From assembly GCA_900318835.1 (NCBI GenBank), contig ONLW01000014.1:1-59283 (forward strand): a stretch of 59,283 nt of DNA, written 5' to 3'. Below the pieces are notes generated by a model. It saw only the letters and a list, made by a program, of their open reading frames with translations, did not search any database and was not told the origin of the DNA. How positions within the stretch are numbered: position 1 is the first letter of the stretch; each line of letters begins with the position of its first letter. Source of the stretch: an uncultured Bacteroidales bacterium. GTDB lineage: Bacteria; Bacteroidota; Bacteroidia; Bacteroidales; P3. This document shows positions 1 through 59,283 of this stretch, one piece after another. The translations under genes and the position numbers were made by a program.

Positions 1-64
1 AGTGGATGCCGCCCTGTTTGGCCGAGGGTTTGTATTCGCGGCTGCGCCATTTCGTTTTTGCCAT
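1..64 (-). CDS. Partial unknown CDS cut by the left edge
   Basis: A minus-strand reading frame opens with ATG at 62-64 and runs off the window after about 21 codons (MAKTKWRSREYKPSAKQG...). It is basic and hydrophilic with no signal peptide. I do not recognise the family. It is called a gene because it starts on a clean ATG with an A/G-rich leader and lies directly downstream of the AT-rich repeat block at 101-219, which would then be its upstream control region. Function cannot be inferred from this fragment. Confidence 0.4.
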   Translation of the reverse strand, partial: MAKTKWRSREYKPSAKQGGIH

Positions 65-100
65 AGTGCTGTTCCTTTCCGGTGCCTGTTAATCAACTCT

Positions 101-219
101 CTAAAAAATGCATATCTTTCTACTCAAAAAATGTATAGGTTTTTACCTAAAAAATATATACCTTTTTACCATAAAAATGTATAGGTTTTTATACTAAAAA
201 TATATACCTTTTCTCCTCC
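101..219. repeat. AT-rich iteron-like tandem repeats (about 24-bp period)
   Basis: About five units of 23-24 bp follow one another. Their cores alternate between AAAATGTATAGGTTTTTA and AAAATATATACCTTTTT, so adjacent units look like each other's partial inversions; the first unit (101-124) is the most diverged. The block precedes the start of the left-edge minus-strand gene. Such arrays are typical of operators or replication/partition iterons; nothing else here decides between these. Confidence 0.6.
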
Positions 220-325
220 TCTTGCCTAAGAGCCTCTCCGAAGCCCCCGACGGAGGTGCAGGGAATTTGGTTGGGTAGGCCTATATTAATTATGATAATT
301 TGTTAGACATTATACGAATTGCCAG

Positions 326-811
326 TTATAATGAAAAATAATAACTGGTATCTAAATACTCTCCATTCTCCCACATGTAAAGTGTGTCGCCCTTAAAAAA
401 CACAGCAGCCTTTCTCTCATTGAAGCTTGACACCCAATCAAACTTCGGCTCATGAACCATCTTACCTAATGTGTCGATAAAACCCCATTTGTCCCCAACA
501 CACACTCCGCACAAAAAGCCACAGAAATCGAGCATGTCGTCATATTCACATGGTATCACCACCGACATGGTTGAATCTGCGAATCCGAATTTGCCGTTCA
601 CTTTAACTCGAAAAAGTCCGTTGGCGTTTGATTTATGGATGTCCGAGGCTGGCACTTGCACTCTTTCGTTCCCGTTGTTTATCCAAATATAGAAGTTGCT
701 GCTGTCGGCCACGGAAGTGTCGGTTGTCTCCTCGTTTGCAGTGCCGCTTTTGCATCCGGTCATTGCGACGAGGGCGAATATTGCAGCGCATACTAACAAT
801 ATTTTCTTCAT
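326..811 (-). CDS. WG-repeat lipoprotein
   Basis: A 161-residue exported lipoprotein, starting at the ATG at 811 because a clear signal peptide with lipobox follows (MKKILLVCAAIFALVAMTGC). The mature part contains at least two WG-type beta-repeat units: one around FRVKVNGKFGFAD followed by VIPCEYDD, and one around GDKWGFIDTLGK followed by EPKFD. This is the layout of the KWG/WG repeat family, whose roles are mostly unknown. A reading frame extending further upstream would overlap the ORF6N gene and lacks signal-peptide logic. The gene lies 13 nt downstream of the ORF6N gene on the same strand, so the two may be co-transcribed. Confidence 0.75.
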   Translation of the reverse strand: MKKILLVCAAIFALVAMTGCKSGTANEETTDTSVADSSNFYIWINNGNERVQVPASDIHKSNANGLFRVKVNGKFGFADSTMSVVIPCEYDDMLDFCGFLCGVCVGDKWGFIDTLGKMVHEPKFDWVSSFNERKAAVFFKGDTLYMWENGEYLDTSYYFSL

Positions 812-824
812 CGTGTGACGGTGT

Positions 825-1442
825 TTATTGTTTCTTCGTCTTGAAGCCAATAGGTGTACGCGGCTGGGCCTTTTTGTCGCGGAGCTGGTCGAGAGCGTTG
901 TTGATGGCTTCAATCTGCACAGCAATCTCCAGGTTGGTCTGTTCCTGCTGCTCGTTGATGTCGTTCTGGTCATGCAGTATCTCTTCCACATAAGCATTCA
1001 ACTGGTCGACCTTATGCGAGAGTTGCTCGTAGTGCAGCTCCGATGTCTGCAATGCAGCCACAGCCTGCCGTACAGCCACAAAAGCACGCATAATATTAAT
1101 GTTAACCTGAATGGCAACTTTGCTGCGGAGTAAACCGGAAAGCATGGCAACCCCTTCTTCGGTGAATGCAAATGGAGCATATTTGCTGTGTTGTCCACGA
1201 CCAGTCTTTATGATGCCATTTTGGCACCTTAAAGATGCAACCTCTTCGGGGGCTAGTTCAAACATGAAGTCTTTAGGGAAGCGGTCAATATTACGACGCA
1301 CCTGACGTTTAAGTTGAGATACCTCAACCTCATACATTTCGGCAAGGTCGCTATCGAGCATCACCTTCTGACCACGAATCTCGTAGATGACCTCCTTGAT
1401 AGTATCAGGTTGAGCGTTTGGCATGATAGATTCGGCGTTCAT
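825..1442 (-). CDS. ORF6N-domain DNA-binding protein
   Basis: The 205-residue protein carries an N-terminal ORF6N domain. It has the characteristic run IYEIRGQKVMLDSDLAEMYEV, then LKRQVRRNIDRFPKDFMFEL and YAPFAFTEEGVAMLSGLLRS. Residues about 130-185 form a predicted coiled coil rich in E, Q and N. ORF6N domains occur in phage antirepressor-like and chromosomal Bacteroidota regulators and are thought to bind DNA. The start may be M1 or the in-frame Met at residue 7. A 14-bp perfect inverted repeat (1458-1488) lies just upstream and could be its operator. Function beyond DNA binding is inference. Confidence 0.85.
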   Translation of the reverse strand: MNAESIMPNAQPDTIKEVIYEIRGQKVMLDSDLAEMYEVEVSQLKRQVRRNIDRFPKDFMFELAPEEVASLRCQNGIIKTGRGQHSKYAPFAFTEEGVAMLSGLLRSKVAIQVNINIMRAFVAVRQAVAALQTSELHYEQLSHKVDQLNAYVEEILHDQNDINEQQEQTNLEIAVQIEAINNALDQLRDKKAQPRTPIGFKTKKQ

Positions 1443-1457
1443 ATCTCTTTATTATTC

Positions 1458-1488
1458 AGTATGCGGTCACATTTTGTGACCGCATACT
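1458..1488. promoter_or_regulatory. Perfect 14-bp inverted repeat (hairpin/operator)
   Basis: AGTATGCGGTCACA at 1458-1471 and its exact reverse complement at 1475-1488 are separated by TTT. It lies between the transketolase gene stop and the ORF6N gene start, both on the minus strand. No strong T-run follows on either strand, so an operator or mRNA hairpin is as likely as an intrinsic terminator. Confidence 0.6.
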
Positions 1489-1502
1489 ATTATTTCTGCC
1501 AG

Positions 1503-2714
1503 CTATTTCTGCCAGCGCTTGAGCTGGGGGAAGTACTGGCGGAGTTGCTCGCGGTACTCGTCGGCGGTGAGGTGCTGGCCGGTGTTCTTGTTGAACTCGT
1601 CGACGTACTGGACGCAGAAGTCTATCATCTGCTCCATGGTGCAGTCGGCGGTGAAGTGGCCGTCGGCGAAGCAATACTTGCAGTAGTCGGGATTGTCGCT
1701 CACTACCTCGTCGCTGAGGGGCATGCCGCAGCTCTGGCAATAACGCTGCTTAGGGGCGCCGGGCTTGCGCTGGAGGACGGCATAGACCTTGGCCATGATG
1801 TCGGCGGCGCGAAGATGGTAGTTGGTGAGCATCTCGTCAGGGGTGCCGCTCTCGCCGAACTTGTCATCCACCGCCACATACTCCATGGGCGTGGGGCAGT
1901 GGAGGGCGAGGGTCTGGGCGATGCTGTCGCCGAGGCCGCCGTTGAAGAGGTGCTCCTCGCAGGTGACGACGGCGCCGGTCTTCTTGGCGCTGGCCACGAT
2001 GGCCTCCACGTCGAGCGGTTTGATGGTGTGGATGTTGATGACTTCGCAGCTGATGCCGACCTTCTCGAGCATCTCGGCGGCCTGCAGGGCTTCCCACACA
2101 AGGTGGCCGCAGGCGAAGAGGGTCACGTCGGTGCCCTCGCTCAGGAGCTGGGCCTTGCCGATTTCAAACTTCTCACCTTCGGGCAGGAAGCAGGGCATCT
2201 TGGAGCGGCCGAGGCGGAGATAGATGGGCCCGACGTGCTCGGCGGCTGCCAGTGTGGCGGCCTTGGCCTGGTTGAAGTCGGCGGGCACGAGCACGGTCAT
2301 GTTGGGCAGCACCTTCATCAGGGCGATGTCCTCCATCGTCTGGTGCGTGGCGCCGTCCTCGCCGAGCGAGATGCCGGCGTGCGAGCCGCAGATCTTGACG
2401 TTCTTGTTCGAGTAGCAGACCACCTGGCGGATCTGGTCGTAGACGCGACCGGTGACGAACTCGGCGAAGCCCCCGATGAAGGGCACCTTGCCGCAGAGGC
2501 TCAGGCCGGCGGCGATGCCGACCATGTTGGCCTCGGCGATGCCGCACTGGATGAAGCGCTCGGGGAACTCCTTGGCGAAGCCGTCCATCTTGACGCTGCC
2601 TTTCACGTCGGCGCTCAGGGCGACGACATTCTCATTCTTGCGGCCAGCCTCGACAAGGCCTTCGCCCATGCCGGCGCGCAACTCTTTGCTTGATTGTTTT
2701 TCGTAGTGGGTCAT
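1503..2714 (-). CDS. Transketolase C-terminal half fused to a zinc ribbon
   Basis: Residues about 1-315 match the C-terminal half of a split transketolase: a pyrimidine-binding domain (CGIAEANMVGIAAGLSLCGK, GISLGEDGATHQTMEDIALM) followed by the transketolase C domain (FACGHLVWEALQAAEML, CEEHLFNGGLGDSIA, VAVDDKFGESGTPDEML). The last 80 residues are unusual: a putative zinc ribbon with CQSCG (C326, C329) and YCKYC (C345, C348), then a helical tail. Split transketolases need a partner carrying the thiamine-diphosphate domain, and no such gene lies next to this one. The upstream neighbour is a four-helix-bundle gene, separated by TTAATGGG repeats. The role of the ribbon is unknown. Confidence 0.88.
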   Translation of the reverse strand: MTHYEKQSSKELRAGMGEGLVEAGRKNENVVALSADVKGSVKMDGFAKEFPERFIQCGIAEANMVGIAAGLSLCGKVPFIGGFAEFVTGRVYDQIRQVVCYSNKNVKICGSHAGISLGEDGATHQTMEDIALMKVLPNMTVLVPADFNQAKAATLAAAEHVGPIYLRLGRSKMPCFLPEGEKFEIGKAQLLSEGTDVTLFACGHLVWEALQAAEMLEKVGISCEVINIHTIKPLDVEAIVASAKKTGAVVTCEEHLFNGGLGDSIAQTLALHCPTPMEYVAVDDKFGESGTPDEMLTNYHLRAADIMAKVYAVLQRKPGAPKQRYCQSCGMPLSDEVVSDNPDYCKYCFADGHFTADCTMEQMIDFCVQYVDEFNKNTGQHLTADEYREQLRQYFPQLKRWQK

Positions 2715-2750
2715 TGTTATTGTTGTTTTTTGTTTGTTGTCTTTTTGGTG

Positions 2751-2880
2751 GGGTTAATGGGTTTGATGGGTCATGGGGTTAATGGGCTTAATGGGTTCAA
2801 TGGGCGGTATGATTATCGCTGCCCAAATTGCCCATTAGACCCATTAAACCCATTTTGCCCATTCTGCCCATTAAACCCAT
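2751..2880. repeat. TTAATGGG-type 9-nt tandem repeats, two opposed blocks
   Basis: From about 2751 to 2809 the plus strand repeats GGGTTAATGGGTTTGATGGG-like units with roughly 9-nt period. From about 2818 to 2880 the complementary CCCATTAAA type appears. The second block lies inside the 3' end of the four-helix-bundle gene and encodes its Asn-Gly-rich tail. The two blocks can pair into a long imperfect hairpin. The same repeat type recurs at 10430-10461 and 45317-45350. Confidence 0.8.
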
Positions 2881-3430
2881 GGCTATCTCTATATGCCTTC
2901 CTCGCCCTGTACATCTCCTCTTTTATCCCTCCGTTCTCGAGGAAGTTCTTCTTCTGCCATTCTATCAGCCCTTTTATCAGCACATCACACTGGTGTATCA
3001 GCGTGATGGCGATATTAGCTATGGTCTCGTCGGAGCGGTCTTTTATCTTCTCGCGGTACACCGCCGAGTCAAGGTGCCGTTTACAGAACTCGCGCGTCTG
3101 CACACAGCGCGGGTCGTCGTAAGGCCACTGTTCCAAGCCACGCACTCGCAGGTAGTCCTCATAATCGAGCAGCAGCTCGTGTAGCGAGGCGCGATTGACG
3201 TTGGTCAGGCGAATCTCCATCTCTTTTGAGGTTACCCCGTCGATATTACCCTCTGCCAGGTTCTGCTTGCCACTTCTCGCCGCCTGCACCATCTGGTCAA
3301 TGGTGCGGTCGCCTTTCTGCAGGAACTTATTGGCAAAATAATAGGTCACGTCATAGACGCACTCCGCCTTGCGGAACGCCTTCAACGTCCTGTAGTTGTT
3401 ATCCTGCCGTATAAAGTCCTTGTTGTCCAT
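2813..3430 (-). CDS. Four-helix-bundle (S23-like) suffix-domain protein
   Basis: The 205-residue protein matches the Bacteroidota S23/intervening-sequence-like four-helix-bundle family with its suffix domain. Recognisable features are FANKFLQKGDRTIDQMVQAA, SGKQNLAEGNIDG, ELLLDYEDYLRVRGLEQW and a C-terminal helix NIAITLIHQCDVLIKGLI. The natural C-terminus seems to be near KAYRDSHG. The following Gly-Asn-Gln-Phe tail is encoded by the 9-nt CCCATTAAA-type repeat and looks like a repeat expansion running into the gene. The family's biochemical role is unknown; relatives include the Avd accessory protein of diversity-generating retroelements, but no reverse transcriptase is present here. It starts 6 nt after the stop of the upstream membrane-protein gene. 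Confidence 0.8.
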   Translation of the reverse strand: MDNKDFIRQDNNYRTLKAFRKAECVYDVTYYFANKFLQKGDRTIDQMVQAARSGKQNLAEGNIDGVTSKEMEIRLTNVNRASLHELLLDYEDYLRVRGLEQWPYDDPRCVQTREFCKRHLDSAVYREKIKDRSDETIANIAITLIHQCDVLIKGLIEWQKKNFLENGGIKEEMYRARKAYRDSHGFNGQNGQNGFNGSNGQFGQR

Positions 3431-3436
3431 AGTCAG

Positions 3437-4042
3437 TTACTTGATTAACGACATGAGCGAATCATTTTTGTCTTGGCTATACCGATGTCCATCACTCAGG
3501 CGATAGAAGATGGTATCGTAGCAAATACTGTCGTTCTCGGAAAATAAGGTATAAGTGATTTCTTCTTTAATCAAGTCCAGCGTGTCAAACATTGTGTATT
3601 TCATTTCCTCGCGGCAATCTCTCCAGCCCTCGCATCGCAAACGGTACATCTTCCTGTCTATAAACCCCTCACGTCGGTAGAGCACAAGGTCATTAGGGTC
3701 AATCCAACCCTTGGACTCAGCGTATACCACATAGTCTTTATTGCTCCAAGCCCTATGGTCGGAGAACATTGTCGAGACGAAAAGCATCACCCCACAGACA
3801 TAAAGAACGATGGCACAGCCAATCCATGCCGCAACCTTTATCAACCAATGCTTGCCTCTGCCAATGTGGATAGTCAGCATGACAGCATAGATTGGGGTGA
3901 GCACAAACGCAATCCCGAAGACCCACCCATCAAGGTGATATGCCATTCTAACATCCTCACCCAAGAATAATGAAGAAATCGCTACCGCCCACAGCACTAA
4001 TGCTGTGATGCCTATAATTCTGCGTATGGTTTTTGCTTTCAT
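3437..4042 (-). CDS. Membrane protein of unknown function
   Basis: The 201-residue protein has three hydrophobic segments at about residues 8-28, 41-60 and 69-92. A soluble C-terminal half of about 105 residues follows, rich in aromatic and acidic residues and carrying three Cys. I recognise no family. It sits 3 nt downstream of the vWA protein gene and 6 nt upstream of the four-helix-bundle gene, so it is very likely translated from the same mRNA. Confidence 0.65.
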   Translation of the reverse strand: MKAKTIRRIIGITALVLWAVAISSLFLGEDVRMAYHLDGWVFGIAFVLTPIYAVMLTIHIGRGKHWLIKVAAWIGCAIVLYVCGVMLFVSTMFSDHRAWSNKDYVVYAESKGWIDPNDLVLYRREGFIDRKMYRLRCEGWRDCREEMKYTMFDTLDLIKEEITYTLFSENDSICYDTIFYRLSDGHRYSQDKNDSLMSLIK

Positions 4043-4045
4043 AAG

Positions 4046-5392
4046 TTAAAACTGTATCTTTGTGGTTTGCGAGCTTTCTATAACAAAGCGTTTGGTCTGG
4101 ACTTTGTCGTATTTGGTGGCAGTCTGGGGGTGGAGGACGACTTCGTATTGGCCGGGCTGGAGCAGGAGGCGCTCGCCGGCGGTGCTGGGGTTGAGGTCGG
4201 TGGCGAACTCCACTTGACCGTCACGCAACCTAAAGATGGCACCGGTGGTGATACCTTTAGGTTTCGACAGCACCAGCATGCCGGGCATGGGCACCGAAAG
4301 CTCGGTGGCGGCGTTGCCGCGCACCTCGACGCCGCGCAGGGTGGTGACGGGCAGGGTCTGCACCTCCACGTCATAGCGTCCGGCGAGATATTGGCCTGTC
4401 TCGCCGACCTCCTGTGCAGCCACACGCTCGCCGCTGCCGGCACGGCGCACTATCACGTCGACGGCGGTCTGTTGCCACTGCGGACGCTGGCCGCTGTACT
4501 GCACCTTGAGGGTGCCTTCGCTGACGGTGATGTCGACGCTGTTCGGACGGTCGATGCTGAACTGCATGGCCTCGCGGCGCAGCGGCGGATGGGTGAAGAC
4601 TGCCATGTCGTAGGTCACCAGCGGGTCCATCAGCAACGTGTCGGGCTTCAGCTTGCTGTCCACGCTGTAGATGGTGCTGTGGCGTATGACGCCGGTGCGG
4701 TGGTCGTAGAAGGCCACGGGGTGCTCGGTCTCGTAGAGCACGCCCGTAGCGTCGACCATGTTAAGAACCACCTTGGCCTTGTGTCCGCTGAGGCGGAAGA
4801 TGTCGTAGAGTGTCTTGGAGAACTCCTCCTCGTTGACCACGGGGAAGACGCTGCCGGCGCATGAAGCATGACTGAAAGCCCTATTGCCGATGCCGAGCAC
4901 GAAGGTCTGCACCACCACGCCGCTGAGCTGCACCTGACGTGCCACGTCGCATATCTCGGCGTCGCAGTCGTCCATGCCGTCGGTGATGATGAGTATCAGG
5001 TTGCGGCTTGAGCCAGTGGCGGGAAAGTCAGACAAAGCGTCGGTCAGTGCCGCCGCAGCGGTACATCCACCCTGCGGCACGAGGGTTTTGATTTTGCTCT
5101 GCAGACGGTAAATATTGTCGCTCCCGAAGGGCACTTCGAGGCGTGTGCCGAACTGTTCTTTGTTGAGGTGGCCGAAGACTCGCAGCGCCACGTCGACATC
5201 ATGCTGCTTGGAGATGGAGTCCAAAAAGGATAGCAGCACCTGCTGCGTCACCTTGATCTTGGAGTTGCTCTGCCAGTGGTCCCACATGGAATTGGAGCAG
5301 TCCATGATGAGCAGCAGACGGGTCTTCTCCAGCTGTTGCGCCTGCACGACGCCCGCCAACATTAAAAGCAATAGTATGAATAGTCTGCGCAT
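4046..5392 (-). CDS. Exported von Willebrand factor A domain protein
   Basis: A 448-residue protein with a signal peptide (MRRLFILLLLMLAGVVQAQ). A vWA domain follows at about residues 24-200: the MIDAS motif DCSNSMW, the central strand of the fold (NLILIITDGMDDCDAE) and a conserved Thr/Gly region (QGGCTAAAAL). The C-terminal 230 residues look like beta-rich Ig/FN3-like modules, with no transmembrane anchor. Such proteins bind ligands or partners through a metal ion; the partner is unknown. A -7 box lies on the minus strand at 5416-5423. It is the first gene of the run leading into the membrane and four-helix-bundle genes. Confidence 0.8.
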   Translation of the reverse strand: MRRLFILLLLMLAGVVQAQQLEKTRLLLIMDCSNSMWDHWQSNSKIKVTQQVLLSFLDSISKQHDVDVALRVFGHLNKEQFGTRLEVPFGSDNIYRLQSKIKTLVPQGGCTAAAALTDALSDFPATGSSRNLILIITDGMDDCDAEICDVARQVQLSGVVVQTFVLGIGNRAFSHASCAGSVFPVVNEEEFSKTLYDIFRLSGHKAKVVLNMVDATGVLYETEHPVAFYDHRTGVIRHSTIYSVDSKLKPDTLLMDPLVTYDMAVFTHPPLRREAMQFSIDRPNSVDITVSEGTLKVQYSGQRPQWQQTAVDVIVRRAGSGERVAAQEVGETGQYLAGRYDVEVQTLPVTTLRGVEVRGNAATELSVPMPGMLVLSKPKGITTGAIFRLRDGQVEFATDLNPSTAGERLLLQPGQYEVVLHPQTATKYDKVQTKRFVIESSQTTKIQF

Positions 5393-5415
5393 TTTATATT
5401 TAATAATTCAAAATG

Positions 5416-5423
5416 CAAAGATA
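5416..5423 (-). promoter_or_regulatory. -7 box (TATCTTTG) for the vWA gene
   Basis: The reverse complement of 5416-5423 is TATCTTTG, the Bacteroidota -7 consensus TAnnTTTG, 24 nt ahead of the vWA start. It is divergent from the promoter at 5494. Confidence 0.65.
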
Positions 5424-5493
5424 CGAAGAAATTCGGAATGCGGGAAACTAAAATCAAAAAATATTTTTTTATCGACAATTCAAAAAAAAGTCG

Positions 5494-5501
5494 TATCTTT
5501 G
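5494..5501 (+). promoter_or_regulatory. -7 box (TATCTTTG) for the C1 peptidase gene
   Basis: TATCTTTG matches TAnnTTTG and lies 48 nt ahead of the chosen ATG at 5550, preceded by an A/T-rich tract at the -33 position. Together with the minus-strand box at 5416 it makes a divergent promoter region. Confidence 0.7.
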
Positions 5502-5549
5502 CACCGCATTTTATGCGTAAATTTAGTAACAAAATTAACAATAAAACAG

Positions 5550-6809
5550 ATGAAGAAAGCATTTTTATTCCTTGGCGCCATGGCCATCTGCACCAGCGCC
5601 GTCTTCGCACAGGAAGAGAAAAAAGAAGAGGAAGAGGGCTACAAGTTTGACACCGTCAAAGTGTTGCCCATCACCTCCGTCAAGAACCAGAACAACGCCG
5701 GCACCTGCTGGAGCTACAGCGGTCTCGCCTTCCTCGAGAGCGAGCTGCTCCGCATGGGCAAAGGCGAGTACGACCTGAGCGAAATGTATGTCATCGAGAA
5801 GACCTACAACGACCGCGCCGTGGCCGCTGTCCGCACCCATGGTGACGTCTCCTTCTCCCAAGGCGGCGCCTTCAACGACGTGATTTTCTGCCTCCGCAAC
5901 TACGGCATGGTGCCCGACGAGGTGATGCCCGCCGGCAAGATGTATGGCGACACTCTCAGCAACCACACCGAACTCAGCGCCCTCACCGATGTCATGGTCG
6001 AGGCCATTGCCAAAGGCAAGCTGAAAAAACTCCAGATGAGCCCCGACGGCCAGCCCCTCTGGCTGAAAGCCATCGAAGCCGTCCACGCCACCTACCTCGG
6101 CCCCATCCCCGAGAAATTCAACTATAAAGGCAAGGAGTACACCCCGAAGAGCTTCGCCGAGAGCCTCGGTCTGAACCCCGACGACTATGTCTCCCTCACC
6201 AGCTTCAACCATCATCCCTTCTACGACCAGTTCGTCATCGAAATCCAGGACAACTGGCGCTGGGCCAAGAGCTACAACCTCCCCATTGATGAGTTCATGG
6301 AGGTCTTCGACTATGCCATCGACAACGGCTACACCGTTGCCTGGGGCAGCGACGTCAGCGAGACTGGCTTCCGCTACAGTCGTAAGGGCTTCGCCGTCCT
6401 GCCCGCCACCGAGGCTCCCAAGAGCGGTGTCGGCAGCGACCAGGCCAAATGGAGCGGCATGAAAGCCGGTGACATCGCCGATGAGGCCGCCAAGCACCCC
6501 ACTCCCCAGCGCTGGGTGACCCAGGAAGAGCGCCAACAGGGCTACGACAACTGGGAGACCACCGACGACCACGGCATGCTTATCTACGGCAAGGCCAAAG
6601 ACCAGATGGGCAACGAGTACTACATGGTGAAGAACAGCTGGGGCCAGTACAACGGCGAGTTCGGCGGCAACTTCTTCTGCAGCAAGGCTTTTGTCCGCTA
6701 CAAAACCATCAACATCGTGGTGCATAAAGACGCCATCCCAGCCGCCATCAAGGCCAAACTCGGCATCGAGGACAAAAACGCCAATACCAAAAAAGGCAAA
6801 AAGAAATAA
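5550..6809 (+). CDS. Secreted C1-family cysteine peptidase (aminopeptidase C / bleomycin-hydrolase-like)
   Basis: From the ATG at 5550 the product is 419 residues with a signal peptide (MKKAFLFLGAMAICTSAVFA) and a short acidic pro-segment. The papain-like triad is visible: Cys53 in NAGTCWSYSGLAFLES, His341 in DDHGMLIYG and Asn362 in VKNSWGQYNGEFGG. The long insert between Cys and His is typical of the PepC/bleomycin-hydrolase branch, which trims peptides from the N-terminus. A signal peptide is unlike cytosolic PepC but common in Bacteroidota homologues, suggesting a periplasmic role. The tail is Lys-rich. An upstream in-frame extension lacks coding logic and overlaps the vWA gene. An intrinsic terminator follows. 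Confidence 0.88.
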   Translation: MKKAFLFLGAMAICTSAVFAQEEKKEEEEGYKFDTVKVLPITSVKNQNNAGTCWSYSGLAFLESELLRMGKGEYDLSEMYVIEKTYNDRAVAAVRTHGDVSFSQGGAFNDVIFCLRNYGMVPDEVMPAGKMYGDTLSNHTELSALTDVMVEAIAKGKLKKLQMSPDGQPLWLKAIEAVHATYLGPIPEKFNYKGKEYTPKSFAESLGLNPDDYVSLTSFNHHPFYDQFVIEIQDNWRWAKSYNLPIDEFMEVFDYAIDNGYTVAWGSDVSETGFRYSRKGFAVLPATEAPKSGVGSDQAKWSGMKAGDIADEAAKHPTPQRWVTQEERQQGYDNWETTDDHGMLIYGKAKDQMGNEYYMVKNSWGQYNGEFGGNFFCSKAFVRYKTINIVVHKDAIPAAIKAKLGIEDKNANTKKGKKK

Positions 6810-6832
6810 GTGTTAAAAATCCCTAAACACAA

Positions 6833-6865
6833 CCCCGGCAGCGACCGTTGCCGGGGTATTTTTTT
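6833..6865 (+). terminator. Intrinsic terminator after the C1 peptidase gene
   Basis: CCCCGGCA (6833-6840) pairs exactly with TGCCGGGG (6849-6856) across an 8-nt loop and is followed by TATTTTTTT. Confidence 0.9.
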
Positions 6866-6940
6866 GCCCGTTTTTTAACAAAACCGGGGCAAAAACAGCC
6901 TAAAAAACACCTTCTACACAATAATCACAAAATCAATACC

Positions 6941-7030
6941 ATCTACCTACGAACGCCTTACCAACTCCTACCATGGTAGGAGTTGATAGGGTGTTGGTAG
7001 GGAGTTGACAGGGTGATAATACGTGGTTAG
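6941..7030. repeat. Palindromic GTTGGTAGG element, copy 1
   Basis: A perfect 24-bp palindrome with core CTCCTACCATGGTAGGAG spans 6962-6985. It is flanked on the right by GTTGGTAGG-like 10-11-nt units (GATAGGGTGTTGGTAGGG) and on the left by their complements (CTTACCAACTC). It fills the middle of the 6866-7132 gap; apart from this element the gap holds only A/T-rich sequence. Related copies occur at about 15767, 29038, 37117 and 51672. Confidence 0.85.
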
Positions 7031-7132
7031 TGGCAGGGCGGTGGCCAGTTAATTCCTATTTGTTAAAAATACTTAAAACAAAGAGGGCGATGTAGAGATT
7101 TTTTATTTTTTGCGTTATCTTATCATTATAAG

Positions 7133-8293
7133 ATGAAAAAGATTTTAACCATACTATTGCTGGCCACCCTCACCCTTGGTGCAGGGGCACAGGTGCCCGA
7201 CGGCTGCGAACTGCCGACGTTGCCCGAACTCAGCGCCAAGGAGCGGCGCGACATGAAAGAGACTCTCGACGCATGGCTGAAAGACTGGCAGAAAATCGGT
7301 GCCTCAGGATTCAATCCCGCACTAAAATACAATGACATAAACGATAAAAGGATTTCCATCGACCTCACCTACATCGTTGCTGACAGTACAAAAGCCTTCC
7401 TCGATTCGAACTCCGAATATCTGCGTGCGGCATCGCTGTTCGACGCCACAAACCGCCTGCGCGATTTATTCGAAATGGTGGCCAATCTGGGCTACGACGT
7501 GATGGCATCTGTTGTACTACGCACTATCACAGGCAGAAGCACCTCGGTACACATCACGAATTTCGACAACGCCACTCTGCGCTACATTATGAGTCTGAAG
7601 AGTTCCTTCTCGGTATATGTCTACTCCGACGTCGTGGAAGTATTGAAAAAAATACCTTTCGGGTTTGAAGACAGCGTGATATGTACTGGCATAAGCTACT
7701 GCAACCACCTGTGGACCATGACGCTGCACTCGTCAATAGCATTCGATCCCGAAGACGATTCCTATATTGTTTGGGCTGTCCACACTAGCGAAATCGTGTC
7801 CGATGCAGATTTTATGCGATTTGTCGGCATGGACAGCACTACAGCCCGCTTCATCATTGTTCAGGATGGAGCAAAAGACACATTCACATTCGATTACACC
7901 CCAGCACAGCTGCTTGGCGAAGAGCCTGCGCTCGACATCAACTGGCTTGGCAACTACCTGGCCCAGGGCATCGACCGCACCTTTCCCATGCCAATGCAGT
8001 CAAGCACCGGCACAATGGAGCATTGCTCCTACGACCCAACGCTGCAGGTGCTGGTCATAGAATGTCTGATGGACGAAATCGACGTGGTGGGCAACGTGGG
8101 CCGGGAGGAGCAAGTGAAACTGCCCATCCTGGAGGCCATGCTTGCCGCCTCAGAGGGCAACGATTTCATTCAGGCACTGGCAGAAGTGGGCCTGGGATTG
8201 GAATACCGCATCCAAAGCCGCACCACGCGCCGTCCCCTGACCATCACCTTCACTCCCGACGAACTGCGAGTGTTTATTCTTGAAAGACAATAG
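7133..8293 (+). CDS. Exported protein of unknown function
   Basis: A 386-residue protein with a signal peptide (MKKILTILLLATLTLGAGAQ). The mature part mixes helix and strand and has no motif I recognise. It contains several amphipathic segments and ends in a basic region (RIQSRTTRRPLTITFTPDEL). A TTATCTTA sequence about 20 nt upstream is only a weak promoter candidate. The radical SAM gene starts 3 nt after its stop, so the two are probably co-transcribed. Confidence 0.65.
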   Translation: MKKILTILLLATLTLGAGAQVPDGCELPTLPELSAKERRDMKETLDAWLKDWQKIGASGFNPALKYNDINDKRISIDLTYIVADSTKAFLDSNSEYLRAASLFDATNRLRDLFEMVANLGYDVMASVVLRTITGRSTSVHITNFDNATLRYIMSLKSSFSVYVYSDVVEVLKKIPFGFEDSVICTGISYCNHLWTMTLHSSIAFDPEDDSYIVWAVHTSEIVSDADFMRFVGMDSTTARFIIVQDGAKDTFTFDYTPAQLLGEEPALDINWLGNYLAQGIDRTFPMPMQSSTGTMEHCSYDPTLQVLVIECLMDEIDVVGNVGREEQVKLPILEAMLAASEGNDFIQALAEVGLGLEYRIQSRTTRRPLTITFTPDELRVFILERQ

Positions 8294-8296
8294 CCT

Positions 8297-9943
8297 ATGA
8301 AAATACTGCTCATCACACCGCCGCTCACACAATTGAACACCCCCTACCCTGCCACGGCTTACCTGAAAGGATTTTATTTCGCACAGGAACACGAGGTGAG
8401 GCAAATGGACCTCGGCATCGAGGTGGCCGACCGGGTGTTGAGCCGCAGTTTTCTTGAAAGCATCGACCTCGAAGAGCAGGCACGGCTGATAGAGCCGGTG
8501 AAACGCTTCCTCCGCGGGCAGGACGACACGCTTGGACCCCGCATTGCCAATCGCTCGCTACTACCTGAAGGAAAGCGTTTTGAGCAGCTGGACGAGGACA
8601 ACCTCGAATGGAGCTTCGGCGTGAGCGGCACCACCGACAAGGCCATGCACCTCGCCACCCTCTTCATCGAGGACATAGCAGATTATATTAGGGAGCACGT
8701 TGACCCCCACTTCGACCTCGTGCGCTACGCCGAATACCTCAGCAACGACGCCCCCACCTTCGACCCCCTCTATGCCGAACTGCATCAGGAACCATCGGTC
8801 ATTGACCGGATGATACTCTCGCTACTCGCCGACTGTGTGTCGGAGTTCAGCCCCGACAAGGTGTGCCTCACTGTCCCCTTCCCCGGGTGCCTCTACGGCG
8901 CCCTGCGCTGTGGTCAGTGGCTCAAAGCCCACACATCGGCCACCGTCGAGATTGGCGGCGGCTTCCCCAACACAGAATGGCGACAGCTGAGCGATAAACG
9001 CATCTATGAGTTTTGCGATAAAGTAGTCATTGATGGTTGCCGTGAGGCCGACCAGTACTGTCCCGACTTCAGCGACCTGCCATTAGAAAAATATCTCTCG
9101 CTAACCGAAATGACCAACCCCATGCACCGTCTGTGGAGCCAGGGACGGTGGAACAAGATGGTGATGGCCCACGGCTGCTACTGGCACCGCTGCGCCTTCT
9201 GCGACACATCGCTCGACTATATCGGCAACTACCGCGCCCCCAAGGCCACCACCGTGGTCGACCACATGGAGCGCATCATGGAGCAGACCCACCGCACGGG
9301 CTTTCACTTCGTCGACGAGGCCCTGCCACCCAAGCTGCTGCGTGAGGTCGCCGAGGAGATACTCCGCCGTGGCCTAGCTGTCAGCTTCTGGGGCAACATA
9401 CGCTTTGAGAAAGCCTACACCGCCGAACTGTGCGACCTGCTGGCCGAAGCCGGCATGGTGGCTGTCAGCGGTGGCTTGGAGGTAGCCTCCGACCGCCTAC
9501 TCAAGCTGATAGACAAAGGCGTCACCATCCAGCAGACCGTCGAGGCCTGCCGCCACCTGCGCGACGCCGGCATCATGGTGCACACCTACCTCATGTACGG
9601 CTTCCCCACGGAAACCCTTCAAGAGAGCGTCGATGCCCTGGAGACCGTGCGCCGCATGTTCGACGAAGGCATCGTCCAGAGCGCCTTCTGGCACCGCTAC
9701 GCCATGACCTGTCATTCCCCCAGCGGCCTCAATCCGGAAACCTATGGTGCCCGTCGTGTCACCCTCGAACCAAACCCCTTCTGCAACAACGAGGTAGATT
9801 GGGAACCGGGCTTCGATTATGATATAGAGGCCGTCGGTGCGGCTTTGCGGCTGGCTACATATAATTATATGAATGGGCTCGGCCTCGACCAGCCAGTGCG
9901 GTCGTGGTTCCCTATACGGGTACCTAAACCTTCTGTGAAATAA
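8297..9943 (+). CDS. B12-binding-type radical SAM protein with CX4CX2C cluster motif
   Basis: A 548-residue protein. The N-terminal 200 residues look like a cobalamin-binding-type Rossmann fold (MKILLITPPLTQLNTPYPA), with a later IGGGFPN motif. A radical SAM TIM barrel follows. The cluster motif reads GCYWHRCAFCD (C294, C299, C302), that is CX4CX2C rather than the usual CX3CX2C. Later barrel motifs are present: VSGGLEVASDRLL, GIMVHTYLMYGFPTET. Homologues with this spacing belong, as far as I recall, to an uncharacterised Bacteroidota group. The substrate is unknown. The stop lies 3 nt from the stop of the convergent mgtC-like gene. Confidence 0.85.
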   Translation: MKILLITPPLTQLNTPYPATAYLKGFYFAQEHEVRQMDLGIEVADRVLSRSFLESIDLEEQARLIEPVKRFLRGQDDTLGPRIANRSLLPEGKRFEQLDEDNLEWSFGVSGTTDKAMHLATLFIEDIADYIREHVDPHFDLVRYAEYLSNDAPTFDPLYAELHQEPSVIDRMILSLLADCVSEFSPDKVCLTVPFPGCLYGALRCGQWLKAHTSATVEIGGGFPNTEWRQLSDKRIYEFCDKVVIDGCREADQYCPDFSDLPLEKYLSLTEMTNPMHRLWSQGRWNKMVMAHGCYWHRCAFCDTSLDYIGNYRAPKATTVVDHMERIMEQTHRTGFHFVDEALPPKLLREVAEEILRRGLAVSFWGNIRFEKAYTAELCDLLAEAGMVAVSGGLEVASDRLLKLIDKGVTIQQTVEACRHLRDAGIMVHTYLMYGFPTETLQESVDALETVRRMFDEGIVQSAFWHRYAMTCHSPSGLNPETYGARRVTLEPNPFCNNEVDWEPGFDYDIEAVGAALRLATYNYMNGLGLDQPVRSWFPIRVPKPSVK

Positions 9944-9946
9944 GAT

Positions 9947-10429
9947 TTATCGGGCGATATCCTCGTCGTCGCTGTCGTTGTGTTTGCTGCGGCGGAGGCG
10001 CTTGATGTAGAGCTCGATGCTCTTGAGTCCCCAATTGATAAGTATGACCACGGCGACAGCGATAAGTGCTTCGCGCCACATGCCATAGCCACAGAGGCAC
10101 CCCACGGCGGCGCTGCACCAGATGGTGGCGGCGGAGGAGAGACCGTGGATGGTGAGACCGTTCTTCATGATGACGCCGGCGCCGAGGAAGCCGATGCCCG
10201 TCACCACCTGCGAGAGGACGCGGAGATTATCGTTGTTCACCGGACCGCCCGCCAACTTGGCACTCATGATGACGCTCTCGCTTATCAATATAAATATACA
10301 GGCCCCCACAGCCACCAGCGAGTTGGTGGTGAGGCCGGCCTGGCGCTGCTTGAGCTCGCGCTGTGTGCCGATAATAATACCGGCGATGAGGGCGCAAGCG
10401 AGGCGGAAGATGAAGACTTCGATGGGCAT
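9947..10429 (-). CDS. MgtC/SapB family membrane protein
   Basis: A 160-residue membrane protein with four to five hydrophobic segments and the MgtC/SapB signature: RLACALIAGIIIGTQRELK, AGLTTNSLVAVGACIF, VVTGIGFLGAGVIMKNG, SSAATIWCSAAVG. Family members are linked to magnesium limitation and acid survival, acting by modulating membrane ATPase or transport; the substrate is unsettled. It ends in an acidic/basic cytosolic tail. It is the last gene of the minus-strand run from 15567. Its start codon is preceded directly by CCCATTAAC-type repeats instead of a normal leader. Confidence 0.85.
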   Translation of the reverse strand: MPIEVFIFRLACALIAGIIIGTQRELKQRQAGLTTNSLVAVGACIFILISESVIMSAKLAGGPVNNDNLRVLSQVVTGIGFLGAGVIMKNGLTIHGLSSAATIWCSAAVGCLCGYGMWREALIAVAVVILINWGLKSIELYIKRLRRSKHNDSDDEDIAR

Positions 10430-10461
10430 GATGGGGTAAATGGGGTTAATGGGTTAACTGG
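10430..10461. repeat. TTAATGGG-type repeat at the rsmI/mgtC junction
   Basis: ATGGGGTAAATGGGG followed by TTAATGGGTTAACTGGG runs from immediately ahead of the mgtC start codon (minus strand) into the last codons of rsmI. It is the same repeat type as at 2751-2880 and 45317-45350, again exactly at a gene junction. Confidence 0.75.
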
Positions 10462-11128
10462 GCTTGCCTGCAAGGATAACGACAATCTCGCCTTTCACTT
10501 GCCCCTGTGCGAAGTGCGCCAGCACTTCGGCGAGGATGCCACGGGCGGTCTCGGCGTGGAGCTTGCTGATTTCGCGGCTCACGGAGACCTGACGGTCTTC
10601 ACCTACTACGGCCGCTAATTCGGTTAGCAGCTTCACCAACCGGTACGGACTCTCGTAGATGATCATCGTGCGTTCCTCGTCGGCAAGGGCTTGTATGGCC
10701 GTCTGGCGGCCTTTCTTATGCGGCAAGAAGCCGAGGAAGACAAAACGATCGCACGGCAGACCGCTATCGATAAGTGCCGGCACAAAGGCCGTGGCACCCG
10801 GCAGGCATTCCACCTCAATACCATCCTTCACTGCCTCACGGACAAGTAGGAAGCCCGGATCGCTGATGCCGGGAGTGCCGGCGTCGGTGACCACGGCAAT
10901 GGTAGTGCCGCTCTTCAGTCGCTCGACAAGTCCCGCCACCGTCTGGTGCTCGTTGAAGATGTGGTAGCTCTGCAACGGGGTTTCGATGCCGTAATGCTGC
11001 AGGAGCACACGGGAAGTGCGGGTGTCCTCGGCGAGGATGAGGTCGACAGACTTGAGAACCTCGACGCCACGGAATGTCATGTCGCCGAGGTTCCCAACGG
11101 GTGTCGGTACTAAAAACAATTTCGACAT
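10454..11128 (-). CDS. rsmI: 16S rRNA (cytidine-1402-2'-O)-methyltransferase
   Basis: A 224-residue member of the tetrapyrrole-methylase fold, matching RsmI: LFLVPTPVGNLGDMTFRG at the N-terminus, LILAEDTRTSRVLLQHYGI, the SAM-site loop VTDAGTPGISDPGF, CLPGATAFVPALIDSGLP and FLGFLPHKKGRQ. It methylates the ribose of C1402 in 16S rRNA. The length is somewhat shorter than E. coli RsmI because the C-terminal segment is missing, as is common in Bacteroidota. Its ATG overlaps the yebC stop by one base (TAATG), implying translational coupling. Confidence 0.92.
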   Translation of the reverse strand: MSKLFLVPTPVGNLGDMTFRGVEVLKSVDLILAEDTRTSRVLLQHYGIETPLQSYHIFNEHQTVAGLVERLKSGTTIAVVTDAGTPGISDPGFLLVREAVKDGIEVECLPGATAFVPALIDSGLPCDRFVFLGFLPHKKGRQTAIQALADEERTMIIYESPYRLVKLLTELAAVVGEDRQVSVSREISKLHAETARGILAEVLAHFAQGQVKGEIVVILAGKPS

Positions 11129-11868
11129 TATTCTTCCTCGAAGTCGTCGGGAATCTCCATGTCATGGTAGACGTTGGTCACGTCGTCGTCCTCCTCGAGG
11201 ATGCCGATGACCTTCATGACCTTGCGGATGGTCTCGGTGTCAACCTGACGCAGGGTATTGGGGATGCGCTGGAGCTCGGCGCTCTCGCACTCGATACCTT
11301 TCTGCTCGAGCATCTTCACCATGTTACCGAAGTCCTCGTAGGCGGTGTAGAGGGTCAGGTACTCGTCGTCGGCCTCCATCTCTTCCAGGCCACCGTCGAT
11401 GAGTTCCATCTCGAGTTCCTCAATGTCCATCTCGGGCTTGCGGGGAATGACAAAGACACCCTTGCGGGTGAAGAGGAAAGCGAGGCTGCCATTGGTTTCG
11501 AGGGTGCCACCGTTCTTGTTCATGATGGCTTTGACGTTGGCGACGGTGCGGTTGTTATTGTCGGAGAGGGCCTCGATGAAGAGGGCGATACCGTGACTCA
11601 CGTGGCACTCGAAGGTAAGCTCCTGCATCTGGGCGGCATCCTTGTCGTTAGCCTTGTTGATGGAACGCTGCAGGGTGTCCTTGGGCATGTTGCAGCCACG
11701 GGCATTCTGCACGAGCAGACGCAAACGGGGGTTGCTGTCGGGGTCGGGACCGCCTTCGCGCACGGCGATGGTGACCTGCTTCAGAATGTTACTCCACTGT
11801 TTCGAGCGCTTGGCATCAGCTGCACCTTTGGCTCTCTTAATCTTTGACCATTTGTTGTGTCCTGACAT
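11128..11868 (-). CDS. yebC: YebC/PmpR-type protein
   Basis: A 246-residue protein with the family N-terminus MSGHNKWSKIKRAKGAADAK and conserved segments NPRLRLLVQNARGCNMPKD, AIMNKNGGTL and LTLYTAYEDFGNM. YebC-type proteins were first described as transcriptional regulators and more recently linked to translation at proline-rich sequences. The C-terminus is very acidic. In the 53-nt gap upstream, the sequence TTATTGTTTGATTG occurs twice (about 11880 and 11898), a small tandem repeat of unknown effect. Confidence 0.92.
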   Translation of the reverse strand: MSGHNKWSKIKRAKGAADAKRSKQWSNILKQVTIAVREGGPDPDSNPRLRLLVQNARGCNMPKDTLQRSINKANDKDAAQMQELTFECHVSHGIALFIEALSDNNNRTVANVKAIMNKNGGTLETNGSLAFLFTRKGVFVIPRKPEMDIEELEMELIDGGLEEMEADDEYLTLYTAYEDFGNMVKMLEQKGIECESAELQRIPNTLRQVDTETIRKVMKVIGILEEDDDVTNVYHDMEIPDDFEEE

Positions 11869-11921
11869 AATGATTAGTTTTATTGTTTGATTGATTTATT
11901 GTTTGATTGCTTGAGTAATCG

Positions 11922-12584
11922 TTATTTCGTTTTCCATTGAATATAGGTAATCGGCATTCCCTTCTCGAGGAACATCTTCTCGTAGAAGGTTTGCGTGAGC
12001 TTGGCTTCGCCGTCGTAGTCTGTGTGGTAGAGGTCGTTGGTACTGAAGAGCACCTCGACATTGCGTGTCGGTAGCACCTCGTTGAGGGTGTAGTCGTAGA
12101 GTTCCTGGCTGTCGGTCTTGAGGTTCATTGTGCTGCCGGGGGCGAGGAAACAACTGTAGGTGTCGAGGAAGCGGGGCGACGTGAGGCGCTTGTTAGGCTT
12201 CTTCAACTGCGGGTCGCAGAAGGTAATCCAAATCTCGCTCACCTCCCCTTCGGCAAAGAAGCGGTCAATAAGCTCGATGCGTGTGCGGATGAACGCCACG
12301 TTCTTCATCTGCTCCTCGTTGCTGGTCTTCGCCCCGCGCCAAAGACGGGCCCCCTTAATGTCGACACCAATGTAGTTGCGGTCGGGATGGATGCGAGCCA
12401 GCGCGATGGTGTAATCACCCTTGCCGCAACCCAGTTCCAGCGTGATGGGATTGTCGTTACCGAACTGCTCACGCCACTTACCCCTCAAGGCAAATCCCTC
12501 CTTCTCCAACTGGTCAAAACCCACCTGGAAAAGATTGGGGAATGTGAGATTCTCGGCAAACCGTTGTAGCTTATGGTGTCCCAT
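11922..12584 (-). CDS. trmB: tRNA (guanine-N7-)-methyltransferase
   Basis: A 220-residue Rossmann methyltransferase. It shows the TrmB features ITLELGCGKGDYTIALA (SAM site), NYIGVDIKGARLWRGA, IRTRIELIDRFF, WITFCDPQLKKPNKRL and a C-terminal YHTDYDGEAKLTQTFYEKMF. It makes m7G46 in tRNA. The motif DPQLKK replaces the DPWPKK of proteobacterial enzymes, a change commonly seen in Bacteroidota. It lies 4 nt after the HU/SPOR gene on the same strand. Confidence 0.92.
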   Translation of the reverse strand: MGHHKLQRFAENLTFPNLFQVGFDQLEKEGFALRGKWREQFGNDNPITLELGCGKGDYTIALARIHPDRNYIGVDIKGARLWRGAKTSNEEQMKNVAFIRTRIELIDRFFAEGEVSEIWITFCDPQLKKPNKRLTSPRFLDTYSCFLAPGSTMNLKTDSQELYDYTLNEVLPTRNVEVLFSTNDLYHTDYDGEAKLTQTFYEKMFLEKGMPITYIQWKTK

Positions 12585-12588
12585 CGGC

Positions 12589-14172
12589 TTAGAGTTCTTT
12601 AATCACGATATCACCGTCATACCAGCTCTTGATGTGGTTGTAGAGGGCCTCGGCCTTGGTGCGGGTCGGAGCGCTGCCCATCGAGACATAGTACATGTCG
12701 TTCTTCTCGATGATATAAGCGTCGCAGCCTTGCTCATGCAGACGGGCGGTGAGTTTGGCGGCAGTGGCCTTGTTGAGATAAAAGCCGGCAATGATGTCGA
12801 AACCTTGCTTACTTTTCTTGTTGACATTGACCGTTACAGCCTCTTTGTCGTCTTTCTGCTTCTTGGCCACAGCGGCACGCTCAATATCTTTCACCTGCTG
12901 AACCTCGGCAGCGGTGCGCTGAGGCTCGCTAGGTTCAATGCCCAACTCATCAATCACCTGACCCAAGATGCCATCAAGGAGAGCGGCATTCATCAACTCG
13001 CCCTGAACAATGTGGCATGCTGCGTTGGCATAACTCCGTTTCAACCACGATTCGGCATGGTTGTAGATATAGTCATCGTAAGGGATGAAACGCTGCACGG
13101 CGAAGCGGGGACCAAGCAACTGACCCATACGTTCCTCCGTATACCGACGCACACGGTCACCCATTGGCACGCGGGCCACTCCGTAATTGCGCGAAGCAAG
13201 GTAATCACTGATATATTCTGACATATTGAAGCAAACCACCTCAACATTGCGGGCAATCTCGCGGTCATCATACTCAATCATGTCGGGGTTGTAGGTCAAA
13301 GCGTTGTCAGCAGGGACGTCGAGGTGTTTTACTGGAGCGGCAGGCTCAACGGGAGCGACGGACGCCTCGGCCTTCATGCTATAGTAGTGAGTGTAATAGT
13401 AGTAGCCACCGGCAGCCAATGCAGCCAACAGCAACAGGAGCAGCACCCAGAGGCGCCATCTGCGTTTCTTTTTCTTGGGCTCAACGGGAGCGGGTTCGAG
13501 CTCCTTCACAACCTTATCCCATTCTTCCTTGACCGAAGGCTCCTCTGGCTCTGGTTCGGGCTCAGGTGTGGGTTCAGGTTCGGGTTCAGGTGTGGGTTCA
13601 GGTTCGGGCTCGAGAATAGGTTCGGGTTCGGGTTCGAGTTCGGAAACAGGTGCAAGTTCAGGTTCAGGCTCAGGTTCAGGAATAGGGGCGGGAGCTGGCG
13701 AAGAGGCGGGGGCAGAATCCTCCTCGAACTGAGCGAAGGGGTCCTCGCTGTCGCTGTGGTCGTAGGTCTTCACCTCCTCGAGCGGGGTCTCATTGCTGTT
13801 GCCAGCCTCGATGACCACACCTTCAGCCATTTCAAAGCCATAGCTGTCGCCGGTCTTTTTGATGCAACCCAAATCCTCCAGACGGTGCTCGCCGATATGA
13901 CTCAGCTTGTCCTTGAGGGCATCGAGGTAGTTGCGCCACATCTGACGGGCCACATCCTCGTTCACACACTCGCGCTGGGCGATGATTTTTACGATGCTTT
14001 CGTCGCCTGTAGTGGCAGCATTGTAAACAATGCTACGGGTGGCAGGATAGTAGATGCGTGTCACCGGGTCGTGGTGGGGCGCACGCTCCACACTGTCAAA
14101 CGTACCGATTTCAGGCAGTTCCACTTTCTGTCCCTGTTGCAGCAACTCAACGATTAGATTGGTTATATTCAT
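12589..14172 (-). CDS. HU-CCDC81 / SPOR-domain membrane protein
   Basis: A 527-residue protein. Residues 1-130 carry the paired HU-like CCDC81 domains of Bacteroidota ([46 protein letters not shown]). Residues about 170-225 are a Glu-Pro repeat region. A basic stretch [10 protein letters not shown] is followed by one transmembrane helix ([16 protein letters not shown]), and the C-terminus has a SPOR domain ([41 protein letters not shown]). SPOR domains bind denuded septal peptidoglycan; the HU part may contact DNA. The EP-rich stretch coincides with a short-period DNA repeat. Located within the kdsB/trmB operon. Confidence 0.88.
13551..13690. repeat. In-frame GGTTCAGGTTCGGG-type repeat encoding Glu-Pro
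   Basis: GGTTCGGGTTCAGGTGTGGG and similar hexamer-based units repeat here. On the coding strand they yield alternating E and P with occasional T, L and V. The segment spaces the HU-like domains from the transmembrane helix. Confidence 0.7.
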
Positions 14173-14176
14173 GATG

Positions 14177-14953
14177 TTATTGTTTTTCTTCGTTCATTTT
14201 TCTCAATTCACACTCGGCAGCCTCGAGGTCGGCAGGGGTGTCGATACCGATGTTGGCCGCTGCCGTCTCGCGCACAGCGATGGTATAGCCAGCTTCAAGC
14301 CAACGCAATTGTTCCAGTTTCTCGCTGGTTTCCAAACCGCTCTGTGGCATGACACAGACCTTGGCCAGCACCTCCGGGCGGAAGGCATAGATGCCCACAT
14401 GCTTGAAATACTCGCCCTCGTCGAGCCACTTCCCGGCCTCCACGTCGCGACGGAACGGTATAGCCTGACGGCTGAAATAGAGAGCGTTGTCAGTAGCGGC
14501 ACACACCACCTTCACGTTGTTGGGAGAAAACAGTTCTTCCTTCGAGCGTATACGGGTCTTAAGGGTGGCAATGGAGGTCTGCGGATTTTCAAAACAACTG
14601 GCGAGCAACTGCAGCTGTGCGGCCGTGACGAAAGGCTCGTCGCCCTGCAGGTTGATCACTACGTCGAAGCCACAGCCCTGACGTTCAAGTGCCGCAACCA
14701 CTTCTCCACAGCGGTCGGTACCACTGCGATGGCTGTCGGAGGTCATCATCACGCTGCCCTCACCGAACGTCTCTTTCACATGAGAGAAGATGCGCTCGTC
14801 GTCGGTAGCCACCACGGCGGCAGCGATGCCGGGCGTGTGGGCGGCCACAGTATAGGCATAGTCGATGATGGGCTTGCCTCCCAGCAGGGCCAGCGGCTTG
14901 CCGGGGAAACGCGTCGAAGCGTAACGTGCAGGAATAACGGCCAGAACCTTCAT
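14177..14953 (-). CDS. kdsB: 3-deoxy-manno-octulosonate cytidylyltransferase (CMP-KDO synthetase)
   Basis: A 258-residue nucleotidyltransferase with the family start [51 protein letters not shown] and the sugar-binding region [13 protein letters not shown]. It activates KDO with CTP for lipopolysaccharide inner-core synthesis in the cytoplasm. Its start overlaps the deoxynucleoside kinase stop by 4 nt (ATGA), so expression is coupled. Confidence 0.95.
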
Positions 14954-15567
14954 TGCTGGAAAAGACTATTGAATTCAGCGTCAATCTTGTTGATAATCGA
15001 ACCCAGGTCCTCGCGGTTCTCCACGAAGTCGAGCTCCTCGGTATCCACCACAAGAATCTTGCCCTCGTAAGTCGAGGCCCAGTTCTCGTAGCGGTTATTA
15101 AGGTTGGTGAGGTAGTCAAGGCGGATGCTGTTCTCATACTCGCGGCCACGTTTCTGGATGTGGCGGATAAGTGTCGGCACATCGCCGCGGACATAGATGA
15201 GCAGGTCGGGCTTGGGCAGCAACGAATAGGTCAACTCGAAGAGTTTGGTGTAGGTGGTCAGGTCACGCGTCGTCATCAGTCCCATGCTCTGGAGGTTGGG
15301 GGCGAAGACATAGGCGTCGTCATAGAGCGAGCGATCGCGTATAAAACTCTCGCCCGAAGCCTGCAGCTCAGCCAGCTGCTTGGCATTGGCATACAATGAG
15401 TGGACCATCATGTTGAACGACCAGCGCCGCATGTCCTCATAGAAACTGTTGAGGTAAGGATTCTCTTCAGACGGACCATGGACGGCCTTGTAGCCGTAGT
15501 GCTTCGACAGAAGCTTGGTCAGTTCCGTCTTTCCTGCTCCGATATTTCCCGAGATTGCTATCTGCAT
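14950..15567 (-). CDS. Deoxynucleoside kinase
   Basis: A 205-residue P-loop kinase of the dAdo/dGuo/dCyd kinase family: Walker A GNIGAGKTELTKLL, PYLNSFYEDMRRWSFN, the DRS motif in FIRDRSLYDDAYVFA, and LLIYVRGDVPTLIRHIQKRG with lid-type arginines. It phosphorylates deoxynucleosides in salvage. It is the first gene of the minus-strand operon and has a -7 box at 15650-15657. Confidence 0.9.
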   Translation of the reverse strand: MQIAISGNIGAGKTELTKLLSKHYGYKAVHGPSEENPYLNSFYEDMRRWSFNMMVHSLYANAKQLAELQASGESFIRDRSLYDDAYVFAPNLQSMGLMTTRDLTTYTKLFELTYSLLPKPDLLIYVRGDVPTLIRHIQKRGREYENSIRLDYLTNLNNRYENWASTYEGKILVVDTEELDFVENREDLGSIINKIDAEFNSLFQQ

Positions 15568-15649
15568 ACTATTTCTTTAGTGCCATATACTCCCGTTTTT
15601 ATTTGATACAGAATTATATGGAAGCATTACACCATTACGTTTAAGATTG

Positions 15650-15657
15650 CAAATATA
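15650..15657 (-). promoter_or_regulatory. -7 box (TATATTTG) for the dNK-kdsB-SPOR-trmB-yebC-rsmI run
   Basis: The reverse complement reads TATATTTG, matching TAnnTTTG, about 83 nt ahead of the kinase start. The 15568-16020 gap otherwise contains repeat copy 2 and the nadC promoter. Confidence 0.6.
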
Positions 15658-15711
15658 CGCATTTTTTTTATATAATAGAAAAAAAGTTGGCATTGGGAAT
15701 TCCCTTACCCC

Positions 15712-15830
15712 CACCCTCCTACCATCTACCTACCATCTACCTACCATCTACCTACCATCCCCCTATCAACTCCTACCATGGTAGGAGTTGGTTAGGTGTT
15801 GGTAAGGAGTTAATAGGTAGTTATCAGCAA
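15712..15830. repeat. Palindromic GTTGGTAGG element, copy 2, with CTACCTACCAT repeats
   Basis: The perfect palindrome with core CTCCTACCATGGTAGGAG spans 15767-15790. To its left is an array with 11-nt period, CTACCTACCAT, repeated three to four times (15717-15760). To its right the units GTTAGGTGTTGGTAAGG and GTTAATAGGTAG form the opposite arm. It lies between divergent promoters, so it need not be a terminator. Confidence 0.85.
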
Positions 15831-15947
15831 GTTATGGCCAAGAATATTTTTTGCTTTTTTTGGGGTGTCGGCTACCGGATTTTAAGTTAAAATTAACATT
15901 CCAAAATCTCCATTTTAACAATATTTGTACACGTGAAAAAAAAAACG

Positions 15948-15955
15948 TATCTTTG
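15948..15955 (+). promoter_or_regulatory. -7 box (TATCTTTG) for nadC
   Basis: TATCTTTG with a TTTG at 15924-15927 as -33 element, 20 nt spacing. The inferred 5' UTR is about 60 nt and contains a GC-rich dyad, CGGAAGG...CCTCCG, at about 15961-15987, reminiscent of a leader hairpin. Confidence 0.7.
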
Positions 15956-16020
15956 CATTTCGGAAGGGTGGGATTCCGCCCCTCCGAAAGTAATATTATA
16001 CATCATAGAATCAATCAATT

Positions 16021-16866
16021 ATGACGAACATTGACAATCTGGACACCCTCATCAAAATGGCCCTGCGCGAGGACATCGGCGACGGCGACCACTCCACTCT
16101 CGCCTGCATTCCCCCAACTGCCACCGGCACAGCCAAAATGGTGGCCAAAGCAGACGGCATCCTCTGCGGTGCCGAAGTGGGCGAACGGGTCTTCATGCTC
16201 GTCGACAGCAATTTGAAAGTCAACCTATTGAAGCACGATGGTAATACCATCGTGAAGGGCGACGTGGTGATGACCGTCGAGGGGCCTTCGGGTTCCATCC
16301 TCACCGCCGAGCGCACCGCCCTCAACTTCATGCAGCGACTCTCGGGCATTGCCACTGAGACCCACCGCATGGTACAGATGCTCAACGGATTGCACACCCA
16401 GCTCCTTGACACCCGCAAGACGACGCCCAATATGCGCCTGCTGGAGAAGTACGCCGTCAAATGCGGCGGCGGCACCAACCACCGCATCGGCCTCTACGAC
16501 ATGGTGATGCTCAAGGACAACCATATCGACTTCGTCGGCGGCATCGAAGCCGCCATCGACCGCACTCGCGACTACCTGAAAGCCAAAGGTAAAGACCTAA
16601 GGATTGAGATTGAGGTGCGCAACCTCGACGAGTTGCAGCGCGTGCTCGACCATGGCGGCGTGGACCGTATCATGCTCGATAACTTCGACACTGCAACACT
16701 CCGCGAGGCCGTGAAACGCATTGACGGACAATATGAAACCGAGGCTTCGGGCGGCATCACCGAGAAGACGCTGCGCGAATATGCCGAGACGGGCGTCGAC
16801 TTCATCTCCGTGGGTGCTCTCACCCACCATATCAAGAGTTTAGACCTCTCACTTGTAAAGAAATGA
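16021..16866 (+). CDS. nadC: Nicotinate-nucleotide pyrophosphorylase (quinolinate phosphoribosyltransferase)
   Basis: A 281-residue enzyme with the type II PRTase motifs LREDIGDGDHSTLA, ERTALNFMQRLSGIAT, LDTRKTTPNMRLLEKYAVKCGGG, HRIGLYDMVMLKDNHI, EIEVRNLDEL and the C-terminal EASGGITEKTLREYA, GVDFISVGALTH. It converts quinolinate and PRPP to nicotinate mononucleotide in NAD synthesis. nadA and nadB are not in the window. Its stop overlaps the start of the YihY gene (ATGA). Confidence 0.95.
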   Translation: MTNIDNLDTLIKMALREDIGDGDHSTLACIPPTATGTAKMVAKADGILCGAEVGERVFMLVDSNLKVNLLKHDGNTIVKGDVVMTVEGPSGSILTAERTALNFMQRLSGIATETHRMVQMLNGLHTQLLDTRKTTPNMRLLEKYAVKCGGGTNHRIGLYDMVMLKDNHIDFVGGIEAAIDRTRDYLKAKGKDLRIEIEVRNLDELQRVLDHGGVDRIMLDNFDTATLREAVKRIDGQYETEASGGITEKTLREYAETGVDFISVGALTHHIKSLDLSLVKK

Positions 16867-17924
16867 GCCTACTGAAAGTGTGGATACGGATGCTGCGCAT
16901 GAAAGGCAAGCAGCTCAGGCGCCACCTGCTTTACAAGCGGAAGGTGCGCCAGATGCTGTACTTCATGTACAACGTGCCATTCCCAGGCGGAAAGGGAGTT
17001 CCCATCTACCACGTCCTCAGCTACTTCCTCGTAACTTCACTGGGAGGTGGCTCCATCCCGCAGAGAGCCAAAGGGTTGGCCTACTCGTTTCTGGCTGCAC
17101 TGCCACCGTTGCTCATTTTCTTCTTCTCACTGGTAGCCTACTTCCCCGTTGACGGCGTGCAGGATGAGCTTCTCAACGGTATGGGAGGTATCGTGCCGGA
17201 GAAAATTCTCGAGCCGCTGACCAACACCGTCAACGACATCATGGGTCACCGCCACTCCACTCTGCTCTCCATCGGATTCATAAGCTCCATCTTGCTGGCT
17301 GCCAACGGAATGAACGGATTTATCCTCTCACTCAACTTCGCCAACCACAGCATCGAGAAGCGTCCCTTCCTGCAGCGATTCCTCATCTGCATGGCACTGG
17401 TATTCGTCATGTACCTACTCGTCGTGCTAGTGCTCTGCCTGATTATCGGCAACAAACAGCTGCTCCACCTGCTCGTCAGCCAAGGGTGGCTCATCGACAG
17501 TTCGTGGGGCAAGTTCCTCTTTAACACTGGCCGCTGGGTGTTGCTTTCGCTGGCCATGCTGATGGGCATTTCTCTCATCTACTACTGGGCGCCTGTGAAG
17601 AAACAACGAGTCGGTTTCTTCTCGCCGGGAGCCATGCTGTCCACCGGCATGTTCTTCTTGCTCACATGGGGTTTCGGAGTGTATATCAACAACTTCAGCC
17701 GATACAACCTCCTCTATGGCTCCATCGGCACACTGCTGCTCCTGATGCTCTGGATTTACTTCAGCTGCATCGTCCTGCTGGTCGGCTACGAGCTGAATAT
17801 CAGCATCTACAACGGCACCTTGCGAGGCAAGAACCGCATCGCCAAGCGCGAACTGAAAGACAGAATTCAAATTTTCAAAGATGATAATACAAAAGAAACA
17901 CGGGAAAGTGGTGCCGACAGATAG
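16863..17924 (+). CDS. YihY/BrkB-family inner-membrane protein
   Basis: A 353-residue protein with a basic N-terminus and six or seven transmembrane segments. Family features are GLAYSFLAALPPLLIFFFSL, NGMNGFILSLNFA, YYWAPVKKQRVGFFSPGAML, YNLLYGSIGTLLLLMLWIYF and LLVGYELN. Despite old annotation as ribonuclease BN, the family is an uncharacterised membrane protein. The C-terminal 15 residues share DNA with the start of the next gene in another frame. Confidence 0.88.
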   Translation: MSLLKVWIRMLRMKGKQLRRHLLYKRKVRQMLYFMYNVPFPGGKGVPIYHVLSYFLVTSLGGGSIPQRAKGLAYSFLAALPPLLIFFFSLVAYFPVDGVQDELLNGMGGIVPEKILEPLTNTVNDIMGHRHSTLLSIGFISSILLAANGMNGFILSLNFANHSIEKRPFLQRFLICMALVFVMYLLVVLVLCLIIGNKQLLHLLVSQGWLIDSSWGKFLFNTGRWVLLSLAMLMGISLIYYWAPVKKQRVGFFSPGAMLSTGMFFLLTWGFGVYINNFSRYNLLYGSIGTLLLLMLWIYFSCIVLLVGYELNISIYNGTLRGKNRIAKRELKDRIQIFKDDNTKETRESGADR

Positions 17925-19107
17925 CACCCCGAAGGAAACATTCAAGATGGTGGCCAAAACCATGGTCAACCTCGAAGAGGTGCTCGCTGAGGAGCTGCGC
18001 CAGATGGGTGCCCTCAACGTCACGCCCATCACACGAGCCGTTGAATTTGAGGGCGATATGCGCCTACTCTATCGTGCCAACTACTGCTGCCGTACGGCTC
18101 TGGCCATCCTGAAACCCTTCGCCGAGTTCGACGCCAACAACGAACAGGAACTCTATGACCAAGTGTACAAGATTCGCTGGGAGAAGATTTTGGATGTCGA
18201 CTGCACCTTCATGATCGATTCCACCACCAGCGGTGAGGTATTCACCCACAGCTACTACGCAGCCCTCAAGACCAAAGATGCCATCGTCGACCGCTTCCGC
18301 CGCAACTTCGGCAAACGCCCCTCCATCGATACCGAACAGCCTGATTATAAGTTCAACCTCCATATCCGCGACAACCATGTCACCCTGCTGATGAACTCCA
18401 GCGGCGACTCGCTCCACAAACGCGGCTACCGCCAGGGCGTGGGCATCGCCCCCATCAACGAGGTTCTCGCCGCCGGTCTGCTGAAACTCGCTGGATGGCA
18501 GTGCGACTGCAACTTCTACGACCCCATGTGCGGCTCGGGCACCATGCTCATCGAGGCCGCCATGATGGCCAACAACATCCCCGCACAGTACTACCGCGGC
18601 AACCGCTTCGGCTTCATGCGCTGGAAAGAATTTAATCTGGGCGAATGGAAGAGCGTCAAGAATGAGGAGGACCGCAAGATTGGCGCCCTCGACTTTGACT
18701 GCGAGATCTGGGGAAACGACATCGACGAGCAGGTCATCACCCAATGCGAGAAGAACCTCGAATACACCAAGCTGCATAAAGATGTCATGCTTCACATTGG
18801 CGACTTTGCCGATCAGGAACCTCCCGAGGGTAAGACCCTCATCGTCACCAACCCGCCCTACGGCGAGCGCATCAAGGTCGAGGACCTCAACGCCATGTAC
18901 GAGAAACTTGGAGACACCTTCAAGCAGAAATACGGCAAGGATTGCGACGTATGGCTCATTACCAGCGACTTCGAAGCCATGAAGCACATCGGTCTCCATC
19001 CCTCGAAAAAGATTCCCGTGCAGAATGGTTCACTCGACTGCCGCTTCCTCCACTTCGAACTCTACGACGGTAGCAAGAAAGGGAAATATCAGCAGGATGC
19101 TGAATAG
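17881..19107 (+). CDS. THUMP-domain class I RNA methyltransferase (RlmL N-terminal-like)
   Basis: A 408-residue protein. The THUMP domain occupies about residues 30-180 and the methyltransferase domain follows: YDPMCGSGTMLIEAAMMANN (SAM site), IWGNDIDEQVITQCEKNLE and the catalytic NPPYGERI. This matches the RlmL N-terminal half that makes m2G2445 in 23S rRNA. The annotated ATG overlaps the YihY gene by 44 nt. An ATG at 17947 (MVAKTMVNLEEVLAEEL), directly at the THUMP start, is an equally plausible start. Confidence 0.88.
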   Translation: MIIQKKHGKVVPTDSTPKETFKMVAKTMVNLEEVLAEELRQMGALNVTPITRAVEFEGDMRLLYRANYCCRTALAILKPFAEFDANNEQELYDQVYKIRWEKILDVDCTFMIDSTTSGEVFTHSYYAALKTKDAIVDRFRRNFGKRPSIDTEQPDYKFNLHIRDNHVTLLMNSSGDSLHKRGYRQGVGIAPINEVLAAGLLKLAGWQCDCNFYDPMCGSGTMLIEAAMMANNIPAQYYRGNRFGFMRWKEFNLGEWKSVKNEEDRKIGALDFDCEIWGNDIDEQVITQCEKNLEYTKLHKDVMLHIGDFADQEPPEGKTLIVTNPPYGERIKVEDLNAMYEKLGDTFKQKYGKDCDVWLITSDFEAMKHIGLHPSKKIPVQNGSLDCRFLHFELYDGSKKGKYQQDAE

Positions 19108-19870
19108 CGACGATGTCAAGCGTATTGCCTTCGAGGTGGGTTTCGACGACTGCGGCATTGCCCGTGCCGACGCCCTCACCGACGAGGAGTATCCCCTGCA
19201 CGAGTGGATCCGTCGCGGCTGGCACGGAGACCTCCAATACATGGAACGCAATGCCGACAAACGCATGGATCCGCGTCTGCTTGTCATGGGAGCACGGAGT
19301 GTTATCTGCTGTGTCAGCGCCTATCCACCCCCCACTTCCTCCTCCGGAGAGGGAGAACGCGAAACACCGGAGTGGGACGGCGTCGCCGCCTATGCACGCA
19401 CACGCGAATACCATAAGGATATAAAAAAAATGCTCTTTGCCTTGCAGGAAAAGCTGGGCATCGAAGGCAAATGCTGTTGCGACACCGTACCCATCAGCGA
19501 CAAACACTGGGCCGCCCGTGCCGGCCTAGGATGGATAGGACGCCACACCCTCCTCGTCACCCCAAAGTGGGGCTCGTGGGTCAACCTCGGCGAGATAGTC
19601 ACCGTGGAAGAATGTTCGGAATATTCGGAATTCTCAAGACATCCCGACTTCTGCTCAAAATGCGGCCGCTGCGTAGCAGCCTGTCCCAACCACGCCATCG
19701 CTCCCGACGGACCCTCCATGCTCAACGTCACCCGCTGCACCGCCTACTACACCACCCACCACCAGCGCGAGCTGCCCCCTGACCTCGACACCCGCGGCTA
19801 TACTCGTGGCTGCGACCTCTGCCAGCTCGCCTGCCCCTTCAACCAGAAAACAATCACTTTAAACAAATAA
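19097..19870 (+). CDS. queG: Epoxyqueuosine reductase, short form
   Basis: From the ATG at 19097 the product is 257 residues. It has FDDCGIARADAL, a cobalamin-binding region (SARSVICCVSAYPP-like, SDKHWAARAGLGWIGRHTLL) and the two 4Fe-4S motifs CSKCGRCVAACP and CDLCQLACP. QueG reduces epoxyqueuosine to queuosine in tRNA. The protein stops soon after the second cluster, lacking the C-terminal helical extension of E. coli QueG. Two segments look inserted: a Ser-rich PPPTSSSGEGERETP loop, and EECSEYSEFSRHP just before the first cluster, encoded by a 9-nt repeat. It overlaps the upstream gene by 11 nt. Confidence 0.88.
   Translation: MLNSDDVKRIAFEVGFDDCGIARADALTDEEYPLHEWIRRGWHGDLQYMERNADKRMDPRLLVMGARSVICCVSAYPPPTSSSGEGERETPEWDGVAAYARTREYHKDIKKMLFALQEKLGIEGKCCCDTVPISDKHWAARAGLGWIGRHTLLVTPKWGSWVNLGEIVTVEECSEYSEFSRHPDFCSKCGRCVAACPNHAIAPDGPSMLNVTRCTAYYTTHHQRELPPDLDTRGYTRGCDLCQLACPFNQKTITLNK
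19610..19637. repeat. 9-nt tandem repeat inside queG
   Basis: GAATGTTCG, GAATATTCG and GAATTCTCA follow one another in frame and encode ECSEYSEFS immediately upstream of the first Fe-S motif. Confidence 0.6.
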
Positions 19871-19873
19871 ACA

Positions 19874-21889
19874 ATGTACAAACACACCTACAAACCCACG
19901 TGTGCGTTTCGGTTCCGACGTTTCTGCCGTGCCAAGTGGGCAGCCTACAACTCGATGCACCGCGAGGTGACCATCGGTCGGCTGGCAGCCCGCATAGCCG
20001 ACAGCAGCCTCGCCAAAGGCGCTACCGCTGTAGCGCTGGCCATCACCCTCTCTCAGGGCAACCTCATGGCACAGAGCGACGACGATCGCGAAACACGCAC
20101 CCTGCCAGAGGTCACCATCACCCTCGGCACCGACAGCCTCGCCTTCGAGGCAGAGCCTGCGGCGGTTCTCACCGCAGACAATTTTCAGCATTCAGCCATT
20201 CATTCCATCGCCGACCTCGTGGCACAGCTCCCCGGAGTGGACCTCCGTGTGCGCGGCGGTGGCGACGTGCAGGGTGACCTCTCGATGCGTGGCGGCAGCT
20301 TCGATCAGACGATTGTCCTGCTCAACGGCGTAAACATCACCGACGCCCAGACAGGACACCACACCCTCGACATCCCCATCGACATCACCATGGTGGAGCG
20401 TGTCGAGTTGCTGACGCCCGCCCAATGTATGGCACGCGGCATCGTGGCCTTCTGTGGCGCAGTGAACATCGTGGTCTGCGAGCAATACCGCGATCGAGTG
20501 CTGGCCGACCTCAGCGGTGGAAGTCATGGTACTGTCAATGCCTCGTTGCTAGGCACAAAAGCCCTTGAACGCTGGACGCTGACCGCAGCGGCCAGCTACC
20601 ACCGCAGCGACGGATACCGAGAGAACACCGACTACCGTCACGGAAGCTTCTTCCTCCAGGCCTTGCACCATGGCAATCACAGCGACTGGCACCTGCAGCT
20701 TGGCGGTCAGATGAAGGACTTCGGCAGTGCCGGCTTCTATTCAACCACCTATCCTGACCAATACGAAGCCACGCGCACCCTCACCGCATCGACTTCGGGC
20801 ACATTCAATCTATCATCTTTCCGCTTCCAACTCTCCGTTTACGGGAGGCTGCACCGCGACCGCTTCGAGCTCTTCCGCGACGGCTATGTCGACAGCGTAC
20901 CCACATGGTATAGCGGTCACAACCACCACCTTGCCTCCTTGGCCGGAGCTCGGTTGCGTATGGTGAAGCCGTTAGGCATCGGCAGCCTGATGGCTGGTGC
21001 CGAAGTGCGACGAGAGGGCATCTGGAGCAACGTCCTCGGCACAGTCGACAGCACCCTACCCTACCCCTACACCCATTCTGCCAGCCGCACCTCGGCGACC
21101 CTCTTCGGAGGTTATAGCCTGTCCTACAGAAAATTCAGTGCCGAGGCAGTCGCCCTTGCGCTCCACAACTCCCACTTCGGCACCGACTACGGTCTTGCCG
21201 CCACAGGGAACTACCACCTTTCCTCTTTCCACTTCCATCTTTCCGCTTCCCACACCTACCGTCTCCCCACCTTTACCGACCTCTACTACCAAGGGGCCAA
21301 CCAGACCGCCAACCCCGACCTCACCTCCGAAGGTAGCACCAACATTGAGTTGAAAGTAGAGCATCATCTTTCCGATTTCCACTTTCAATTTTCGACCTAC
21401 TACCGTGCCGGACGCGATATCATCGACTGGGTGCGGCGGCCCGAAAGCGAGATGTGGTACTCTATGAACCACACCGCCATCGACGTCCTTGGCCTCGACG
21501 CACAACTGTCATTTCACTTTCGGCTCTCCACCTTCCACTTACAATACTCCTTCTGCCACATCGCCCAGGACGCTGGCGAATGGGTTTCCGGCTCCGCCCT
21601 CGATTACCTGCGCCACCAGATCCGTGCCGCTATAACCTTTAACCTCTCAACTTTCACCTTCAAATTTTCCACTTCCTATCGCCATCGCGAAGGCCATTAT
21701 GTCGATGCCGACGGCACCACTCACGACTACGGCGACATGCTACTGATCGACAGTCGCATAGCTTACCCTCTTGGTCCCACGGAGCTCTACCTCGAAGGGC
21801 ACAACCTTCTCAACACTTCTTGGCGCGACCACGGCGGTATACCCCAACCCGGCATCACCATTCTGGCAGGGGTAAAGCTGTCGAAGTAG
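19874..21889 (+). CDS. TonB-dependent outer-membrane receptor (BtuB-like)
   Basis: A 671-residue receptor. Residues about 85-190 are the plug domain: HSIADLVAQLPGVDLRVRGG, DLSMRGGSFDQTIVLLNGVN, DIPIDITMVERVELLTPAQC. A possible TonB box is TLPEVTI. The beta-barrel ends in PGITILAGVKLSK. The N-terminus is unusual: about 50 residues (FRFRRFCRAKWAAYNSMHRE, VTIGRLAARI) before a hydrophobic AVALAITLSQ and LMAQ, like an extended signal peptide. Five barrel strands (FHFHLS-type) are encoded by 7-nt CTTTCCA-like DNA repeats. The substrate is unknown; the 3-nt gap from queG, a cobalamin enzyme, makes a corrinoid imaginable but unproven. Confidence 0.85.
   Translation: MYKHTYKPTCAFRFRRFCRAKWAAYNSMHREVTIGRLAARIADSSLAKGATAVALAITLSQGNLMAQSDDDRETRTLPEVTITLGTDSLAFEAEPAAVLTADNFQHSAIHSIADLVAQLPGVDLRVRGGGDVQGDLSMRGGSFDQTIVLLNGVNITDAQTGHHTLDIPIDITMVERVELLTPAQCMARGIVAFCGAVNIVVCEQYRDRVLADLSGGSHGTVNASLLGTKALERWTLTAAASYHRSDGYRENTDYRHGSFFLQALHHGNHSDWHLQLGGQMKDFGSAGFYSTTYPDQYEATRTLTASTSGTFNLSSFRFQLSVYGRLHRDRFELFRDGYVDSVPTWYSGHNHHLASLAGARLRMVKPLGIGSLMAGAEVRREGIWSNVLGTVDSTLPYPYTHSASRTSATLFGGYSLSYRKFSAEAVALALHNSHFGTDYGLAATGNYHLSSFHFHLSASHTYRLPTFTDLYYQGANQTANPDLTSEGSTNIELKVEHHLSDFHFQFSTYYRAGRDIIDWVRRPESEMWYSMNHTAIDVLGLDAQLSFHFRLSTFHLQYSFCHIAQDAGEWVSGSALDYLRHQIRAAITFNLSTFTFKFSTSYRHREGHYVDADGTTHDYGDMLLIDSRIAYPLGPTELYLEGHNLLNTSWRDHGGIPQPGITILAGVKLSK
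20808..21680. repeat. CTTTCCA-type 7-nt repeat segments in the TonB receptor gene
   Basis: Pyrimidine-rich segments with roughly 7-nt period occur at about 20808-20840, 21219-21257, 21362-21398, 21507-21550 and 21638-21680, for example CTTTCCACTTCCATCTTTCC. Each encodes an amphipathic strand such as FHFHLS, FHFQFS or FTFKFS. Confidence 0.65.
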
Positions 21890-22061
21890 CAGAGCAGCAC
21901 CATATTGGGGAACGCCGCTACCCATAAAATCACGACTGACAATTTGGCAGAAGGGTGGCAGTTGGCATGGTTGTTGTAAAACTCTAACCGGAATCATTCC
22001 GGAGTTTAGTTTTATTCGGATCTTTCGATTAGAGATTGAAAAAAACAAAAATATTGATATC

Positions 22062-23954
22062 ATGCAAGGCAAATTGAACGTACAGACCGAGAACATTTTT
22101 CCGGTCATCAAGAAGTTCCTTTATTCGGACCACGAAATATTTCTGCGTGAGCTCATCAGCAACGCCGTCGACGCCACACAGAAGCTGAAGACCCTTTCGA
22201 CACGCGGCGAATTCAAAGGCGAATTAGACGACCTGACCATCGATGTGAAGATCGACTCGAAGAAGAAAACCCTCACCGTCAGCGACCGCGGCATCGGCAT
22301 GACCGCCGACGAGGTGGAGAAATACATCAACCAGATCGCTTTCAGCGGCGTAACAGACTTCATGGAGAAGTACAAGGACAGCCACGAACCGCTTATCGGC
22401 CACTTTGGCCTGGGATTCTACAGTGCCTTCATGGTCAGCGACAAGGTGGAATTATTCACTAAATCGTGGAAGGACGAGCCAGCCCAGCACTGGAGCTGCG
22501 AGGGCAGTCCCGAGTTCTCGATGGAAGAAGATAAGAAAATCAACCGCGGTACCGATATCGTGCTGCACATTGCCGACGACTGCAAGGAGTTCCTCGAAGA
22601 GGGCACCATACTGCAGCTGCTCAAGAAGTACTGCCGCTTCATGCCCGTGGCCATCCGCTTCGGCGAGGAGACCGTTTGGGTGGACAGCGAGACAGACTGC
22701 GACAAAGACGGTAAACCGAAGCGTGTGGAGAAGAAGCAGCCCCGCATCATCAACGACCCTGACCCGGCATGGAAGAAGAGTCCGAGCAGCCTCACCGATG
22801 AAGATTACAAGAAATTCTACCACGAGCTGTTCCCCATGAACTTCGAGGAGCCGCTGTTCCAGATACACCTGAATGTCGACTACCCCTTCAACCTGACGGG
22901 CATCCTCTACTTCCCGAAGGTACGCAAGACCATCGACCCCAACCGCAACAAGATACAGCTCTACTGCAACCAGGTCTTCGTCACCGACCAGGTGGAAGGC
23001 GTGGTGCCCGACTATCTAATGCTGCTGCACGGCGTGCTCGACAGCCCTGACATCCCGCTGAATGTCAGCCGCAGTTACCTTCAGAGCGACGGCAACGTGA
23101 AGAAGATCTCGCAACATATCAGCAAGAAAGTTGCCGACAAGCTGGAAGAAATGTCTAAGAAGAAGGAAGGTGAAGAGAAGAGCGCGTTGGAGGACAAATG
23201 GGATGATATAAAAATATTTGTACAATACGGTATGCTGACCGACGAGAAATTCTGCGAGCGCGCCATGAAGTTCTACCTGCTCAAAGGTGTGGACGGCAGC
23301 TACTACACCTTAGATTCTTACAGAGAAAAAATCAAGGCTCTGCAGACCGACAAGGACAAGACCGTCTGCTACCTCTACGCCAGCGACGCCGAAGAGGAGC
23401 ATGCCTACATCGAGAAAGCCAAGGAGAAAGGCTACGATGTACTGCTGATGGACAGCCCGCTGGAGAGCCACTTCATCAACCTGCTGGAGCAGAAGATCGA
23501 AAAGAGCCGCTTCGTCCGCGTCGACAGCGATACCGTAGAGAAACTCATCCCCCACGACGACAGCATCCCCGAAAAGCTCAGCAAGGAGGAGAAAGAGAAG
23601 TTGCAGCCCATCATCGAGGGCGAAATCGACAAGCAGAAGTTCACCGTGCAGCTGGAGAGCCTCGAGGAGAGCGACGCCCCCATTCAGGTGACGCAGAGCG
23701 AGTTCATGCGCCGCTACCGCGAGATGGCGCAGACCTCGGGCGGCGGCATGGGCTTCTACGGCGAGCTGCCGGAGAGCTACAACCTCGTCGTCAACATCAA
23801 CCACCCGCTCATCGACCGCATACTCAACGAAACAGACGAATCCAAGCAGAAAGAACTCGTCCACCAACTCACCGACCTAGCCTTGCTGGGAAATGGATTG
23901 CTGAAGGGAGAAGCCTTGAGCCGCTTCCTCAAGCGCTCGGTGGAGATGATTTAA
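22062..23954 (+). CDS. htpG: Hsp90-family chaperone HtpG
   Basis: A 630-residue Hsp90. The ATPase domain shows FLREL ISNAVDA-type residues (EIFLRELISNAVDATQKL), SDRGIGMTADEVEKYINQIA and GHFGLGFYSAFMV. The middle domain has FPKVRKTIDPNRNKIQLYCN and GVLDSPDIPLNVSRSYLQSD. The C-terminal region is complete. It assists folding of cytosolic clients. The 172-nt gap upstream (21890-22061) contains no gene and no heat-shock element I can identify. A bidirectional terminator follows. Confidence 0.95.
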   Translation: MQGKLNVQTENIFPVIKKFLYSDHEIFLRELISNAVDATQKLKTLSTRGEFKGELDDLTIDVKIDSKKKTLTVSDRGIGMTADEVEKYINQIAFSGVTDFMEKYKDSHEPLIGHFGLGFYSAFMVSDKVELFTKSWKDEPAQHWSCEGSPEFSMEEDKKINRGTDIVLHIADDCKEFLEEGTILQLLKKYCRFMPVAIRFGEETVWVDSETDCDKDGKPKRVEKKQPRIINDPDPAWKKSPSSLTDEDYKKFYHELFPMNFEEPLFQIHLNVDYPFNLTGILYFPKVRKTIDPNRNKIQLYCNQVFVTDQVEGVVPDYLMLLHGVLDSPDIPLNVSRSYLQSDGNVKKISQHISKKVADKLEEMSKKKEGEEKSALEDKWDDIKIFVQYGMLTDEKFCERAMKFYLLKGVDGSYYTLDSYREKIKALQTDKDKTVCYLYASDAEEEHAYIEKAKEKGYDVLLMDSPLESHFINLLEQKIEKSRFVRVDSDTVEKLIPHDDSIPEKLSKEEKEKLQPIIEGEIDKQKFTVQLESLEESDAPIQVTQSEFMRRYREMAQTSGGGMGFYGELPESYNLVVNINHPLIDRILNETDESKQKELVHQLTDLALLGNGLLKGEALSRFLKRSVEMI

Positions 23955-23970
23955 TCACTCGGAATCCACA

Positions 23971-24012
23971 AAGAAAAGCACCGCAGGCTTCCCCCGCGGT
24001 GTTTTTCTTTTT
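23971..24012. terminator. Bidirectional intrinsic terminator between htpG and gtrA-like gene
   Basis: AAAGAAAAGCACCGC and GCGGTGTTTTTCTTT form a stem around a C-rich loop. There are T-runs on the plus side and, via the A-run, on the minus side, fitting the two convergent genes. Confidence 0.85.
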
Positions 24013-24025
24013 ATCATATAGTTCA

Positions 24026-24454
24026 CTATCTCTTTTTTGTAAACAGCAAGTATTTCCTGGCGAAGAAGTTCCAGAAGAACACAATGGCCGTCGAGATGAG
24101 CTTGGAGACCATATAGTGGATGTGCATCAAGTCGGTACAGGCGTACATTATCAACTCGTTGAATCCCAAACCCACAACACCGATAACAGCAAAGAACAGA
24201 AACTCCTGCCAGCGGCTCAGATCTCCCCTGTTGCGGAAGACCCAACTGATGCTAAGCAGATAGTTGGCAATCAAGCCCAACACAAAAGCAATGGCGGCAG
24301 ACCACAGGTATTGCACGCCAACGTAGTTGGTCAGAACAAACAATGTCGCATAATCAACCACAAAGGCAGCCCCACCAACAAAACCATAGCGGAACAGTTG
24401 CAGAAAGACATTCTCGGTGGGCTCTACAAAGAGCTTGTTAATCCATTTATTCAT
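24026..24454 (-). CDS. GtrA-family membrane protein
   Basis: A 142-residue protein with four transmembrane helices and the GtrA signature: [59 protein letters not shown]. GtrA-like proteins help move lipid-linked sugars across the membrane. Its start overlaps the end of the glycosyltransferase gene (4 nt), which supports a joint role in surface-glycan modification. Confidence 0.9.
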
Positions 24455-26055
24455 ATCGCATCAGTTGTTTTCAGTTCTTTGGCCGCCAGTTCGCGGTTGA
24501 AACGGATGAGATAAGTATGCGTGTCATCGTAACGGCTCACAATCTCTTGGAAATACTGAGGATACTGCTGTACAGCCGGGAAGAGGTAGAGGTAGGTGGA
24601 ACTGTAGCCCAAGGCATCGAGCACCACATAGTCCACCTTGCGGTCCACCAAGTCGACCAACAGTTCCTTGGCATCCTTGGTGTATTTGTAGTTCACTCCC
24701 GGCAACCCCGACTCAAGCCACAGCATTTGCGGTTTGCGACTGCAGACAACCGTGCCTTCGGGAGCTATCGATTTAAGCGTCTTGCCTATCTGGAAGAACT
24801 CGTTGTACGGCAAAGGATAGTTCTGCTTCGCCTGCTCAATCTCGACCTTGATACCGTCGCTAGAGGAGAAGAAGAGCAGACACATAACCAATGCCAACGG
24901 CCACTTGCTTTCGGCCAGCGACCATTTAATCTTGCCGGCCAGCCATACGGCGATGGCCCAGATGCCACAAATCAGGCCCGCATAGAAGAGCGGAAGCACC
25001 GATGTAATGTAGCGGCTACCGCTAGGCGTGGAGAAGATGGAAATGAGGCCCAACGTGCCAAGCAGATAGCCAATCATACCCCAACGCAACTTATCCATCT
25101 TCCAGTAGCCAATGAGCATGATGCCCAAAACAAGAATACCCACAAGGTAGATACCAAAAGAGAACTCGGGATTGTCGGGATTGACCTCCGAATAGGGATA
25201 GATGGTATTCGGGATGGCATTGAAGACAAGCATTTTCAGCGTCTCGAAGAAACGATGGATAACCTCACCAATAGTAAGCGTTCCGGCATCGGGCTGGAAA
25301 GGATTGCTGAGCATGATAGTGTCGAGGTAACGGTTGCCGTTCAGCCCCAACGCACGGTTGCGGATGATGTAGGGCAGACAGCCAAGGGCAAATCCCACGA
25401 CCGTGGTTCCCAAAGCCACCCAGCGGCGACGCACCAGCAACAACAAGCCCACTCCCGCCACCAAGGCAAGACCCTGTGTGCGGATATGATAGGTGAGCAC
25501 CAACCCCACAATCATGACCCACAACCACGGATTCTTGACATCGGCCCACCATGGCTTCTTTTCCGCCTCTTGTTCGGACGACCAGCAGCGAGCTAGCGCA
25601 TAGAACACGAAGGCCGAGACGCAGAAGAACGATGCCTCGCTCATCATCATCGTCGAGAAGTGCCACAAGCGTGGGCAGAACAATCCTGCCGCCGCAGCCA
25701 CCACACTCACATCCCACCTCATCTTCAGGCGCAGGAGCGTGAAGAAGACAAGCAACACGCCTATCAGCACAAATATCTCATTCAGCCACTTCTGTGCCAC
25801 CACACTATCGGTGATGAGGCGCAGCGGCGTCATCAGCAGCGGATATCCCGGAGGAAAATTCGACGTCGGGCTCATGCTGGGGGTCGAGAGGTCGGAATAG
25901 CCGTGACCCGTGGCCAGCGAGGTGGCATAGATATAGTAGTAGAAATTGTCGCCGTTCAAGTCGGGCTTGGAGTTGAAGGTGTTGGACGCCAGCAATCCCC
26001 ACGCCAAGGCCAATACGGCGCAGCATATAATCAATGTTGATTTACTTGCTTTCAT
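24451..26055 (-). CDS. GT39/ArnT-like polytopic glycosyltransferase
   Basis: A 534-residue membrane protein with about ten hydrophobic segments. An N-terminal periplasmic loop holds acidic residues ([18 protein letters not shown]), and [17 protein letters not shown] follows, as in dolichyl-phosphate-mannose transferase/ArnT-like enzymes that take sugars from polyprenyl phosphate. A soluble C-terminal domain of about 110 residues completes it. The acceptor is unknown. It overlaps the start of gtrA and the end of the FAD oxidoreductase gene, so the three form one operon. Confidence 0.75.
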
Positions 26056-27622
26056 GGTATTCGGTCTCTGTATTCACATTCCATATCAAAGATTTGTCCT
26101 CAATCTTACCGCTCTTGATGGCATCCACCGTCTCGAAAGCCGTCAGCATCGAGTGGTCCATATTGTTGTAGCGGTGCTGACCATTGCGACCCAGACAGAA
26201 GAGGTTGGGAATGGTGTTCAGGAAGTCGCGCACGGTATCCAGTTCATAGTAGCTGCCGTAATAGGCTGGATAGGCTTTCTGAATCTTCACGTGGCAGGCA
26301 TCCAGCACATCCTTGGCATCGATGATGTCAATCTTCGCCAATTCAGCCTTTGCCATCTCGATGAAGGCGTCGGCAGGCATATTCCACAATTCGTCACCTT
26401 CAGTGCAGAAGTATTCGAGGCCAATCCACATGGTGTTCTCATAATCCTTCACCAGATAGGGCGACCAGTTGTTGAATACCTGCAGGCGGCCGATGCGCAC
26501 ATCGCGTTCTTGGATGTATATCCAGGTGTCGGGCACACGGTCGGCATAGGTGCGCAGCTTGGTCTCGTTGCGAATCTTCATCTTGTTCACCAGCAGACCC
26601 ACGGTAATGAAATCACGATAGGGCAGCTCGCCAGCGATACGGCGCACATTGTCAGGGACATTGACGCCCTTGATTGCCGGCACAAGGTCCTTGATGGGCA
26701 TGGTAGAGAGGAAATAGTCGCATGCCACCTTCTCCTCCGAGCCGTCGGCATGTTTCAGCGTCACCGAGGTAACGTTCCCATTCTCCACTTCGATACCCAC
26801 GACCGAGGTTTCCATTCTCACCTCGCCACCCTTGGCCTGGACATCCATCACCACAGTCTCCCACAACTGGCCGGGACCATATTTCGGATAGATGAACTGC
26901 TCAATCAGAGAAGTCTCCACCTCTTTGCCGTCCTTCTTGCCAAAGGCCTTGCGGAACATATCCTTCAGCACGGCACGTATCGAGAGGCCCTTTACACGCT
27001 GGCTGCCCCAGTCAGCACCCAGTTTCGACGGATGCACTCCCCACACCTTGGCGGTGTAGTCCTCAAAGAACATCTCGTAGAGCGGACGTCCGAAACGGTT
27101 GATATAGAAATTCTCCAGCGAATCCTCGGGCAGCTTGTGGATGCAGGCCCACAGGTAGCCGAAGCCTGCACGCATCATGCGTACAAAACCCATATTGAGG
27201 AATGTCTCCTTCTTCATCGAGATGGGATAGTCGAAGAACTTGCGCAGGAAGAAGATGCGGCTCACACGGCGACGCACCAACATCGTGCGGTCCTCGTGCT
27301 CGGGGTCGGGACCCTCTTTGGCGAATTCCTTCTCCGTCTCGTTCAGCAAGATATCGTCTTTCGACGGCTTGGCCTGCATGGGCATAATCTCCTGCCACCA
27401 ATCCATCACCTTGTCGCTCTTCGAGAAGAAACGATGACCACCGATATCCATGCGGTTGCCATGATATTCCACCGTCTGCGAGATACCACCAATCCGGGCG
27501 GTCTTTTCGCACACTATAGGCTTCACATCCGTCTGGCGGAGCAACTCGTATGCTGCCGTCAAACCCGCGGGACCACCGCCGGCAATGACAGCAATTTTCT
27601 GTCTATCTGTATTCTGTGTCAT
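26042..27622 (-). CDS. FAD-dependent amine-oxidase-type oxidoreductase
   Basis: A 526-residue flavoprotein with the dinucleotide-binding start [19 protein letters not shown], ending its first strand in [21 protein letters not shown] follows, as in UDP-galactopyranose-mutase and protoporphyrinogen-oxidase relatives, and the C-terminal FAD-contact segment is [21 protein letters not shown]. The central region has [19 protein letters not shown]. The placement with a glycosyltransferase, GtrA and divergent rmlB points to a nucleotide- or lipid-linked sugar substrate, but this is inference. The start ATG at 27622 is served by a promoter at 27658-27688. Confidence 0.8.
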
Positions 27623-27657
27623 ATATATATTATTATTCCTTTACTATATACTCGCTG

Positions 27658-27688
27658 CAAAAATACGAAAAACAAACCACATGGCAAA
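27658..27688 (-). promoter_or_regulatory. Promoter for the FAD oxidoreductase-GT39-gtrA operon
   Basis: On the minus strand a -33 TTTG (27685-27688) and a -7 TATTTTTG (27658-27665) are 19 nt apart, an ideal Bacteroidota arrangement. A matching plus-strand promoter for rmlB is not obvious in the 27623-27759 gap. Confidence 0.75.
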
Positions 27689-27759
27689 ATAAAAAACAAA
27701 AAAACACAATAATTGGCCGACATCCACGTTACACAAACAAAATCAAACAATCAAGCAAT

Positions 27760-28890
27760 ATGAACATCATCATCACCGGAGGTGCCGGATTCATCGGAAA
27801 CCACGTAGTACGTCTGTTCGTCAACAAATACCCGCAATATAAAATCATCAATCTCGACAAGCTAACCTATGCAGGCAACCTTGCCAACCTCAAGGACATA
27901 GAGGAAAAGCCAAACTACAAGTTCGCCAAAATGGACATCTGCGATTTCGAGGGTGTCTATAAGTTGATGCAGGACGAGCATGTCGACGGCATCATCCATT
28001 TGGCCGCCGAGAGTCATGTGGACCGCAGCATCAAGGATCCCTTCACATTCGCACAGACCAACGTGATGGGCACCCTCAGCATGCTTCAGGCCGCCAAGCT
28101 CTACTGGGAGAGCCTGCCTGGAAAATTTGAGGGCAAACGCTTCTACCACATCTCGACCGACGAGGTCTACGGCGCCCTGGAGATGACCCATCCCGAAGGC
28201 ATTAAGCCACCCTTCACCACCAAAGCCTCCAGCGGTGAGCACCATCAGGCTTATGGAGAGAAATTCTTCACAGAAGACCTCAAGTACCAGCCGCATAGCC
28301 CCTATAGCGCCGCCAAAGCCTCGAGCGACCACTTCGTCCGTGCCTTCCACGACACCTATGGCCTGCCCACCATCGTCACCAACTGCTCCAACAACTATGG
28401 TCCCTACCAGTTCCCCGAAAAGCTCATCCCACTCTTTATCAACAATATCCGCCATCGCAAACCCCTGCCTGTCTACGGCAAGGGCGAGAATGTGCGAGAC
28501 TGGCTCTATGTCGAAGATCACGCCCGCGCCATCGACCTCATCTTCCACAAAGGTAAGATCGCCGAAACTTATAACATCGGAGGCTTCAACGAGTGGAAGA
28601 ACATCGACATCATCAAGGTGGTTATCAACACCGTAGACCGCCTGCTGGGCCGTCCCGAGGGGCAAGACATGGACCTCATCACCTACGTCACCGACCGTGC
28701 CGGCCACGACATGCGCTACGCCATCGACAGCAGCAAACTGCAGCGCGAACTCGGATGGGAACCCAGCCTCCAGTTCGAGGAAGGCATCGAGAAGACCGTC
28801 CGCTGGTACCTCGACAATCAGGAGTGGATGGATAACGTCACCTCAGGCGACTATCTGAAGTACTACGAGGACATGTACGCCGGTAGATAA
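27760..28890 (+). CDS. rmlB: dTDP-glucose 4,6-dehydratase
   Basis: A 376-residue short-chain dehydrogenase from the ATG at 27760: NAD site ITGGAGFIGNHVVRLF, YKIINLDKLTYAGNLANL, HLAAESHVDRSI, the catalytic region YHISTDEVYG and SPYSAAKASSDHFVRAF (Tyr-x-x-x-Lys), and TNCSNNYGPYQFPEKLIPL. It makes dTDP-4-keto-6-deoxyglucose for rhamnose or related sugars. It is slightly longer than enterobacterial RmlB, as usual in Bacteroidota. rmlA, rmlC and rmlD are not in the window. A reading frame reaching further upstream lacks homology. Confidence 0.93.
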   Translation: MNIIITGGAGFIGNHVVRLFVNKYPQYKIINLDKLTYAGNLANLKDIEEKPNYKFAKMDICDFEGVYKLMQDEHVDGIIHLAAESHVDRSIKDPFTFAQTNVMGTLSMLQAAKLYWESLPGKFEGKRFYHISTDEVYGALEMTHPEGIKPPFTTKASSGEHHQAYGEKFFTEDLKYQPHSPYSAAKASSDHFVRAFHDTYGLPTIVTNCSNNYGPYQFPEKLIPLFINNIRHRKPLPVYGKGENVRDWLYVEDHARAIDLIFHKGKIAETYNIGGFNEWKNIDIIKVVINTVDRLLGRPEGQDMDLITYVTDRAGHDMRYAIDSSKLQRELGWEPSLQFEEGIEKTVRWYLDNQEWMDNVTSGDYLKYYEDMYAGR

Positions 28891-28920
28891 ACCCGCCCAC
28901 CCATTTGTTAAAAAATCATA

Positions 28921-28950
28921 AAGACCATCAATGCGATGGTCTTTTTTTTT
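28921..28950 (+). terminator. Intrinsic terminator after rmlB
   Basis: AAGACCATC (28921-28929) and GATGGTCTT (28935-28943) flank a 5-nt loop and are followed by a T-run. Confidence 0.92.
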
Positions 28951-28998
28951 GCTCCCAAAACGTTAAAATCACAAATATAGGTCAAACTAACACATTCT

Positions 28999-29085
28999 TC
29001 GCACAATCAACCTATTAACTACCTATCAACACCTAATCAACTCCTACCACGGTAGGAGTTGATTAGGTGTTGATAGGGGCTTCGT
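28999..29085. repeat. Palindromic GTTGGTAGG element, copy 3
   Basis: The core CTCCTACCACGGTAGGAG (centre changed from ATG to ACG) lies in 29038-29061. The left arm is built from CCTATTAACTACC and CCTATCAACACC units, the right arm from GATTAGGTGTTGATAGG. It sits between the rmlB terminator and the blaI-like gene. Confidence 0.82.
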
Positions 29086-29170
29086 TGGTAGAATAACGCT
29101 ACCATGTGACAACTTTTTTTTCACACAAATACAATAAACAGACATTCCCTTCGTTCTTTAACTAGAATTT

Positions 29171-29196
29171 TAATTATAAAACAATACTTATAATTA
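29171..29196. promoter_or_regulatory. Inverted repeat overlapping the blaI-like start (candidate operator)
   Basis: TAATTATAA (29171-29179) and TTATAATTA (29188-29196) form a perfect 9-bp dyad with 8-nt spacer. The second half ends on the A of the BlaI ATG. BlaI/MecI repressors bind such dyads, so autoregulation is likely but unproven. Confidence 0.55.
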
Positions 29197-29549
29197 TGAA
29201 TAAGGAACTGACAAAAGCTGAAGAACAGGTGATGCAAGCCCTATGGAAAATAGAGAAAGGGTTTGCAAACGAGATTGTTGCAGCCGTGGAAAGTGACGCT
29301 GCGTACAACACAGTGCTTTCTGTGGTGCGCATTCTGGAGCAGAAGGGCTTCGTGGGGCATGAGACCTTCAACCGCTCGAACCGCTACTATCCGCTCGTCA
29401 CACGCGAGGAGTACATGCAGCAGCAGCTGAACGGTTTTGCGCGGCGCTACTTCGGCTCGTCGGCGAAGGCGCTGGTGAGTTTTCTGGTCGATAAGAATGA
29501 GGTCTCGCTCGAAGACCTTGAGGCAATAACCAAAGAACTTGAAAAATGA
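29196..29549 (+). CDS. BlaI/MecI/CopY-family repressor
   Basis: A 117-residue winged-helix repressor: ELTKAEEQVMQALWKIEKGF at the N-terminus, AAYNTVLSVVRILEQKGFVG as the recognition helix and wing, and a helical dimerisation tail (FARRYFGSSAKALVSFLVDK, LEDLEAITKELEK). In the model systems it is inactivated by its partner membrane protease. That partner, a BlaR1-like protein, follows with a 4-nt overlap. No beta-lactamase is nearby, so the signal is probably something other than beta-lactam. Confidence 0.92.
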   Translation: MNKELTKAEEQVMQALWKIEKGFANEIVAAVESDAAYNTVLSVVRILEQKGFVGHETFNRSNRYYPLVTREEYMQQQLNGFARRYFGSSAKALVSFLVDKNEVSLEDLEAITKELEK

Positions 29550-30814
29550 TACGTTGGATGGTACTCTCGATCTTGGCGGCGGGGCTGCTCTATGGCCTCT
29601 ACTGCTTAACATTGCGGCGCGACCGCTGGCTGCAACTGAGCCTTTGGTATCTATTGGTGGCACTCGGCTTCTGTATGGTGTTCCCCTCCTTCAGGTTGCC
29701 CGATGGCCTCGACCAAGCATCGCGGTCGGTGGCTCACGTGGGGGATTACCTGATGACGCTGAATGACATCGAGATTTCGGCCACCACGGCGCCGCAAGGC
29801 ATCGGAATAGCTGACATCTACCTCGCGGGCCTTGCCGTATGCACAGCCTATCTCCTGTTCCAGCTGGCGGCACAGACAGTAATAATCTTCAGGCTCCGTC
29901 GGAGACATCCGGTCTATCGAGTTGGCGACGGTTTCAACATCCCGCGTGGCTCGTCACTCATCCTGTTGGACGACGACACGGCACCCTACACTTTCTTCCG
30001 GCAGATAGTGGTCGGCACACACGGTTTGGACGATGCCGAACTGCACTGCATCCTCGCCCACGAGTCGCTCCACGTGTGCCAGGGCCACTCGGTCGACCTT
30101 CTGTTTGCAAGGTTGATGTGCTGCCTGATGTGGTTCAACCCCTTTGCGTGGCTCATCATGCGCGAGATGCGCGCTGTCCACGAGTTCCAAGCCGACGCCG
30201 CCTCAATTAACGCCTACGGACGCGAGGACTATCTGCACCTGCTCTACCGGCAGGCTACCGGTACCGGATATGGCCATATCACAAATAATTTTCAAAGTAT
30301 TAACATCAAAAAACGTATTGTTATGATGAACAAAACGAAATCGCGCTTCGGCGCATGGAAAATGCTGGCCGCGCTGCCCGTGGCGGCACTGCTGATGACA
30401 GTGGGTTGCAAGCCCGCAGAAACAGAGGACACCAATACCCCTGCGATCAAACAGCAAGAGGATGTTGCTTGTATGCATGCTCTCTCCGAGGATGCCGAAG
30501 ACATCTACAATGTAGCAGACGAGGACCCCGAATTCCCCGGTGGCATGGAGGCTATGGTTAAGTATTTGTCTGAAAACATCAAATACCCCCAACAGGCCAA
30601 AGATGAGGGTGTTTCAGGCAAGGTCTTTGTATCCTTCGTCATCGAAAAAGACGGCAGTGTGAGCAATGCCGAAGTCATTCGCGGCATTGGTGGCGGATGC
30701 GACGAAGAGGCCCTCCGAGTGGTCAACGCCATGCCCAAATGGATACCTGGAAAAATGAGCGGCGAGCCTGTACGCGTACACTTCAACCTGCCCATCAACT
30801 TCAAACTGCAATGA
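29546..30814 (+). CDS. BlaR1-like M56 metallopeptidase fused to a TonB C-terminal domain
   Basis: A 422-residue protein with N-terminal transmembrane helices and an M56 peptidase domain with zinc motif H172-E173-S-L-H176, later EFQADAASI. Then comes KMLAALPVAALLMTVGCKPA, which is a transmembrane helix but also reads as a lipobox. The C-terminus is a TonB C-terminal domain (EFPGGMEAMVKYLSENIKYP, VSGKVFVSFVIEKDGSVSNA, MPKWIPGKM). An internal ATG pair at 30323/30326 could start a separate lipoprotein. It senses an unknown signal and cleaves the BlaI-like repressor by analogy. It overlaps the next gene (ATGA). Confidence 0.88.
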   Translation: MIRWMVLSILAAGLLYGLYCLTLRRDRWLQLSLWYLLVALGFCMVFPSFRLPDGLDQASRSVAHVGDYLMTLNDIEISATTAPQGIGIADIYLAGLAVCTAYLLFQLAAQTVIIFRLRRRHPVYRVGDGFNIPRGSSLILLDDDTAPYTFFRQIVVGTHGLDDAELHCILAHESLHVCQGHSVDLLFARLMCCLMWFNPFAWLIMREMRAVHEFQADAASINAYGREDYLHLLYRQATGTGYGHITNNFQSINIKKRIVMMNKTKSRFGAWKMLAALPVAALLMTVGCKPAETEDTNTPAIKQQEDVACMHALSEDAEDIYNVADEDPEFPGGMEAMVKYLSENIKYPQQAKDEGVSGKVFVSFVIEKDGSVSNAEVIRGIGGGCDEEALRVVNAMPKWIPGKMSGEPVRVHFNLPINFKLQ

Positions 30815-31515
30815 AGAGAAGTCTTCTCGTTGCAATGCTCGGTCTTCTATTGCTGACCGGCTGCGGCACATCGCGGCCGGTCGGCAGGGAGGCGGTTTGT
30901 GACTGCCAACGGGAGGTGCGTGTGCCCGACAAAGCTTTCCGCACATGGCTTGTCGACAAAGGCTATGCCATAAAAACTCACGGCAAATGGTTACGGGCCA
31001 CCAACGAAGGTTGTGCCTTGACAGCTTTAGAATGTTACAGCCAAGATATCCATAGCTTGGAAGGCATCGAATTGTTCCCGCAGCTGGAGCAAATCACCTG
31101 TAGCGACAATCCTATTGAGAAGTTGGACCTCAATACCCTACCACACCTCGAACGGCTCTATGGACTCAACCTGCCACTGCGACGGCTGGCGATGGATAGT
31201 TGCCGTCACATGAAGCATATCGAGTTGAGCCATACCCATCTTAACAATTTCAGTCTTGCAGCTTTCCCTGAACTGGAGTTTTTCTTCTGCATCTTCTCAC
31301 CACTCACTACCCTCGACCTCAGCCCCTGCCCCACCCTTAAGTCGCTCTACATCCGTGCCACACAAATCCGCGAGGTCGACTTGCGCCCTTGTTCCAATCT
31401 TATGGAGCTTCACGCTCTAGACACTCCATTGAAACACATCATCGTCACCCAAAAGCAGTACGGCAGCAACTTGAAAGTGTCGGTTGCCGACACAGTGAGA
31501 ATTGAGGTACGGTAG
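30811..31515 (+). CDS. Leucine-rich-repeat lipoprotein
   Basis: A 234-residue lipoprotein from the ATG at 30811 with lipobox MKRSLLVAMLGLLLLTGC. The mature part has an N-terminal EF-hand-free cap (VPDKAFRTWLVDKGYAI, typical of Bacteroidota LRR proteins), then about five leucine-rich repeats (SLEGIELFPQLEQITCSDNP, KLDLNTLPHLERLYGLNLP, LTTLDLSPCPTLKSLYI). Repeats of this type mediate protein binding. Its ATGA overlap with the BlaR1-like gene suggests it belongs to the same response unit. Confidence 0.82.
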   Translation: MKRSLLVAMLGLLLLTGCGTSRPVGREAVCDCQREVRVPDKAFRTWLVDKGYAIKTHGKWLRATNEGCALTALECYSQDIHSLEGIELFPQLEQITCSDNPIEKLDLNTLPHLERLYGLNLPLRRLAMDSCRHMKHIELSHTHLNNFSLAAFPELEFFFCIFSPLTTLDLSPCPTLKSLYIRATQIREVDLRPCSNLMELHALDTPLKHIIVTQKQYGSNLKVSVADTVRIEVR

Positions 31516-31548
31516 GCAATAAACACTCCACATTGCCGTTACTATGGC

Positions 31549-32133
31549 ATGAAAAATATCATCTTCGACTTTGGCAATGTGCTGGTGCAATGGCACCCGG
31601 AACTGATATACACAGAGCATTTTGGCGATGAGGCCAAAGCCTGGTGGTTCCTGCGCCATGTGGCCGACAACGAGTGGCGTGGCCGCATCGACGCTGGAGA
31701 GAGTTCAGATGCCTGCATCCGCGAACTGAAAGCAAGATACCCCGAATATGCAGAGGCCGTCGAACTCTACCGTTCACGCTGGAAAGAGATGCTCACCGGC
31801 GAGGTGCCCGGCATGAGGGAACTGCTAACCGACGTGCTAAAGAAATATGAGGTATTCGGCCTCACCAACTGGAGCATGGAGACTTTCCCCGAAGCACGTG
31901 AGCGCTTCGGCATCCTGCAGATGATTAACCGCTACGTGGTCAGCGGCGAAGAGCACCTCATCAAGCCCGACCCACGCCTCTTCCAGGTGCTGCTCGACCG
32001 TTACCAGCTCAAGGCAGCGGACTGCATCTTTGTAGACGACAACCCCGACAACGTGGCCGCCGCCTGCCGCATGGGCATGCACGGCATCCACTTCATCGGG
32101 GCCGACGATTTGCGCCAACAACTGGCGTTGTAA
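31549..32133 (+). CDS. HAD-family hydrolase
   Basis: A 194-residue haloacid-dehalogenase-fold protein: motif I IIFDFGNVLVQW, a helical cap of about 70 residues, motif II GLTNWS, motif III with Lys in LIKPDPRLFQVLLDRY and motif IV CIFVDDNPDNVAAA. The Gly in the second position of motif I (DFG) matches the YihX-like sugar-phosphatase branch rather than classic DxD phosphatases. The substrate is unknown. Another ATG at 31544 is closed by an immediate stop, so 31549 is the start. Confidence 0.88.
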   Translation: MKNIIFDFGNVLVQWHPELIYTEHFGDEAKAWWFLRHVADNEWRGRIDAGESSDACIRELKARYPEYAEAVELYRSRWKEMLTGEVPGMRELLTDVLKKYEVFGLTNWSMETFPEARERFGILQMINRYVVSGEEHLIKPDPRLFQVLLDRYQLKAADCIFVDDNPDNVAAACRMGMHGIHFIGADDLRQQLAL

Positions 32134-32140
32134 AGTTTCC

Positions 32141-32929
32141 TTATTCGCTCTTGCGGACGCTCTTGTAGCCGCTCATCAGGCCTGTAGTGGCACTGCCAAT
32201 GAAGGCGAGAATCTGCTTGCCCTCGTCGGTTTGACCGTAGCGCTCCTTCACCTGCTCCACGGCGTCGCTGACATTCAATCCCTTCACAAAGATGTAGCGA
32301 TAGATGTCGCTGATGCGGTTGATGCTCTCTTGAGTGAATCCACGACGCTGCAGACCGAGGCTATTAACTCCACAGTACTGGATGGGATAGCGGGCAGCCT
32401 TCACATAGGGAGGAATATCCTTGTCAATAAGGGCACCACCCTGGGTGATGACATGCGAACCGATGTGGATGAACTGCAGGCAGGCAGTCTTACCACCGAG
32501 AATGACATAGTCGCCCATGATGATATGGCCGGCCAGCGTAGCATTGTTGGCCAACACACAGTTGTCGCCCACTACACAGTCGTGGGCCACATGCACGTAA
32601 GCCATCAGCAGGTTGTTGTTGCCGATAACCGTCTTGCCACTGGCAGCGGTGCCGCGGTTGATAGTGCAGCACTCACGGATGACGTTATTGTCACCAATCT
32701 CAACGGTGGTGTATTCTCCAGCAAACTTCAGATCCTGCGGCACGGCAGCGATAACAGCACCGGGGAAGATCTTGCAGTTCTTGCCGATTCGGGCACCAGG
32801 GAAAATAGTCACATTGGGGCCAATCCAAGTCCCATCGCCTATCTCCACATCTTCATAGATGGTGGTAAAATTCGATATTTTTACATTTTGGCCAATCTTG
32901 GCATCAGGATGAAGGTCGTATAAAGTCAT
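32141..32929 (-). CDS. lpxA: UDP-N-acetylglucosamine O-acyltransferase
   Basis: A 262-residue left-handed beta-helix enzyme with hexapeptide repeats (IGDGTWIGPNVTIFPGARIG, TVIGNNNLLMAYVHVAHDCV, LAGHIIMGDYVILGG). It contains the catalytic His region AYVHVAHDC and a helical C-terminus (GFTQESINRISDIYRYIF). It starts lipid A synthesis by acylating UDP-GlcNAc. It follows lpxC by 15 nt on the same strand. Confidence 0.95.
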   Translation of the reverse strand: MTLYDLHPDAKIGQNVKISNFTTIYEDVEIGDGTWIGPNVTIFPGARIGKNCKIFPGAVIAAVPQDLKFAGEYTTVEIGDNNVIRECCTINRGTAASGKTVIGNNNLLMAYVHVAHDCVVGDNCVLANNATLAGHIIMGDYVILGGKTACLQFIHIGSHVITQGGALIDKDIPPYVKAARYPIQYCGVNSLGLQRRGFTQESINRISDIYRYIFVKGLNVSDAVEQVKERYGQTDEGKQILAFIGSATTGLMSGYKSVRKSE

Positions 32930-32944
32930 TATATTATAATTGTT

Positions 32945-33874
32945 TTAATCATTATTAGGGTGATTCTTCATATACTCCATTAAGTAGCAGGCAAAGGCAT
33001 TATTGGCCTTGTGACCCGGCTTATAGATGGAAAAGTGGGCATTGAGCATACAGCCCGCCAAACGCACATCACCCACAAAGTCGAGCAGCTTGTGTCGTGC
33101 CGGCTCATTGGGGAAATAGGGGTTGGTGGTGTTGAGCACGCCATCGTGCACCTTGAAGTTATTGATGTCCTTATTGAAAATCTTTCCAAGACGCTTAAGC
33201 TGACGGGGCTTGAGTTCCTCGTTGACATAGACAAGGGCGTTATCCAAACTGCCTCCTTTGATGAGGTTGAAGCGCAGCAAAGGCTCAATCTCATGCAGGA
33301 AGACGAAAGTGCGGCAAGGAGCAATGCCAGCGGGATACTCCGACAGGTCGTTCATATCGGCCTCCTGACGACCAATGACACTACCTGCAAAGTCGATCTC
33401 GCAATGCACCGAGAAATGGTCGCAGGGCTCGAGGTCGAACACCGAACCCGTAGGTTTATATTCAAAATGTAGAGGTTCCTTAAAAGAGTAATATTTGCGA
33501 GGAGCCGCCATCGTTCGGACTCCCACACGGGCCAATTCAAGCATCCAGGGACGCGACGAGCCGTCGATAATGGGCACTTCACCACCGTCGAGTTCCACCA
33601 AAGCATTGTCGATGCGCATGCCGTGGAGAGCCGACATCAGATGTTCGACGGTAGCAATACTCTGACGTCCACTGCCCAGAGTGGTGCCACGCGAGGTAGT
33701 ACCCACATTGGTAGCCAGTGCCTGCTGGGTGATGATATTGGTACGGTCAGTACGGCGGAAAGCGATACCGAAGTCCTCAAAGGCGGGCTTCACCGTCACC
33801 GTCACCGTGCGGCCAGTATGCAGGCCGGGGCCTGTCACTCGAAATTCTTTCTGTATGGTAGTCTGATAATCCAT
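32945..33874 (-). CDS. lpxC: UDP-3-O-acyl-GlcNAc deacetylase, stand-alone
   Basis: A 309-residue LpxC: TGPGLHTGRTVTVTVKPA, VEHLMSALHGMRIDNALVEL, GEVPIIDGSSRPW, TFVFLHEIEPLL, SLDNALVYVN and the zinc/catalytic region ARHKLLDFVGDVRLAG. It catalyses the first committed step of lipid A synthesis. In most Bacteroidota LpxC continues into a C-terminal FabZ dehydratase domain (about 460 residues in total). Here the protein ends at NHPNND with a stop, and no FabZ reading frame lies before lpxA. Confidence 0.93.
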   Translation of the reverse strand: MDYQTTIQKEFRVTGPGLHTGRTVTVTVKPAFEDFGIAFRRTDRTNIITQQALATNVGTTSRGTTLGSGRQSIATVEHLMSALHGMRIDNALVELDGGEVPIIDGSSRPWMLELARVGVRTMAAPRKYYSFKEPLHFEYKPTGSVFDLEPCDHFSVHCEIDFAGSVIGRQEADMNDLSEYPAGIAPCRTFVFLHEIEPLLRFNLIKGGSLDNALVYVNEELKPRQLKRLGKIFNKDINNFKVHDGVLNTTNPYFPNEPARHKLLDFVGDVRLAGCMLNAHFSIYKPGHKANNAFACYLMEYMKNHPNND

Positions 33875-33889
33875 TGGCTATTATGTAGG

Positions 33890-35416
33890 TTATTGAGCGG
33901 GTATAAAATGTAGCTGCTCCATGCGGAACAACTGCGGCTGGTCGTTCTCCAATCCTGCCTGCTGTCGGCTGAAATGCATTGGATGCACCAACACGGGCAT
34001 CGACTCGATGGGCTGGTTCCAGAACTCGCTGCTGCGACGGTTCAGGCCGCTGATAATATACATGGTCAGGTCATAGCCCGTAGCCGCCAAGGGCGACGTA
34101 GGCTCCGAGCCGTAGGTGTCGCGGAAAGCCTTCAGAAAGTCCACATGCACGCTGTTGGTCATATCCCACGACGAAGAGAAGGTGTGGTAACCCAGCAGTT
34201 GCAATTGTGCAAAGTCGACATCATTGTAGTCACGCGTCCAGTCGCTGATGGTGTAGAGCCTCGGACTGTCGTTTTTGAAAGCCGACAGACGGTTGAGAAG
34301 GTTGCTCACATAGACGCGCATCTGGTCCACCTTGTGGTCGTAGATGCTCAGCACATTGCAGCCTGGAGTAGCTTTAAGCGTGGAGGTAAGCTTGCCACTC
34401 TGGTTCCAATTGAAGAGTGTGTATTTAATGTCGCCGCGCTCCTTGAGCTGACGTTTCAGCTCGTCAAGCACAGGCTTCTCGCTCGAAGCATTGGCTCCAT
34501 GAATGATGTAGAGGTGCCCATTGGGACGCTCAGCCTTCATATTGTTGAGCATTACGCGAATCTGACTTTCCATCGAAGGCTGAATCTTCACCATGAAGTT
34601 GTTCTCGACACAAATCTCACTGCGGGTAGCCATGGGGTTGACAATGTAGACGCCCGCCTGACGTGCCAATTCGGCAGCCTTGTCAAAGGCCTCACGGAAC
34701 AGCAGTGCCACCACGAAGTCGCTCTTGGCCACATTATGCGAGGCGAAAGCCGCCTCAACGGCAGCAGGGGTGTTGGTTGACACATCGGCCACATTGAGTT
34801 CCACGCTGATACCCTTCTCGGCAAGCACATCGAGTGCCATGCGGATACCCTCGTAGAATTCGATGAACTCGAACTGGCGATAGTTCTTCTTGCCTCGCTG
34901 CTCGATGTCGAACTTGGTGGTGGAGATGTCGTCAATCTGGTCCAGATGCAGCGGCATCATCACCGCCATCTTGATTACCTTGCCCGTCTTCTTCACAGTA
35001 GCTTGAGTATTCTGAACACTTCGATTATTCTGAACATTCTGATTACTCTGGGAAGGCTTCACAACCTCCTTGGTGGTCGGAGTGCTTGGCGAACTCGTCT
35101 CGATATCGGCAGGGAACTGGCCTCTTGCCGGCAGCCACACGGTGTCGCCGGGATGCAGGAAGTGGATGTCCACATGCGTCACAGCATCATAGCTCTCCAC
35201 CTTGTAGGCCTTCGAGATGGAGTACACCGTCTGGCCTTTCTCCACGATATGCACATAGTACTTGCGGCCATGCATCATCTGCGTCTCGGTTGAGATTTTT
35301 ACCGGAGCCGTTCCCGGAGCCTGGGCTCTCAAGGTGAAAGGTGAAAGGTGAAAGGTGAAAGCCATCGCTATCACCGCCACTATTACCTTTCGTTTTATTC
35401 CAGTCATATTTTTCAT
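33890..35416 (-). CDS. LysM plus periplasmic-binding-fold protein
   Basis: About 508 residues from the ATG at 35416; further in-frame ATGs at 35440 and 35407 keep the start uncertain. A signal peptide (VIVAVIAMAFTFHLSPFTLR) is followed by a LysM domain (YYVHIVEKGQTVYSISKAYK), an Asn/Gln-rich linker, then a type I periplasmic-binding fold (KMAVMMPLHLDQIDDIS, DFVVALLFREAFDKAAELAR, FNWNQSGKLTSTLKATPGCN). LysM binds peptidoglycan. The binding fold resembles amino-acid ABC receptors, but no transporter is nearby. Part of the signal peptide is encoded by GGTGAAA heptamer repeats and the linker by a 9-nt repeat. Confidence 0.82.
   Translation of the reverse strand: MKNMTGIKRKVIVAVIAMAFTFHLSPFTLRAQAPGTAPVKISTETQMMHGRKYYVHIVEKGQTVYSISKAYKVESYDAVTHVDIHFLHPGDTVWLPARGQFPADIETSSPSTPTTKEVVKPSQSNQNVQNNRSVQNTQATVKKTGKVIKMAVMMPLHLDQIDDISTTKFDIEQRGKKNYRQFEFIEFYEGIRMALDVLAEKGISVELNVADVSTNTPAAVEAAFASHNVAKSDFVVALLFREAFDKAAELARQAGVYIVNPMATRSEICVENNFMVKIQPSMESQIRVMLNNMKAERPNGHLYIIHGANASSEKPVLDELKRQLKERGDIKYTLFNWNQSGKLTSTLKATPGCNVLSIYDHKVDQMRVYVSNLLNRLSAFKNDSPRLYTISDWTRDYNDVDFAQLQLLGYHTFSSSWDMTNSVHVDFLKAFRDTYGSEPTSPLAATGYDLTMYIISGLNRRSSEFWNQPIESMPVLVHPMHFSRQQAGLENDQPQLFRMEQLHFIPAQ
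35003..35048. repeat. 9-nt repeat encoding the Gln-Asn linker of the LysM protein
   Basis: On the coding strand CAGAATGTT, CAGAATAAT, CGAAGTGTT and CAGAATACT run in frame and encode QNVQNNRSVQNT between the LysM and binding-fold domains. Confidence 0.65.
35331..35361. repeat. GGTGAAA heptamer repeat in the LysM protein signal peptide
   Basis: GGTGAAA occurs four times in direct tandem on the plus strand. On the coding strand it supplies FTFHLSPFTL of the signal peptide. An oppositely oriented pair (CACCTTTCACC) lies at 35431-35441, where the gene begins. Confidence 0.75.
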
Positions 35417-35446
35417 TATTCTTTTTGTTTCACCTTTCACCTGGGA

Positions 35447-36973
35447 TTATTCCCATTCAATGGTTGCAGGGGGTTTGGAGCTGATGTCGTAGCAAACACG
35501 GTTCACACCCTTCACCCGGTTGATAATCTCGTTCGAGACCTTGGCCATGAAGTCATAGGGCAGGTGGCTCCAGTCGGCAGTCATGCCGTCGACGCTCTCC
35601 ACAGCCCTCAGCGCCACAACACTTTCGTAGGTACGCTCGTCACCCATCACACCCACACTCTGCACAGGCAGCAACATGGCACCAGCCTGCCACACCTTGT
35701 CGTAGAGACCCGCGTCGCGGAGTCCCTGAATGAAGATGTGGTCCACCTCCTGAAGGATGCGCACCTTTTCGGGCGTCACATCGCTCAAGATTCGGATGGC
35801 CAAGCCGGGACCCGGGAAGGGATGACGGCCAATGAGCTCGTCTTTGATGCCCAGCTGACGGCCCACGCGGCGCACCTCGTCCTTGAAGAGGCTGCGCAGC
35901 GGCTCAACAAGCTGGAGTTTCATATAGTCGGGCAGGCCACCCACATTGTGGTGGCTCTTGATAGTCTGGCTGGGACCCTTAACGCTCGAACTCTCAATCA
36001 CGTCGGGGTAGATAGTACCCTGACCGAGCCACTTGGCATCGGTAATGAGCTTGGCCTCGGCATCGAACACATCGATAAAGGTCTTGCCGATGGCCTTACG
36101 CTTTTTCTCGGGTTCTTTCACTCCGGCCAGCACGTCATAGAAACGCTGCTTGGCATCGACACCCTTCACATTGAGGCCCATATCCTTATAGCTTTCGAGC
36201 ACACTCTCGAACTCATTCTTGCGCAACAGACCGTTATCCACAAAGATACAGTGGAGCTGATGTCCGATGGCACGGTTGAGGAGCACGGCAGCCACGGTGC
36301 TGTCCACACCGCCGCTCAATCCGAGCACCACCTTGTCGTCACCCACCTTCTCGCGCAACTCCTTGACAGTCGTCTCAATAAAGCTCGCGGGAGTCCACTC
36401 CTGACGGCAACCGCAGATATCGACCACAAAGTTGCGCAACAGCGTGACGCCGTCGGTCGAATGGTGCACTTCGGGGTGGAACTGGATGGCATAAGTCTGC
36501 TCGCCTTCAATCTGATAGCCTGCGTATTTGACATTCTCGGTCGAGCAGATGGTCTTGTAACCCTCGGGGAGCACCTCGATGGTGTCGCCGTGGCTCATCC
36601 AGACCTGGCTGCCCATCGGAACGCCCTTCATCAGCGGATTGCTGCTGTCGATGAAATTGAGATTGGCGCGGCCATACTCGCGAATCTTGCTCTGCTGCAC
36701 ACGTCCGCCACCCCATTTGGCCAAATACTGGGCACCGTAGCAAACAGCCAGCAACGGCAGTTTGCCTTTAATATTGCTCATGTCGGGCACAGGTGCATCG
36801 GCAGCGTTGCAGCTGTAAGGGCTACCCGAAAAAACAACGCCCTTCACATCGGGTGTGAGGGCAGGAATCTTGTTGAACGGATGGATTTCGCAGTAAACAT
36901 TCGCCTCGCGAATCTTGCGCGCGATGAGCTGAGTGTATTGAGAGCCAAAGTCTAAGATGATTATCGTATCCAT
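35447..36973 (-). CDS. guaA: GMP synthase (glutamine-hydrolysing)
   Basis: A 508-residue enzyme from the ATG at 36973. The glutaminase domain has [18 protein letters not shown], the nucleophile in [16 protein letters not shown] and the His-Glu pair in [10 protein letters not shown]. The ATP pyrophosphatase domain has the P-loop [18 protein letters not shown], then [10 protein letters not shown] and [12 protein letters not shown]. The C-terminus [19 protein letters not shown] is canonical. It converts XMP to GMP. The LysM gene follows within 30 nt on the same strand. Confidence 0.96.
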
Positions 36974-36995
36974 ATATTGTATTATTTTAAAAATG

Positions 36996-37003
36996 CAAAA
37001 ATA
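36996..37003 (-). promoter_or_regulatory. -7 box (TATTTTTG) for guaA
   Basis: The reverse complement reads TATTTTTG about 23 nt ahead of the guaA start. The rest of the 37007-37286 gap holds repeat copy 4 and A/T-rich DNA. Confidence 0.6.
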
Positions 37004-37096
37004 CACATTCCCTCCGACATGACAAAATTTTTTTCTTCCCCCACCTCTTTTTCAACCCTAAATACTCCTTTTTCCAGCACCCCCAAACTCCTACTT

Positions 37097-37150
37097 TGTA
37101 CCTACCAACTCCTTACCAACTCCTACCACAGTAGGTTTTGATAGGTCTTT
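37097..37150. repeat. Palindromic GTTGGTAGG element, copy 4 (degenerate)
   Basis: CCTACCAACTCCTTACC is followed by AACTCCTACCACAGTAGG and TTTTGATAGG. The centre and right arm have decayed relative to the other copies. Confidence 0.7.
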
Positions 37151-37286
37151 CATTAAGTTAAAATTCGTCATTTTAACATTCATTAAGAAAGTTTATATGC
37201 CACAAACGCAATGTTTAAAAATCATGGTCTTTTGGGAATAAAAAATAATATTTTAAATTATTTCATTATATGTCATTTTTTTTATG

Positions 37287-37294
37287 TACCTTTG
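37287..37294 (+). promoter_or_regulatory. -7 box (TACCTTTG) almost touching the bamD start
   Basis: TACCTTTG ends only 6 nt before the ATG at 37301. With the usual start-site distance the mRNA would begin at or next to the ATG. Confidence 0.6.
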
Positions 37295-37300
37295 CAAGTT

Positions 37301-38104
37301 ATGAATAAAACAAAAACCACACTCGGAATCTTCGCAGCATGCTTGCTACTAGCAAGTTGCAACAACTTTAACAAGCTATTAAACAGCAACGATTACGACG
37401 CAAAGTATGCGGCGGCGATGAAATACTACAACGACAACATGTTCTCGCGCGCCGCCCAGTTGTTTGAAAATCTCACCCTTTACTACCGCGGCAAAGAGAA
37501 CGCAGAAAACATCGCCTGGTACTACGGTATGTCGCTCCTCCAGGAGAAGGACTACTTCACCGCAGGCTACCAGTTCAAGCGCTTCGCCCGCCAGTTCCCC
37601 TACAGCGACCGTCTGGAGGATGCCAGTTTCTATTCGGCCTATTGTAAATATATGGACTCGCCCGAATACAACCTTGACCAGAGTCAGACCAAAGAGGCCG
37701 TCAATGAGTTCGAGTCCTATGTGGAGCGGTGGCCCCGCAGCACCCGCATTCCCGAGGTGAACAACTACCTCGACGAACTGCGCAAGAAACTGACACGCAA
37801 GGACTACGAGATTGCCTACGGATACTATTTCATCGAAGAATACCATGCCGCCTACGAGTCGTTCAAGCAATTCCTCAACAACTACCCCGAGGCCACGATG
37901 CGCGAGGAGGCGATGTATTATATGCTCGAATCGAGCTACCGCTACGCCATCAACAGCCGCGAGGACAAGATGTATGAGCGCCTGCAGCAGGTAATCAACG
38001 ACTTCGACAAGTTCAGCAGCAGCTTCAGCAACTCGACACGCCTGGCCGACGCACAGAACATCTACACCAAGACCCGCGAGGCCATGGCAAAGATCAAACA
38101 GTGA
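37301..38104 (+). CDS. bamD: Outer-membrane assembly lipoprotein BamD
   Basis: A 267-residue lipoprotein with signal peptide and lipobox (MNKTKTTLGIFAACLLLASC). Tetratricopeptide-like helices follow: YAAAMKYYNDNMFSRAAQLF, WYYGMSLLQEKDYFTAGYQF, FARQFPYSDRLEDASFYSAY and AYESFKQFLNNYPEATMREE. BamD is the essential lipoprotein partner of BamA in beta-barrel insertion. The order bamD, omega, coaBC matches other Bacteroidota. An in-frame extension upstream overlaps the promoter and is rejected. Confidence 0.9.
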   Translation: MNKTKTTLGIFAACLLLASCNNFNKLLNSNDYDAKYAAAMKYYNDNMFSRAAQLFENLTLYYRGKENAENIAWYYGMSLLQEKDYFTAGYQFKRFARQFPYSDRLEDASFYSAYCKYMDSPEYNLDQSQTKEAVNEFESYVERWPRSTRIPEVNNYLDELRKKLTRKDYEIAYGYYFIEEYHAAYESFKQFLNNYPEATMREEAMYYMLESSYRYAINSREDKMYERLQQVINDFDKFSSSFSNSTRLADAQNIYTKTREAMAKIKQ

Positions 38105-38129
38105 AAAAATAAAAAAGAAAGAAAATAAA

Positions 38130-38507
38130 ATGGAAGAGAAAAAGAAAAAAGTGGTGAACACCACCATTACGCGCAACACCGCTGATTTCAGCAACATGAC
38201 CGAGAACATCTACGAAACCGTCGCCATGCTCACCAAGCGTGCCAACCAAATTGCCGCCGAGGAGAAACGCGATCTCCACAACAAGATTGACGAATTCAAG
38301 AGCAGCAACGACACCATCGACGAGATGTACGAGAACCGTGAGCAGATTGAAATCGTGCGCCGCTACGAGCAGATGCCCAAGCCTACACTCGAGGCCACCG
38401 AGGAATACCTTGATGGCAAGATTTTTTACCGCAACCCTGCCAAGGAGAGTGCCGAAGTGAAACAGGCTGAGGCCATCGACGAAGAAATCAAGAAGATAGA
38501 AGCCTAA
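38130..38507 (+). CDS. rpoZ: RNA polymerase omega subunit, Bacteroidota type
   Basis: A 125-residue, strongly charged protein: TTITRNTADFSNMTENIYET, MLTKRANQIAAEEKRDLHNK, and later PKPTLEATEEYLDGKIFYRN. These are the conserved omega-like segments in Bacteroidota, where the protein is longer than enterobacterial omega (about 90). The YETVAMLTKRANQIA region corresponds to the omega helix contacting beta-prime. It is encoded between bamD and coaBC, a conserved position. Confidence 0.8.
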   Translation: MEEKKKKVVNTTITRNTADFSNMTENIYETVAMLTKRANQIAAEEKRDLHNKIDEFKSSNDTIDEMYENREQIEIVRRYEQMPKPTLEATEEYLDGKIFYRNPAKESAEVKQAEAIDEEIKKIEA

Positions 38508-38510
38508 GGA

Positions 38511-39680
38511 ATGAAAATTGTCGTCGGCATTACCGGAGGCATCGCAGCCTACAAAGCACCCGAACTGGTGCGCCTGCTGAAAAAAGCAGGGCACGAGGTG
38601 CGCTGTGCCGCCACAGGACATGCGCTGGAGTTTGTCACGAGGGTCACCCTCGAGACGGTCTCAGGCGCACCGATTTATTCCGACCTCTTTGCTTCGGGAC
38701 GCACCGAACACATCTCCCTTAAGGACTGGGGCGAGATGCTGGTGGTGGCTCCCGCCACAGCCAACATCATCGGCAAAGTGGCTGGTGGCATCGCTGACGA
38801 CGCTTTAAGCACACTGCTACTGGCTTTCTCCGGAAAACCCATCATCATGGCTCCGGCCATGAACTGCGAGATATGGGCTCATCCCGCCGTGCAGCGTAAT
38901 GTGGCTCTGTTGAAGTCTTGGGGTATCCGCATGGTGGGCCCCGAAGAGGGCGAGCTGGCTTGCGGAGTGAGCGGCGTGGGCCGTATGGCAGAGCCGACAC
39001 TAATCGCTGACGCAATTTGTCAAGGTGAAAGGTTAAAGGTTAAAGGTGAAAGGTGGCTTGTCACAGCCGGACCGACCTATGAGCGCATTGACAGCGTCCG
39101 CTTCATCGGCAACTACAGCAGCGGTAAGATGGGCTTTGCTCTGGCTCAGGCATTGGGCGATGCTGGGGCCGATGTGGAACTGGTAACGGGTCCCACATCG
39201 TTATCCATCAGCCATCCACGAATCCATCGTACCAGTATCGAAAGCGCCCGCGAGATGTATGCCGCCGCCACCGAAGTATTCCCTCATTGCAATGGAGCCA
39301 TCCTCTCGGCCGCCGTGGCCGACTACCGTCCGTCAGAATGTGCCGACCACAAACTCAAAAAGAACGGCTCAGAAGGCATGCACCTCGACTTGGTGCAGAA
39401 TCCCGACATCCTCGCCACCCTCGGCAACATGAAAACCTCTGGGCAGACACTCGTTGGATTCGCGCTCGAAACCGACAACGAGGAAGCCAACGCCCAGCGT
39501 AAACTGGAGAAAAAGAACCTCGATTATATCGTTCTCAATTCGCTGCGCGACAAAGGAGCAGGCTTTGGCGTCGACACCAACAAGGTGACAATCCTCTCGC
39601 GTGACGGCAAGCGCAGGGAAAGCCCACTGCTTTCAAAGAAAGAGGTGGCTCATTTGATAGTAGAAACCATTACAGCATGA
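38511..39680 (+). CDS. coaBC: Bifunctional PPC decarboxylase / PPC synthetase
   Basis: A 389-residue fusion. CoaC half: ITGGIAAYKAPELVRLLKKA, PATANIIGKVAGGIADDALS, PAMNCEIWAHPAVQRN, and the substrate-binding region GELACGVSGVGRMAEP. CoaB half: VTAGPTYERIDSVRFIGNYS, SSGKMGFALAQALGDAGADV, AAVADYRPSECADHKLKK and KNLDYIVLNSL. It performs two consecutive steps of coenzyme A synthesis. The linker (residues about 171-184) is encoded by GGTGAAA/GGTTAAA heptamers, giving GERLKVKGERW. Confidence 0.94.
   Translation: MKIVVGITGGIAAYKAPELVRLLKKAGHEVRCAATGHALEFVTRVTLETVSGAPIYSDLFASGRTEHISLKDWGEMLVVAPATANIIGKVAGGIADDALSTLLLAFSGKPIIMAPAMNCEIWAHPAVQRNVALLKSWGIRMVGPEEGELACGVSGVGRMAEPTLIADAICQGERLKVKGERWLVTAGPTYERIDSVRFIGNYSSGKMGFALAQALGDAGADVELVTGPTSLSISHPRIHRTSIESAREMYAAATEVFPHCNGAILSAAVADYRPSECADHKLKKNGSEGMHLDLVQNPDILATLGNMKTSGQTLVGFALETDNEEANAQRKLEKKNLDYIVLNSLRDKGAGFGVDTNKVTILSRDGKRRESPLLSKKEVAHLIVETITA
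39021..39057. repeat. GGTGAAA/GGTTAAA heptamer repeat in the coaBC linker
   Basis: Four heptamers (GGTGAAA, GGTTAAA, GGTTAAA, GGTGAAA) run in tandem exactly at the CoaC-CoaB domain boundary, and are the same family as in the LysM gene at 35331. Confidence 0.75.
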
Positions 39681-40654
39681 AGAAACTAAGCATCATTGCC
39701 ATAATACTGGCCTCCGTGGCAATTGCCGGTGAGGCCTTTATTTTCGCCACACGCAAGGAAAACAACAGCGACGAAATTCTCACTCGTGCCATCCGCGCGG
39801 ACTACCGCGTCTATGCACCGCCGATGCCAGACACGCTTTACTTCTGCGGTGAACGTGTGCCACTGAATCTGTGGTATGTGCGCGAAGGCCTCGACCGCGA
39901 ACTGGTCAGCAACATGTACTACCAGAGCAGCACGCTCTTCAATATCAAGCGTGCCACACGAGTCTTCCCCACCATCGAACGCATCCTCAAGGAGGAGGGC
40001 GTGCCACAGGACATGAAGTACCTCTGCGTTATCGAGAGTGGGCTGCAGAATGTCACCTCACCTGCAGGTGCTGGTGGCTATTGGCAGTTCATGAAAGCCA
40101 CAGGTCAGAAGTACGGACTGGAGATTACCGACGAGATTGACATGCGCAACGAGCTCGAAGCCTCGACACATGCCGCATGCCGCTACCTCAAGTCGCTCAA
40201 GGCACGCTTCGGCGGATGGACCGAGGCTGCAGCGGCTTACAACTGTGGAGAGAACGGTTTGGAGAAGCGCCTTGCCAACCAGCGGCAAAAAAGCTATTAC
40301 GAACTATTGCTCAACAAAGAGACACAACGCTATGTCTACCGAATCCTAGCCCTCAAACTCATCATGCAGCACCCACAGGACTACGGCTACACGGTGCGCC
40401 GCTGCGACACTTACCCCGAACTGCCCTACGAGGAGGTAGCCCTCAGCGGCCAGAACGTCGACTTGGTGCAGTTCTCCATCGACAACGGCACCACCTACAA
40501 GATGCTCCGCACCATGAATCCGTGGATTACCACCGACAAACTTAAGAACAAATCCGGCAATACATACCGCGTTCGCATCCCCACCCAAAAAGGCACCGAA
40601 TACAATACCATCACCAAAGGCAAACACGACACCATGGTAATAGAAAGCATGTAA
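39677..40654 (+). CDS. Lytic transglycosylase with C-terminal LysM
   Basis: A 325-residue exported protein with an N-terminal hydrophobic segment (LSIIAIILASVAIAGEAFIF). The SLT domain has the catalytic Glu120 in YLCVIESGLQN, GAGGYWQFMKATGQKYGL, YLKSLKARFGGWTEAAAAYN and CGENGLEKRL. A C-terminal LysM-like region follows (IDNGTTYKMLRTMNPWI). It cleaves peptidoglycan glycan strands in the periplasm. Its ATG overlaps the coaBC stop. Confidence 0.9.
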   Translation: MKKLSIIAIILASVAIAGEAFIFATRKENNSDEILTRAIRADYRVYAPPMPDTLYFCGERVPLNLWYVREGLDRELVSNMYYQSSTLFNIKRATRVFPTIERILKEEGVPQDMKYLCVIESGLQNVTSPAGAGGYWQFMKATGQKYGLEITDEIDMRNELEASTHAACRYLKSLKARFGGWTEAAAAYNCGENGLEKRLANQRQKSYYELLLNKETQRYVYRILALKLIMQHPQDYGYTVRRCDTYPELPYEEVALSGQNVDLVQFSIDNGTTYKMLRTMNPWITTDKLKNKSGNTYRVRIPTQKGTEYNTITKGKHDTMVIESM

Positions 40655-40660
40655 GATTTT

Positions 40661-40691
40661 TTTGTCATTTGGAGATTTTTGTGTATTTTTG
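40661..40691 (+). promoter_or_regulatory. Promoter for the lipocalin-like lipoprotein gene
   Basis: A -33 TTTG at 40661-40664 and a -7 TATTTTTG at 40684-40691, about 20 nt apart, lie ahead of the ATG at 40744. Confidence 0.7.
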
Positions 40692-40743
40692 CAACCGATT
40701 TGAACAAAATATTATTTTATACAAGAATTAAATACATTACAAA

Positions 40744-41202
40744 ATGAAAAAAATAAATGTACTTGCATTGATGTTCTGCATCGCAACACTAGGACTGGCA
40801 GTCTCATGCAATAAAGAAGAAAAGGAGGAAATATCGCTTGTTGGCAAGTGGAAATGTATTTACGCATTGGTTGAGAATTTCGACTATATAAAGTCTGGGC
40901 AGACTATCAAAATTGACACCAACATCTACTACGACGAGGGTAGGATTGGCAAAATATGGGAATTTTCGCAAGATGGACTTTTCACAAGAGAAGGCGTCCA
41001 AGACCATAGATATACCATTACGGGCAATAACATCACATTCATACGTACCGAACGTCCATATGACACAACTGGAATAATGATGATATCGGAAATACACAAT
41101 GATTGGATGCAACTATTCAGCATGTCCGATACTCGCGATACCTCAGGGGTAGGTACCCACAGGGAAAATACATTTATTTTCTCCAAGATAGAAGAAGAAT
41201 AG
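40744..41202 (+). CDS. Lipocalin-like lipoprotein
   Basis: A 152-residue lipoprotein with lipobox MKKINVLALMFCIATLGLAV SC-type (cleavage before Cys22) and a small beta-barrel pattern: SLVGKWKCIYALVENF, KIWEFSQDGLFTREG, YTITGNNITFIR, HNDWMQLFSMSD and NTFIFSKIEEE. This pattern fits the lipocalin-like family common in Bacteroidota surface and periplasm. Ligand and role are unknown. It has its own promoter. The DNA is more A/T-rich than its neighbours, which may indicate recent gain. Confidence 0.7.
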   Translation: MKKINVLALMFCIATLGLAVSCNKEEKEEISLVGKWKCIYALVENFDYIKSGQTIKIDTNIYYDEGRIGKIWEFSQDGLFTREGVQDHRYTITGNNITFIRTERPYDTTGIMMISEIHNDWMQLFSMSDTRDTSGVGTHRENTFIFSKIEEE

Positions 41203-41241
41203 CCGTAGGTACCGACGACACAAAAGGCCATTAGTCCCGGA

Positions 41242-44085
41242 ATGGACGACAATAGCATCAAGATATTAGGAGCGCGAGAGCACAACCTGCAGAACGTGGA
41301 CTTGGAGATTCCGCGGGGGAAGCTGGTGGTGTTCACCGGATTGAGCGGCAGCGGCAAGTCGTCGTTGGCTTTCGACACCATCCATGCCGAGGGGCAGCGC
41401 CGCTACATGGAGACCTTCTCGGCCTACGCCCGCCACTTTATAGGCAATATGGAGCGGCCCGACGTGGACCTCATCGAGGGTCTCTCGCCTGTTATTTCCA
41501 TTGAGCAGAAGAGCACCAACAATAACCCACGCTCGACGGTGGGCACACTGACCGACACCTACGACCTGCTGCGTCTGCTCTACGCCCGTATCGGCAAGGC
41601 CTACAGCATCGTCAGCGGCAAGCCCATGGTGAAGTACAGCGAGGAGAAGATACTGGAGATTATCACCTCAGAATACGGCAGCCGCGACATCATGATTCTC
41701 GCCCCGCTGGTGAAAGGTCGCAAGGGCCACTATCGCGAACTCTTCGAGCAGGTGGCCAAGAAAGGATTCCTCAAGGTGCGTGTCGACGGCGAGGTAAAGG
41801 AGATTACCTACAAGATGCAGGTGGACCGCTACAAGGTGCATGACATTGAGTTGGTGGTCGACCGCCTGCGTGCCGATAGAAACGCCACCCGTCTCCGCGA
41901 AGCCGTCCAGACTGCTTTTCGTCAGGGCAAAGGCATCCTGATGATATTGAATAATGAAGACGGCAGCATCCGCTATTTCAGCCGCATGCTGATGGACCCC
42001 GACAGCGGCCTCTCCTACCCCGAGCCGGAACCCAACACCTTCTCGTTCAACTCGCCCTACGGCGCCTGTCCCCATTGCAACGGCCTCGGCGAGGTGGCAC
42101 AGATCGACATGCAGAAACTCATCCCCAACCCCAAGAAGAGCATCAAGGACGGCGCCATCGAGGTGCTGGGGAAATACTCGCCCACCAACTACGTCTACCG
42201 CAAGTTGGAACTCATGGGCAAGCACTACGACTTCACCCTCGACGACCCCTTCGAGAACCTCAGCGAGGAGGCCGTGAACGCCATCCTCTACGGCAGCAAC
42301 CACTTCGCCGGCATCGAGGACCCCGAAGACCCAGGCTACCTCAGCGAGTTCCAGGGCATCGTGAACTATATCACCGAGCTGGCCGGCGACGAGAGTCCCG
42401 CCAGCCTGCAGAAGTGGGCGGCGAGCTTTATGAACACCGTGCCGTGTCCCGAATGCCACGGACATCGCCTGAAGGCCGAATCGCTGGCCTTCCGCATATT
42501 GGATAAGAACATCGGCCAGCTGGCCGACATGGACCTGCTGGAGCTGGAGGAGTGGCTGCGGGCATTGGAGCCGCAGCTCGACGAGCGCGACCAGAAGGTG
42601 GCGCACGAGGTGCTCAACGAGATACTGAAGCGCCTGTCGTTCCTCAACAACGTGGGCGTGGGCTACCTCTCGATGAACCGCAGCGCCAAGTCGCTCTCAG
42701 GCGGCGAAGCACAGCGCATCCGTCTGGCCACGCAGATAGGCTCTCAGCTCACCAACGTCCTGTACATCCTCGACGAGCCCAGCATCGGTCTCCACCAGCG
42801 CGACAACCAGCGCCTCATTGAAAGCCTCAAGCAACTGCGCGACCTGGGCAACAGCATCATCGTCGTCGAGCACGACCGCGACATGATGCTCGCCGCCGAC
42901 TACCTCGTCGACATCGGGCCGGGCGCCGGGGTGCACGGGGGGAAGATACTGTTTGCGGGCGACCTTAAAGACCTTAAGGACCCTAAGGACTTTAAGGCCC
43001 TTAAGGACCCTTCGCTGACACTGCAGTATCTCTCTCGACAGCGCGACATCGCGCTGCCGCAACGCCGCCCCGTCGAAGGCCGCGAGCACATCCTATTGAA
43101 AGGTGCCACCGGCAACAACCTCAAGGGCGTCGACCTCGACCTGCCACTGGGCATGTTCGTCTGCGTGACGGGCGTCTCGGGCTCCGGCAAGTCGACCCTC
43201 ATCAACGACACCCTCCAGCCCATCCTCAGCCAGCATTTCTACCACTCGCTGCGCGCCCCCCTGCCCTACCAGAGCATCGAGGGTATCGAGCATATCGACA
43301 AGGTCATCCAGATAGACCAGAGCCCCATCGGCCGCACGCCGCGCTCCAACCCCGCTACCTACGCGGGCTTCTTCGACGACATCCGGCGCCTCTTCGCCGA
43401 GCTGCCGTCGGCACGCATCCGCGGCTACAAGCCCGGCCGCTTCAGCTTCAACGTCAGCGGCGGCCGCTGCGAGCACTGCAAGGGCGCCGGACTGCGCACC
43501 ATCGAGATGAACTTCTTGCCCGACGTCTACGTGCAGTGCGAGGTCTGCGGAGGCAAGCGCTACAACCGCGAGACGCTGGAGATACGCTACAAGGGCAAGT
43601 CCATCGCCGACGTGCTCGACATGACCGTCAACGAGGCCGTGGAGTTCTTCGACGCGCACCCCAAGCTGCGGCGCAAACTGCTGGCCCTGCAGGACGTGGG
43701 TCTCGGCTACATCACCCTCGGTCAGCAGAGCACCACCCTCAGCGGCGGCGAGGCACAGCGCGTCAAGCTCGCCACCGAGCTCAGCCGCACCGATACCGGC
43801 AAGACACTTTATATCCTCGATGAGCCCACCACGGGTCTCCATTTCGAGGACATCCGCATCCTCCTCGGCGTGCTGCAGAAGCTGGTGGACAAAGGCAACA
43901 GCGTCCTTGTCATCGAGCACAACATGGACGTCATCAAGGTGGCCGACTGGGTCATCGACCTCGGTCCCGACGGCGGCCGCGCCGGTGGACGTATCACCTT
44001 CGCCGGCACGCCGGAGGCCCTCGCCAAGCAGAAGGACAACTTCACGGGGCAATACCTCAAGGCGGAGCTGGAAGCGATGAAGTAA
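41242..44085 (+). CDS. uvrA: Excinuclease ABC subunit A
   Basis: A 947-residue UvrA. It has two ABC ATPases with Walker A motifs (FTGLSGSGKSSLAFDTIHAE and GVSGSGKSTLIND), two ABC signatures (SLSGGEAQRI, TLSGGEAQRV) and zinc-binding CPHCNG, CPECHG and CEHCKG/CEVCGG sets. UvrA recognises DNA damage for nucleotide excision repair. At residues about 573-590, between the two ATPase halves, the sequence DLKDLKDPKDFKALKDP replaces the usual short linker and is encoded by a 9-nt tandem repeat. The next small frame overlaps its stop (TAATG). Confidence 0.96.
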   Translation: MDDNSIKILGAREHNLQNVDLEIPRGKLVVFTGLSGSGKSSLAFDTIHAEGQRRYMETFSAYARHFIGNMERPDVDLIEGLSPVISIEQKSTNNNPRSTVGTLTDTYDLLRLLYARIGKAYSIVSGKPMVKYSEEKILEIITSEYGSRDIMILAPLVKGRKGHYRELFEQVAKKGFLKVRVDGEVKEITYKMQVDRYKVHDIELVVDRLRADRNATRLREAVQTAFRQGKGILMILNNEDGSIRYFSRMLMDPDSGLSYPEPEPNTFSFNSPYGACPHCNGLGEVAQIDMQKLIPNPKKSIKDGAIEVLGKYSPTNYVYRKLELMGKHYDFTLDDPFENLSEEAVNAILYGSNHFAGIEDPEDPGYLSEFQGIVNYITELAGDESPASLQKWAASFMNTVPCPECHGHRLKAESLAFRILDKNIGQLADMDLLELEEWLRALEPQLDERDQKVAHEVLNEILKRLSFLNNVGVGYLSMNRSAKSLSGGEAQRIRLATQIGSQLTNVLYILDEPSIGLHQRDNQRLIESLKQLRDLGNSIIVVEHDRDMMLAADYLVDIGPGAGVHGGKILFAGDLKDLKDPKDFKALKDPSLTLQYLSRQRDIALPQRRPVEGREHILLKGATGNNLKGVDLDLPLGMFVCVTGVSGSGKSTLINDTLQPILSQHFYHSLRAPLPYQSIEGIEHIDKVIQIDQSPIGRTPRSNPATYAGFFDDIRRLFAELPSARIRGYKPGRFSFNVSGGRCEHCKGAGLRTIEMNFLPDVYVQCEVCGGKRYNRETLEIRYKGKSIADVLDMTVNEAVEFFDAHPKLRRKLLALQDVGLGYITLGQQSTTLSGGEAQRVKLATELSRTDTGKTLYILDEPTTGLHFEDIRILLGVLQKLVDKGNSVLVIEHNMDVIKVADWVIDLGPDGGRAGGRITFAGTPEALAKQKDNFTGQYLKAELEAMK
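42959..43012. repeat. GACCTTAAG 9-nt tandem repeat inside uvrA
   Basis: Units GACCTTAAA, GACCTTAAG, GACCCTAAG, GACTTTAAG and GCCCTTAAG follow in frame and encode a DLK/DPK/DFK repeat. The reading frame is kept because the period is nine. Confidence 0.85.
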
Positions 44086-44240
44086 TGACCGAAAGCAAGC
44101 AGACACGCCGCATGCATGGCCACGACTATGCCGTGCCGGGGACCTACGATTACCTCAACCGGCTGACCGAGGCCGTCTGTGCCATCGGCCACACCACCGC
44201 CGTCTCCGTGCAAGGCCTACGCCCCACCCACCATGGCTAA
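44085..44240 (+). pseudogene. Short ORF resembling the N-terminus of a RAYT-type transposase
   Basis: A 51-codon frame that starts in the uvrA stop (TAATG). The segment RRMHGHDYAVPGTY resembles the conserved N-terminus of REP-associated tyrosine transposases (R..R..G.DYS.PG.YF). After PGTY the similarity stops, and the catalytic HxH and Tyr are absent, so at best it is a remnant. The adjacent REP-like hairpins at 44244-44280 and 44866-44914 are the main reason to consider it. It could equally be an unrelated small ORF. Confidence 0.35.
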
Positions 44241-44243
44241 ACT

Positions 44244-44280
44244 AAAGAAAGCCACCGTGTCGTCGGCGTCAGCCGACGCC
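44244..44280. repeat. REP-like hairpin 1
   Basis: The leader GAAAGCCACCGTG is followed by a 7-bp hairpin CGTCGGC-GTCA-GCCGACG (44261-44278). It shares leader and GTCA loop with REP-like hairpin 2 but has a different stem. Confidence 0.75.
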
Positions 44281-44298
44281 CCCCTAGAATCCCAAACA

Positions 44299-44367
44299 AT
44301 CCCACCACGATGGGACACCCTATCCCACCGAGATGAAACAACCAATCCCACCCCAATGGAACAAACC
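44299..44367. repeat. Three 23-bp direct repeats
   Basis: Three contiguous 23-nt units begin with ATCCCACC at 44299, 44322 and 44345. They share the pattern ATCCCACC-N3-ATG-N2-ACA-N-CC. They lie between REP-like hairpin 1 and the end of the DUF6078-like gene. Confidence 0.75.
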
Positions 44368-44381
44368 GGCACTTCCGGAAA

Positions 44382-44840
44382 TCAAAAACAAAGCTTCTCC
44401 ACGTAATGCCCGAAGGCCAACCCCTCGGTGTAGCCATAGCTGGCGAAAATGTCGAGAATCCCCTGCTGCCGCTTGGGACCGAGGAGATTGGTACCGTCGT
44501 TGTAGCGGTAGTAGGTCGAGTGACTACCGAGGTAGGCCTGCACCTGAGCGCGGAGGGGTGCCGCATCGCGTTGCAGCACATTGGCAAACAGAGGCTTGAT
44601 GCCCCAGGCCATGCGCACCACGCGTATCGGCACCCGATGGGGACACCCGCCTTCGGCGCGCAGGGCCGCAGGGTAGATGCTGTGGCCGCGGGTGACGCGC
44701 TCCTCCAGCAGCGGCATGACCGCGTGGCGCATACAGTCCCCGCTGTGCGGGCACCCCTCGAGGAAACACACCGGCCAGTTCGCCGGAATATCGCGGGCGC
44801 TAATCTCAAAGCCCTTCAAAGTAATCGTCTTCTCTTCCAT
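44382..44840 (-). CDS. DUF6078-like protein
   Basis: 152 residues from the ATG at 44840; a longer frame would need a TTG start. Visible features are a Cys-rich N-terminal segment (CFLEGCPHSGDCMRHAVMP), GGCPHRVPIRVVRMAWGIKP and a C-terminal YYRYNDGTNLLGPKRQQGIL. This resembles the Bacteroidota DUF6078 family, of unknown function. The four spaced Cys could bind metal. It is flanked on both sides by REP-like hairpins, which suggests it is cargo of, or an insertion point for, those repeats. Confidence 0.7.
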   Translation of the reverse strand: MEEKTITLKGFEISARDIPANWPVCFLEGCPHSGDCMRHAVMPLLEERVTRGHSIYPAALRAEGGCPHRVPIRVVRMAWGIKPLFANVLQRDAAPLRAQVQAYLGSHSTYYRYNDGTNLLGPKRQQGILDIFASYGYTEGLAFGHYVEKLCF

Positions 44841-44865
44841 GCTATGCAAAAAGTTTGTTCTAAAA

Positions 44866-44914
44866 AAGCCACCGCAGTTAAGAAAGCCACCGTGCCGCTG
44901 ACGTCAGTCAGCGG
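44866..44914. repeat. REP-like hairpin 2 with a preceding half unit
   Basis: A half leader AAAAGCCACCGCAGTTAA is followed by a full leader GAAAGCCACCGTG and the hairpin CCGCTGAC-GTCA-GTCAGCGG (44895-44914, 8-bp stem). Leader and loop equal those of hairpin 1 while both sides of the stem changed together. Confidence 0.75.
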
Positions 44915-44930
44915 ATTACCCAGCAGACCG

Positions 44931-45317
44931 TCACCGCATCAGCCACTCCCGCACCTCCGGCGGGATAACCTCCGAACTGCTGGTGCTGCGGCGGTAGCCG
45001 GCCATGACGGTGCGGCACTCCACACACACCACCCCGCTCTCGCTGTTGACGACGCGCTGCATGATGGTGAGGCTCTTGTTGCCCAGCTTCTCCACCTCGG
45101 TGGTGACGTAGATGCGGTCGTGGTAATGGATCTGCGCCTTGAAGTCGACGTCGTAGTGCACCACCATCACGGTGAAGTCGCCCTTGGTGGGCGGCACGCC
45201 GTGCGAGGAGAAGAACTCGTCCTTGCCCAGGTCAAGGTACTCCATGATGACGGCGTTATTGACGTGCCCCATCTGGTCCACGTCGTTGAATCTGATTTGA
45301 ATATCTGTTTTATGCAT
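44931..45317 (-). CDS. Acyl-CoA thioesterase, hotdog fold (4HBT)
   Basis: A 128-residue hotdog-fold protein: IQIRFNDVDQMGHVNNAVIM with the active-site Asp, EYLDLGKDEFF, HYDVDFKAQIHYHDRIYVTT and a C-terminal strand VVCVECRTVMAGYR. It probably hydrolyses an acyl-CoA in the cytoplasm; the chain length is unknown. Its ATG is preceded directly by CCCATTAAC-type repeats. Confidence 0.9.
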   Translation of the reverse strand: MHKTDIQIRFNDVDQMGHVNNAVIMEYLDLGKDEFFSSHGVPPTKGDFTVMVVHYDVDFKAQIHYHDRIYVTTEVEKLGNKSLTIMQRVVNSESGVVCVECRTVMAGYRRSTSSSEVIPPEVREWLMR

Positions 45318-45350
45318 GGGGTTAATGGGTTGAATGGGTTGAATGGGTTA
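45317..45350. repeat. TTAATGGG-type repeat at the kinase/thioesterase junction
   Basis: GGGTTAATGGGTTGAATGGG followed by TTGAATGGGTTA fills the space between the histidine kinase stop and the thioesterase ATG. It is the same 9-nt family as at 2751 and 10430. Confidence 0.8.
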
Positions 45351-46181
45351 TTTTTTGAGTGAGAAGTAATATTCCAAACCTCCACCTTCGCGGTTGCGGG
45401 CGTATATCTCGCCGCCGTGGAAGAGCACCGAGTGTTTGACGATGCTGAGGCCGAGGCCCGTGCCGCCGTTTTGCCGCGAGCGGCCCTCATCGATACGCAC
45501 GAAGCGATCGAAGAGGCGCGAGAGGTATTCGTCAGCCACACCCTTGCCGGTGTCATAGTAATGAATGAAATAGTGGTCGGGGCTCTCCTTGTAGGTCTCC
45601 AACACAATATTAATATTGCTGCCAGCGTAGGCGATGCTGTTCTCCACCAGGTTGCGGAAGATGCAGTAGAGCAACTCGTGGTTGCCACCCAGCGGCATGG
45701 CAGGCAGGTTGTTCTGGATGGTGATGCCGGCGGCAGCGGCCTTGTCGGCGAGGTCGCCGATGGCCTCTTTGGCCACCTCGGTGGCGTCCACCTCTGTCCG
45801 CGGGAAAAGGTCGGCACTCTCCTCCAACTTGTTGATAATAGAGACATCCTGTATCAGGTCCGAGAGCCGCAGTGTTTGGCGGAAACAGCGGTCGAGGAAA
45901 TAGCGGCGCCGCTCGTCATCCACAGGCTTGTCGGAGAGTAAAATCTCTAGGTAGCCGCGGATAGAGCTCACGGGTGTCTTCAACTCGTGGGCGATGTTGG
46001 AGGTCATCTCCTGCTTCAGCTGCCGGTTTCGTCGCTCAGCCTCCGAGGCTTCGAGCCGCAGACGGTTGGCCTCGTCGGCCATCTGCTCCAATCGCTTGTT
46101 CTTCAGCATCAGACGTATGTAAAGCACCAAGATGGTGACCACCAGTATCAAGAGTATTGCATCAGACCAATCCATAGCCAA
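45348..46181 (-). CDS. Sensor histidine kinase
   Basis: A 277-residue kinase with one N-terminal transmembrane helix (ILLILVVTILVLYIRLML), a short coiled coil, a HisKA domain with His65 in NIAHELKTPVSSIRGYLEIL and a HATPase domain: N box NLVENSIAYAG, G1 DTGKGVADEYL, G2 GGTGLGLSIVKH. It has almost no periplasmic sensor, so input probably comes through the membrane or a partner. It overlaps the response-regulator gene by 20 nt. Confidence 0.92.
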   Translation of the reverse strand: MAMDWSDAILLILVVTILVLYIRLMLKNKRLEQMADEANRLRLEASEAERRNRQLKQEMTSNIAHELKTPVSSIRGYLEILLSDKPVDDERRRYFLDRCFRQTLRLSDLIQDVSIINKLEESADLFPRTEVDATEVAKEAIGDLADKAAAAGITIQNNLPAMPLGGNHELLYCIFRNLVENSIAYAGSNINIVLETYKESPDHYFIHYYDTGKGVADEYLSRLFDRFVRIDEGRSRQNGGTGLGLSIVKHSVLFHGGEIYARNREGGGLEYYFSLKK

Positions 46182-46779
46182 ATCCTGTTTTATTCACAAT
46201 CCGTTGTCCTTCGGCTCCGAGCTTCTTCCGCAGCCTCGCGATATGCACATCCACCGAGCGCTCACCCACCTGCGTATCGTCCGGCCACACGGCCGCGAGG
46301 ATTTCCTCCCTCGTGAAGAAACGCCCCGGCTGCTGCCGGAAGAGGTCGAGGATAAGGTGCTCCCTTCTAGTAAGACTAGTTAAACTAGTTGAACTAGATA
46401 AACTAGAACTACTAGATCGCCGCAGCACAGCCTTCACCCTAGCCAGCACCGTGTCGAACGAGAACGGCTTGGTGATATAGTCATCGGCACCGACGCCGAA
46501 GCCCTGCAGTTGGTCATCATGTGCATCCCGTGCCGTGAGAAAAATAATCGGCGTATTGTCACCCGCCTCGCGCATCCGCTGCGCCATCTCAAACCCCGAC
46601 ATCTTGTCCATCATCACGTCCAAGAGGATCAGACTGAAACCTGAAACTTGAAACTTGAAACCAGCCAGTGCCTCCTCGGCAGAGGCTGCCGTCTCCACCT
46701 CGAAACCCTCGGCCTCCAAGTTGAACCGCAGTATCTCCCGCAGGTCCTCTTCGTCATCAACTACAAGTATCCGTTGCAT
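46162..46779 (-). CDS. OmpR/PhoB-type response regulator
   Basis: 205 residues. The receiver domain has ILVVDDEEDLREILRFNLEA, phosphoacceptor Asp54 in LILLDVMMDKMSG, IIFLTARDAHDDQLQGFGVG and DDYITKPFSFDTVLARV. A winged helix follows: ILDLFRQQPGRFFTREEILA, AVWPDDTQVGERSVDVHIAR and NKTGFGYGLV. Two segments are encoded by DNA repeats: GFKFQVSGFSL just before Asp54 (TTTCAAG heptamers) and the linker SSSSSLSSSTSLTSLTRR (AAACTAGTT nonamers). It pairs with the overlapping kinase gene. Confidence 0.92.
   Translation of the reverse strand: MQRILVVDDEEDLREILRFNLEAEGFEVETAASAEEALAGFKFQVSGFSLILLDVMMDKMSGFEMAQRMREAGDNTPIIFLTARDAHDDQLQGFGVGADDYITKPFSFDTVLARVKAVLRRSSSSSLSSSTSLTSLTRREHLILDLFRQQPGRFFTREEILAAVWPDDTQVGERSVDVHIARLRKKLGAEGQRIVNKTGFGYGLV
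46367..46417. repeat. AAACTAGTT 9-nt repeat in the response-regulator linker
   Basis: Units such as AAACTAGTT, GAACTAGAT and AAACTAGAA run in frame and encode the Ser/Thr/Leu linker between receiver and winged helix. Confidence 0.8.
46634..46662. repeat. TTTCAAG heptamer repeat in the receiver domain
   Basis: Four GAAAC-containing heptamers (CTGAAAC, CTGAAAC, TTGAAAC, TTGAAAC) encode FKFQVSGFS, residues 41-49, just ahead of the phosphoacceptor strand. Confidence 0.7.
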
Positions 46780-46811
46780 ACCTTAATAACGCGCCGCAAC
46801 ACAAAATATTG

Positions 46812-46843
46812 TACAAACAAAAAGGAGACTCGTTTGAGTCTCC
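46812..46843 (-). terminator. Intrinsic terminator of the tRNA-Phe unit
   Basis: GGAGACTC (46824-46831) and GAGTCTCC (46836-46843) form an 8-bp stem. On the minus strand it is followed by TTTTTGTTTGT. Confidence 0.88.
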
Positions 46844-46852
46844 CTTTCGGTG

Positions 46853-46925
46853 TGGCATCGACTGGATTTGAACCAGTGACGCAAGGATTTTCAGTCCTTC
46901 GCTCTACCAACTGAGCTACGACGCC
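46853..46925 (-). tRNA. tRNA-Phe (anticodon GAA)
   Basis: The minus strand folds as a 73-nt tRNA. Acceptor GGCGTCG pairs with CGATGCC, the D arm contains AGCTCAGTTGGTAGAGC, the anticodon stem-loop is GGACTGAAAATCC with anticodon GAA, and the T arm is CTGGTTCAAATCCAG. The discriminator is A; CCA is not encoded. A promoter lies 30 nt upstream and a terminator follows. Confidence 0.96.
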
Positions 46926-46954
46926 AACTCTTAAATTCATCTTGAATTCGAGTG

Positions 46955-46986
46955 CAAAAGTACGAACATTTTGCGAACTGGCCAAA
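46955..46986 (-). promoter_or_regulatory. Promoter for tRNA-Phe
   Basis: On the minus strand a -33 TTTG (46983-46986) and a -7 TACTTTTG (46955-46962) are 20 nt apart. They lie between the lspA stop and the tRNA, so the tRNA need not depend on lspA transcription. Confidence 0.75.
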
Positions 46987-47022
46987 TTTTTTTTTATTCA
47001 AGCAGCCAGTGCAAGATTCTTA

Positions 47023-47691
47023 TCATTTATTTTCAACCACTTCCGCATCCGATTTTTTTTCCTCCACAGCAGTCTTTTGGGCCTTCGGAGCAAGGAAAGC
47101 CAGCTCGATTATCAGCCAAATTACACCAATTGTGATGGTCGCATCGGCCACATTGAAGATGGCACTGAAGAACTCAAAATATTTACCTCCAATGATGGGG
47201 ATCCACTCCGGCCAGTAGAAGTCAACCAAAGGGAAGTAGAACATATCCACCACCTTACCCTGCAGGAAAGGAGCGTAGCCTCCTTCAGGAGGGAACATCG
47301 TGGACACATTATAGAAGCTCTCATTAAAAATCAATCCGTAAAAGCAACTGTCAATCAGATTGCCTATGGCACCAGCGAAGATAAGCGCAAGACTGGCAAT
47401 GAGCGAGGTCCGCCCGTTCCCCTTCAACTGTTTCCAAATAAGCCAGGCGATAACCCCAGTGGCAAAGATGCGGAAAAGCGTCAAGAATATCTTTCCGGCA
47501 GCACCGCCAAAAGCCATTCCGAAGGCGAAACCCTCATTCTCTATGAAATGCAGGTGGCACCAGTTGCCAATAATCGGGATGTCCTCTCCGATGTGCATAT
47601 TGGTCTTCACCAGGATCTTCACAACCTGATCCACCACGATGATGCACGCCACAATCGCAGCATAAATAAGAGCACGTTTTTTCTTAGTCAT
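47023..47691 (-). CDS. lspA: Lipoprotein signal peptidase II
   Basis: A 222-residue membrane aspartyl peptidase with four transmembrane helices. Conserved features are VVDQVVKILV, FIENEGFAFGMAF, the first catalytic Asp in FAGAIGNLIDSCFYG and the second in FSAIFNVADATITIGVIWLI. It cleaves prolipoproteins before the lipidated Cys. The loop FNESFYNVSTMFPPEGGYAP between the Asp motifs is longer than in E. coli LspA, as typical in Bacteroidota. It overlaps the DUF3109 gene by 8 nt. Confidence 0.93.
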   Translation of the reverse strand: MTKKKRALIYAAIVACIIVVDQVVKILVKTNMHIGEDIPIIGNWCHLHFIENEGFAFGMAFGGAAGKIFLTLFRIFATGVIAWLIWKQLKGNGRTSLIASLALIFAGAIGNLIDSCFYGLIFNESFYNVSTMFPPEGGYAPFLQGKVVDMFYFPLVDFYWPEWIPIIGGKYFEFFSAIFNVADATITIGVIWLIIELAFLAPKAQKTAVEEKKSDAEVVENK

Positions 47692-48220
47692 TGTTTCTCA
47701 TTTTTATCTGTTCCAAAAGTTCATCATACCACTCTTGTCCGAAGCGACGGATGAGCGGCTCTTTCAAATAAATGTACAGCGGTTCCCCCTTGCCCTTGGC
47801 ACAGCGGCAGATGTCCCACTGGTGATAGTTGACAGCCGTAAACTCGCCGAAATCCTCCACACGGATGGGATAAAGGTGGCACGACACCGGCTTATACAAC
47901 CCCTGCAGCGCACAGAAAGTGCAGCCATCGGGACCAGAAGTAACGAAAGCACAAGCGCCACCGTCGATGAGCGTGGTACCGAGGTCACCGTCCTTGTCAC
48001 GCTCAGCAACCCCTTGAGCCTCAACAGCAGTTCTACCCTCTTCTGTCATCTTCGGCAACGCATCGGCCAGCACCGCCTCAATCTTCGCCACCTCATCTTC
48101 CATCAGCGGTGCCCCACTGTCGCCATCGACGCAACAGGCCCCCTTGCAGCAAGCAAGGTCGCAGCCAAACCGCTGGTCGGCAATGTCGTCACTCACTATA
48201 CTATTTTGTACAATTATCAT
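47684..48220 (-). CDS. DUF3109 family cysteine-rich protein
   Basis: A 178-residue cytosolic protein with conserved Cys patterns CDLACCKGACCVDGDSGAPL, CAFVTSGPDGCTFCALQG, PVSCHLYPIRV and WDICRC. These match the DUF3109 family, probably metal- or Fe-S-binding and of unknown function. It overlaps lspA downstream and the hydroxyacid dehydrogenase gene upstream (ATGA), so all three are coupled. Confidence 0.9.
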   Translation of the reverse strand: MIIVQNSIVSDDIADQRFGCDLACCKGACCVDGDSGAPLMEDEVAKIEAVLADALPKMTEEGRTAVEAQGVAERDKDGDLGTTLIDGGACAFVTSGPDGCTFCALQGLYKPVSCHLYPIRVEDFGEFTAVNYHQWDICRCAKGKGEPLYIYLKEPLIRRFGQEWYDELLEQIKMRNND

Positions 48221-49128
48221 TTCAGCACTTCAATCATCTTGTCCGCCAAAACAGCGGCCAGTTTATATTTCGATTCAACGGTCCATCCCGCCACATGAGG
48301 CGTGAGCACCGTGCGAGGCGACCGCATCAAGTAGTGTACGCACTCTGGCACATCTCCCAATCCGTCGGCCTGCATATTCTCATACTCCAGCACATCCAGT
48401 GCCGCACCTCTCACCTTCCCGCTCTCCAATCCTGCCACCAGCGCCTCGGTGTCCACCACAGCACCGCGTGAGGTATTGAGAAGGTAGAATGGCTTGACCA
48501 TAGCCTTAATGAACTCCGCATCAAGGTAATGATGTGTCTCCTCGGTCAGTGGCACATGGAAACTCACCACATCGGCCTCAGCCTGCACCTGACCCAAGGT
48601 AGCATTGGCAGGATGATATTTATCGTATGCCCTCACCTGGCAACCGAAACCATTCAACCGCTTTGCAAACGCCTGTCCCATATTGCCATATCCGATGATG
48701 CCCACCGTCAATGGTCCCAACTCATAGCCACGGTTGGCCTCGCGCTGCCACAATCCCCGTCGCACCTCGGCGTCGGCACGGGCGATATTGTTCAGCAATG
48801 CCAGCAATAGTCCCACGGCGTGCTCGCCCACTGCATCGCGGTTGCCCTCGGGCGAATTGAGGCAGCGAACGCCATGAGCCTCAGCATAGTCCACATCGAT
48901 GGTCTCCATACCGGCACCCACGCGACCGATGCACCTCAACGACGGCACACGGTCAATGAAAGCGCTGTCTATATTCACCTTGCTCCTCACCACCAATCCC
49001 TCGCAGCCCTGAGCGGCCTGCACAAGACTCTCGTAGTCCTGGTCGGGCTCCACCATAACCTCAAAGCCCGCCGCTCGCAAACGCTGCGGCAACACTTCGT
49101 GGGTTCTATCTGAGATCAATACTTTCAT
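48217..49128 (-). CDS. D-isomer 2-hydroxyacid dehydrogenase (phosphoglycerate dehydrogenase-like)
   Basis: A 303-residue NAD-dependent dehydrogenase: IGRVGAGMETIDVDYAEAHG, NSPEGNRDAVGEHAVGLLLA, the Rossmann motif VGIIGYGNMGQAFAKRL, the catalytic Arg in LLNTSRGAVVDTEAL, Glu in GAALDVLEYEN and His in TPHVAGWT. The short length without a C-terminal ACT domain fits Bacteroidota SerA-like enzymes, but serC is not adjacent, so the exact substrate is open. Confidence 0.85.
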   Translation of the reverse strand: MKVLISDRTHEVLPQRLRAAGFEVMVEPDQDYESLVQAAQGCEGLVVRSKVNIDSAFIDRVPSLRCIGRVGAGMETIDVDYAEAHGVRCLNSPEGNRDAVGEHAVGLLLALLNNIARADAEVRRGLWQREANRGYELGPLTVGIIGYGNMGQAFAKRLNGFGCQVRAYDKYHPANATLGQVQAEADVVSFHVPLTEETHHYLDAEFIKAMVKPFYLLNTSRGAVVDTEALVAGLESGKVRGAALDVLEYENMQADGLGDVPECVHYLMRSPRTVLTPHVAGWTVESKYKLAAVLADKMIEVLK

Positions 49129-49130
49129 TC

Positions 49131-50096
49131 TTATTTCTTTATCGCCTCATTTTCTTCGTCATAGTCTGTCAAGACAGCATTCTGTCTGCGACTACGGCGC
49201 GGACGTTTGTACTCTTTCATAGTCTCCCCGGCCACTATGCCTGTAGGAACAGCTATAATACTGTAACCCAACAGCATCACAAGCACCGAAAGGAATCTGC
49301 CTGGCGATGTCATCGGCACCAAATCGCCATAACCCACCGTCGTGATGGTCACCACCGCCCAATAAATGCCCGTCGGGATACTCTTGAATTCAGGGTTGAC
49401 TTCACTCTCAAAGGTATACATCATCGTTCCCAGAATCACCGCTGCCACCAGCACAAACATCATGAATATCAAAATCTTGATGGCACTGGCTCGCAAAGCA
49501 TTCAGAAGGTGGTAAGCCTCCATCTGGAAACGATCCATCTTGAAGATGCGGAAGATGCGCATCACCCTCAGCAGACGAAGCACCGTAAGCGACTGGGTGA
49601 CCGGAATAAACAGGCTCAAATAAGCAGGGAATATCGAGAGAAAATCAATCACCCCCCAAAACGAGAAGACATACTTCCGGGGGTGCTTTAGGCAGTAAAT
49701 GCGCAGGTAATACTCAAAGGTGAAGAGAATAGTAAATCCCCATTCCAACGCCTTGAATATCAAATAGGAAGTAGAGAGATGTGCACGACTGGTCATGGTG
49801 TCGGTAGGGCCGTAGACACTGTCGACCAGCAGCAGGATGATATTAGCCACAATGAGCACCAACAACCACACGTCGAACTTCTTGCCGGCAGGCGTGTCGC
49901 TCTTGAAGATAATCTCGAAGATCTGCTTCTTGGTCAGTTGGCGGTAGCGCTTGGGCATCAGCCATTCAAACAGGATCTTGTGCATCACATTCCCCGTGCC
50001 CTTGCCCAGACGGCCAAAAAAGCCGTTGTAGTCGAGCTTCGACAGCCACTTGCGCACCCGCCAGAAGGAATCCACTATATTGTCAATCAATTTCAT
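49131..50096 (-). CDS. Voltage-gated-type potassium channel
   Basis: 321 residues from the ATG at 50096. After a cytosolic N-terminus of about 75 residues there are six transmembrane segments. S4 has regularly spaced Arg (LTVLRLLRVMRIFRIFKM), and the pore loop carries the potassium filter TVGYGD in AVVTITTVGYGDLVP. A basic C-terminal tail follows. The start overlaps the last 14 nt of the M16 protease gene in another frame; a longer upstream frame is rejected. Confidence 0.9.
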   Translation of the reverse strand: MKLIDNIVDSFWRVRKWLSKLDYNGFFGRLGKGTGNVMHKILFEWLMPKRYRQLTKKQIFEIIFKSDTPAGKKFDVWLLVLIVANIILLLVDSVYGPTDTMTSRAHLSTSYLIFKALEWGFTILFTFEYYLRIYCLKHPRKYVFSFWGVIDFLSIFPAYLSLFIPVTQSLTVLRLLRVMRIFRIFKMDRFQMEAYHLLNALRASAIKILIFMMFVLVAAVILGTMMYTFESEVNPEFKSIPTGIYWAVVTITTVGYGDLVPMTSPGRFLSVLVMLLGYSIIAVPTGIVAGETMKEYKRPRRSRRQNAVLTDYDEENEAIKK

Positions 50097-51336
50097 ACAC
50101 CAACATATTTTCATGTTCCAGACGGAACACCTCCTGTGCCGCCCGCTGAATGTCATCGGGCGTCAGCCGACGGTATTCCTCCGGCTCACGGTTGACCAAT
50201 TCGGTGTCACCCAGCCAGGTATAGTGGCAAAGCGACATGGCTCGGTCGGCAGCCTTATATTGCGAATAGACGAAAGTACTCTCGTAGCGGTTCTGCACCT
50301 TTTCCAGTTCGTGCTGCGACAGTCCTTCCTCTGCCAACCAGTAGGCCTCCGCACGCAGGGCATCGGCCACATCATCGACATCCACACCGGGCAACACCTT
50401 GGCACTCATCATCATCAACCCCGGACCGGCATCGCCGCTAATGTAGGCGTCGGCCTCGGAAACCAGTCGCCCCGGACGCACCACACTATTGTAGATGCGG
50501 CTCGAACTACCGGTGCTCAGCACGTCGCTCACCAAGTCGCAAGCACGGAAGTCACGCCCCCAATGGTCGCACATCGGCCATGCCAGATAGACGGCCTTCG
50601 ATGGCACATCACGCTTGATTACCAGCCTCCTCGCCTCTTTCTGTTCTTCTTCCTGCGGATAGTTCCGCTCGCTTGCCATAGAGCGTCGGCATTCTGTCGG
50701 CACACACTCGGCACCCCACTCCTTCTCCACAGCCGCAATCATTTCCTCGTGCCTCATCGGTGCTGCCACGGCAAGTATCGCATTGTCAGCACGGTAGTAT
50801 CTTTCATGAAAAGTCTGTACATCCTCCAGCGTAGCCTCGGAGACATGTCGTATGTCGGCTCCAATGGTAGCCCAACGGTAGGGATGCATCTTATAGCACA
50901 ACGGCCTCAGGTGCAACCACATATCGCCGTAAGGCTGGTTCATGTAGCGCTGATTGTATTCCTCTGTCACCACTCTTTGCTGCACCCCCAACGCCTTGGC
51001 GTTCAGCGCCAAACTCGCCATACGGTCGGCCTCAAGCATCAGGGCCGTGGACAATCCCTCGACGGGCACAGTGATGTAGTAATTGGTGTAGTCGTTGTTG
51101 GTGAATGCATTGTTGTCGCCACCAAGCGACGAGACCACAGCGTCGAAGTCGGGCACCCGTTCGGTGCCGCCAAACATCAGGTGCTCGAAGAGGTGGGCAA
51201 AACCCGTGCGGCGAGGGTCCTCGTCACGCGCACCGACATTGTAAAGCACGTTGACCGTCGCCAGTGGCGTATCCCACGCCTCATGCGTCAGCACCGTCAA
51301 CCCGTTGGATAATATATACTTCCGATAATCTATCAT
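50083..51336 (-). CDS. M16-family zinc protease
   Basis: 417 residues from the ATG at 51336 (MIDYRKYILSNGLTVLTHEA). The inverted zinc motif HXXEH is H48-L-F-E51-H52 in GFAHLFEHLMFGGT, with the distal Glu in ALMLEADRMASL. The C-terminal half is the usual inactive M16 homology domain (STGSSSRIYNSVVRPGRLVS). It is likely periplasmic or cytosolic; no signal peptide is visible. It ends inside the channel gene start. Confidence 0.9.
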   Translation of the reverse strand: MIDYRKYILSNGLTVLTHEAWDTPLATVNVLYNVGARDEDPRRTGFAHLFEHLMFGGTERVPDFDAVVSSLGGDNNAFTNNDYTNYYITVPVEGLSTALMLEADRMASLALNAKALGVQQRVVTEEYNQRYMNQPYGDMWLHLRPLCYKMHPYRWATIGADIRHVSEATLEDVQTFHERYYRADNAILAVAAPMRHEEMIAAVEKEWGAECVPTECRRSMASERNYPQEEEQKEARRLVIKRDVPSKAVYLAWPMCDHWGRDFRACDLVSDVLSTGSSSRIYNSVVRPGRLVSEADAYISGDAGPGLMMMSAKVLPGVDVDDVADALRAEAYWLAEEGLSQHELEKVQNRYESTFVYSQYKAADRAMSLCHYTWLGDTELVNREPEEYRRLTPDDIQRAAQEVFRLEHENMLVYEID

Positions 51337-51350
51337 AAAAATACAAACTG

Positions 51351-51358
51351 CAAATTTA
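51351..51358 (-). promoter_or_regulatory. -7 box (TAAATTTG) for the M16 protease gene
   Basis: The reverse complement reads TAAATTTG, 14 nt ahead of the ATG, giving a very short leader. Confidence 0.5.
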
Positions 51359-51397
51359 CATAAATTTCCAGACATAAACACAGATAAATGGAAAAAA

Positions 51398-51558
51398 AAC
51401 GGCGAATTACTCGAATCCCTCGAAGCTATGCAGTCGTTATCGTACAGATTATTTGCAAATTACTCTAAGCTGACGCAATCTGTTTGCATTGCGTAGCTTC
51501 GAGTAATTAGCCCCAAATTGATCTGCGTAGCTTCGCATCTTTCGAGTCATTCGCCGTT
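51398..51558. repeat. MITE-like nested inverted repeat
   Basis: Outer arms: AACGGCGAATTACTCGAA starts at 51399. It is mirrored by the reverse complement of CTTTCGAGTCATTCGCCGTT ending near 51558; the match continues through CGAAGCTATGCAG. Inner arms: AATTACTCTAAGCT at 51458-51471 and AGCTTCGAGTAATT at 51495-51508, around GACGCAAT/ATTGCGT. Four modules of the type AATTACTCGAA(N5)CGAAGCTACGCA are present, two in each orientation. No ORF lies inside, consistent with a non-autonomous element or a structured RNA/DNA site. Confidence 0.75.
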
Positions 51559-51654
51559 AAAACAATCTCAGAAAAGATACGAAAAATCCTACATGGGAGA
51601 AACAGAAACGAAACACCGAAAACCATAATTGTTAACAAATCTTAAACACAAACA

Positions 51655-51725
51655 CCCTACCACAAGCCTATCAACACCTACCATGGTAGGAGTTGGTAGG
51701 GAGTTGGTAAGGAGATGATAAGTGG
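51655..51725. repeat. Palindromic GTTGGTAGG element, copy 5
   Basis: The core CACCTACCATGGTAGGAG lies in 51672-51695. The right arm is GTTGGTAGGGAGTTGGTAAG; the left arm is CCCTACCACAAGCCTATCAA. It lies downstream of the Fe-alcohol dehydrogenase and upstream of the M16 gene, both on the minus strand. Confidence 0.82.
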
Positions 51726-51754
51726 TTCATAATACTCTGGTAGTAGGAGTTATG

Positions 51755-51790
51755 CATAAATAAAGGCACCTTTCTTCCGAAAGGTGCCAA
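51755..51790 (-). terminator. Intrinsic terminator downstream of the Fe-alcohol dehydrogenase
   Basis: GGCACCTTTC and GAAAGGTGCC form a 10-bp stem around TTCC. On the minus strand TTTATTTATG follows. It is 80 nt past the dehydrogenase stop. Confidence 0.8.
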
Positions 51791-51869
51791 AATGGGTGAT
51801 TGTGCCTAGAGGATTAACTTAATAAATGTTAAATCACATCAATGCCGACAGGATGCCAACACTCCAAAA

Positions 51870-53036
51870 TCAGAGACTCTCGCGGAGGATTTCAACCACT
51901 TCGGGGCGCGTCAGGGTGCGGTAGCCAACAGGGAGGATGAGGACGGCATCGGCCACCTGCTCGAGGTTGTCTTCGCTGACACCCAGCTCATGGCAGTGCA
52001 TCACCACACCGATTTCTTTCATCCAGTCCTCGAGGCACTTGAGGCCTTCCATGGCCACCTGCTCGTCGCTCTTGCCTTCGGGACGGACACCCCAGACGTT
52101 CTTTGCGAAGCGGACAAACTGGTGGAGGCCGTCGTGCATCACGTGGCGGTAATAGGGCAGACTGACCGTGGCGAGCGTCATGCCATGGGTGGCATCGGTC
52201 ACCAGGCCGATGGCGTGGCCGATCTGGTGCACCTCCCAGTCACCGCCCTTGCCGCATTTGAGGAGGGTGTTGAGGGCCCAGGTGGCGGTCCACATGATGT
52301 TGGCGCGGGCCTCGTAGTCCTGTGGGTTTTGGGCAGCGATGCGGCTGGAATGGATAAGCGAGCGCATGAGGCCCTCGTTGATATAGTCGGTGGTGCAGTC
52401 GCGGTCACCGGCGAAGTACTGTTCCATCAGGTGGCTCATGATGTCAAAGAATCCCGCAACCATCTGGTACTGAGGTACCGTCATGGTAAATCGCGGGTTA
52501 AGGATGGCAAAATTGGGGTAGAGGGCCGGACCAAAGACCTTGCCGCGCTTGAAACCCTCTTTGCGGTTGGTGATGACGCTGCCGCCGTTCATCTCGCTGC
52601 CAGTGCCCACCATAGTGAGCACAGCGCCGATGGGCACGGTTTGGCAAGAAGGATTCTGCTGGTTGACCCAGTATTTCTGCCAGGCATCCTCGTTGCACCA
52701 GGCCGAGGCCGAGACCGCTTTGGTGTAGTCGATGGTGGATCCTCCGCCTACGGCGAGGATAAGGTCGACGTGATTGTCTCTCACCAACTTGCAGCCCTCG
52801 AGCACCTTCTCGTAGGTGGGGTTGGGCATCACGCCGGGGTCCTCGACGACAGTCTTGCCGGAGGCTTTAAGTGCCGCGATGACAGCGTCGTAGATGCCGT
52901 TGCGCTTGATGCTTCCGCCACCGTAACTGAGCATGACGGTAGGACCATAGTTCTTCAGTTCCCCAGCCAGATGCCCCATGGCATCTTCGCCGAAATACAA
53001 CTTTGTTGGATTGTGAAATTTAAAATTGCCTTCCAT
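51870..53036 (-). CDS. Iron-containing alcohol dehydrogenase (YqhD/BdhA-like)
   Basis: A 388-residue group III alcohol dehydrogenase: FHNPTKLYFGEDAMGHLAGE, the nucleotide-binding VMLSYGGGSIKRNGIYDAV and LILAVGGGSTIDYTKAVSA, TMVGTGSEMNGGSVIT, and metal ligands in DIMSHLMEQYF and EVHQIGHAIGLVTDATHGMT. The family reduces aldehydes with NAD(P)H in the cytoplasm. It is monocistronic, with a -7 box at 53056-53063 and a terminator downstream. Confidence 0.92.
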   Translation of the reverse strand: MEGNFKFHNPTKLYFGEDAMGHLAGELKNYGPTVMLSYGGGSIKRNGIYDAVIAALKASGKTVVEDPGVMPNPTYEKVLEGCKLVRDNHVDLILAVGGGSTIDYTKAVSASAWCNEDAWQKYWVNQQNPSCQTVPIGAVLTMVGTGSEMNGGSVITNRKEGFKRGKVFGPALYPNFAILNPRFTMTVPQYQMVAGFFDIMSHLMEQYFAGDRDCTTDYINEGLMRSLIHSSRIAAQNPQDYEARANIMWTATWALNTLLKCGKGGDWEVHQIGHAIGLVTDATHGMTLATVSLPYYRHVMHDGLHQFVRFAKNVWGVRPEGKSDEQVAMEGLKCLEDWMKEIGVVMHCHELGVSEDNLEQVADAVLILPVGYRTLTRPEVVEILRESL

Positions 53037-53055
53037 TTTTTATTTTATTAAAATG

Positions 53056-53063
53056 CAAAGATA
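53056..53063 (-). promoter_or_regulatory. -7 box (TATCTTTG) for the Fe-alcohol dehydrogenase
   Basis: The reverse complement reads TATCTTTG, with a TTTG (53085-53088 on the minus strand) about 21 nt further upstream as -33 element. It is divergent from the marC promoter. Confidence 0.65.
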
Positions 53064-53094
53064 CATAATATTTTTAGAATGAAACAAAAAATCG

Positions 53095-53102
53095 TATCTT
53101 TG
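53095..53102 (+). promoter_or_regulatory. -7 box (TATCTTTG) for the marC-like gene
   Basis: TATCTTTGCATTTG lies 42 nt ahead of the ATG at 53145. The -33 region overlaps that of the divergent dehydrogenase gene, so the two promoters may interfere. Confidence 0.65.
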
Positions 53103-53144
53103 CATTTGAAACACACATACATATTAACACACAACTTATTGATT

Positions 53145-53750
53145 ATGTTAGAGATTATACAACAAGTAAGCTTCGTAGAAATCATCAGTGCCTTCATTGT
53201 CATGTTCGCCATCATCGATATTACGGGTTCAATACCCATCTTCATCAGCATGGAGGACAGCGGCAAACACATCAAACCACTCTATGCCACAAGCGTCGCT
53301 CTCGGACTCTTCCTCCTCTTCTTCTTCACTGGCGAAGCATTGTTGAATCTCTTCGGCATCGACATCGCATCGTTCGCCGTGGCCGGTGCTTTCGTGCTGT
53401 TTCTTTTGGCATTGGAGATGGTCATGGGGCGTGAATTCATCAAGAACGAAAGCGTAGGCTCGGGTGCCAGCATCGTCCCGGTGGCATTTCCCCTCATCGC
53501 CGGTCCCGGCGCCATCACGGCATTGCTCTCGCTGCGTGCCGAGTATTCCACGGTCAACATCCTCATCGCTCTGTTTCTCAACATCGTCATCGACTATCTG
53601 GTCATTCGCCTGCTGAAGAAACTGCAGAAGTGGCTCGGTGATGAGGTGGTGTTCGTGCTGAGAAAATTCTTCGGCGTCATCCTAATTGCCATCTCGGTGA
53701 AGCTCTTCGCTTCGAACCTAGCCATCGTCATCCACAACGCCAGTTTGTAG
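53145..53750 (+). CDS. MarC-family membrane protein
   Basis: 201 residues from the ATG at 53145 with six hydrophobic segments and MarC features: FAIIDITGSIPIFISM, YATSVALGLFLLFFFTGEAL, FGIDIASFAVAGAFVLFLLA, SIVPVAFPLIAGPGAITALL and FFGVILIAISVKLFASNL. The family is an inner-membrane transporter-like group without a settled substrate. A longer upstream reading frame covers the promoter and is rejected. Confidence 0.9.
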   Translation: MLEIIQQVSFVEIISAFIVMFAIIDITGSIPIFISMEDSGKHIKPLYATSVALGLFLLFFFTGEALLNLFGIDIASFAVAGAFVLFLLALEMVMGREFIKNESVGSGASIVPVAFPLIAGPGAITALLSLRAEYSTVNILIALFLNIVIDYLVIRLLKKLQKWLGDEVVFVLRKFFGVILIAISVKLFASNLAIVIHNASL

Positions 53751-53852
53751 AGAAATCCTGAAAAAAAGTTTTTTTTCCCGAAAGAAAATGCAATTTTTCC
53801 CTCGGAGGGGGTACTAATAGATAGTTTTCTGACTCTTTAAACTAAAAAAATA

Positions 53853-56513
53853 ATGAATAACAGACACGGATTATTAAAGATTTTTGCTCTAGCAATGATG
53901 GTTTTGCTGGCTATGCCGACACTTGAAGCACAGCCCGGCGGTCCCGGAGGATTCCCCGGCGGCCGTCCGCCGAGAGGTGAGCGTCCCAAGGGCAAGCCCA
54001 AGTTTCCCGGCCAGGACTGGAACAGCCAGAGCAACGACAAGAACGCCGACTCCGTGAAGAAGAAAAAGAAAGTGAAGGAAGGCGACACCTTCAAGGTGGT
54101 GGGCTCCCTGAGAGATTCCGTCAGCGGTGAGTTTCTGGCCTTCGTCAACGTGGCCGTGCTCGACAGCGCCGACTCTACCTTCGTCAAGGGTGGTGCCACC
54201 AATTTCGACGGCCTGTTCGAGATCAACGGCGTGCCGCTGGGTTCCTACCTGCTGCGCATCACCGCCATCGGCTACCAGAACCGCATGATTCCCTTCAAGG
54301 TGGAGAACAACATCGCCCTCGGCACCATCAAGGTGATGCCCGGCTCCACCACCCTCGACGCCGTGGAGATCACTGCCGAGCGCCCCATCTACGCCATGGA
54401 CGGCGAGAAAATGATTTACAACGTCAGTGAGGACCCGAGTATCCAGACGGGTACCACCGAGGACGCTCTTCAGAATGCCCCGGGTGTGGAAGTCGACGTG
54501 GAGGGCAACGTGACCCTGCGCGGTGTCTCCAGCGTGGAGATCTGGATTAACGACAAGCCCTCCAAACTCACCGAGGAGAACCTCAAGACCTACCTCCAGA
54601 CGTTGCCGGCCAACGCACTGGCTCGCATCGAGACCATCACCAACCCCTCGGCCAAGTATGCCACCGACGCCGAAGCGGTCATCAACATCGTCACCTCGGC
54701 ACACATCAAGAGCAACCAGTTCGTCAGCTTCGGCGTCAACGGGTCGAACCAGCCTTTCGTCTCGCCCTGGATCAGCTATATGTGGGCCAAGGAGAAACTG
54801 AGCATCAACGTCTTTGCCAGCGGCCGCTATTCCTACCGCGACAACGAGAGCGAAGGCTGGTCGATGCGTCGCACCGACAATGCCGCCGGCGACGGCTACG
54901 ACACCACCCTCTACCAGACCGACACCTCGACGAGCGGCAGCCGCGGCTACAGCGGCAACATCTTCATGAATGTCAACTACGAGATCGACTCCACCAGCGA
55001 CCTCTCCATCGACGGTGGCGGCTTCCTGAACTACAACAAGAGCTTTTCCGACCGCAATACCAACCAGTTCTACTTCTCCCCTCTCGACACCATCGCCTAC
55101 CGCATCGGCGACACCACCACGTCGCCCTCGGGCTTCGGCCACCTGGGAGCCGACTGGACGAAGAAATTCGACAACGAGGGTCACAACCTGCGCCTCAGCC
55201 TCAACGGCCGTTTCGCCCGCAACGCCAGCGACGAATACTATAGCCGCGACTACACCCTCTACACCCTGACCCCCAAAGCCTCCGACGAAGAGCGCTACCT
55301 GATGACGCGCAACTACAACTACGGCGTCGACTTCGACGCCCGCTACAACCGTCCCTATTCGCAGGACGGCGAACTGAGCTACGGCTTGCGTGCCGACTAC
55401 CAGCGCACCGACAACGACTACAAGCGCTATAACGACCACGACGGCACCCTCATCGACACCCTGCGCACCTACCATTTCGACGGCCAGGAGTGGGGCGTCA
55501 GTGCCGACGTCAACTGGACCCACCGCTGGGGCGGCTTCACCCTCAGCACCGGCCTCGGCTACGAACTGGCGCACACCTACTACAACTACACCTCCGACCA
55601 GCTGTACACTGACGGCACCCCCTTCGCCGACGACAGTTCCTTCCTCACCCACAGCTTCCGCCCCTCCATCCACCTCACCTACCGCACCGAGAGCATGCAC
55701 AACCTCAAGCTCAACTACTCGATGCGTATGAGTCACCCCGGCGAGGAGAACCTGACGCGCTTCCGCATCTATGGCGAGGACAGCTATCGCACAGGCAATC
55801 GCAACGGACTGAAACCCGGCTACACACACTCGATGGAGGCCGGCTGGCAGAAATTTTTTGAGACCTTCGGCAATGTGGGTCTCGAGGCTTACGGCCGCTG
55901 GAGTACCAACGAGATTAGCTCGCTCACCGACGCCGAATACGACAACCTGATCGAGCGCGTCGTCAGTTACTCGATACCTTACAATATGGGCACTTCGTGG
56001 CGCTATGGTACCAGCCTCAACATGACCTACCGCCCCAGCGGTTTCTTCAATGTGCGCCTCTATGCTAACCTCTACGACTACGGCTACCGCATGGAATACG
56101 ACCGCAATGGTGTGCACCAGATTGACGAGCGCGACAAATGGTCGTGGAGCGTGCGTGTCAACGCATGGGCCAAGGTCTTCGACCAGTACCAGATCACCAT
56201 GTCGCTCAACTACTCCTCACCCACCATCAGCCTCATGAGCGAGCAGAAGGCACGCTACTGGTTCAACATCGGCGCCCGCAGCGACTTCTTCAACCGCAAG
56301 CTCTCGGTCTTCGTCAACATCCAGGACCTCTTCAACTGGGGCGCCCGCTACGGCTTCGGCTCCGAGAACACCAACCCCTACTACCTCTCCAGCAGCACCA
56401 ACAAGATGCTCAACAGCCGCTACATCTCCGCCGGCATCACCCTCCGCTTCGGCAAACTCGAACTCGAGCGCAACGCCAAGGAAGGCTCCAGCGAGACCGG
56501 CGACACCCTGTAA
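53853..56513 (+). CDS. TonB-dependent-receptor-like outer-membrane beta-barrel protein
   Basis: An 886-residue exported protein with signal peptide (LLKIFALAMMVLLAMPTLEA) and a Gly/Pro/Arg/Lys-rich N-terminal stretch. A CarboxypepD_reg-like domain follows at about residues 82-170 (VVGSLRDSVSGEFLAFVNVA), then a plug-like region (TEDALQNAPGVEVDVEGNVT, NPSAKYATDAEAVINIVTS) and a large beta-barrel of the OMP_b-brl_3 type (GFFNVRLYANLYDYGYRMEY, LGITLRFGK-like end). Such proteins import large substrates or serve as barrel scaffolds. No SusD partner is adjacent, so it is not a classical polysaccharide locus. The upstream gap shows no clear promoter. Confidence 0.85.
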   Translation: MNNRHGLLKIFALAMMVLLAMPTLEAQPGGPGGFPGGRPPRGERPKGKPKFPGQDWNSQSNDKNADSVKKKKKVKEGDTFKVVGSLRDSVSGEFLAFVNVAVLDSADSTFVKGGATNFDGLFEINGVPLGSYLLRITAIGYQNRMIPFKVENNIALGTIKVMPGSTTLDAVEITAERPIYAMDGEKMIYNVSEDPSIQTGTTEDALQNAPGVEVDVEGNVTLRGVSSVEIWINDKPSKLTEENLKTYLQTLPANALARIETITNPSAKYATDAEAVINIVTSAHIKSNQFVSFGVNGSNQPFVSPWISYMWAKEKLSINVFASGRYSYRDNESEGWSMRRTDNAAGDGYDTTLYQTDTSTSGSRGYSGNIFMNVNYEIDSTSDLSIDGGGFLNYNKSFSDRNTNQFYFSPLDTIAYRIGDTTTSPSGFGHLGADWTKKFDNEGHNLRLSLNGRFARNASDEYYSRDYTLYTLTPKASDEERYLMTRNYNYGVDFDARYNRPYSQDGELSYGLRADYQRTDNDYKRYNDHDGTLIDTLRTYHFDGQEWGVSADVNWTHRWGGFTLSTGLGYELAHTYYNYTSDQLYTDGTPFADDSSFLTHSFRPSIHLTYRTESMHNLKLNYSMRMSHPGEENLTRFRIYGEDSYRTGNRNGLKPGYTHSMEAGWQKFFETFGNVGLEAYGRWSTNEISSLTDAEYDNLIERVVSYSIPYNMGTSWRYGTSLNMTYRPSGFFNVRLYANLYDYGYRMEYDRNGVHQIDERDKWSWSVRVNAWAKVFDQYQITMSLNYSSPTISLMSEQKARYWFNIGARSDFFNRKLSVFVNIQDLFNWGARYGFGSENTNPYYLSSSTNKMLNSRYISAGITLRFGKLELERNAKEGSSETGDTL

Positions 56514-56573
56514 CGAACGAAACACATCTTCCTCCCCACCCCCTGCGCGGATGGGGAGGACCATGCCAATACA

Positions 56574-56606
56574 ATACTAAGGCTTCGATGTTCGAAGCCT
56601 TAGTAT
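56574..56606. terminator. Perfect 15-bp stem between convergent genes
   Basis: ATACTAAGGCTTCGA (56574-56588) and its exact complement (56592-56606) flank TGT. It lies between the OMP gene and the convergent FMN reductase gene. It lacks a strong T-run, so a bidirectional terminator is likely but not certain. A second dyad, TCCTCCCCA...TGGGGAGGA, precedes it at about 56529-56560. Confidence 0.6.
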
Positions 56607-56629
56607 ATAATAGTGCGGCGGTAACGTTC

Positions 56630-57184
56630 CTACTTTCCAATGAATGTACAGAACGCATCGGCCTGCTTCTGAAGGTCGGCACGCTGCTCGTCGGTGAGAA
56701 CAAACTCGCCTTTCGTCCATGCTTCGAGGCCAAGGGCGATGCCCGTCTGCGGCTCGTGCATAAGGTCCATCTTCATGAAGTCGAGCAGCTCGGTAAGCTT
56801 GGCACGGCAACTCTGCGTCATGTTCTTGCCGCCTGCGCCGCTGATGGCCACTTTCTTGCCTATCGCTGCCGAAGGATTTTGGAAATTACTCATATCCATC
56901 GGTCGCGACAGCCAGTCGAGCAGGTTCTTCAGTACGCCTGGATAGCTGAAGTTATACTCCGGCGTGAATATCCATAGCGCGTCGGACTCCACAACCTCCT
57001 TGCGCACCCGCGCCACACTCGCCAACACCGGCATTTCCAAATCCTGGTTCATCATCGGCAGGTCACCATAGTCGAGATATCTCACATTGCACCTGCCTTT
57101 CAGAATCTCCTCGGCCACCTTGGCCAACTGCCTGTTGAACGACCGCTCCCGCATAGAGCCCACAATAAACAATACGTTCTTCAT
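56630..57184 (-). CDS. NADPH-dependent FMN reductase
   Basis: 184 residues from the ATG at 57184. It is a flavodoxin-like fold with the FMN phosphate loop VGSMRERSFNRQLA, later WIFTPEYNFSYPGVLKNLLDWLS-type residues (TPEYNFSYPGVLKNLLDW) and AAIGKKVAISGAGG. This is the NADPH:FMN/quinone reductase (YieF/ChrR-like) family, reducing quinones, chromate or azo dyes. A promoter is visible on the minus strand. A longer frame upstream overlaps the divergent promoter. Confidence 0.9.
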   Translation of the reverse strand: MKNVLFIVGSMRERSFNRQLAKVAEEILKGRCNVRYLDYGDLPMMNQDLEMPVLASVARVRKEVVESDALWIFTPEYNFSYPGVLKNLLDWLSRPMDMSNFQNPSAAIGKKVAISGAGGKNMTQSCRAKLTELLDFMKMDLMHEPQTGIALGLEAWTKGEFVLTDEQRADLQKQADAFCTFIGK

Positions 57185-57213
57185 ACTCTTCAATTTTAAT
57201 GTTATTACATGTG

Positions 57214-57244
57214 CAAAATTACAAACTTTCAGCAACATGGCAAA
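57214..57244 (-). promoter_or_regulatory. Promoter for the FMN reductase gene
   Basis: On the minus strand TTTG (57241-57244) and TAATTTTG (57214-57221) are 19 nt apart, a consensus arrangement. Confidence 0.75.
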
Positions 57245-57251
57245 ATTATTT

Positions 57252-57281
57252 TTTGTCAGTCCGTTTATTTTCGTACTTTTG
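57252..57281 (+). promoter_or_regulatory. Promoter for the toxin/antitoxin region
   Basis: TTTG (57252-57255) and TACTTTTG (57274-57281) are 18 nt apart. They are 20 nt ahead of the first ATG of the damaged antitoxin frame. Confidence 0.7.
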
Positions 57282-57301
57282 CAATCGTAAATAACAACGA
57301 C

Positions 57302-57494
57302 ATGGAAACTGTAACAGCATATACAAACGCCACGGAAACAACGCGGATACCACACAAGACGTATGGCGAAAGCCGCCGCTTCCAAGCAGACTGAAGTGCC
57401 GAAAACACCCGAAAGCTAGCTGATGTCGGTGGACGAATACTTTGGCATTTTACACAGGATGGTTGATGAGTATCAAGACAGTATACAGGGTTGA
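57302..57494 (+). pseudogene. Broken antitoxin-like gene upstream of a RelE/ParE toxin
   Basis: Three pieces in two frames together look like one small protein. METVTAYTNATETTRIPHKT opens at 57302 and ends at a TGA near 57394. A +1 frame reads MAKAAASKQTEVPKTPES and meets TAG, and the same frame resumes as MSVDEYFGILHRMVDEYQDS to 57494. The last piece resembles the toxin-binding tail of a Bacteroidota antitoxin. A frameshift and a nonsense codon would explain the layout. A short 23-residue product from the ATG at 57423 remains possible. Confidence 0.5.
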
Positions 57495-57783
57495 AATGCG
57501 GGAGTCGGCGCTCCGCGACCTTGCGGGGTTGCGCGACTATCTACGCACCGTAATGTCACGCGAGGGTTCCCATTGTTGCGTTGAAAACATGCGCAACGAG
57601 GTGATGTCGCTGGCGGTGTTTGCCGACCTGTACAGACCGAGCCCAATAGCCGACATACGGCAGTACCACCCCAAGGCGCGACGGATGGTGAGCCACAACA
57701 AGCGTTGGGTGTACATTTTCCACGTTGAAGACTGCCTTGTGATTGTCGACCGCATCCGCCCCGCAAAAAACATAGCCAAATAA
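57466..57783 (+). CDS. RelE/ParE-family toxin
   Basis: 105 residues from the ATG at 57466, overlapping the end of the antitoxin tail by 29 nt as in many toxin-antitoxin pairs. The fold pattern is visible: VEMRESALRDLAGLRDYLRT (N-terminal strand and helix), a second helix of about 20 residues, then strands RMVSHNKRWVYIFHVEDCLV and IVDRIRPAKN. RelE toxins cleave mRNA at ribosomes, while ParE targets gyrase; which applies here cannot be told. The frame is intact although the antitoxin seems damaged. Confidence 0.72.
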   Translation: MSIKTVYRVEMRESALRDLAGLRDYLRTVMSREGSHCCVENMRNEVMSLAVFADLYRPSPIADIRQYHPKARRMVSHNKRWVYIFHVEDCLVIVDRIRPAKNIAK

Positions 57784-57893
57784 TGCCGTATGCTTTGCAA
57801 TACTTATAACAAGCTAATTATCACCCATCCCCACAAATTTACATCTGTATGCTGCGGGGTTAATTCCTCGTTCACTTTATTTTATTTCACCTA

Positions 57894-57930
57894 CCCTGCC
57901 GCTGAAAATGTGGCGGGGCGGTTTTGTTTT
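57894..57930 (+). terminator. Intrinsic terminator after the toxin gene
   Basis: CCCTGCC (57894-57900) pairs with GGCGGGG (57912-57918), including one G-T pair, and is followed by CGGTTTTGTTTTG. The 57784-57893 stretch before it shows no gene. Confidence 0.7.
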
Positions 57931-58017
57931 GTAATCAATGCTAAAAAACAAATGATATGAATAGAATGGCCTTCTTCGCAAAGGTTGGCTGACTATTGCG
58001 GTGACCCTGTCATATCT

Positions 58018-58491
58018 ATGCAAATGAAGAAATCAAAAATAGACACTATTCCTGTCTACCTTCTTTATATTGGTACTTGGAGTTACTATTATGATTATCC
58101 TGCAATTAAAGTGGGAAGACATAATTTCAAATATACTGAGGTTTTCCTAATGTCACAAGAATCATACGATATGCTATGGAATCTCGACACAGGAATTACT
58201 ATCATACCAATAAATACACATAACAGTTTCGGCGAATTGGGAGATTATACAAACGGAAGATATGATGCTGATGATAATACTGAGAGGGATCTGCTAATAG
58301 AAATGAATAATGAAAAATATCTAACTGGCGACCGTACAGTTTGCCGTTGGCATATCAAGAAAGAAGCAGATGGTAAGATTAGATTCCATCCACCTGCGGC
58401 AAAAGATATCTTCAGAACATTCAAACCCGATTTTAATGAATCGTATTATGAAGTAACACAGGCCACCTTTAATAAATTGATGATAAAATAG
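58018..58491 (+). CDS. Unknown AT-rich protein
   Basis: 157 residues from the ATG at 58018 (MQMKKSKIDTIPVYLLYIGT). A longer frame would need a TTG start at 57985, just after the small closed frame MNRMAFFAKVG. It is a soluble mixed alpha/beta protein with many aromatics (YYYDYPAIKVGRHNFKYTEV) and no motif I recognise. The DNA is visibly richer in A/T than the core genes, as is the following gene, suggesting acquisition. It is 7 nt upstream of the next gene, so the two form a pair. Confidence 0.55.
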   Translation: MQMKKSKIDTIPVYLLYIGTWSYYYDYPAIKVGRHNFKYTEVFLMSQESYDMLWNLDTGITIIPINTHNSFGELGDYTNGRYDADDNTERDLLIEMNNEKYLTGDRTVCRWHIKKEADGKIRFHPPAAKDIFRTFKPDFNESYYEVTQATFNKLMIK

Positions 58492-58498
58492 ACAGGTT

Positions 58499-58909
58499 AT
58501 GAGACAAATATTTCATCAGCCAGTCAATCTCGAAGAGTTTCCGATATTTGAGAAAATCAAGGACGAAAAAGTGCCGGGGTACATCGAGCACATGACAAAT
58601 ACAAAAGCGATGCAGCGTGGCGATTATGTCATTCTGCATGTCGGAAAACACCGCGAGGACATCGCCAAGAGTGGAGTTTATGCATGGGGCATCATCACGC
58701 AGCCATGTGTATATTTGAAGAACAGCCCAGAGGACGTGAAATGCAACAACAGTTGGTGCTGCGAGGTAGAGATACAGCGTTTGTGGCGAGGCAAACCGGT
58801 AATTCCGGCGGCAGATTACAAACCATTCAATGCCTGCCCATACAAAGTACATCGCATAAATCCTAAACACTATCCCATTTTATTGAAGAAACTAAACATT
58901 AGCGAATGA
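58499..58909 (+). CDS. Unknown protein, possibly EVE/PUA-like
   Basis: A 136-residue soluble protein. The stretch MQRGDYVILHVGKHREDIAK followed by GVYAWGIITQPCVYL and the ending HRINPKHYPILLKKL resemble the layout of EVE/PUA-like domains (a GD-V beta-strand, a small-residue return, a final helix), which bind modified nucleobases in RNA or DNA. This is a weak resemblance. It contains four Cys, three of them in CNNSWCCEVE. It is paired with the upstream unknown gene. Confidence 0.55.
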   Translation: MRQIFHQPVNLEEFPIFEKIKDEKVPGYIEHMTNTKAMQRGDYVILHVGKHREDIAKSGVYAWGIITQPCVYLKNSPEDVKCNNSWCCEVEIQRLWRGKPVIPAADYKPFNACPYKVHRINPKHYPILLKKLNISE

Positions 58910-58963
58910 AAGGACTCATTACACCCCCAATCGATTTTGAAAACGGGTAAAAAAGAGGGCATT

Positions 58964-59141
58964 TGTCGCGCTGAGAACGCGACAGCGTCGACCTGAGACC
59001 TAGACAATGAGCCCCGAAGGGGCGGCAGAAATCAGCAGTGGAATCTGTCGCCCCTGCGGGGCTAAAATATATGGGTGGTATGTGTTCCGGGGGTTCCGCT
59101 ACGCTCCACCCCCGACTAATCTCTGCCGCCCCGTTGGGGCT
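58964..59141. repeat. GC-rich hairpin repeats next to the rRNA operon
   Basis: Three copies of TCTGCCGCCCC(N2-3)GGGGCT occur: inverted at 59010-59029, direct at 59044-59063 and direct at 59122-59141. Between them is a stem GGGGGT/ACCCCC (59089-59113) with loop TCCGCTACGCTCC. Before them is a stem TGTCGCG/CGCGACA (58964-58984). Repeats of this kind recur in Bacteroidota intergenic regions; no ORF is convincing here. Confidence 0.8.
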
Positions 59142-59154
59142 GTGATATACACGA

Positions 59155-59190
59155 AAAAAAAAGGAGTCCCTCATCGGAACTCCTTTATAA
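59155..59190 (-). terminator. Intrinsic terminator of the rRNA operon
   Basis: AAGGAGT (59161-59167) and ACTCCTT (59179-59185) form the stem. On the minus strand, downstream of the 5S gene, a T-run follows. Confidence 0.85.
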
Positions 59191-59194
59191 AAAA

Positions 59195-59283
<89 letters not shown>

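What the first reader, a model, noticed from the sequence alone, without database searches (positions are those of the whole stretch)
6941..7030. A palindromic element recurs in five intergenic gaps
A near-identical core CTCCTACCATGGTAGGAG with arms built of GTTGGTAGG-type 10-11-nt units lies at about 6962, 15767, 29038, 37117 (degenerate) and 51672. Contexts differ: after tandem genes, and between divergent promoters. It is thus not simply a terminator. The arms vary in length and unit order while the core stays fixed, suggesting a REP/MITE-like mobile or a protein-binding element.
Basis: seen in the sequence. Interest (0 to 1): 0.75.

Follow-up and report, generated by a model that had tools for sequence, protein, structure and literature searches.

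The report
Evenly spaced 11-bp repeat chromosome sites
In a group of uncultured gut Bacteroidales, short DNA arrays built of 11-letter units sit between genes about every 10 kilobases along the chromosome, and their wording changes between species while several of their places stay the same, which suggests a previously unrecognised kind of chromosome-organising site.

Summary
In detail: five copies in the window, 148 at up to 3 mismatches in the 2.34-Mb genome (reversed-pattern control 3). In a 34% sample none of 66 copies lies in a called gene, in tandem, divergent and convergent gaps alike. They are regularly spaced: 58 intervals, mean 11.9 kb, CV 0.46, none under 4.5 kb; none of 6,000 random intergenic placements was as regular. 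The invariant is an array of 11-nt units, mostly two inverted arms, rather than the core. Other species of the genus have this architecture in other words, often in the same gap (4 of 6 versus 0 of 14 gaps, P 0.003). G009 and the differently worded G016 are also regular (CV 0.37, 0.34); G012 and G022, at a loose threshold, are not (CV 0.82, 0.65), and some species show few arrays. REP/RAYT and hairpin readings fit poorly; mobility is not excluded. Best reading: architecture sites that nucleate a phased nucleoprotein or wrapped structure every ~10 kb. The reading factor is unknown.

The parts
6937..7027 (.). Element 1: inverted 11-nt-unit arms around the exact palindrome at 6965-6982; gap between a C1-type peptidase gene (5550-6809 +) and an ORF without Pfam match (7133-8293 +), tandem
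   Evidence: an element follows the same peptidase gene in G009 and the site is present in UBA2939 locus L069
15711..15833 (.). Element 2: long left arm of CCTACCATCTA-type units around the exact palindrome at 15770-15787; divergent gap between a deoxynucleoside kinase gene (14950-15567 -) and a QRPTase (nadC) gene (16021-16866 +)
   Evidence: the gap upstream of nadC holds an element in G009 and 11-nt arrays of other wording in G002, G015, G012, G022, G019, G004
29003..29093 (.). Element 3: palindrome with 1 mismatch at 29041-29058; tandem gap between an NAD-dependent epimerase/GDP-mannose dehydratase-like gene (27616-28890 +) and a Penicillinase_R gene (29196-29549 +)
   Evidence: same gap occupied in G009 and G035, not in G002, G015, G007
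37090..37151 (.). Element 4: degenerate copy (profile hit 37120); divergent gap between a GMP synthase (guaA) gene (35447-37006 -) and a YfiO/BamD-like gene (37211-38104 +)
   Evidence: same gap occupied in G009, G007 and, with other words, G002 and G012; upstream of guaA in G024
51651..51735 (.). Element 5: palindrome with 1 mismatch at 51675-51692; subtype with an AT-rich left flank shared with other copies; tandem gap between an M16 peptidase gene (50083-51381 -) and an Fe-ADH gene (51870-53036 -)
   Evidence: same gap occupied in G009

Best explanation
The five elements belong to a chromosome-wide set of cis-acting architectural sites, one about every 10-12 kb, between genes. Each is an array of roughly 4-10 units of 11 bp, mostly two oppositely oriented arms meeting at an 18-22-bp palindrome. 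11 bp is about one turn of negatively supercoiled DNA, so all units face the same side. The likely mechanism (inferred): a dimeric factor nucleates on the palindrome and adds one subunit per turn along each arm, or the phased array wraps or curves, giving a fixed node that loops, anchors or topologically insulates ~10-kb chromosome segments. Shown here: copy number, intergenic location, regular spacing in three genomes, 11-nt unit phase, partly shared orthologous positions, species-specific wording, and avoidance between arrays of different wording in the own genome. Inferred: the binding factor, wrapping, the loop or domain function, and the cause of the change of wording (co-evolution with the reading protein plus unit slippage).
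For: 148 sites at up to 3 mismatches, control 3. In 794 kb, 0 of 66 profile hits lie in a called gene; the 61 with called neighbours are 29 tandem, 22 divergent, 10 convergent, against 80/44/21 for gaps of at least 200 nt. Spacing CV 0.46, 0 of 58 intervals under 4.5 kb; null CV means 0.76-0.88, 0 of 3 x 2000 draws as low. Regular spacing also in G009 (11 arrays, CV 0.37, P 0.0024) and in G016, whose arrays are differently worded (10 arrays, CV 0.34, P 0.0018). Arrays of other wording in the own genome lie far from the main type: all 11 candidates, mean distance 8.1 kb against 4.5 kb for free gaps, P 0.003; 10 intergenic period-9 arrays do not (mean 3.5 kb). Same gap, other words: 4 of 6 against 0 of 14, Fisher P 0.003. 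Strict blind detector over four genomes: 48 hits at lag 11, 0 at lags 10 and 12-16, but 1, 9, 5 and 3 at lags 6-9. Core retained where flanks no longer align, for example L072, L080, L081, L095. [quoted passage not shown] R1 ParR needs at least two 11-bp repeats (PMC9426499, passage).
Against: No binding protein was found; the ribbon-helix-helix family PF01402, a natural candidate, has no match in 27 of 28 genus genomes searched. Spacing is not regular everywhere: at a loose threshold G012 has CV 0.82 (22 candidate arrays, shortest interval 2.3 kb), G002 0.76 (4 arrays), G022 0.65 (8 arrays, shortest 266 bp), and there the counts at other lags are not zero. Arrays are sparse in some species: G026 2 in 100 kb, G035 6 in 184 kb; 22 of 30 nadC loci show none upstream that I recognised, though many of these have other upstream genes, and at guaA the blind detector found one clear array in 30 loci. 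In the own genome one candidate array lies 319 bp and another 1.9 kb from a main-type copy. Several wordings in one genome are hard to square with one strictly sequence-specific protein. G015 and G004 arrays are direct repeats. In the G009 stretch the first 38.8 kb hold no array, and the test starts after them. No replichore polarity was seen (adjacent copies 21 same, 22 opposite).
Confidence: 0.47

Rival explanations
1. A mobile repeat family (REP/BIME or MITE) that spread by copying; regular spacing comes from target immunity and intergenic location from purifying selection.
For: Near-identical copies in G012 (7 in 200 kb, alike for about 100 bp) and repeated identical cores in G015; species-specific sequences; subtypes with shared flanks in the own genome; 50 of 61 genomes without the own core at up to 2 mismatches.
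Against: Y1_Tnp has no match in 7 of 23 genus genomes, among them G009 and G016. 21 of 31 alignable loci are occupied in the own genome too; no clean empty site among 8 read, though only one was alignable through. Spacing holds between differently worded arrays, and the same gap is used by different words, which sequence-based immunity does not predict.
Confidence: 0.16
2. DNA uptake or self-recognition sequences: a competence receptor or repair nuclease prefers DNA carrying the species' word; transformation spreads and homogenises it.
For: Species dialects exist for uptake sequences in Neisseriaceae (PMC3630211, passages). Even spacing of uptake sequences has been proposed, and disputed as a sign of compaction, in print (PMC1939737, passages). 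Many copies of one word in few species fit.
Against: The Neisseriaceae dialects are about 10-mers in thousands of copies (2,245 to 5,918 in the passages seen) and some lie in coding sequence; here about 100 bp, about 200 copies by extrapolation from 66 in 34%, none in called genes. Several wordings share one genome and one spacing rule. No uptake gene was tested.
Confidence: 0.12
3. Protein-free supercoil-pinning sites: the 11-bp phase itself gives intrinsic curvature that fixes plectoneme tips; words are free to drift as long as the phase is kept.
For: Phase conserved while words change; curved DNA of about 75 bp can pin plectonemes (PMC6301789, passages); elements are more bent than composition-shuffled copies of themselves in the own genome in both wedge models (93% and 92% below the shuffled median).
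Against: Any word repeated at 11 bp is expected to bend more than shuffled DNA, so one search is not specific; it is mixed elsewhere (G022 50% in one model, G016 57% in the other) and its parameters were recalled. Within the species many positions are strongly conserved, more than phase alone needs.
Confidence: 0.13
4. Operators of a global transcription factor or promoter-associated regulatory elements.
For: Strongly oriented copies tend to lie upstream of the gene on their AT-rich side (27 of 34).
Against: 10 of 61 copies are in convergent gaps; regular spacing and avoidance between neighbours are not expected of a regulon. The orientation score includes AT-rich flanks, so the bias may be circular.
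Confidence: 0.06
5. RNA hairpins or bidirectional intrinsic terminators.
For: Inverted arms; very good palindromes in G012.
Against: In the own genome the two arms of a copy match each other less than arms of different copies (at positions 21-31, 32-42 and 43-53, 98.0%, 99.9% and 98.7% of random re-pairings match as well or better), so pairing is not maintained; 22 of 61 copies lie between divergent genes. T-runs were not scanned.
Confidence: 0.03

Closest known systems
REP/BIME elements and RAYTs
   Same: More than 100 intergenic palindromic copies, sequence limited to few species
   Different: Transposase family missing from genomes with many copies; 11-nt unit arrays; regular spacing; some positions kept with changed words
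parC centromeres bound by ParR (plasmid R1)
   Same: Arrays of 11-bp repeats; repeat sequences differ between systems (PMC9426499, passages)
   Different: Plasmid sites of direct repeats (recalled: one site per plasmid); here about 200 chromosomal sites, mostly inverted arms; RHH_1 matched in 1 of 28 genus genomes
DNA uptake sequences (DUS/USS) and their dialects
   Same: Dialects per species, chromosome-wide, even spacing discussed in print
   Different: Oligomers of about 10 nt in thousands of copies, some in coding sequence
matS/parS/KOPS-type chromosome maintenance sites (recalled)
   Same: Chromosome-wide or regional cis sites for DNA-organising proteins
   Different: Short single motifs; KOPS polar; none known to me as 11-bp arrays re-worded between close species
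11-bp genome periodicity / curved-DNA structural codes
   Same: Same period, linked to negative supercoiling (PMC4132750, abstract in listing)
   Different: A statistical bias over whole genomes; here discrete arrays at regular places

Membership tests
REP/RAYT (REPtron) | Cognate Y1_Tnp transposase in genomes with many copies, next to the repeat | tested here: not met
   G009 (113 copies) and G016 have no match; own full-length copy at C23:53309-53650, nearest element C23:51061; the own partial copy on C32 was not examined
REP/RAYT (REPtron) | Short intergenic palindrome in more than 100 copies | tested here: met
   128-148 copies; 0 of 66 sampled in called genes
MITE | Target-site duplication and clean empty sites in relatives | tested here: inconclusive
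   No clean empty site in 8 of 10 unmatched loci read, but only one alignable through, with a decayed remnant; no formal duplication test
Intrinsic terminator | Maintained hairpin | tested here: not met
   Arms of one copy anti-correlated
Intrinsic terminator | Placed at gene 3' ends with a T-run | tested here: not met
   22 of 61 copies lie between divergent genes; T-runs not scanned
ParMRC parC | Tandem repeats of about 11 bp | tested here: met
ParMRC parC | Ribbon-helix-helix adaptor (PF01402) | tested here: not met
   1 of 28 genus genomes, the own genome without; other RHH families and ParM not tested
DNA uptake sequence | Bound by a competence receptor, enhances uptake | not testable with these tools
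   needs uptake assays
Chromosome-architecture site | Non-random, regular distribution | tested here: met
   own genome, G009, G016; not so in G012 and G022 at a loose threshold
Chromosome-architecture site | Occupied by a DNA-organising protein; affects contacts or topology | not testable with these tools
   no ChIP or Hi-C data held
KOPS-type polar signal | Orientation follows replichore | tested here: not met
   adjacent copies 21 same, 22 opposite orientation; contigs not placed on replichores

The most novel reading that the evidence does not exclude
A new class of bacterial chromosome site that is recognised by its 11-bp phase and array form rather than by a fixed sequence: an evenly spaced (~10 kb) set of nodes whose wording is rewritten genome-wide between close species while positions persist, a bacterial counterpart of fast-evolving centromere or PRDM9-type DNA-protein pairs.
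Probability: 0.35. Interest if true: 0.92.

Novelty: categorically new. Interest (0 to 1): 0.78.

Why it matters
How bacterial chromosomes are divided into ~10-kb topological domains, and whether DNA sequence fixes the borders, is a long-standing question. A set of discrete, evenly spaced, partly position-conserved sites would make it directly testable. The turnover of wording with retained places would also be a strong natural case of DNA-protein co-evolution or of phase-based rather than sequence-based recognition.

Tried and rejected
RAYT/Y1 transposase link: not supported. Hairpin/cruciform constraint: arms anti-correlated, rejected for the own genome. Replichore polarity: none seen. Curvature: above shuffled but not specific; wedge parameters recalled. 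RHH_1 as reader: 1 weak match in 28 genus genomes (G027). SMC and ParB: no link to the arrays; ParB over the cut-off in 57 of 61, SMC_prok_B in 0 of 61, other families of the order included. Viral collection: 0 exact matches. Literature: eight full-text searches listed no description of such arrays that I recognised from titles and abstract starts; in the REP survey PMC12306157 I saw passages only, with Flavobacterium and Thermoflavifilum as the Bacteroidota named there. Only open-licence papers are held.

Weak points of my own controls. Gene calls come from a small codon-score caller written here, not from an annotation; six of the 61 gaps are over 1.2 kb and probably hide missed genes. The 34% sample was taken from seven contigs already known to hold exact copies, plus the window. 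The profile null is one Markov sequence. The hand-picked test dropped 2 of 11 candidate arrays; one search repeats it with all 11 and the result holds (P 0.003 and 0.010). The strict detector sees only 28 places in the own sample, where the profile sees 66. At the looser threshold counts at other lags are not small: own genome 72 at lag 11 against 32 at 10, 19 at 9 and 14 at 14; G012 22 against 11, 10 and 18 at 9, 12 and 14; in G035, G015 and G002 lag 9 or 14 equals or exceeds lag 11. In one search the lag-10 control was also positive for same-word genomes (3 of 8 against 0 of 24, P 0.011), not for other-word ones.

Full report
What was claimed and what is there. Exact or near-exact cores are at 6965, 15770, 29041 and 51675, against 0 in shuffles, and a degenerate one is at 37120. 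In the own genome, held as 43 contigs of 2.34 Mb, the core occurs 148 times at up to 3 mismatches and 128 times at up to 2; the reversed control pattern occurs 3 and 0 times. In 60 other genomes of the order it occurs (up to 2 mismatches) 113 times in G009, 18-19 times in G002, G007 and G035, 1-2 times in six others, and not in the remaining 50. The exact core was found in 73 stretches of the named-genome collection, 71 of them from uncultured Bacteroidales or Bacteroidetes assemblies (several titled rumen or reticulum), one from Sinanaerobacter and one from a Fibrobacter assembly, and in no viral contig.

Sample and profile. A symmetric 84-bp profile built from 61 sites found 66 places scoring at least 25; one Markov sequence of equal length reached at most -23. 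None of the 66 lies in a called gene. For the 61 with a called gene on both sides the contexts are 29 tandem, 22 divergent, 10 convergent, close to all gaps of at least 200 nt (80, 44, 21). The gene calls are my own and miss some genes. So the site is tied to being between genes, not to promoters or ends.

Spacing. The 58 intervals average 11.9 kb with CV 0.46; the shortest is 4.5 kb, the longest 32 kb. Drawing the same number of intergenic gaps at random per contig gave mean CVs of 0.88, 0.83 and 0.76 for gaps of at least 100, 200 and 300 nt, with 23-30% of intervals under 4.5 kb; none of 2,000 draws in each case was as regular as observed.

The 11-nt array. In the arms the self-match is 0.52 at lag 11 and 0.44 at lag 22. 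When the region upstream of nadC was read in relatives (30 loci fetched, of 39 genomes with a match, of 41 searched), at least 8 including the own held arrays of 11-nt units there, 6 of the 8 with inverted arms, in quite different words: G012 TACGGTAGTAT, G022 TTCTTCAGTAG, G019 GTTGTTTACCG, G002 TCCGTATCAAG, G015 GATGCGTATAT, G004 ACCTACCAGAC. The other 22 showed none that I recognised; many have other genes upstream. Upstream of guaA the blind detector found one clear array in 30 loci (G024); it does not see the own degenerate copy. The strict detector (palindrome plus self-match at lag k) over G000, G009, G012 and G022 gave 48 hits at k = 11, 0 at 10 and 12-16, and 1, 9, 5, 3 at 6, 7, 8, 9. 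Twenty stretches, 273 kb, from 20 other families of the order gave 0 at k = 11, and 2, 2 and 1 at 8, 9 and 10. Not every species has arrays densely: G026 2 in 100 kb, G035 6 in 184 kb.

Words of other species. Across 61 genomes of the order, the G012 word (up to 1 mismatch) occurs only in G012 (90 forward, 89 reverse hits, several per element); the G022 word in G022 (95, 95) with fewer in G008 (11, 15) and G016 (6, 3); the G015 word (up to 3 mismatches) only in G015 (24, 15). All reversed controls are 0.

Spacing in other genomes. G009 (the own word) has CV 0.37 over 11 arrays in a 160-kb stretch whose first 38.8 kb hold none and are outside the test. G016, with different words, has mean 10.3 kb and CV 0.34 over 10 arrays in 100 kb. 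The chance of such low CVs by random intergenic placement was 0.0024 and 0.0018. G007 gives 0.50 over 7 arrays and G015 0.48 over 5, without a test. Against this, at the same loose threshold G012 gives 0.82 over 22 candidates, G002 0.76 over 4 and G022 0.65 over 8, so the rule is not shown there. In the own genome 11 further candidate arrays of other wording appear. Including all 11, their mean distance to a main-type copy is 8.1 kb against 4.5 kb for free gaps (P 0.003), and 2 of 11 are nearer than 4 kb against 56% of free gaps (P 0.010); 10 intergenic period-9 arrays show no such avoidance (mean 3.5 kb, 6 nearer than 4 kb). The two exceptions lie 319 bp and 1.9 kb from a main copy.

Same places. 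In syntenic windows, gaps with an element in the own window are occupied in same-word genomes (6 of 8, against 3 of 24 gaps without one; P 0.002) and in other-word genomes (4 of 6 against 0 of 14; P 0.003); the lag-10 control was positive for the first set (3 of 8 against 0 of 24, P 0.011) and empty for the second. Of 73 named loci, 31 align to the sample; 21 of these have an own element within 400 bp of the projected place (16 distinct own elements), and in several the core is kept while the flanks no longer align. Of the 10 unmatched I read 8: none shows a clean insertion; only L049 could be aligned through, and there the own genome holds a decayed element.

Symmetry. The arms are not kept complementary: arms of one copy resemble each other less than arms of different copies from position 21 outward, and copies can be oriented with a margin of 40 bits against 17-28 in re-paired controls. 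This speaks against an RNA hairpin or cruciform as the selected form. Neighbouring copies show no common orientation (21 same, 22 opposite).

Interpretation. Regular spacing, restriction to gaps of every orientation, avoidance across wordings and retention of place with changed words point to a chromosome-level role where what matters is an 11-bp-phased array every ~10 kb. An 11-bp period is commonly related to negatively supercoiled DNA (PMC4132750, abstract in search listing). Repeats of 11 bp are bound by ParR of plasmid R1 (PMC9426499, passage), and curved stretches can pin plectonemes (PMC6301789, passages). Which of a protein filament, a wrap or bare curvature acts here is open; RHH_1 was not found in the own genome and the curvature signal is not specific. 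Uptake-sequence dialects are the best known parallel for species words (PMC3630211 and PMC1939737, passages), but size, copy number and intergenic restriction differ. Novelty is called categorically new because REP/RAYT, terminator and parC each failed a tested feature, MITE stayed inconclusive, and the eight literature searches listed nothing alike that I recognised; a subscription-only description cannot be excluded.

Noticed in passing
window 2738-2884, 10412-10471, 45306-45356: 9-nt arrays of AATGGGTTT type, the first with an inverted CCCATTAAA arm; intergenic period-9 arrays in the sample do not follow the spacing rule of the 11-nt arrays.
   Followed up: partly
window 35331-35361, 39022-39055, 46634-46662: 7-nt arrays AAGGTGA and CTGAAAC.
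   Followed up: no
window 101-215: A 23/46-nt tandem repeat of AAAAAATGTATAGGTTTTTAC type near the contig end.
   Followed up: no
L026, L031, L032, L052, L083, L092: An element just after a gene end whose translation by eye looks like the C-terminus of MiaA (recalled, not searched), shared by several named assemblies with similar flanks.
   Followed up: no
own genome, C22 and C23, for example C23 125720 and 139471: Subtypes of the element share flanks up to 75 bp out, some nearly identical, hinting at copying or shared function within subtypes.
   Followed up: partly
61 genomes of the order: No genome reaches the SMC_prok_B cut-off (10 of 14 control genomes do), while ParB does in 57 of 61; this may be a limit of the search for long coiled-coil proteins.
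   Followed up: no
G012:C16 38936 and 91664: Hybrid arrays mixing several unit words of the species in one element, possible intermediates of re-wording.
   Followed up: no
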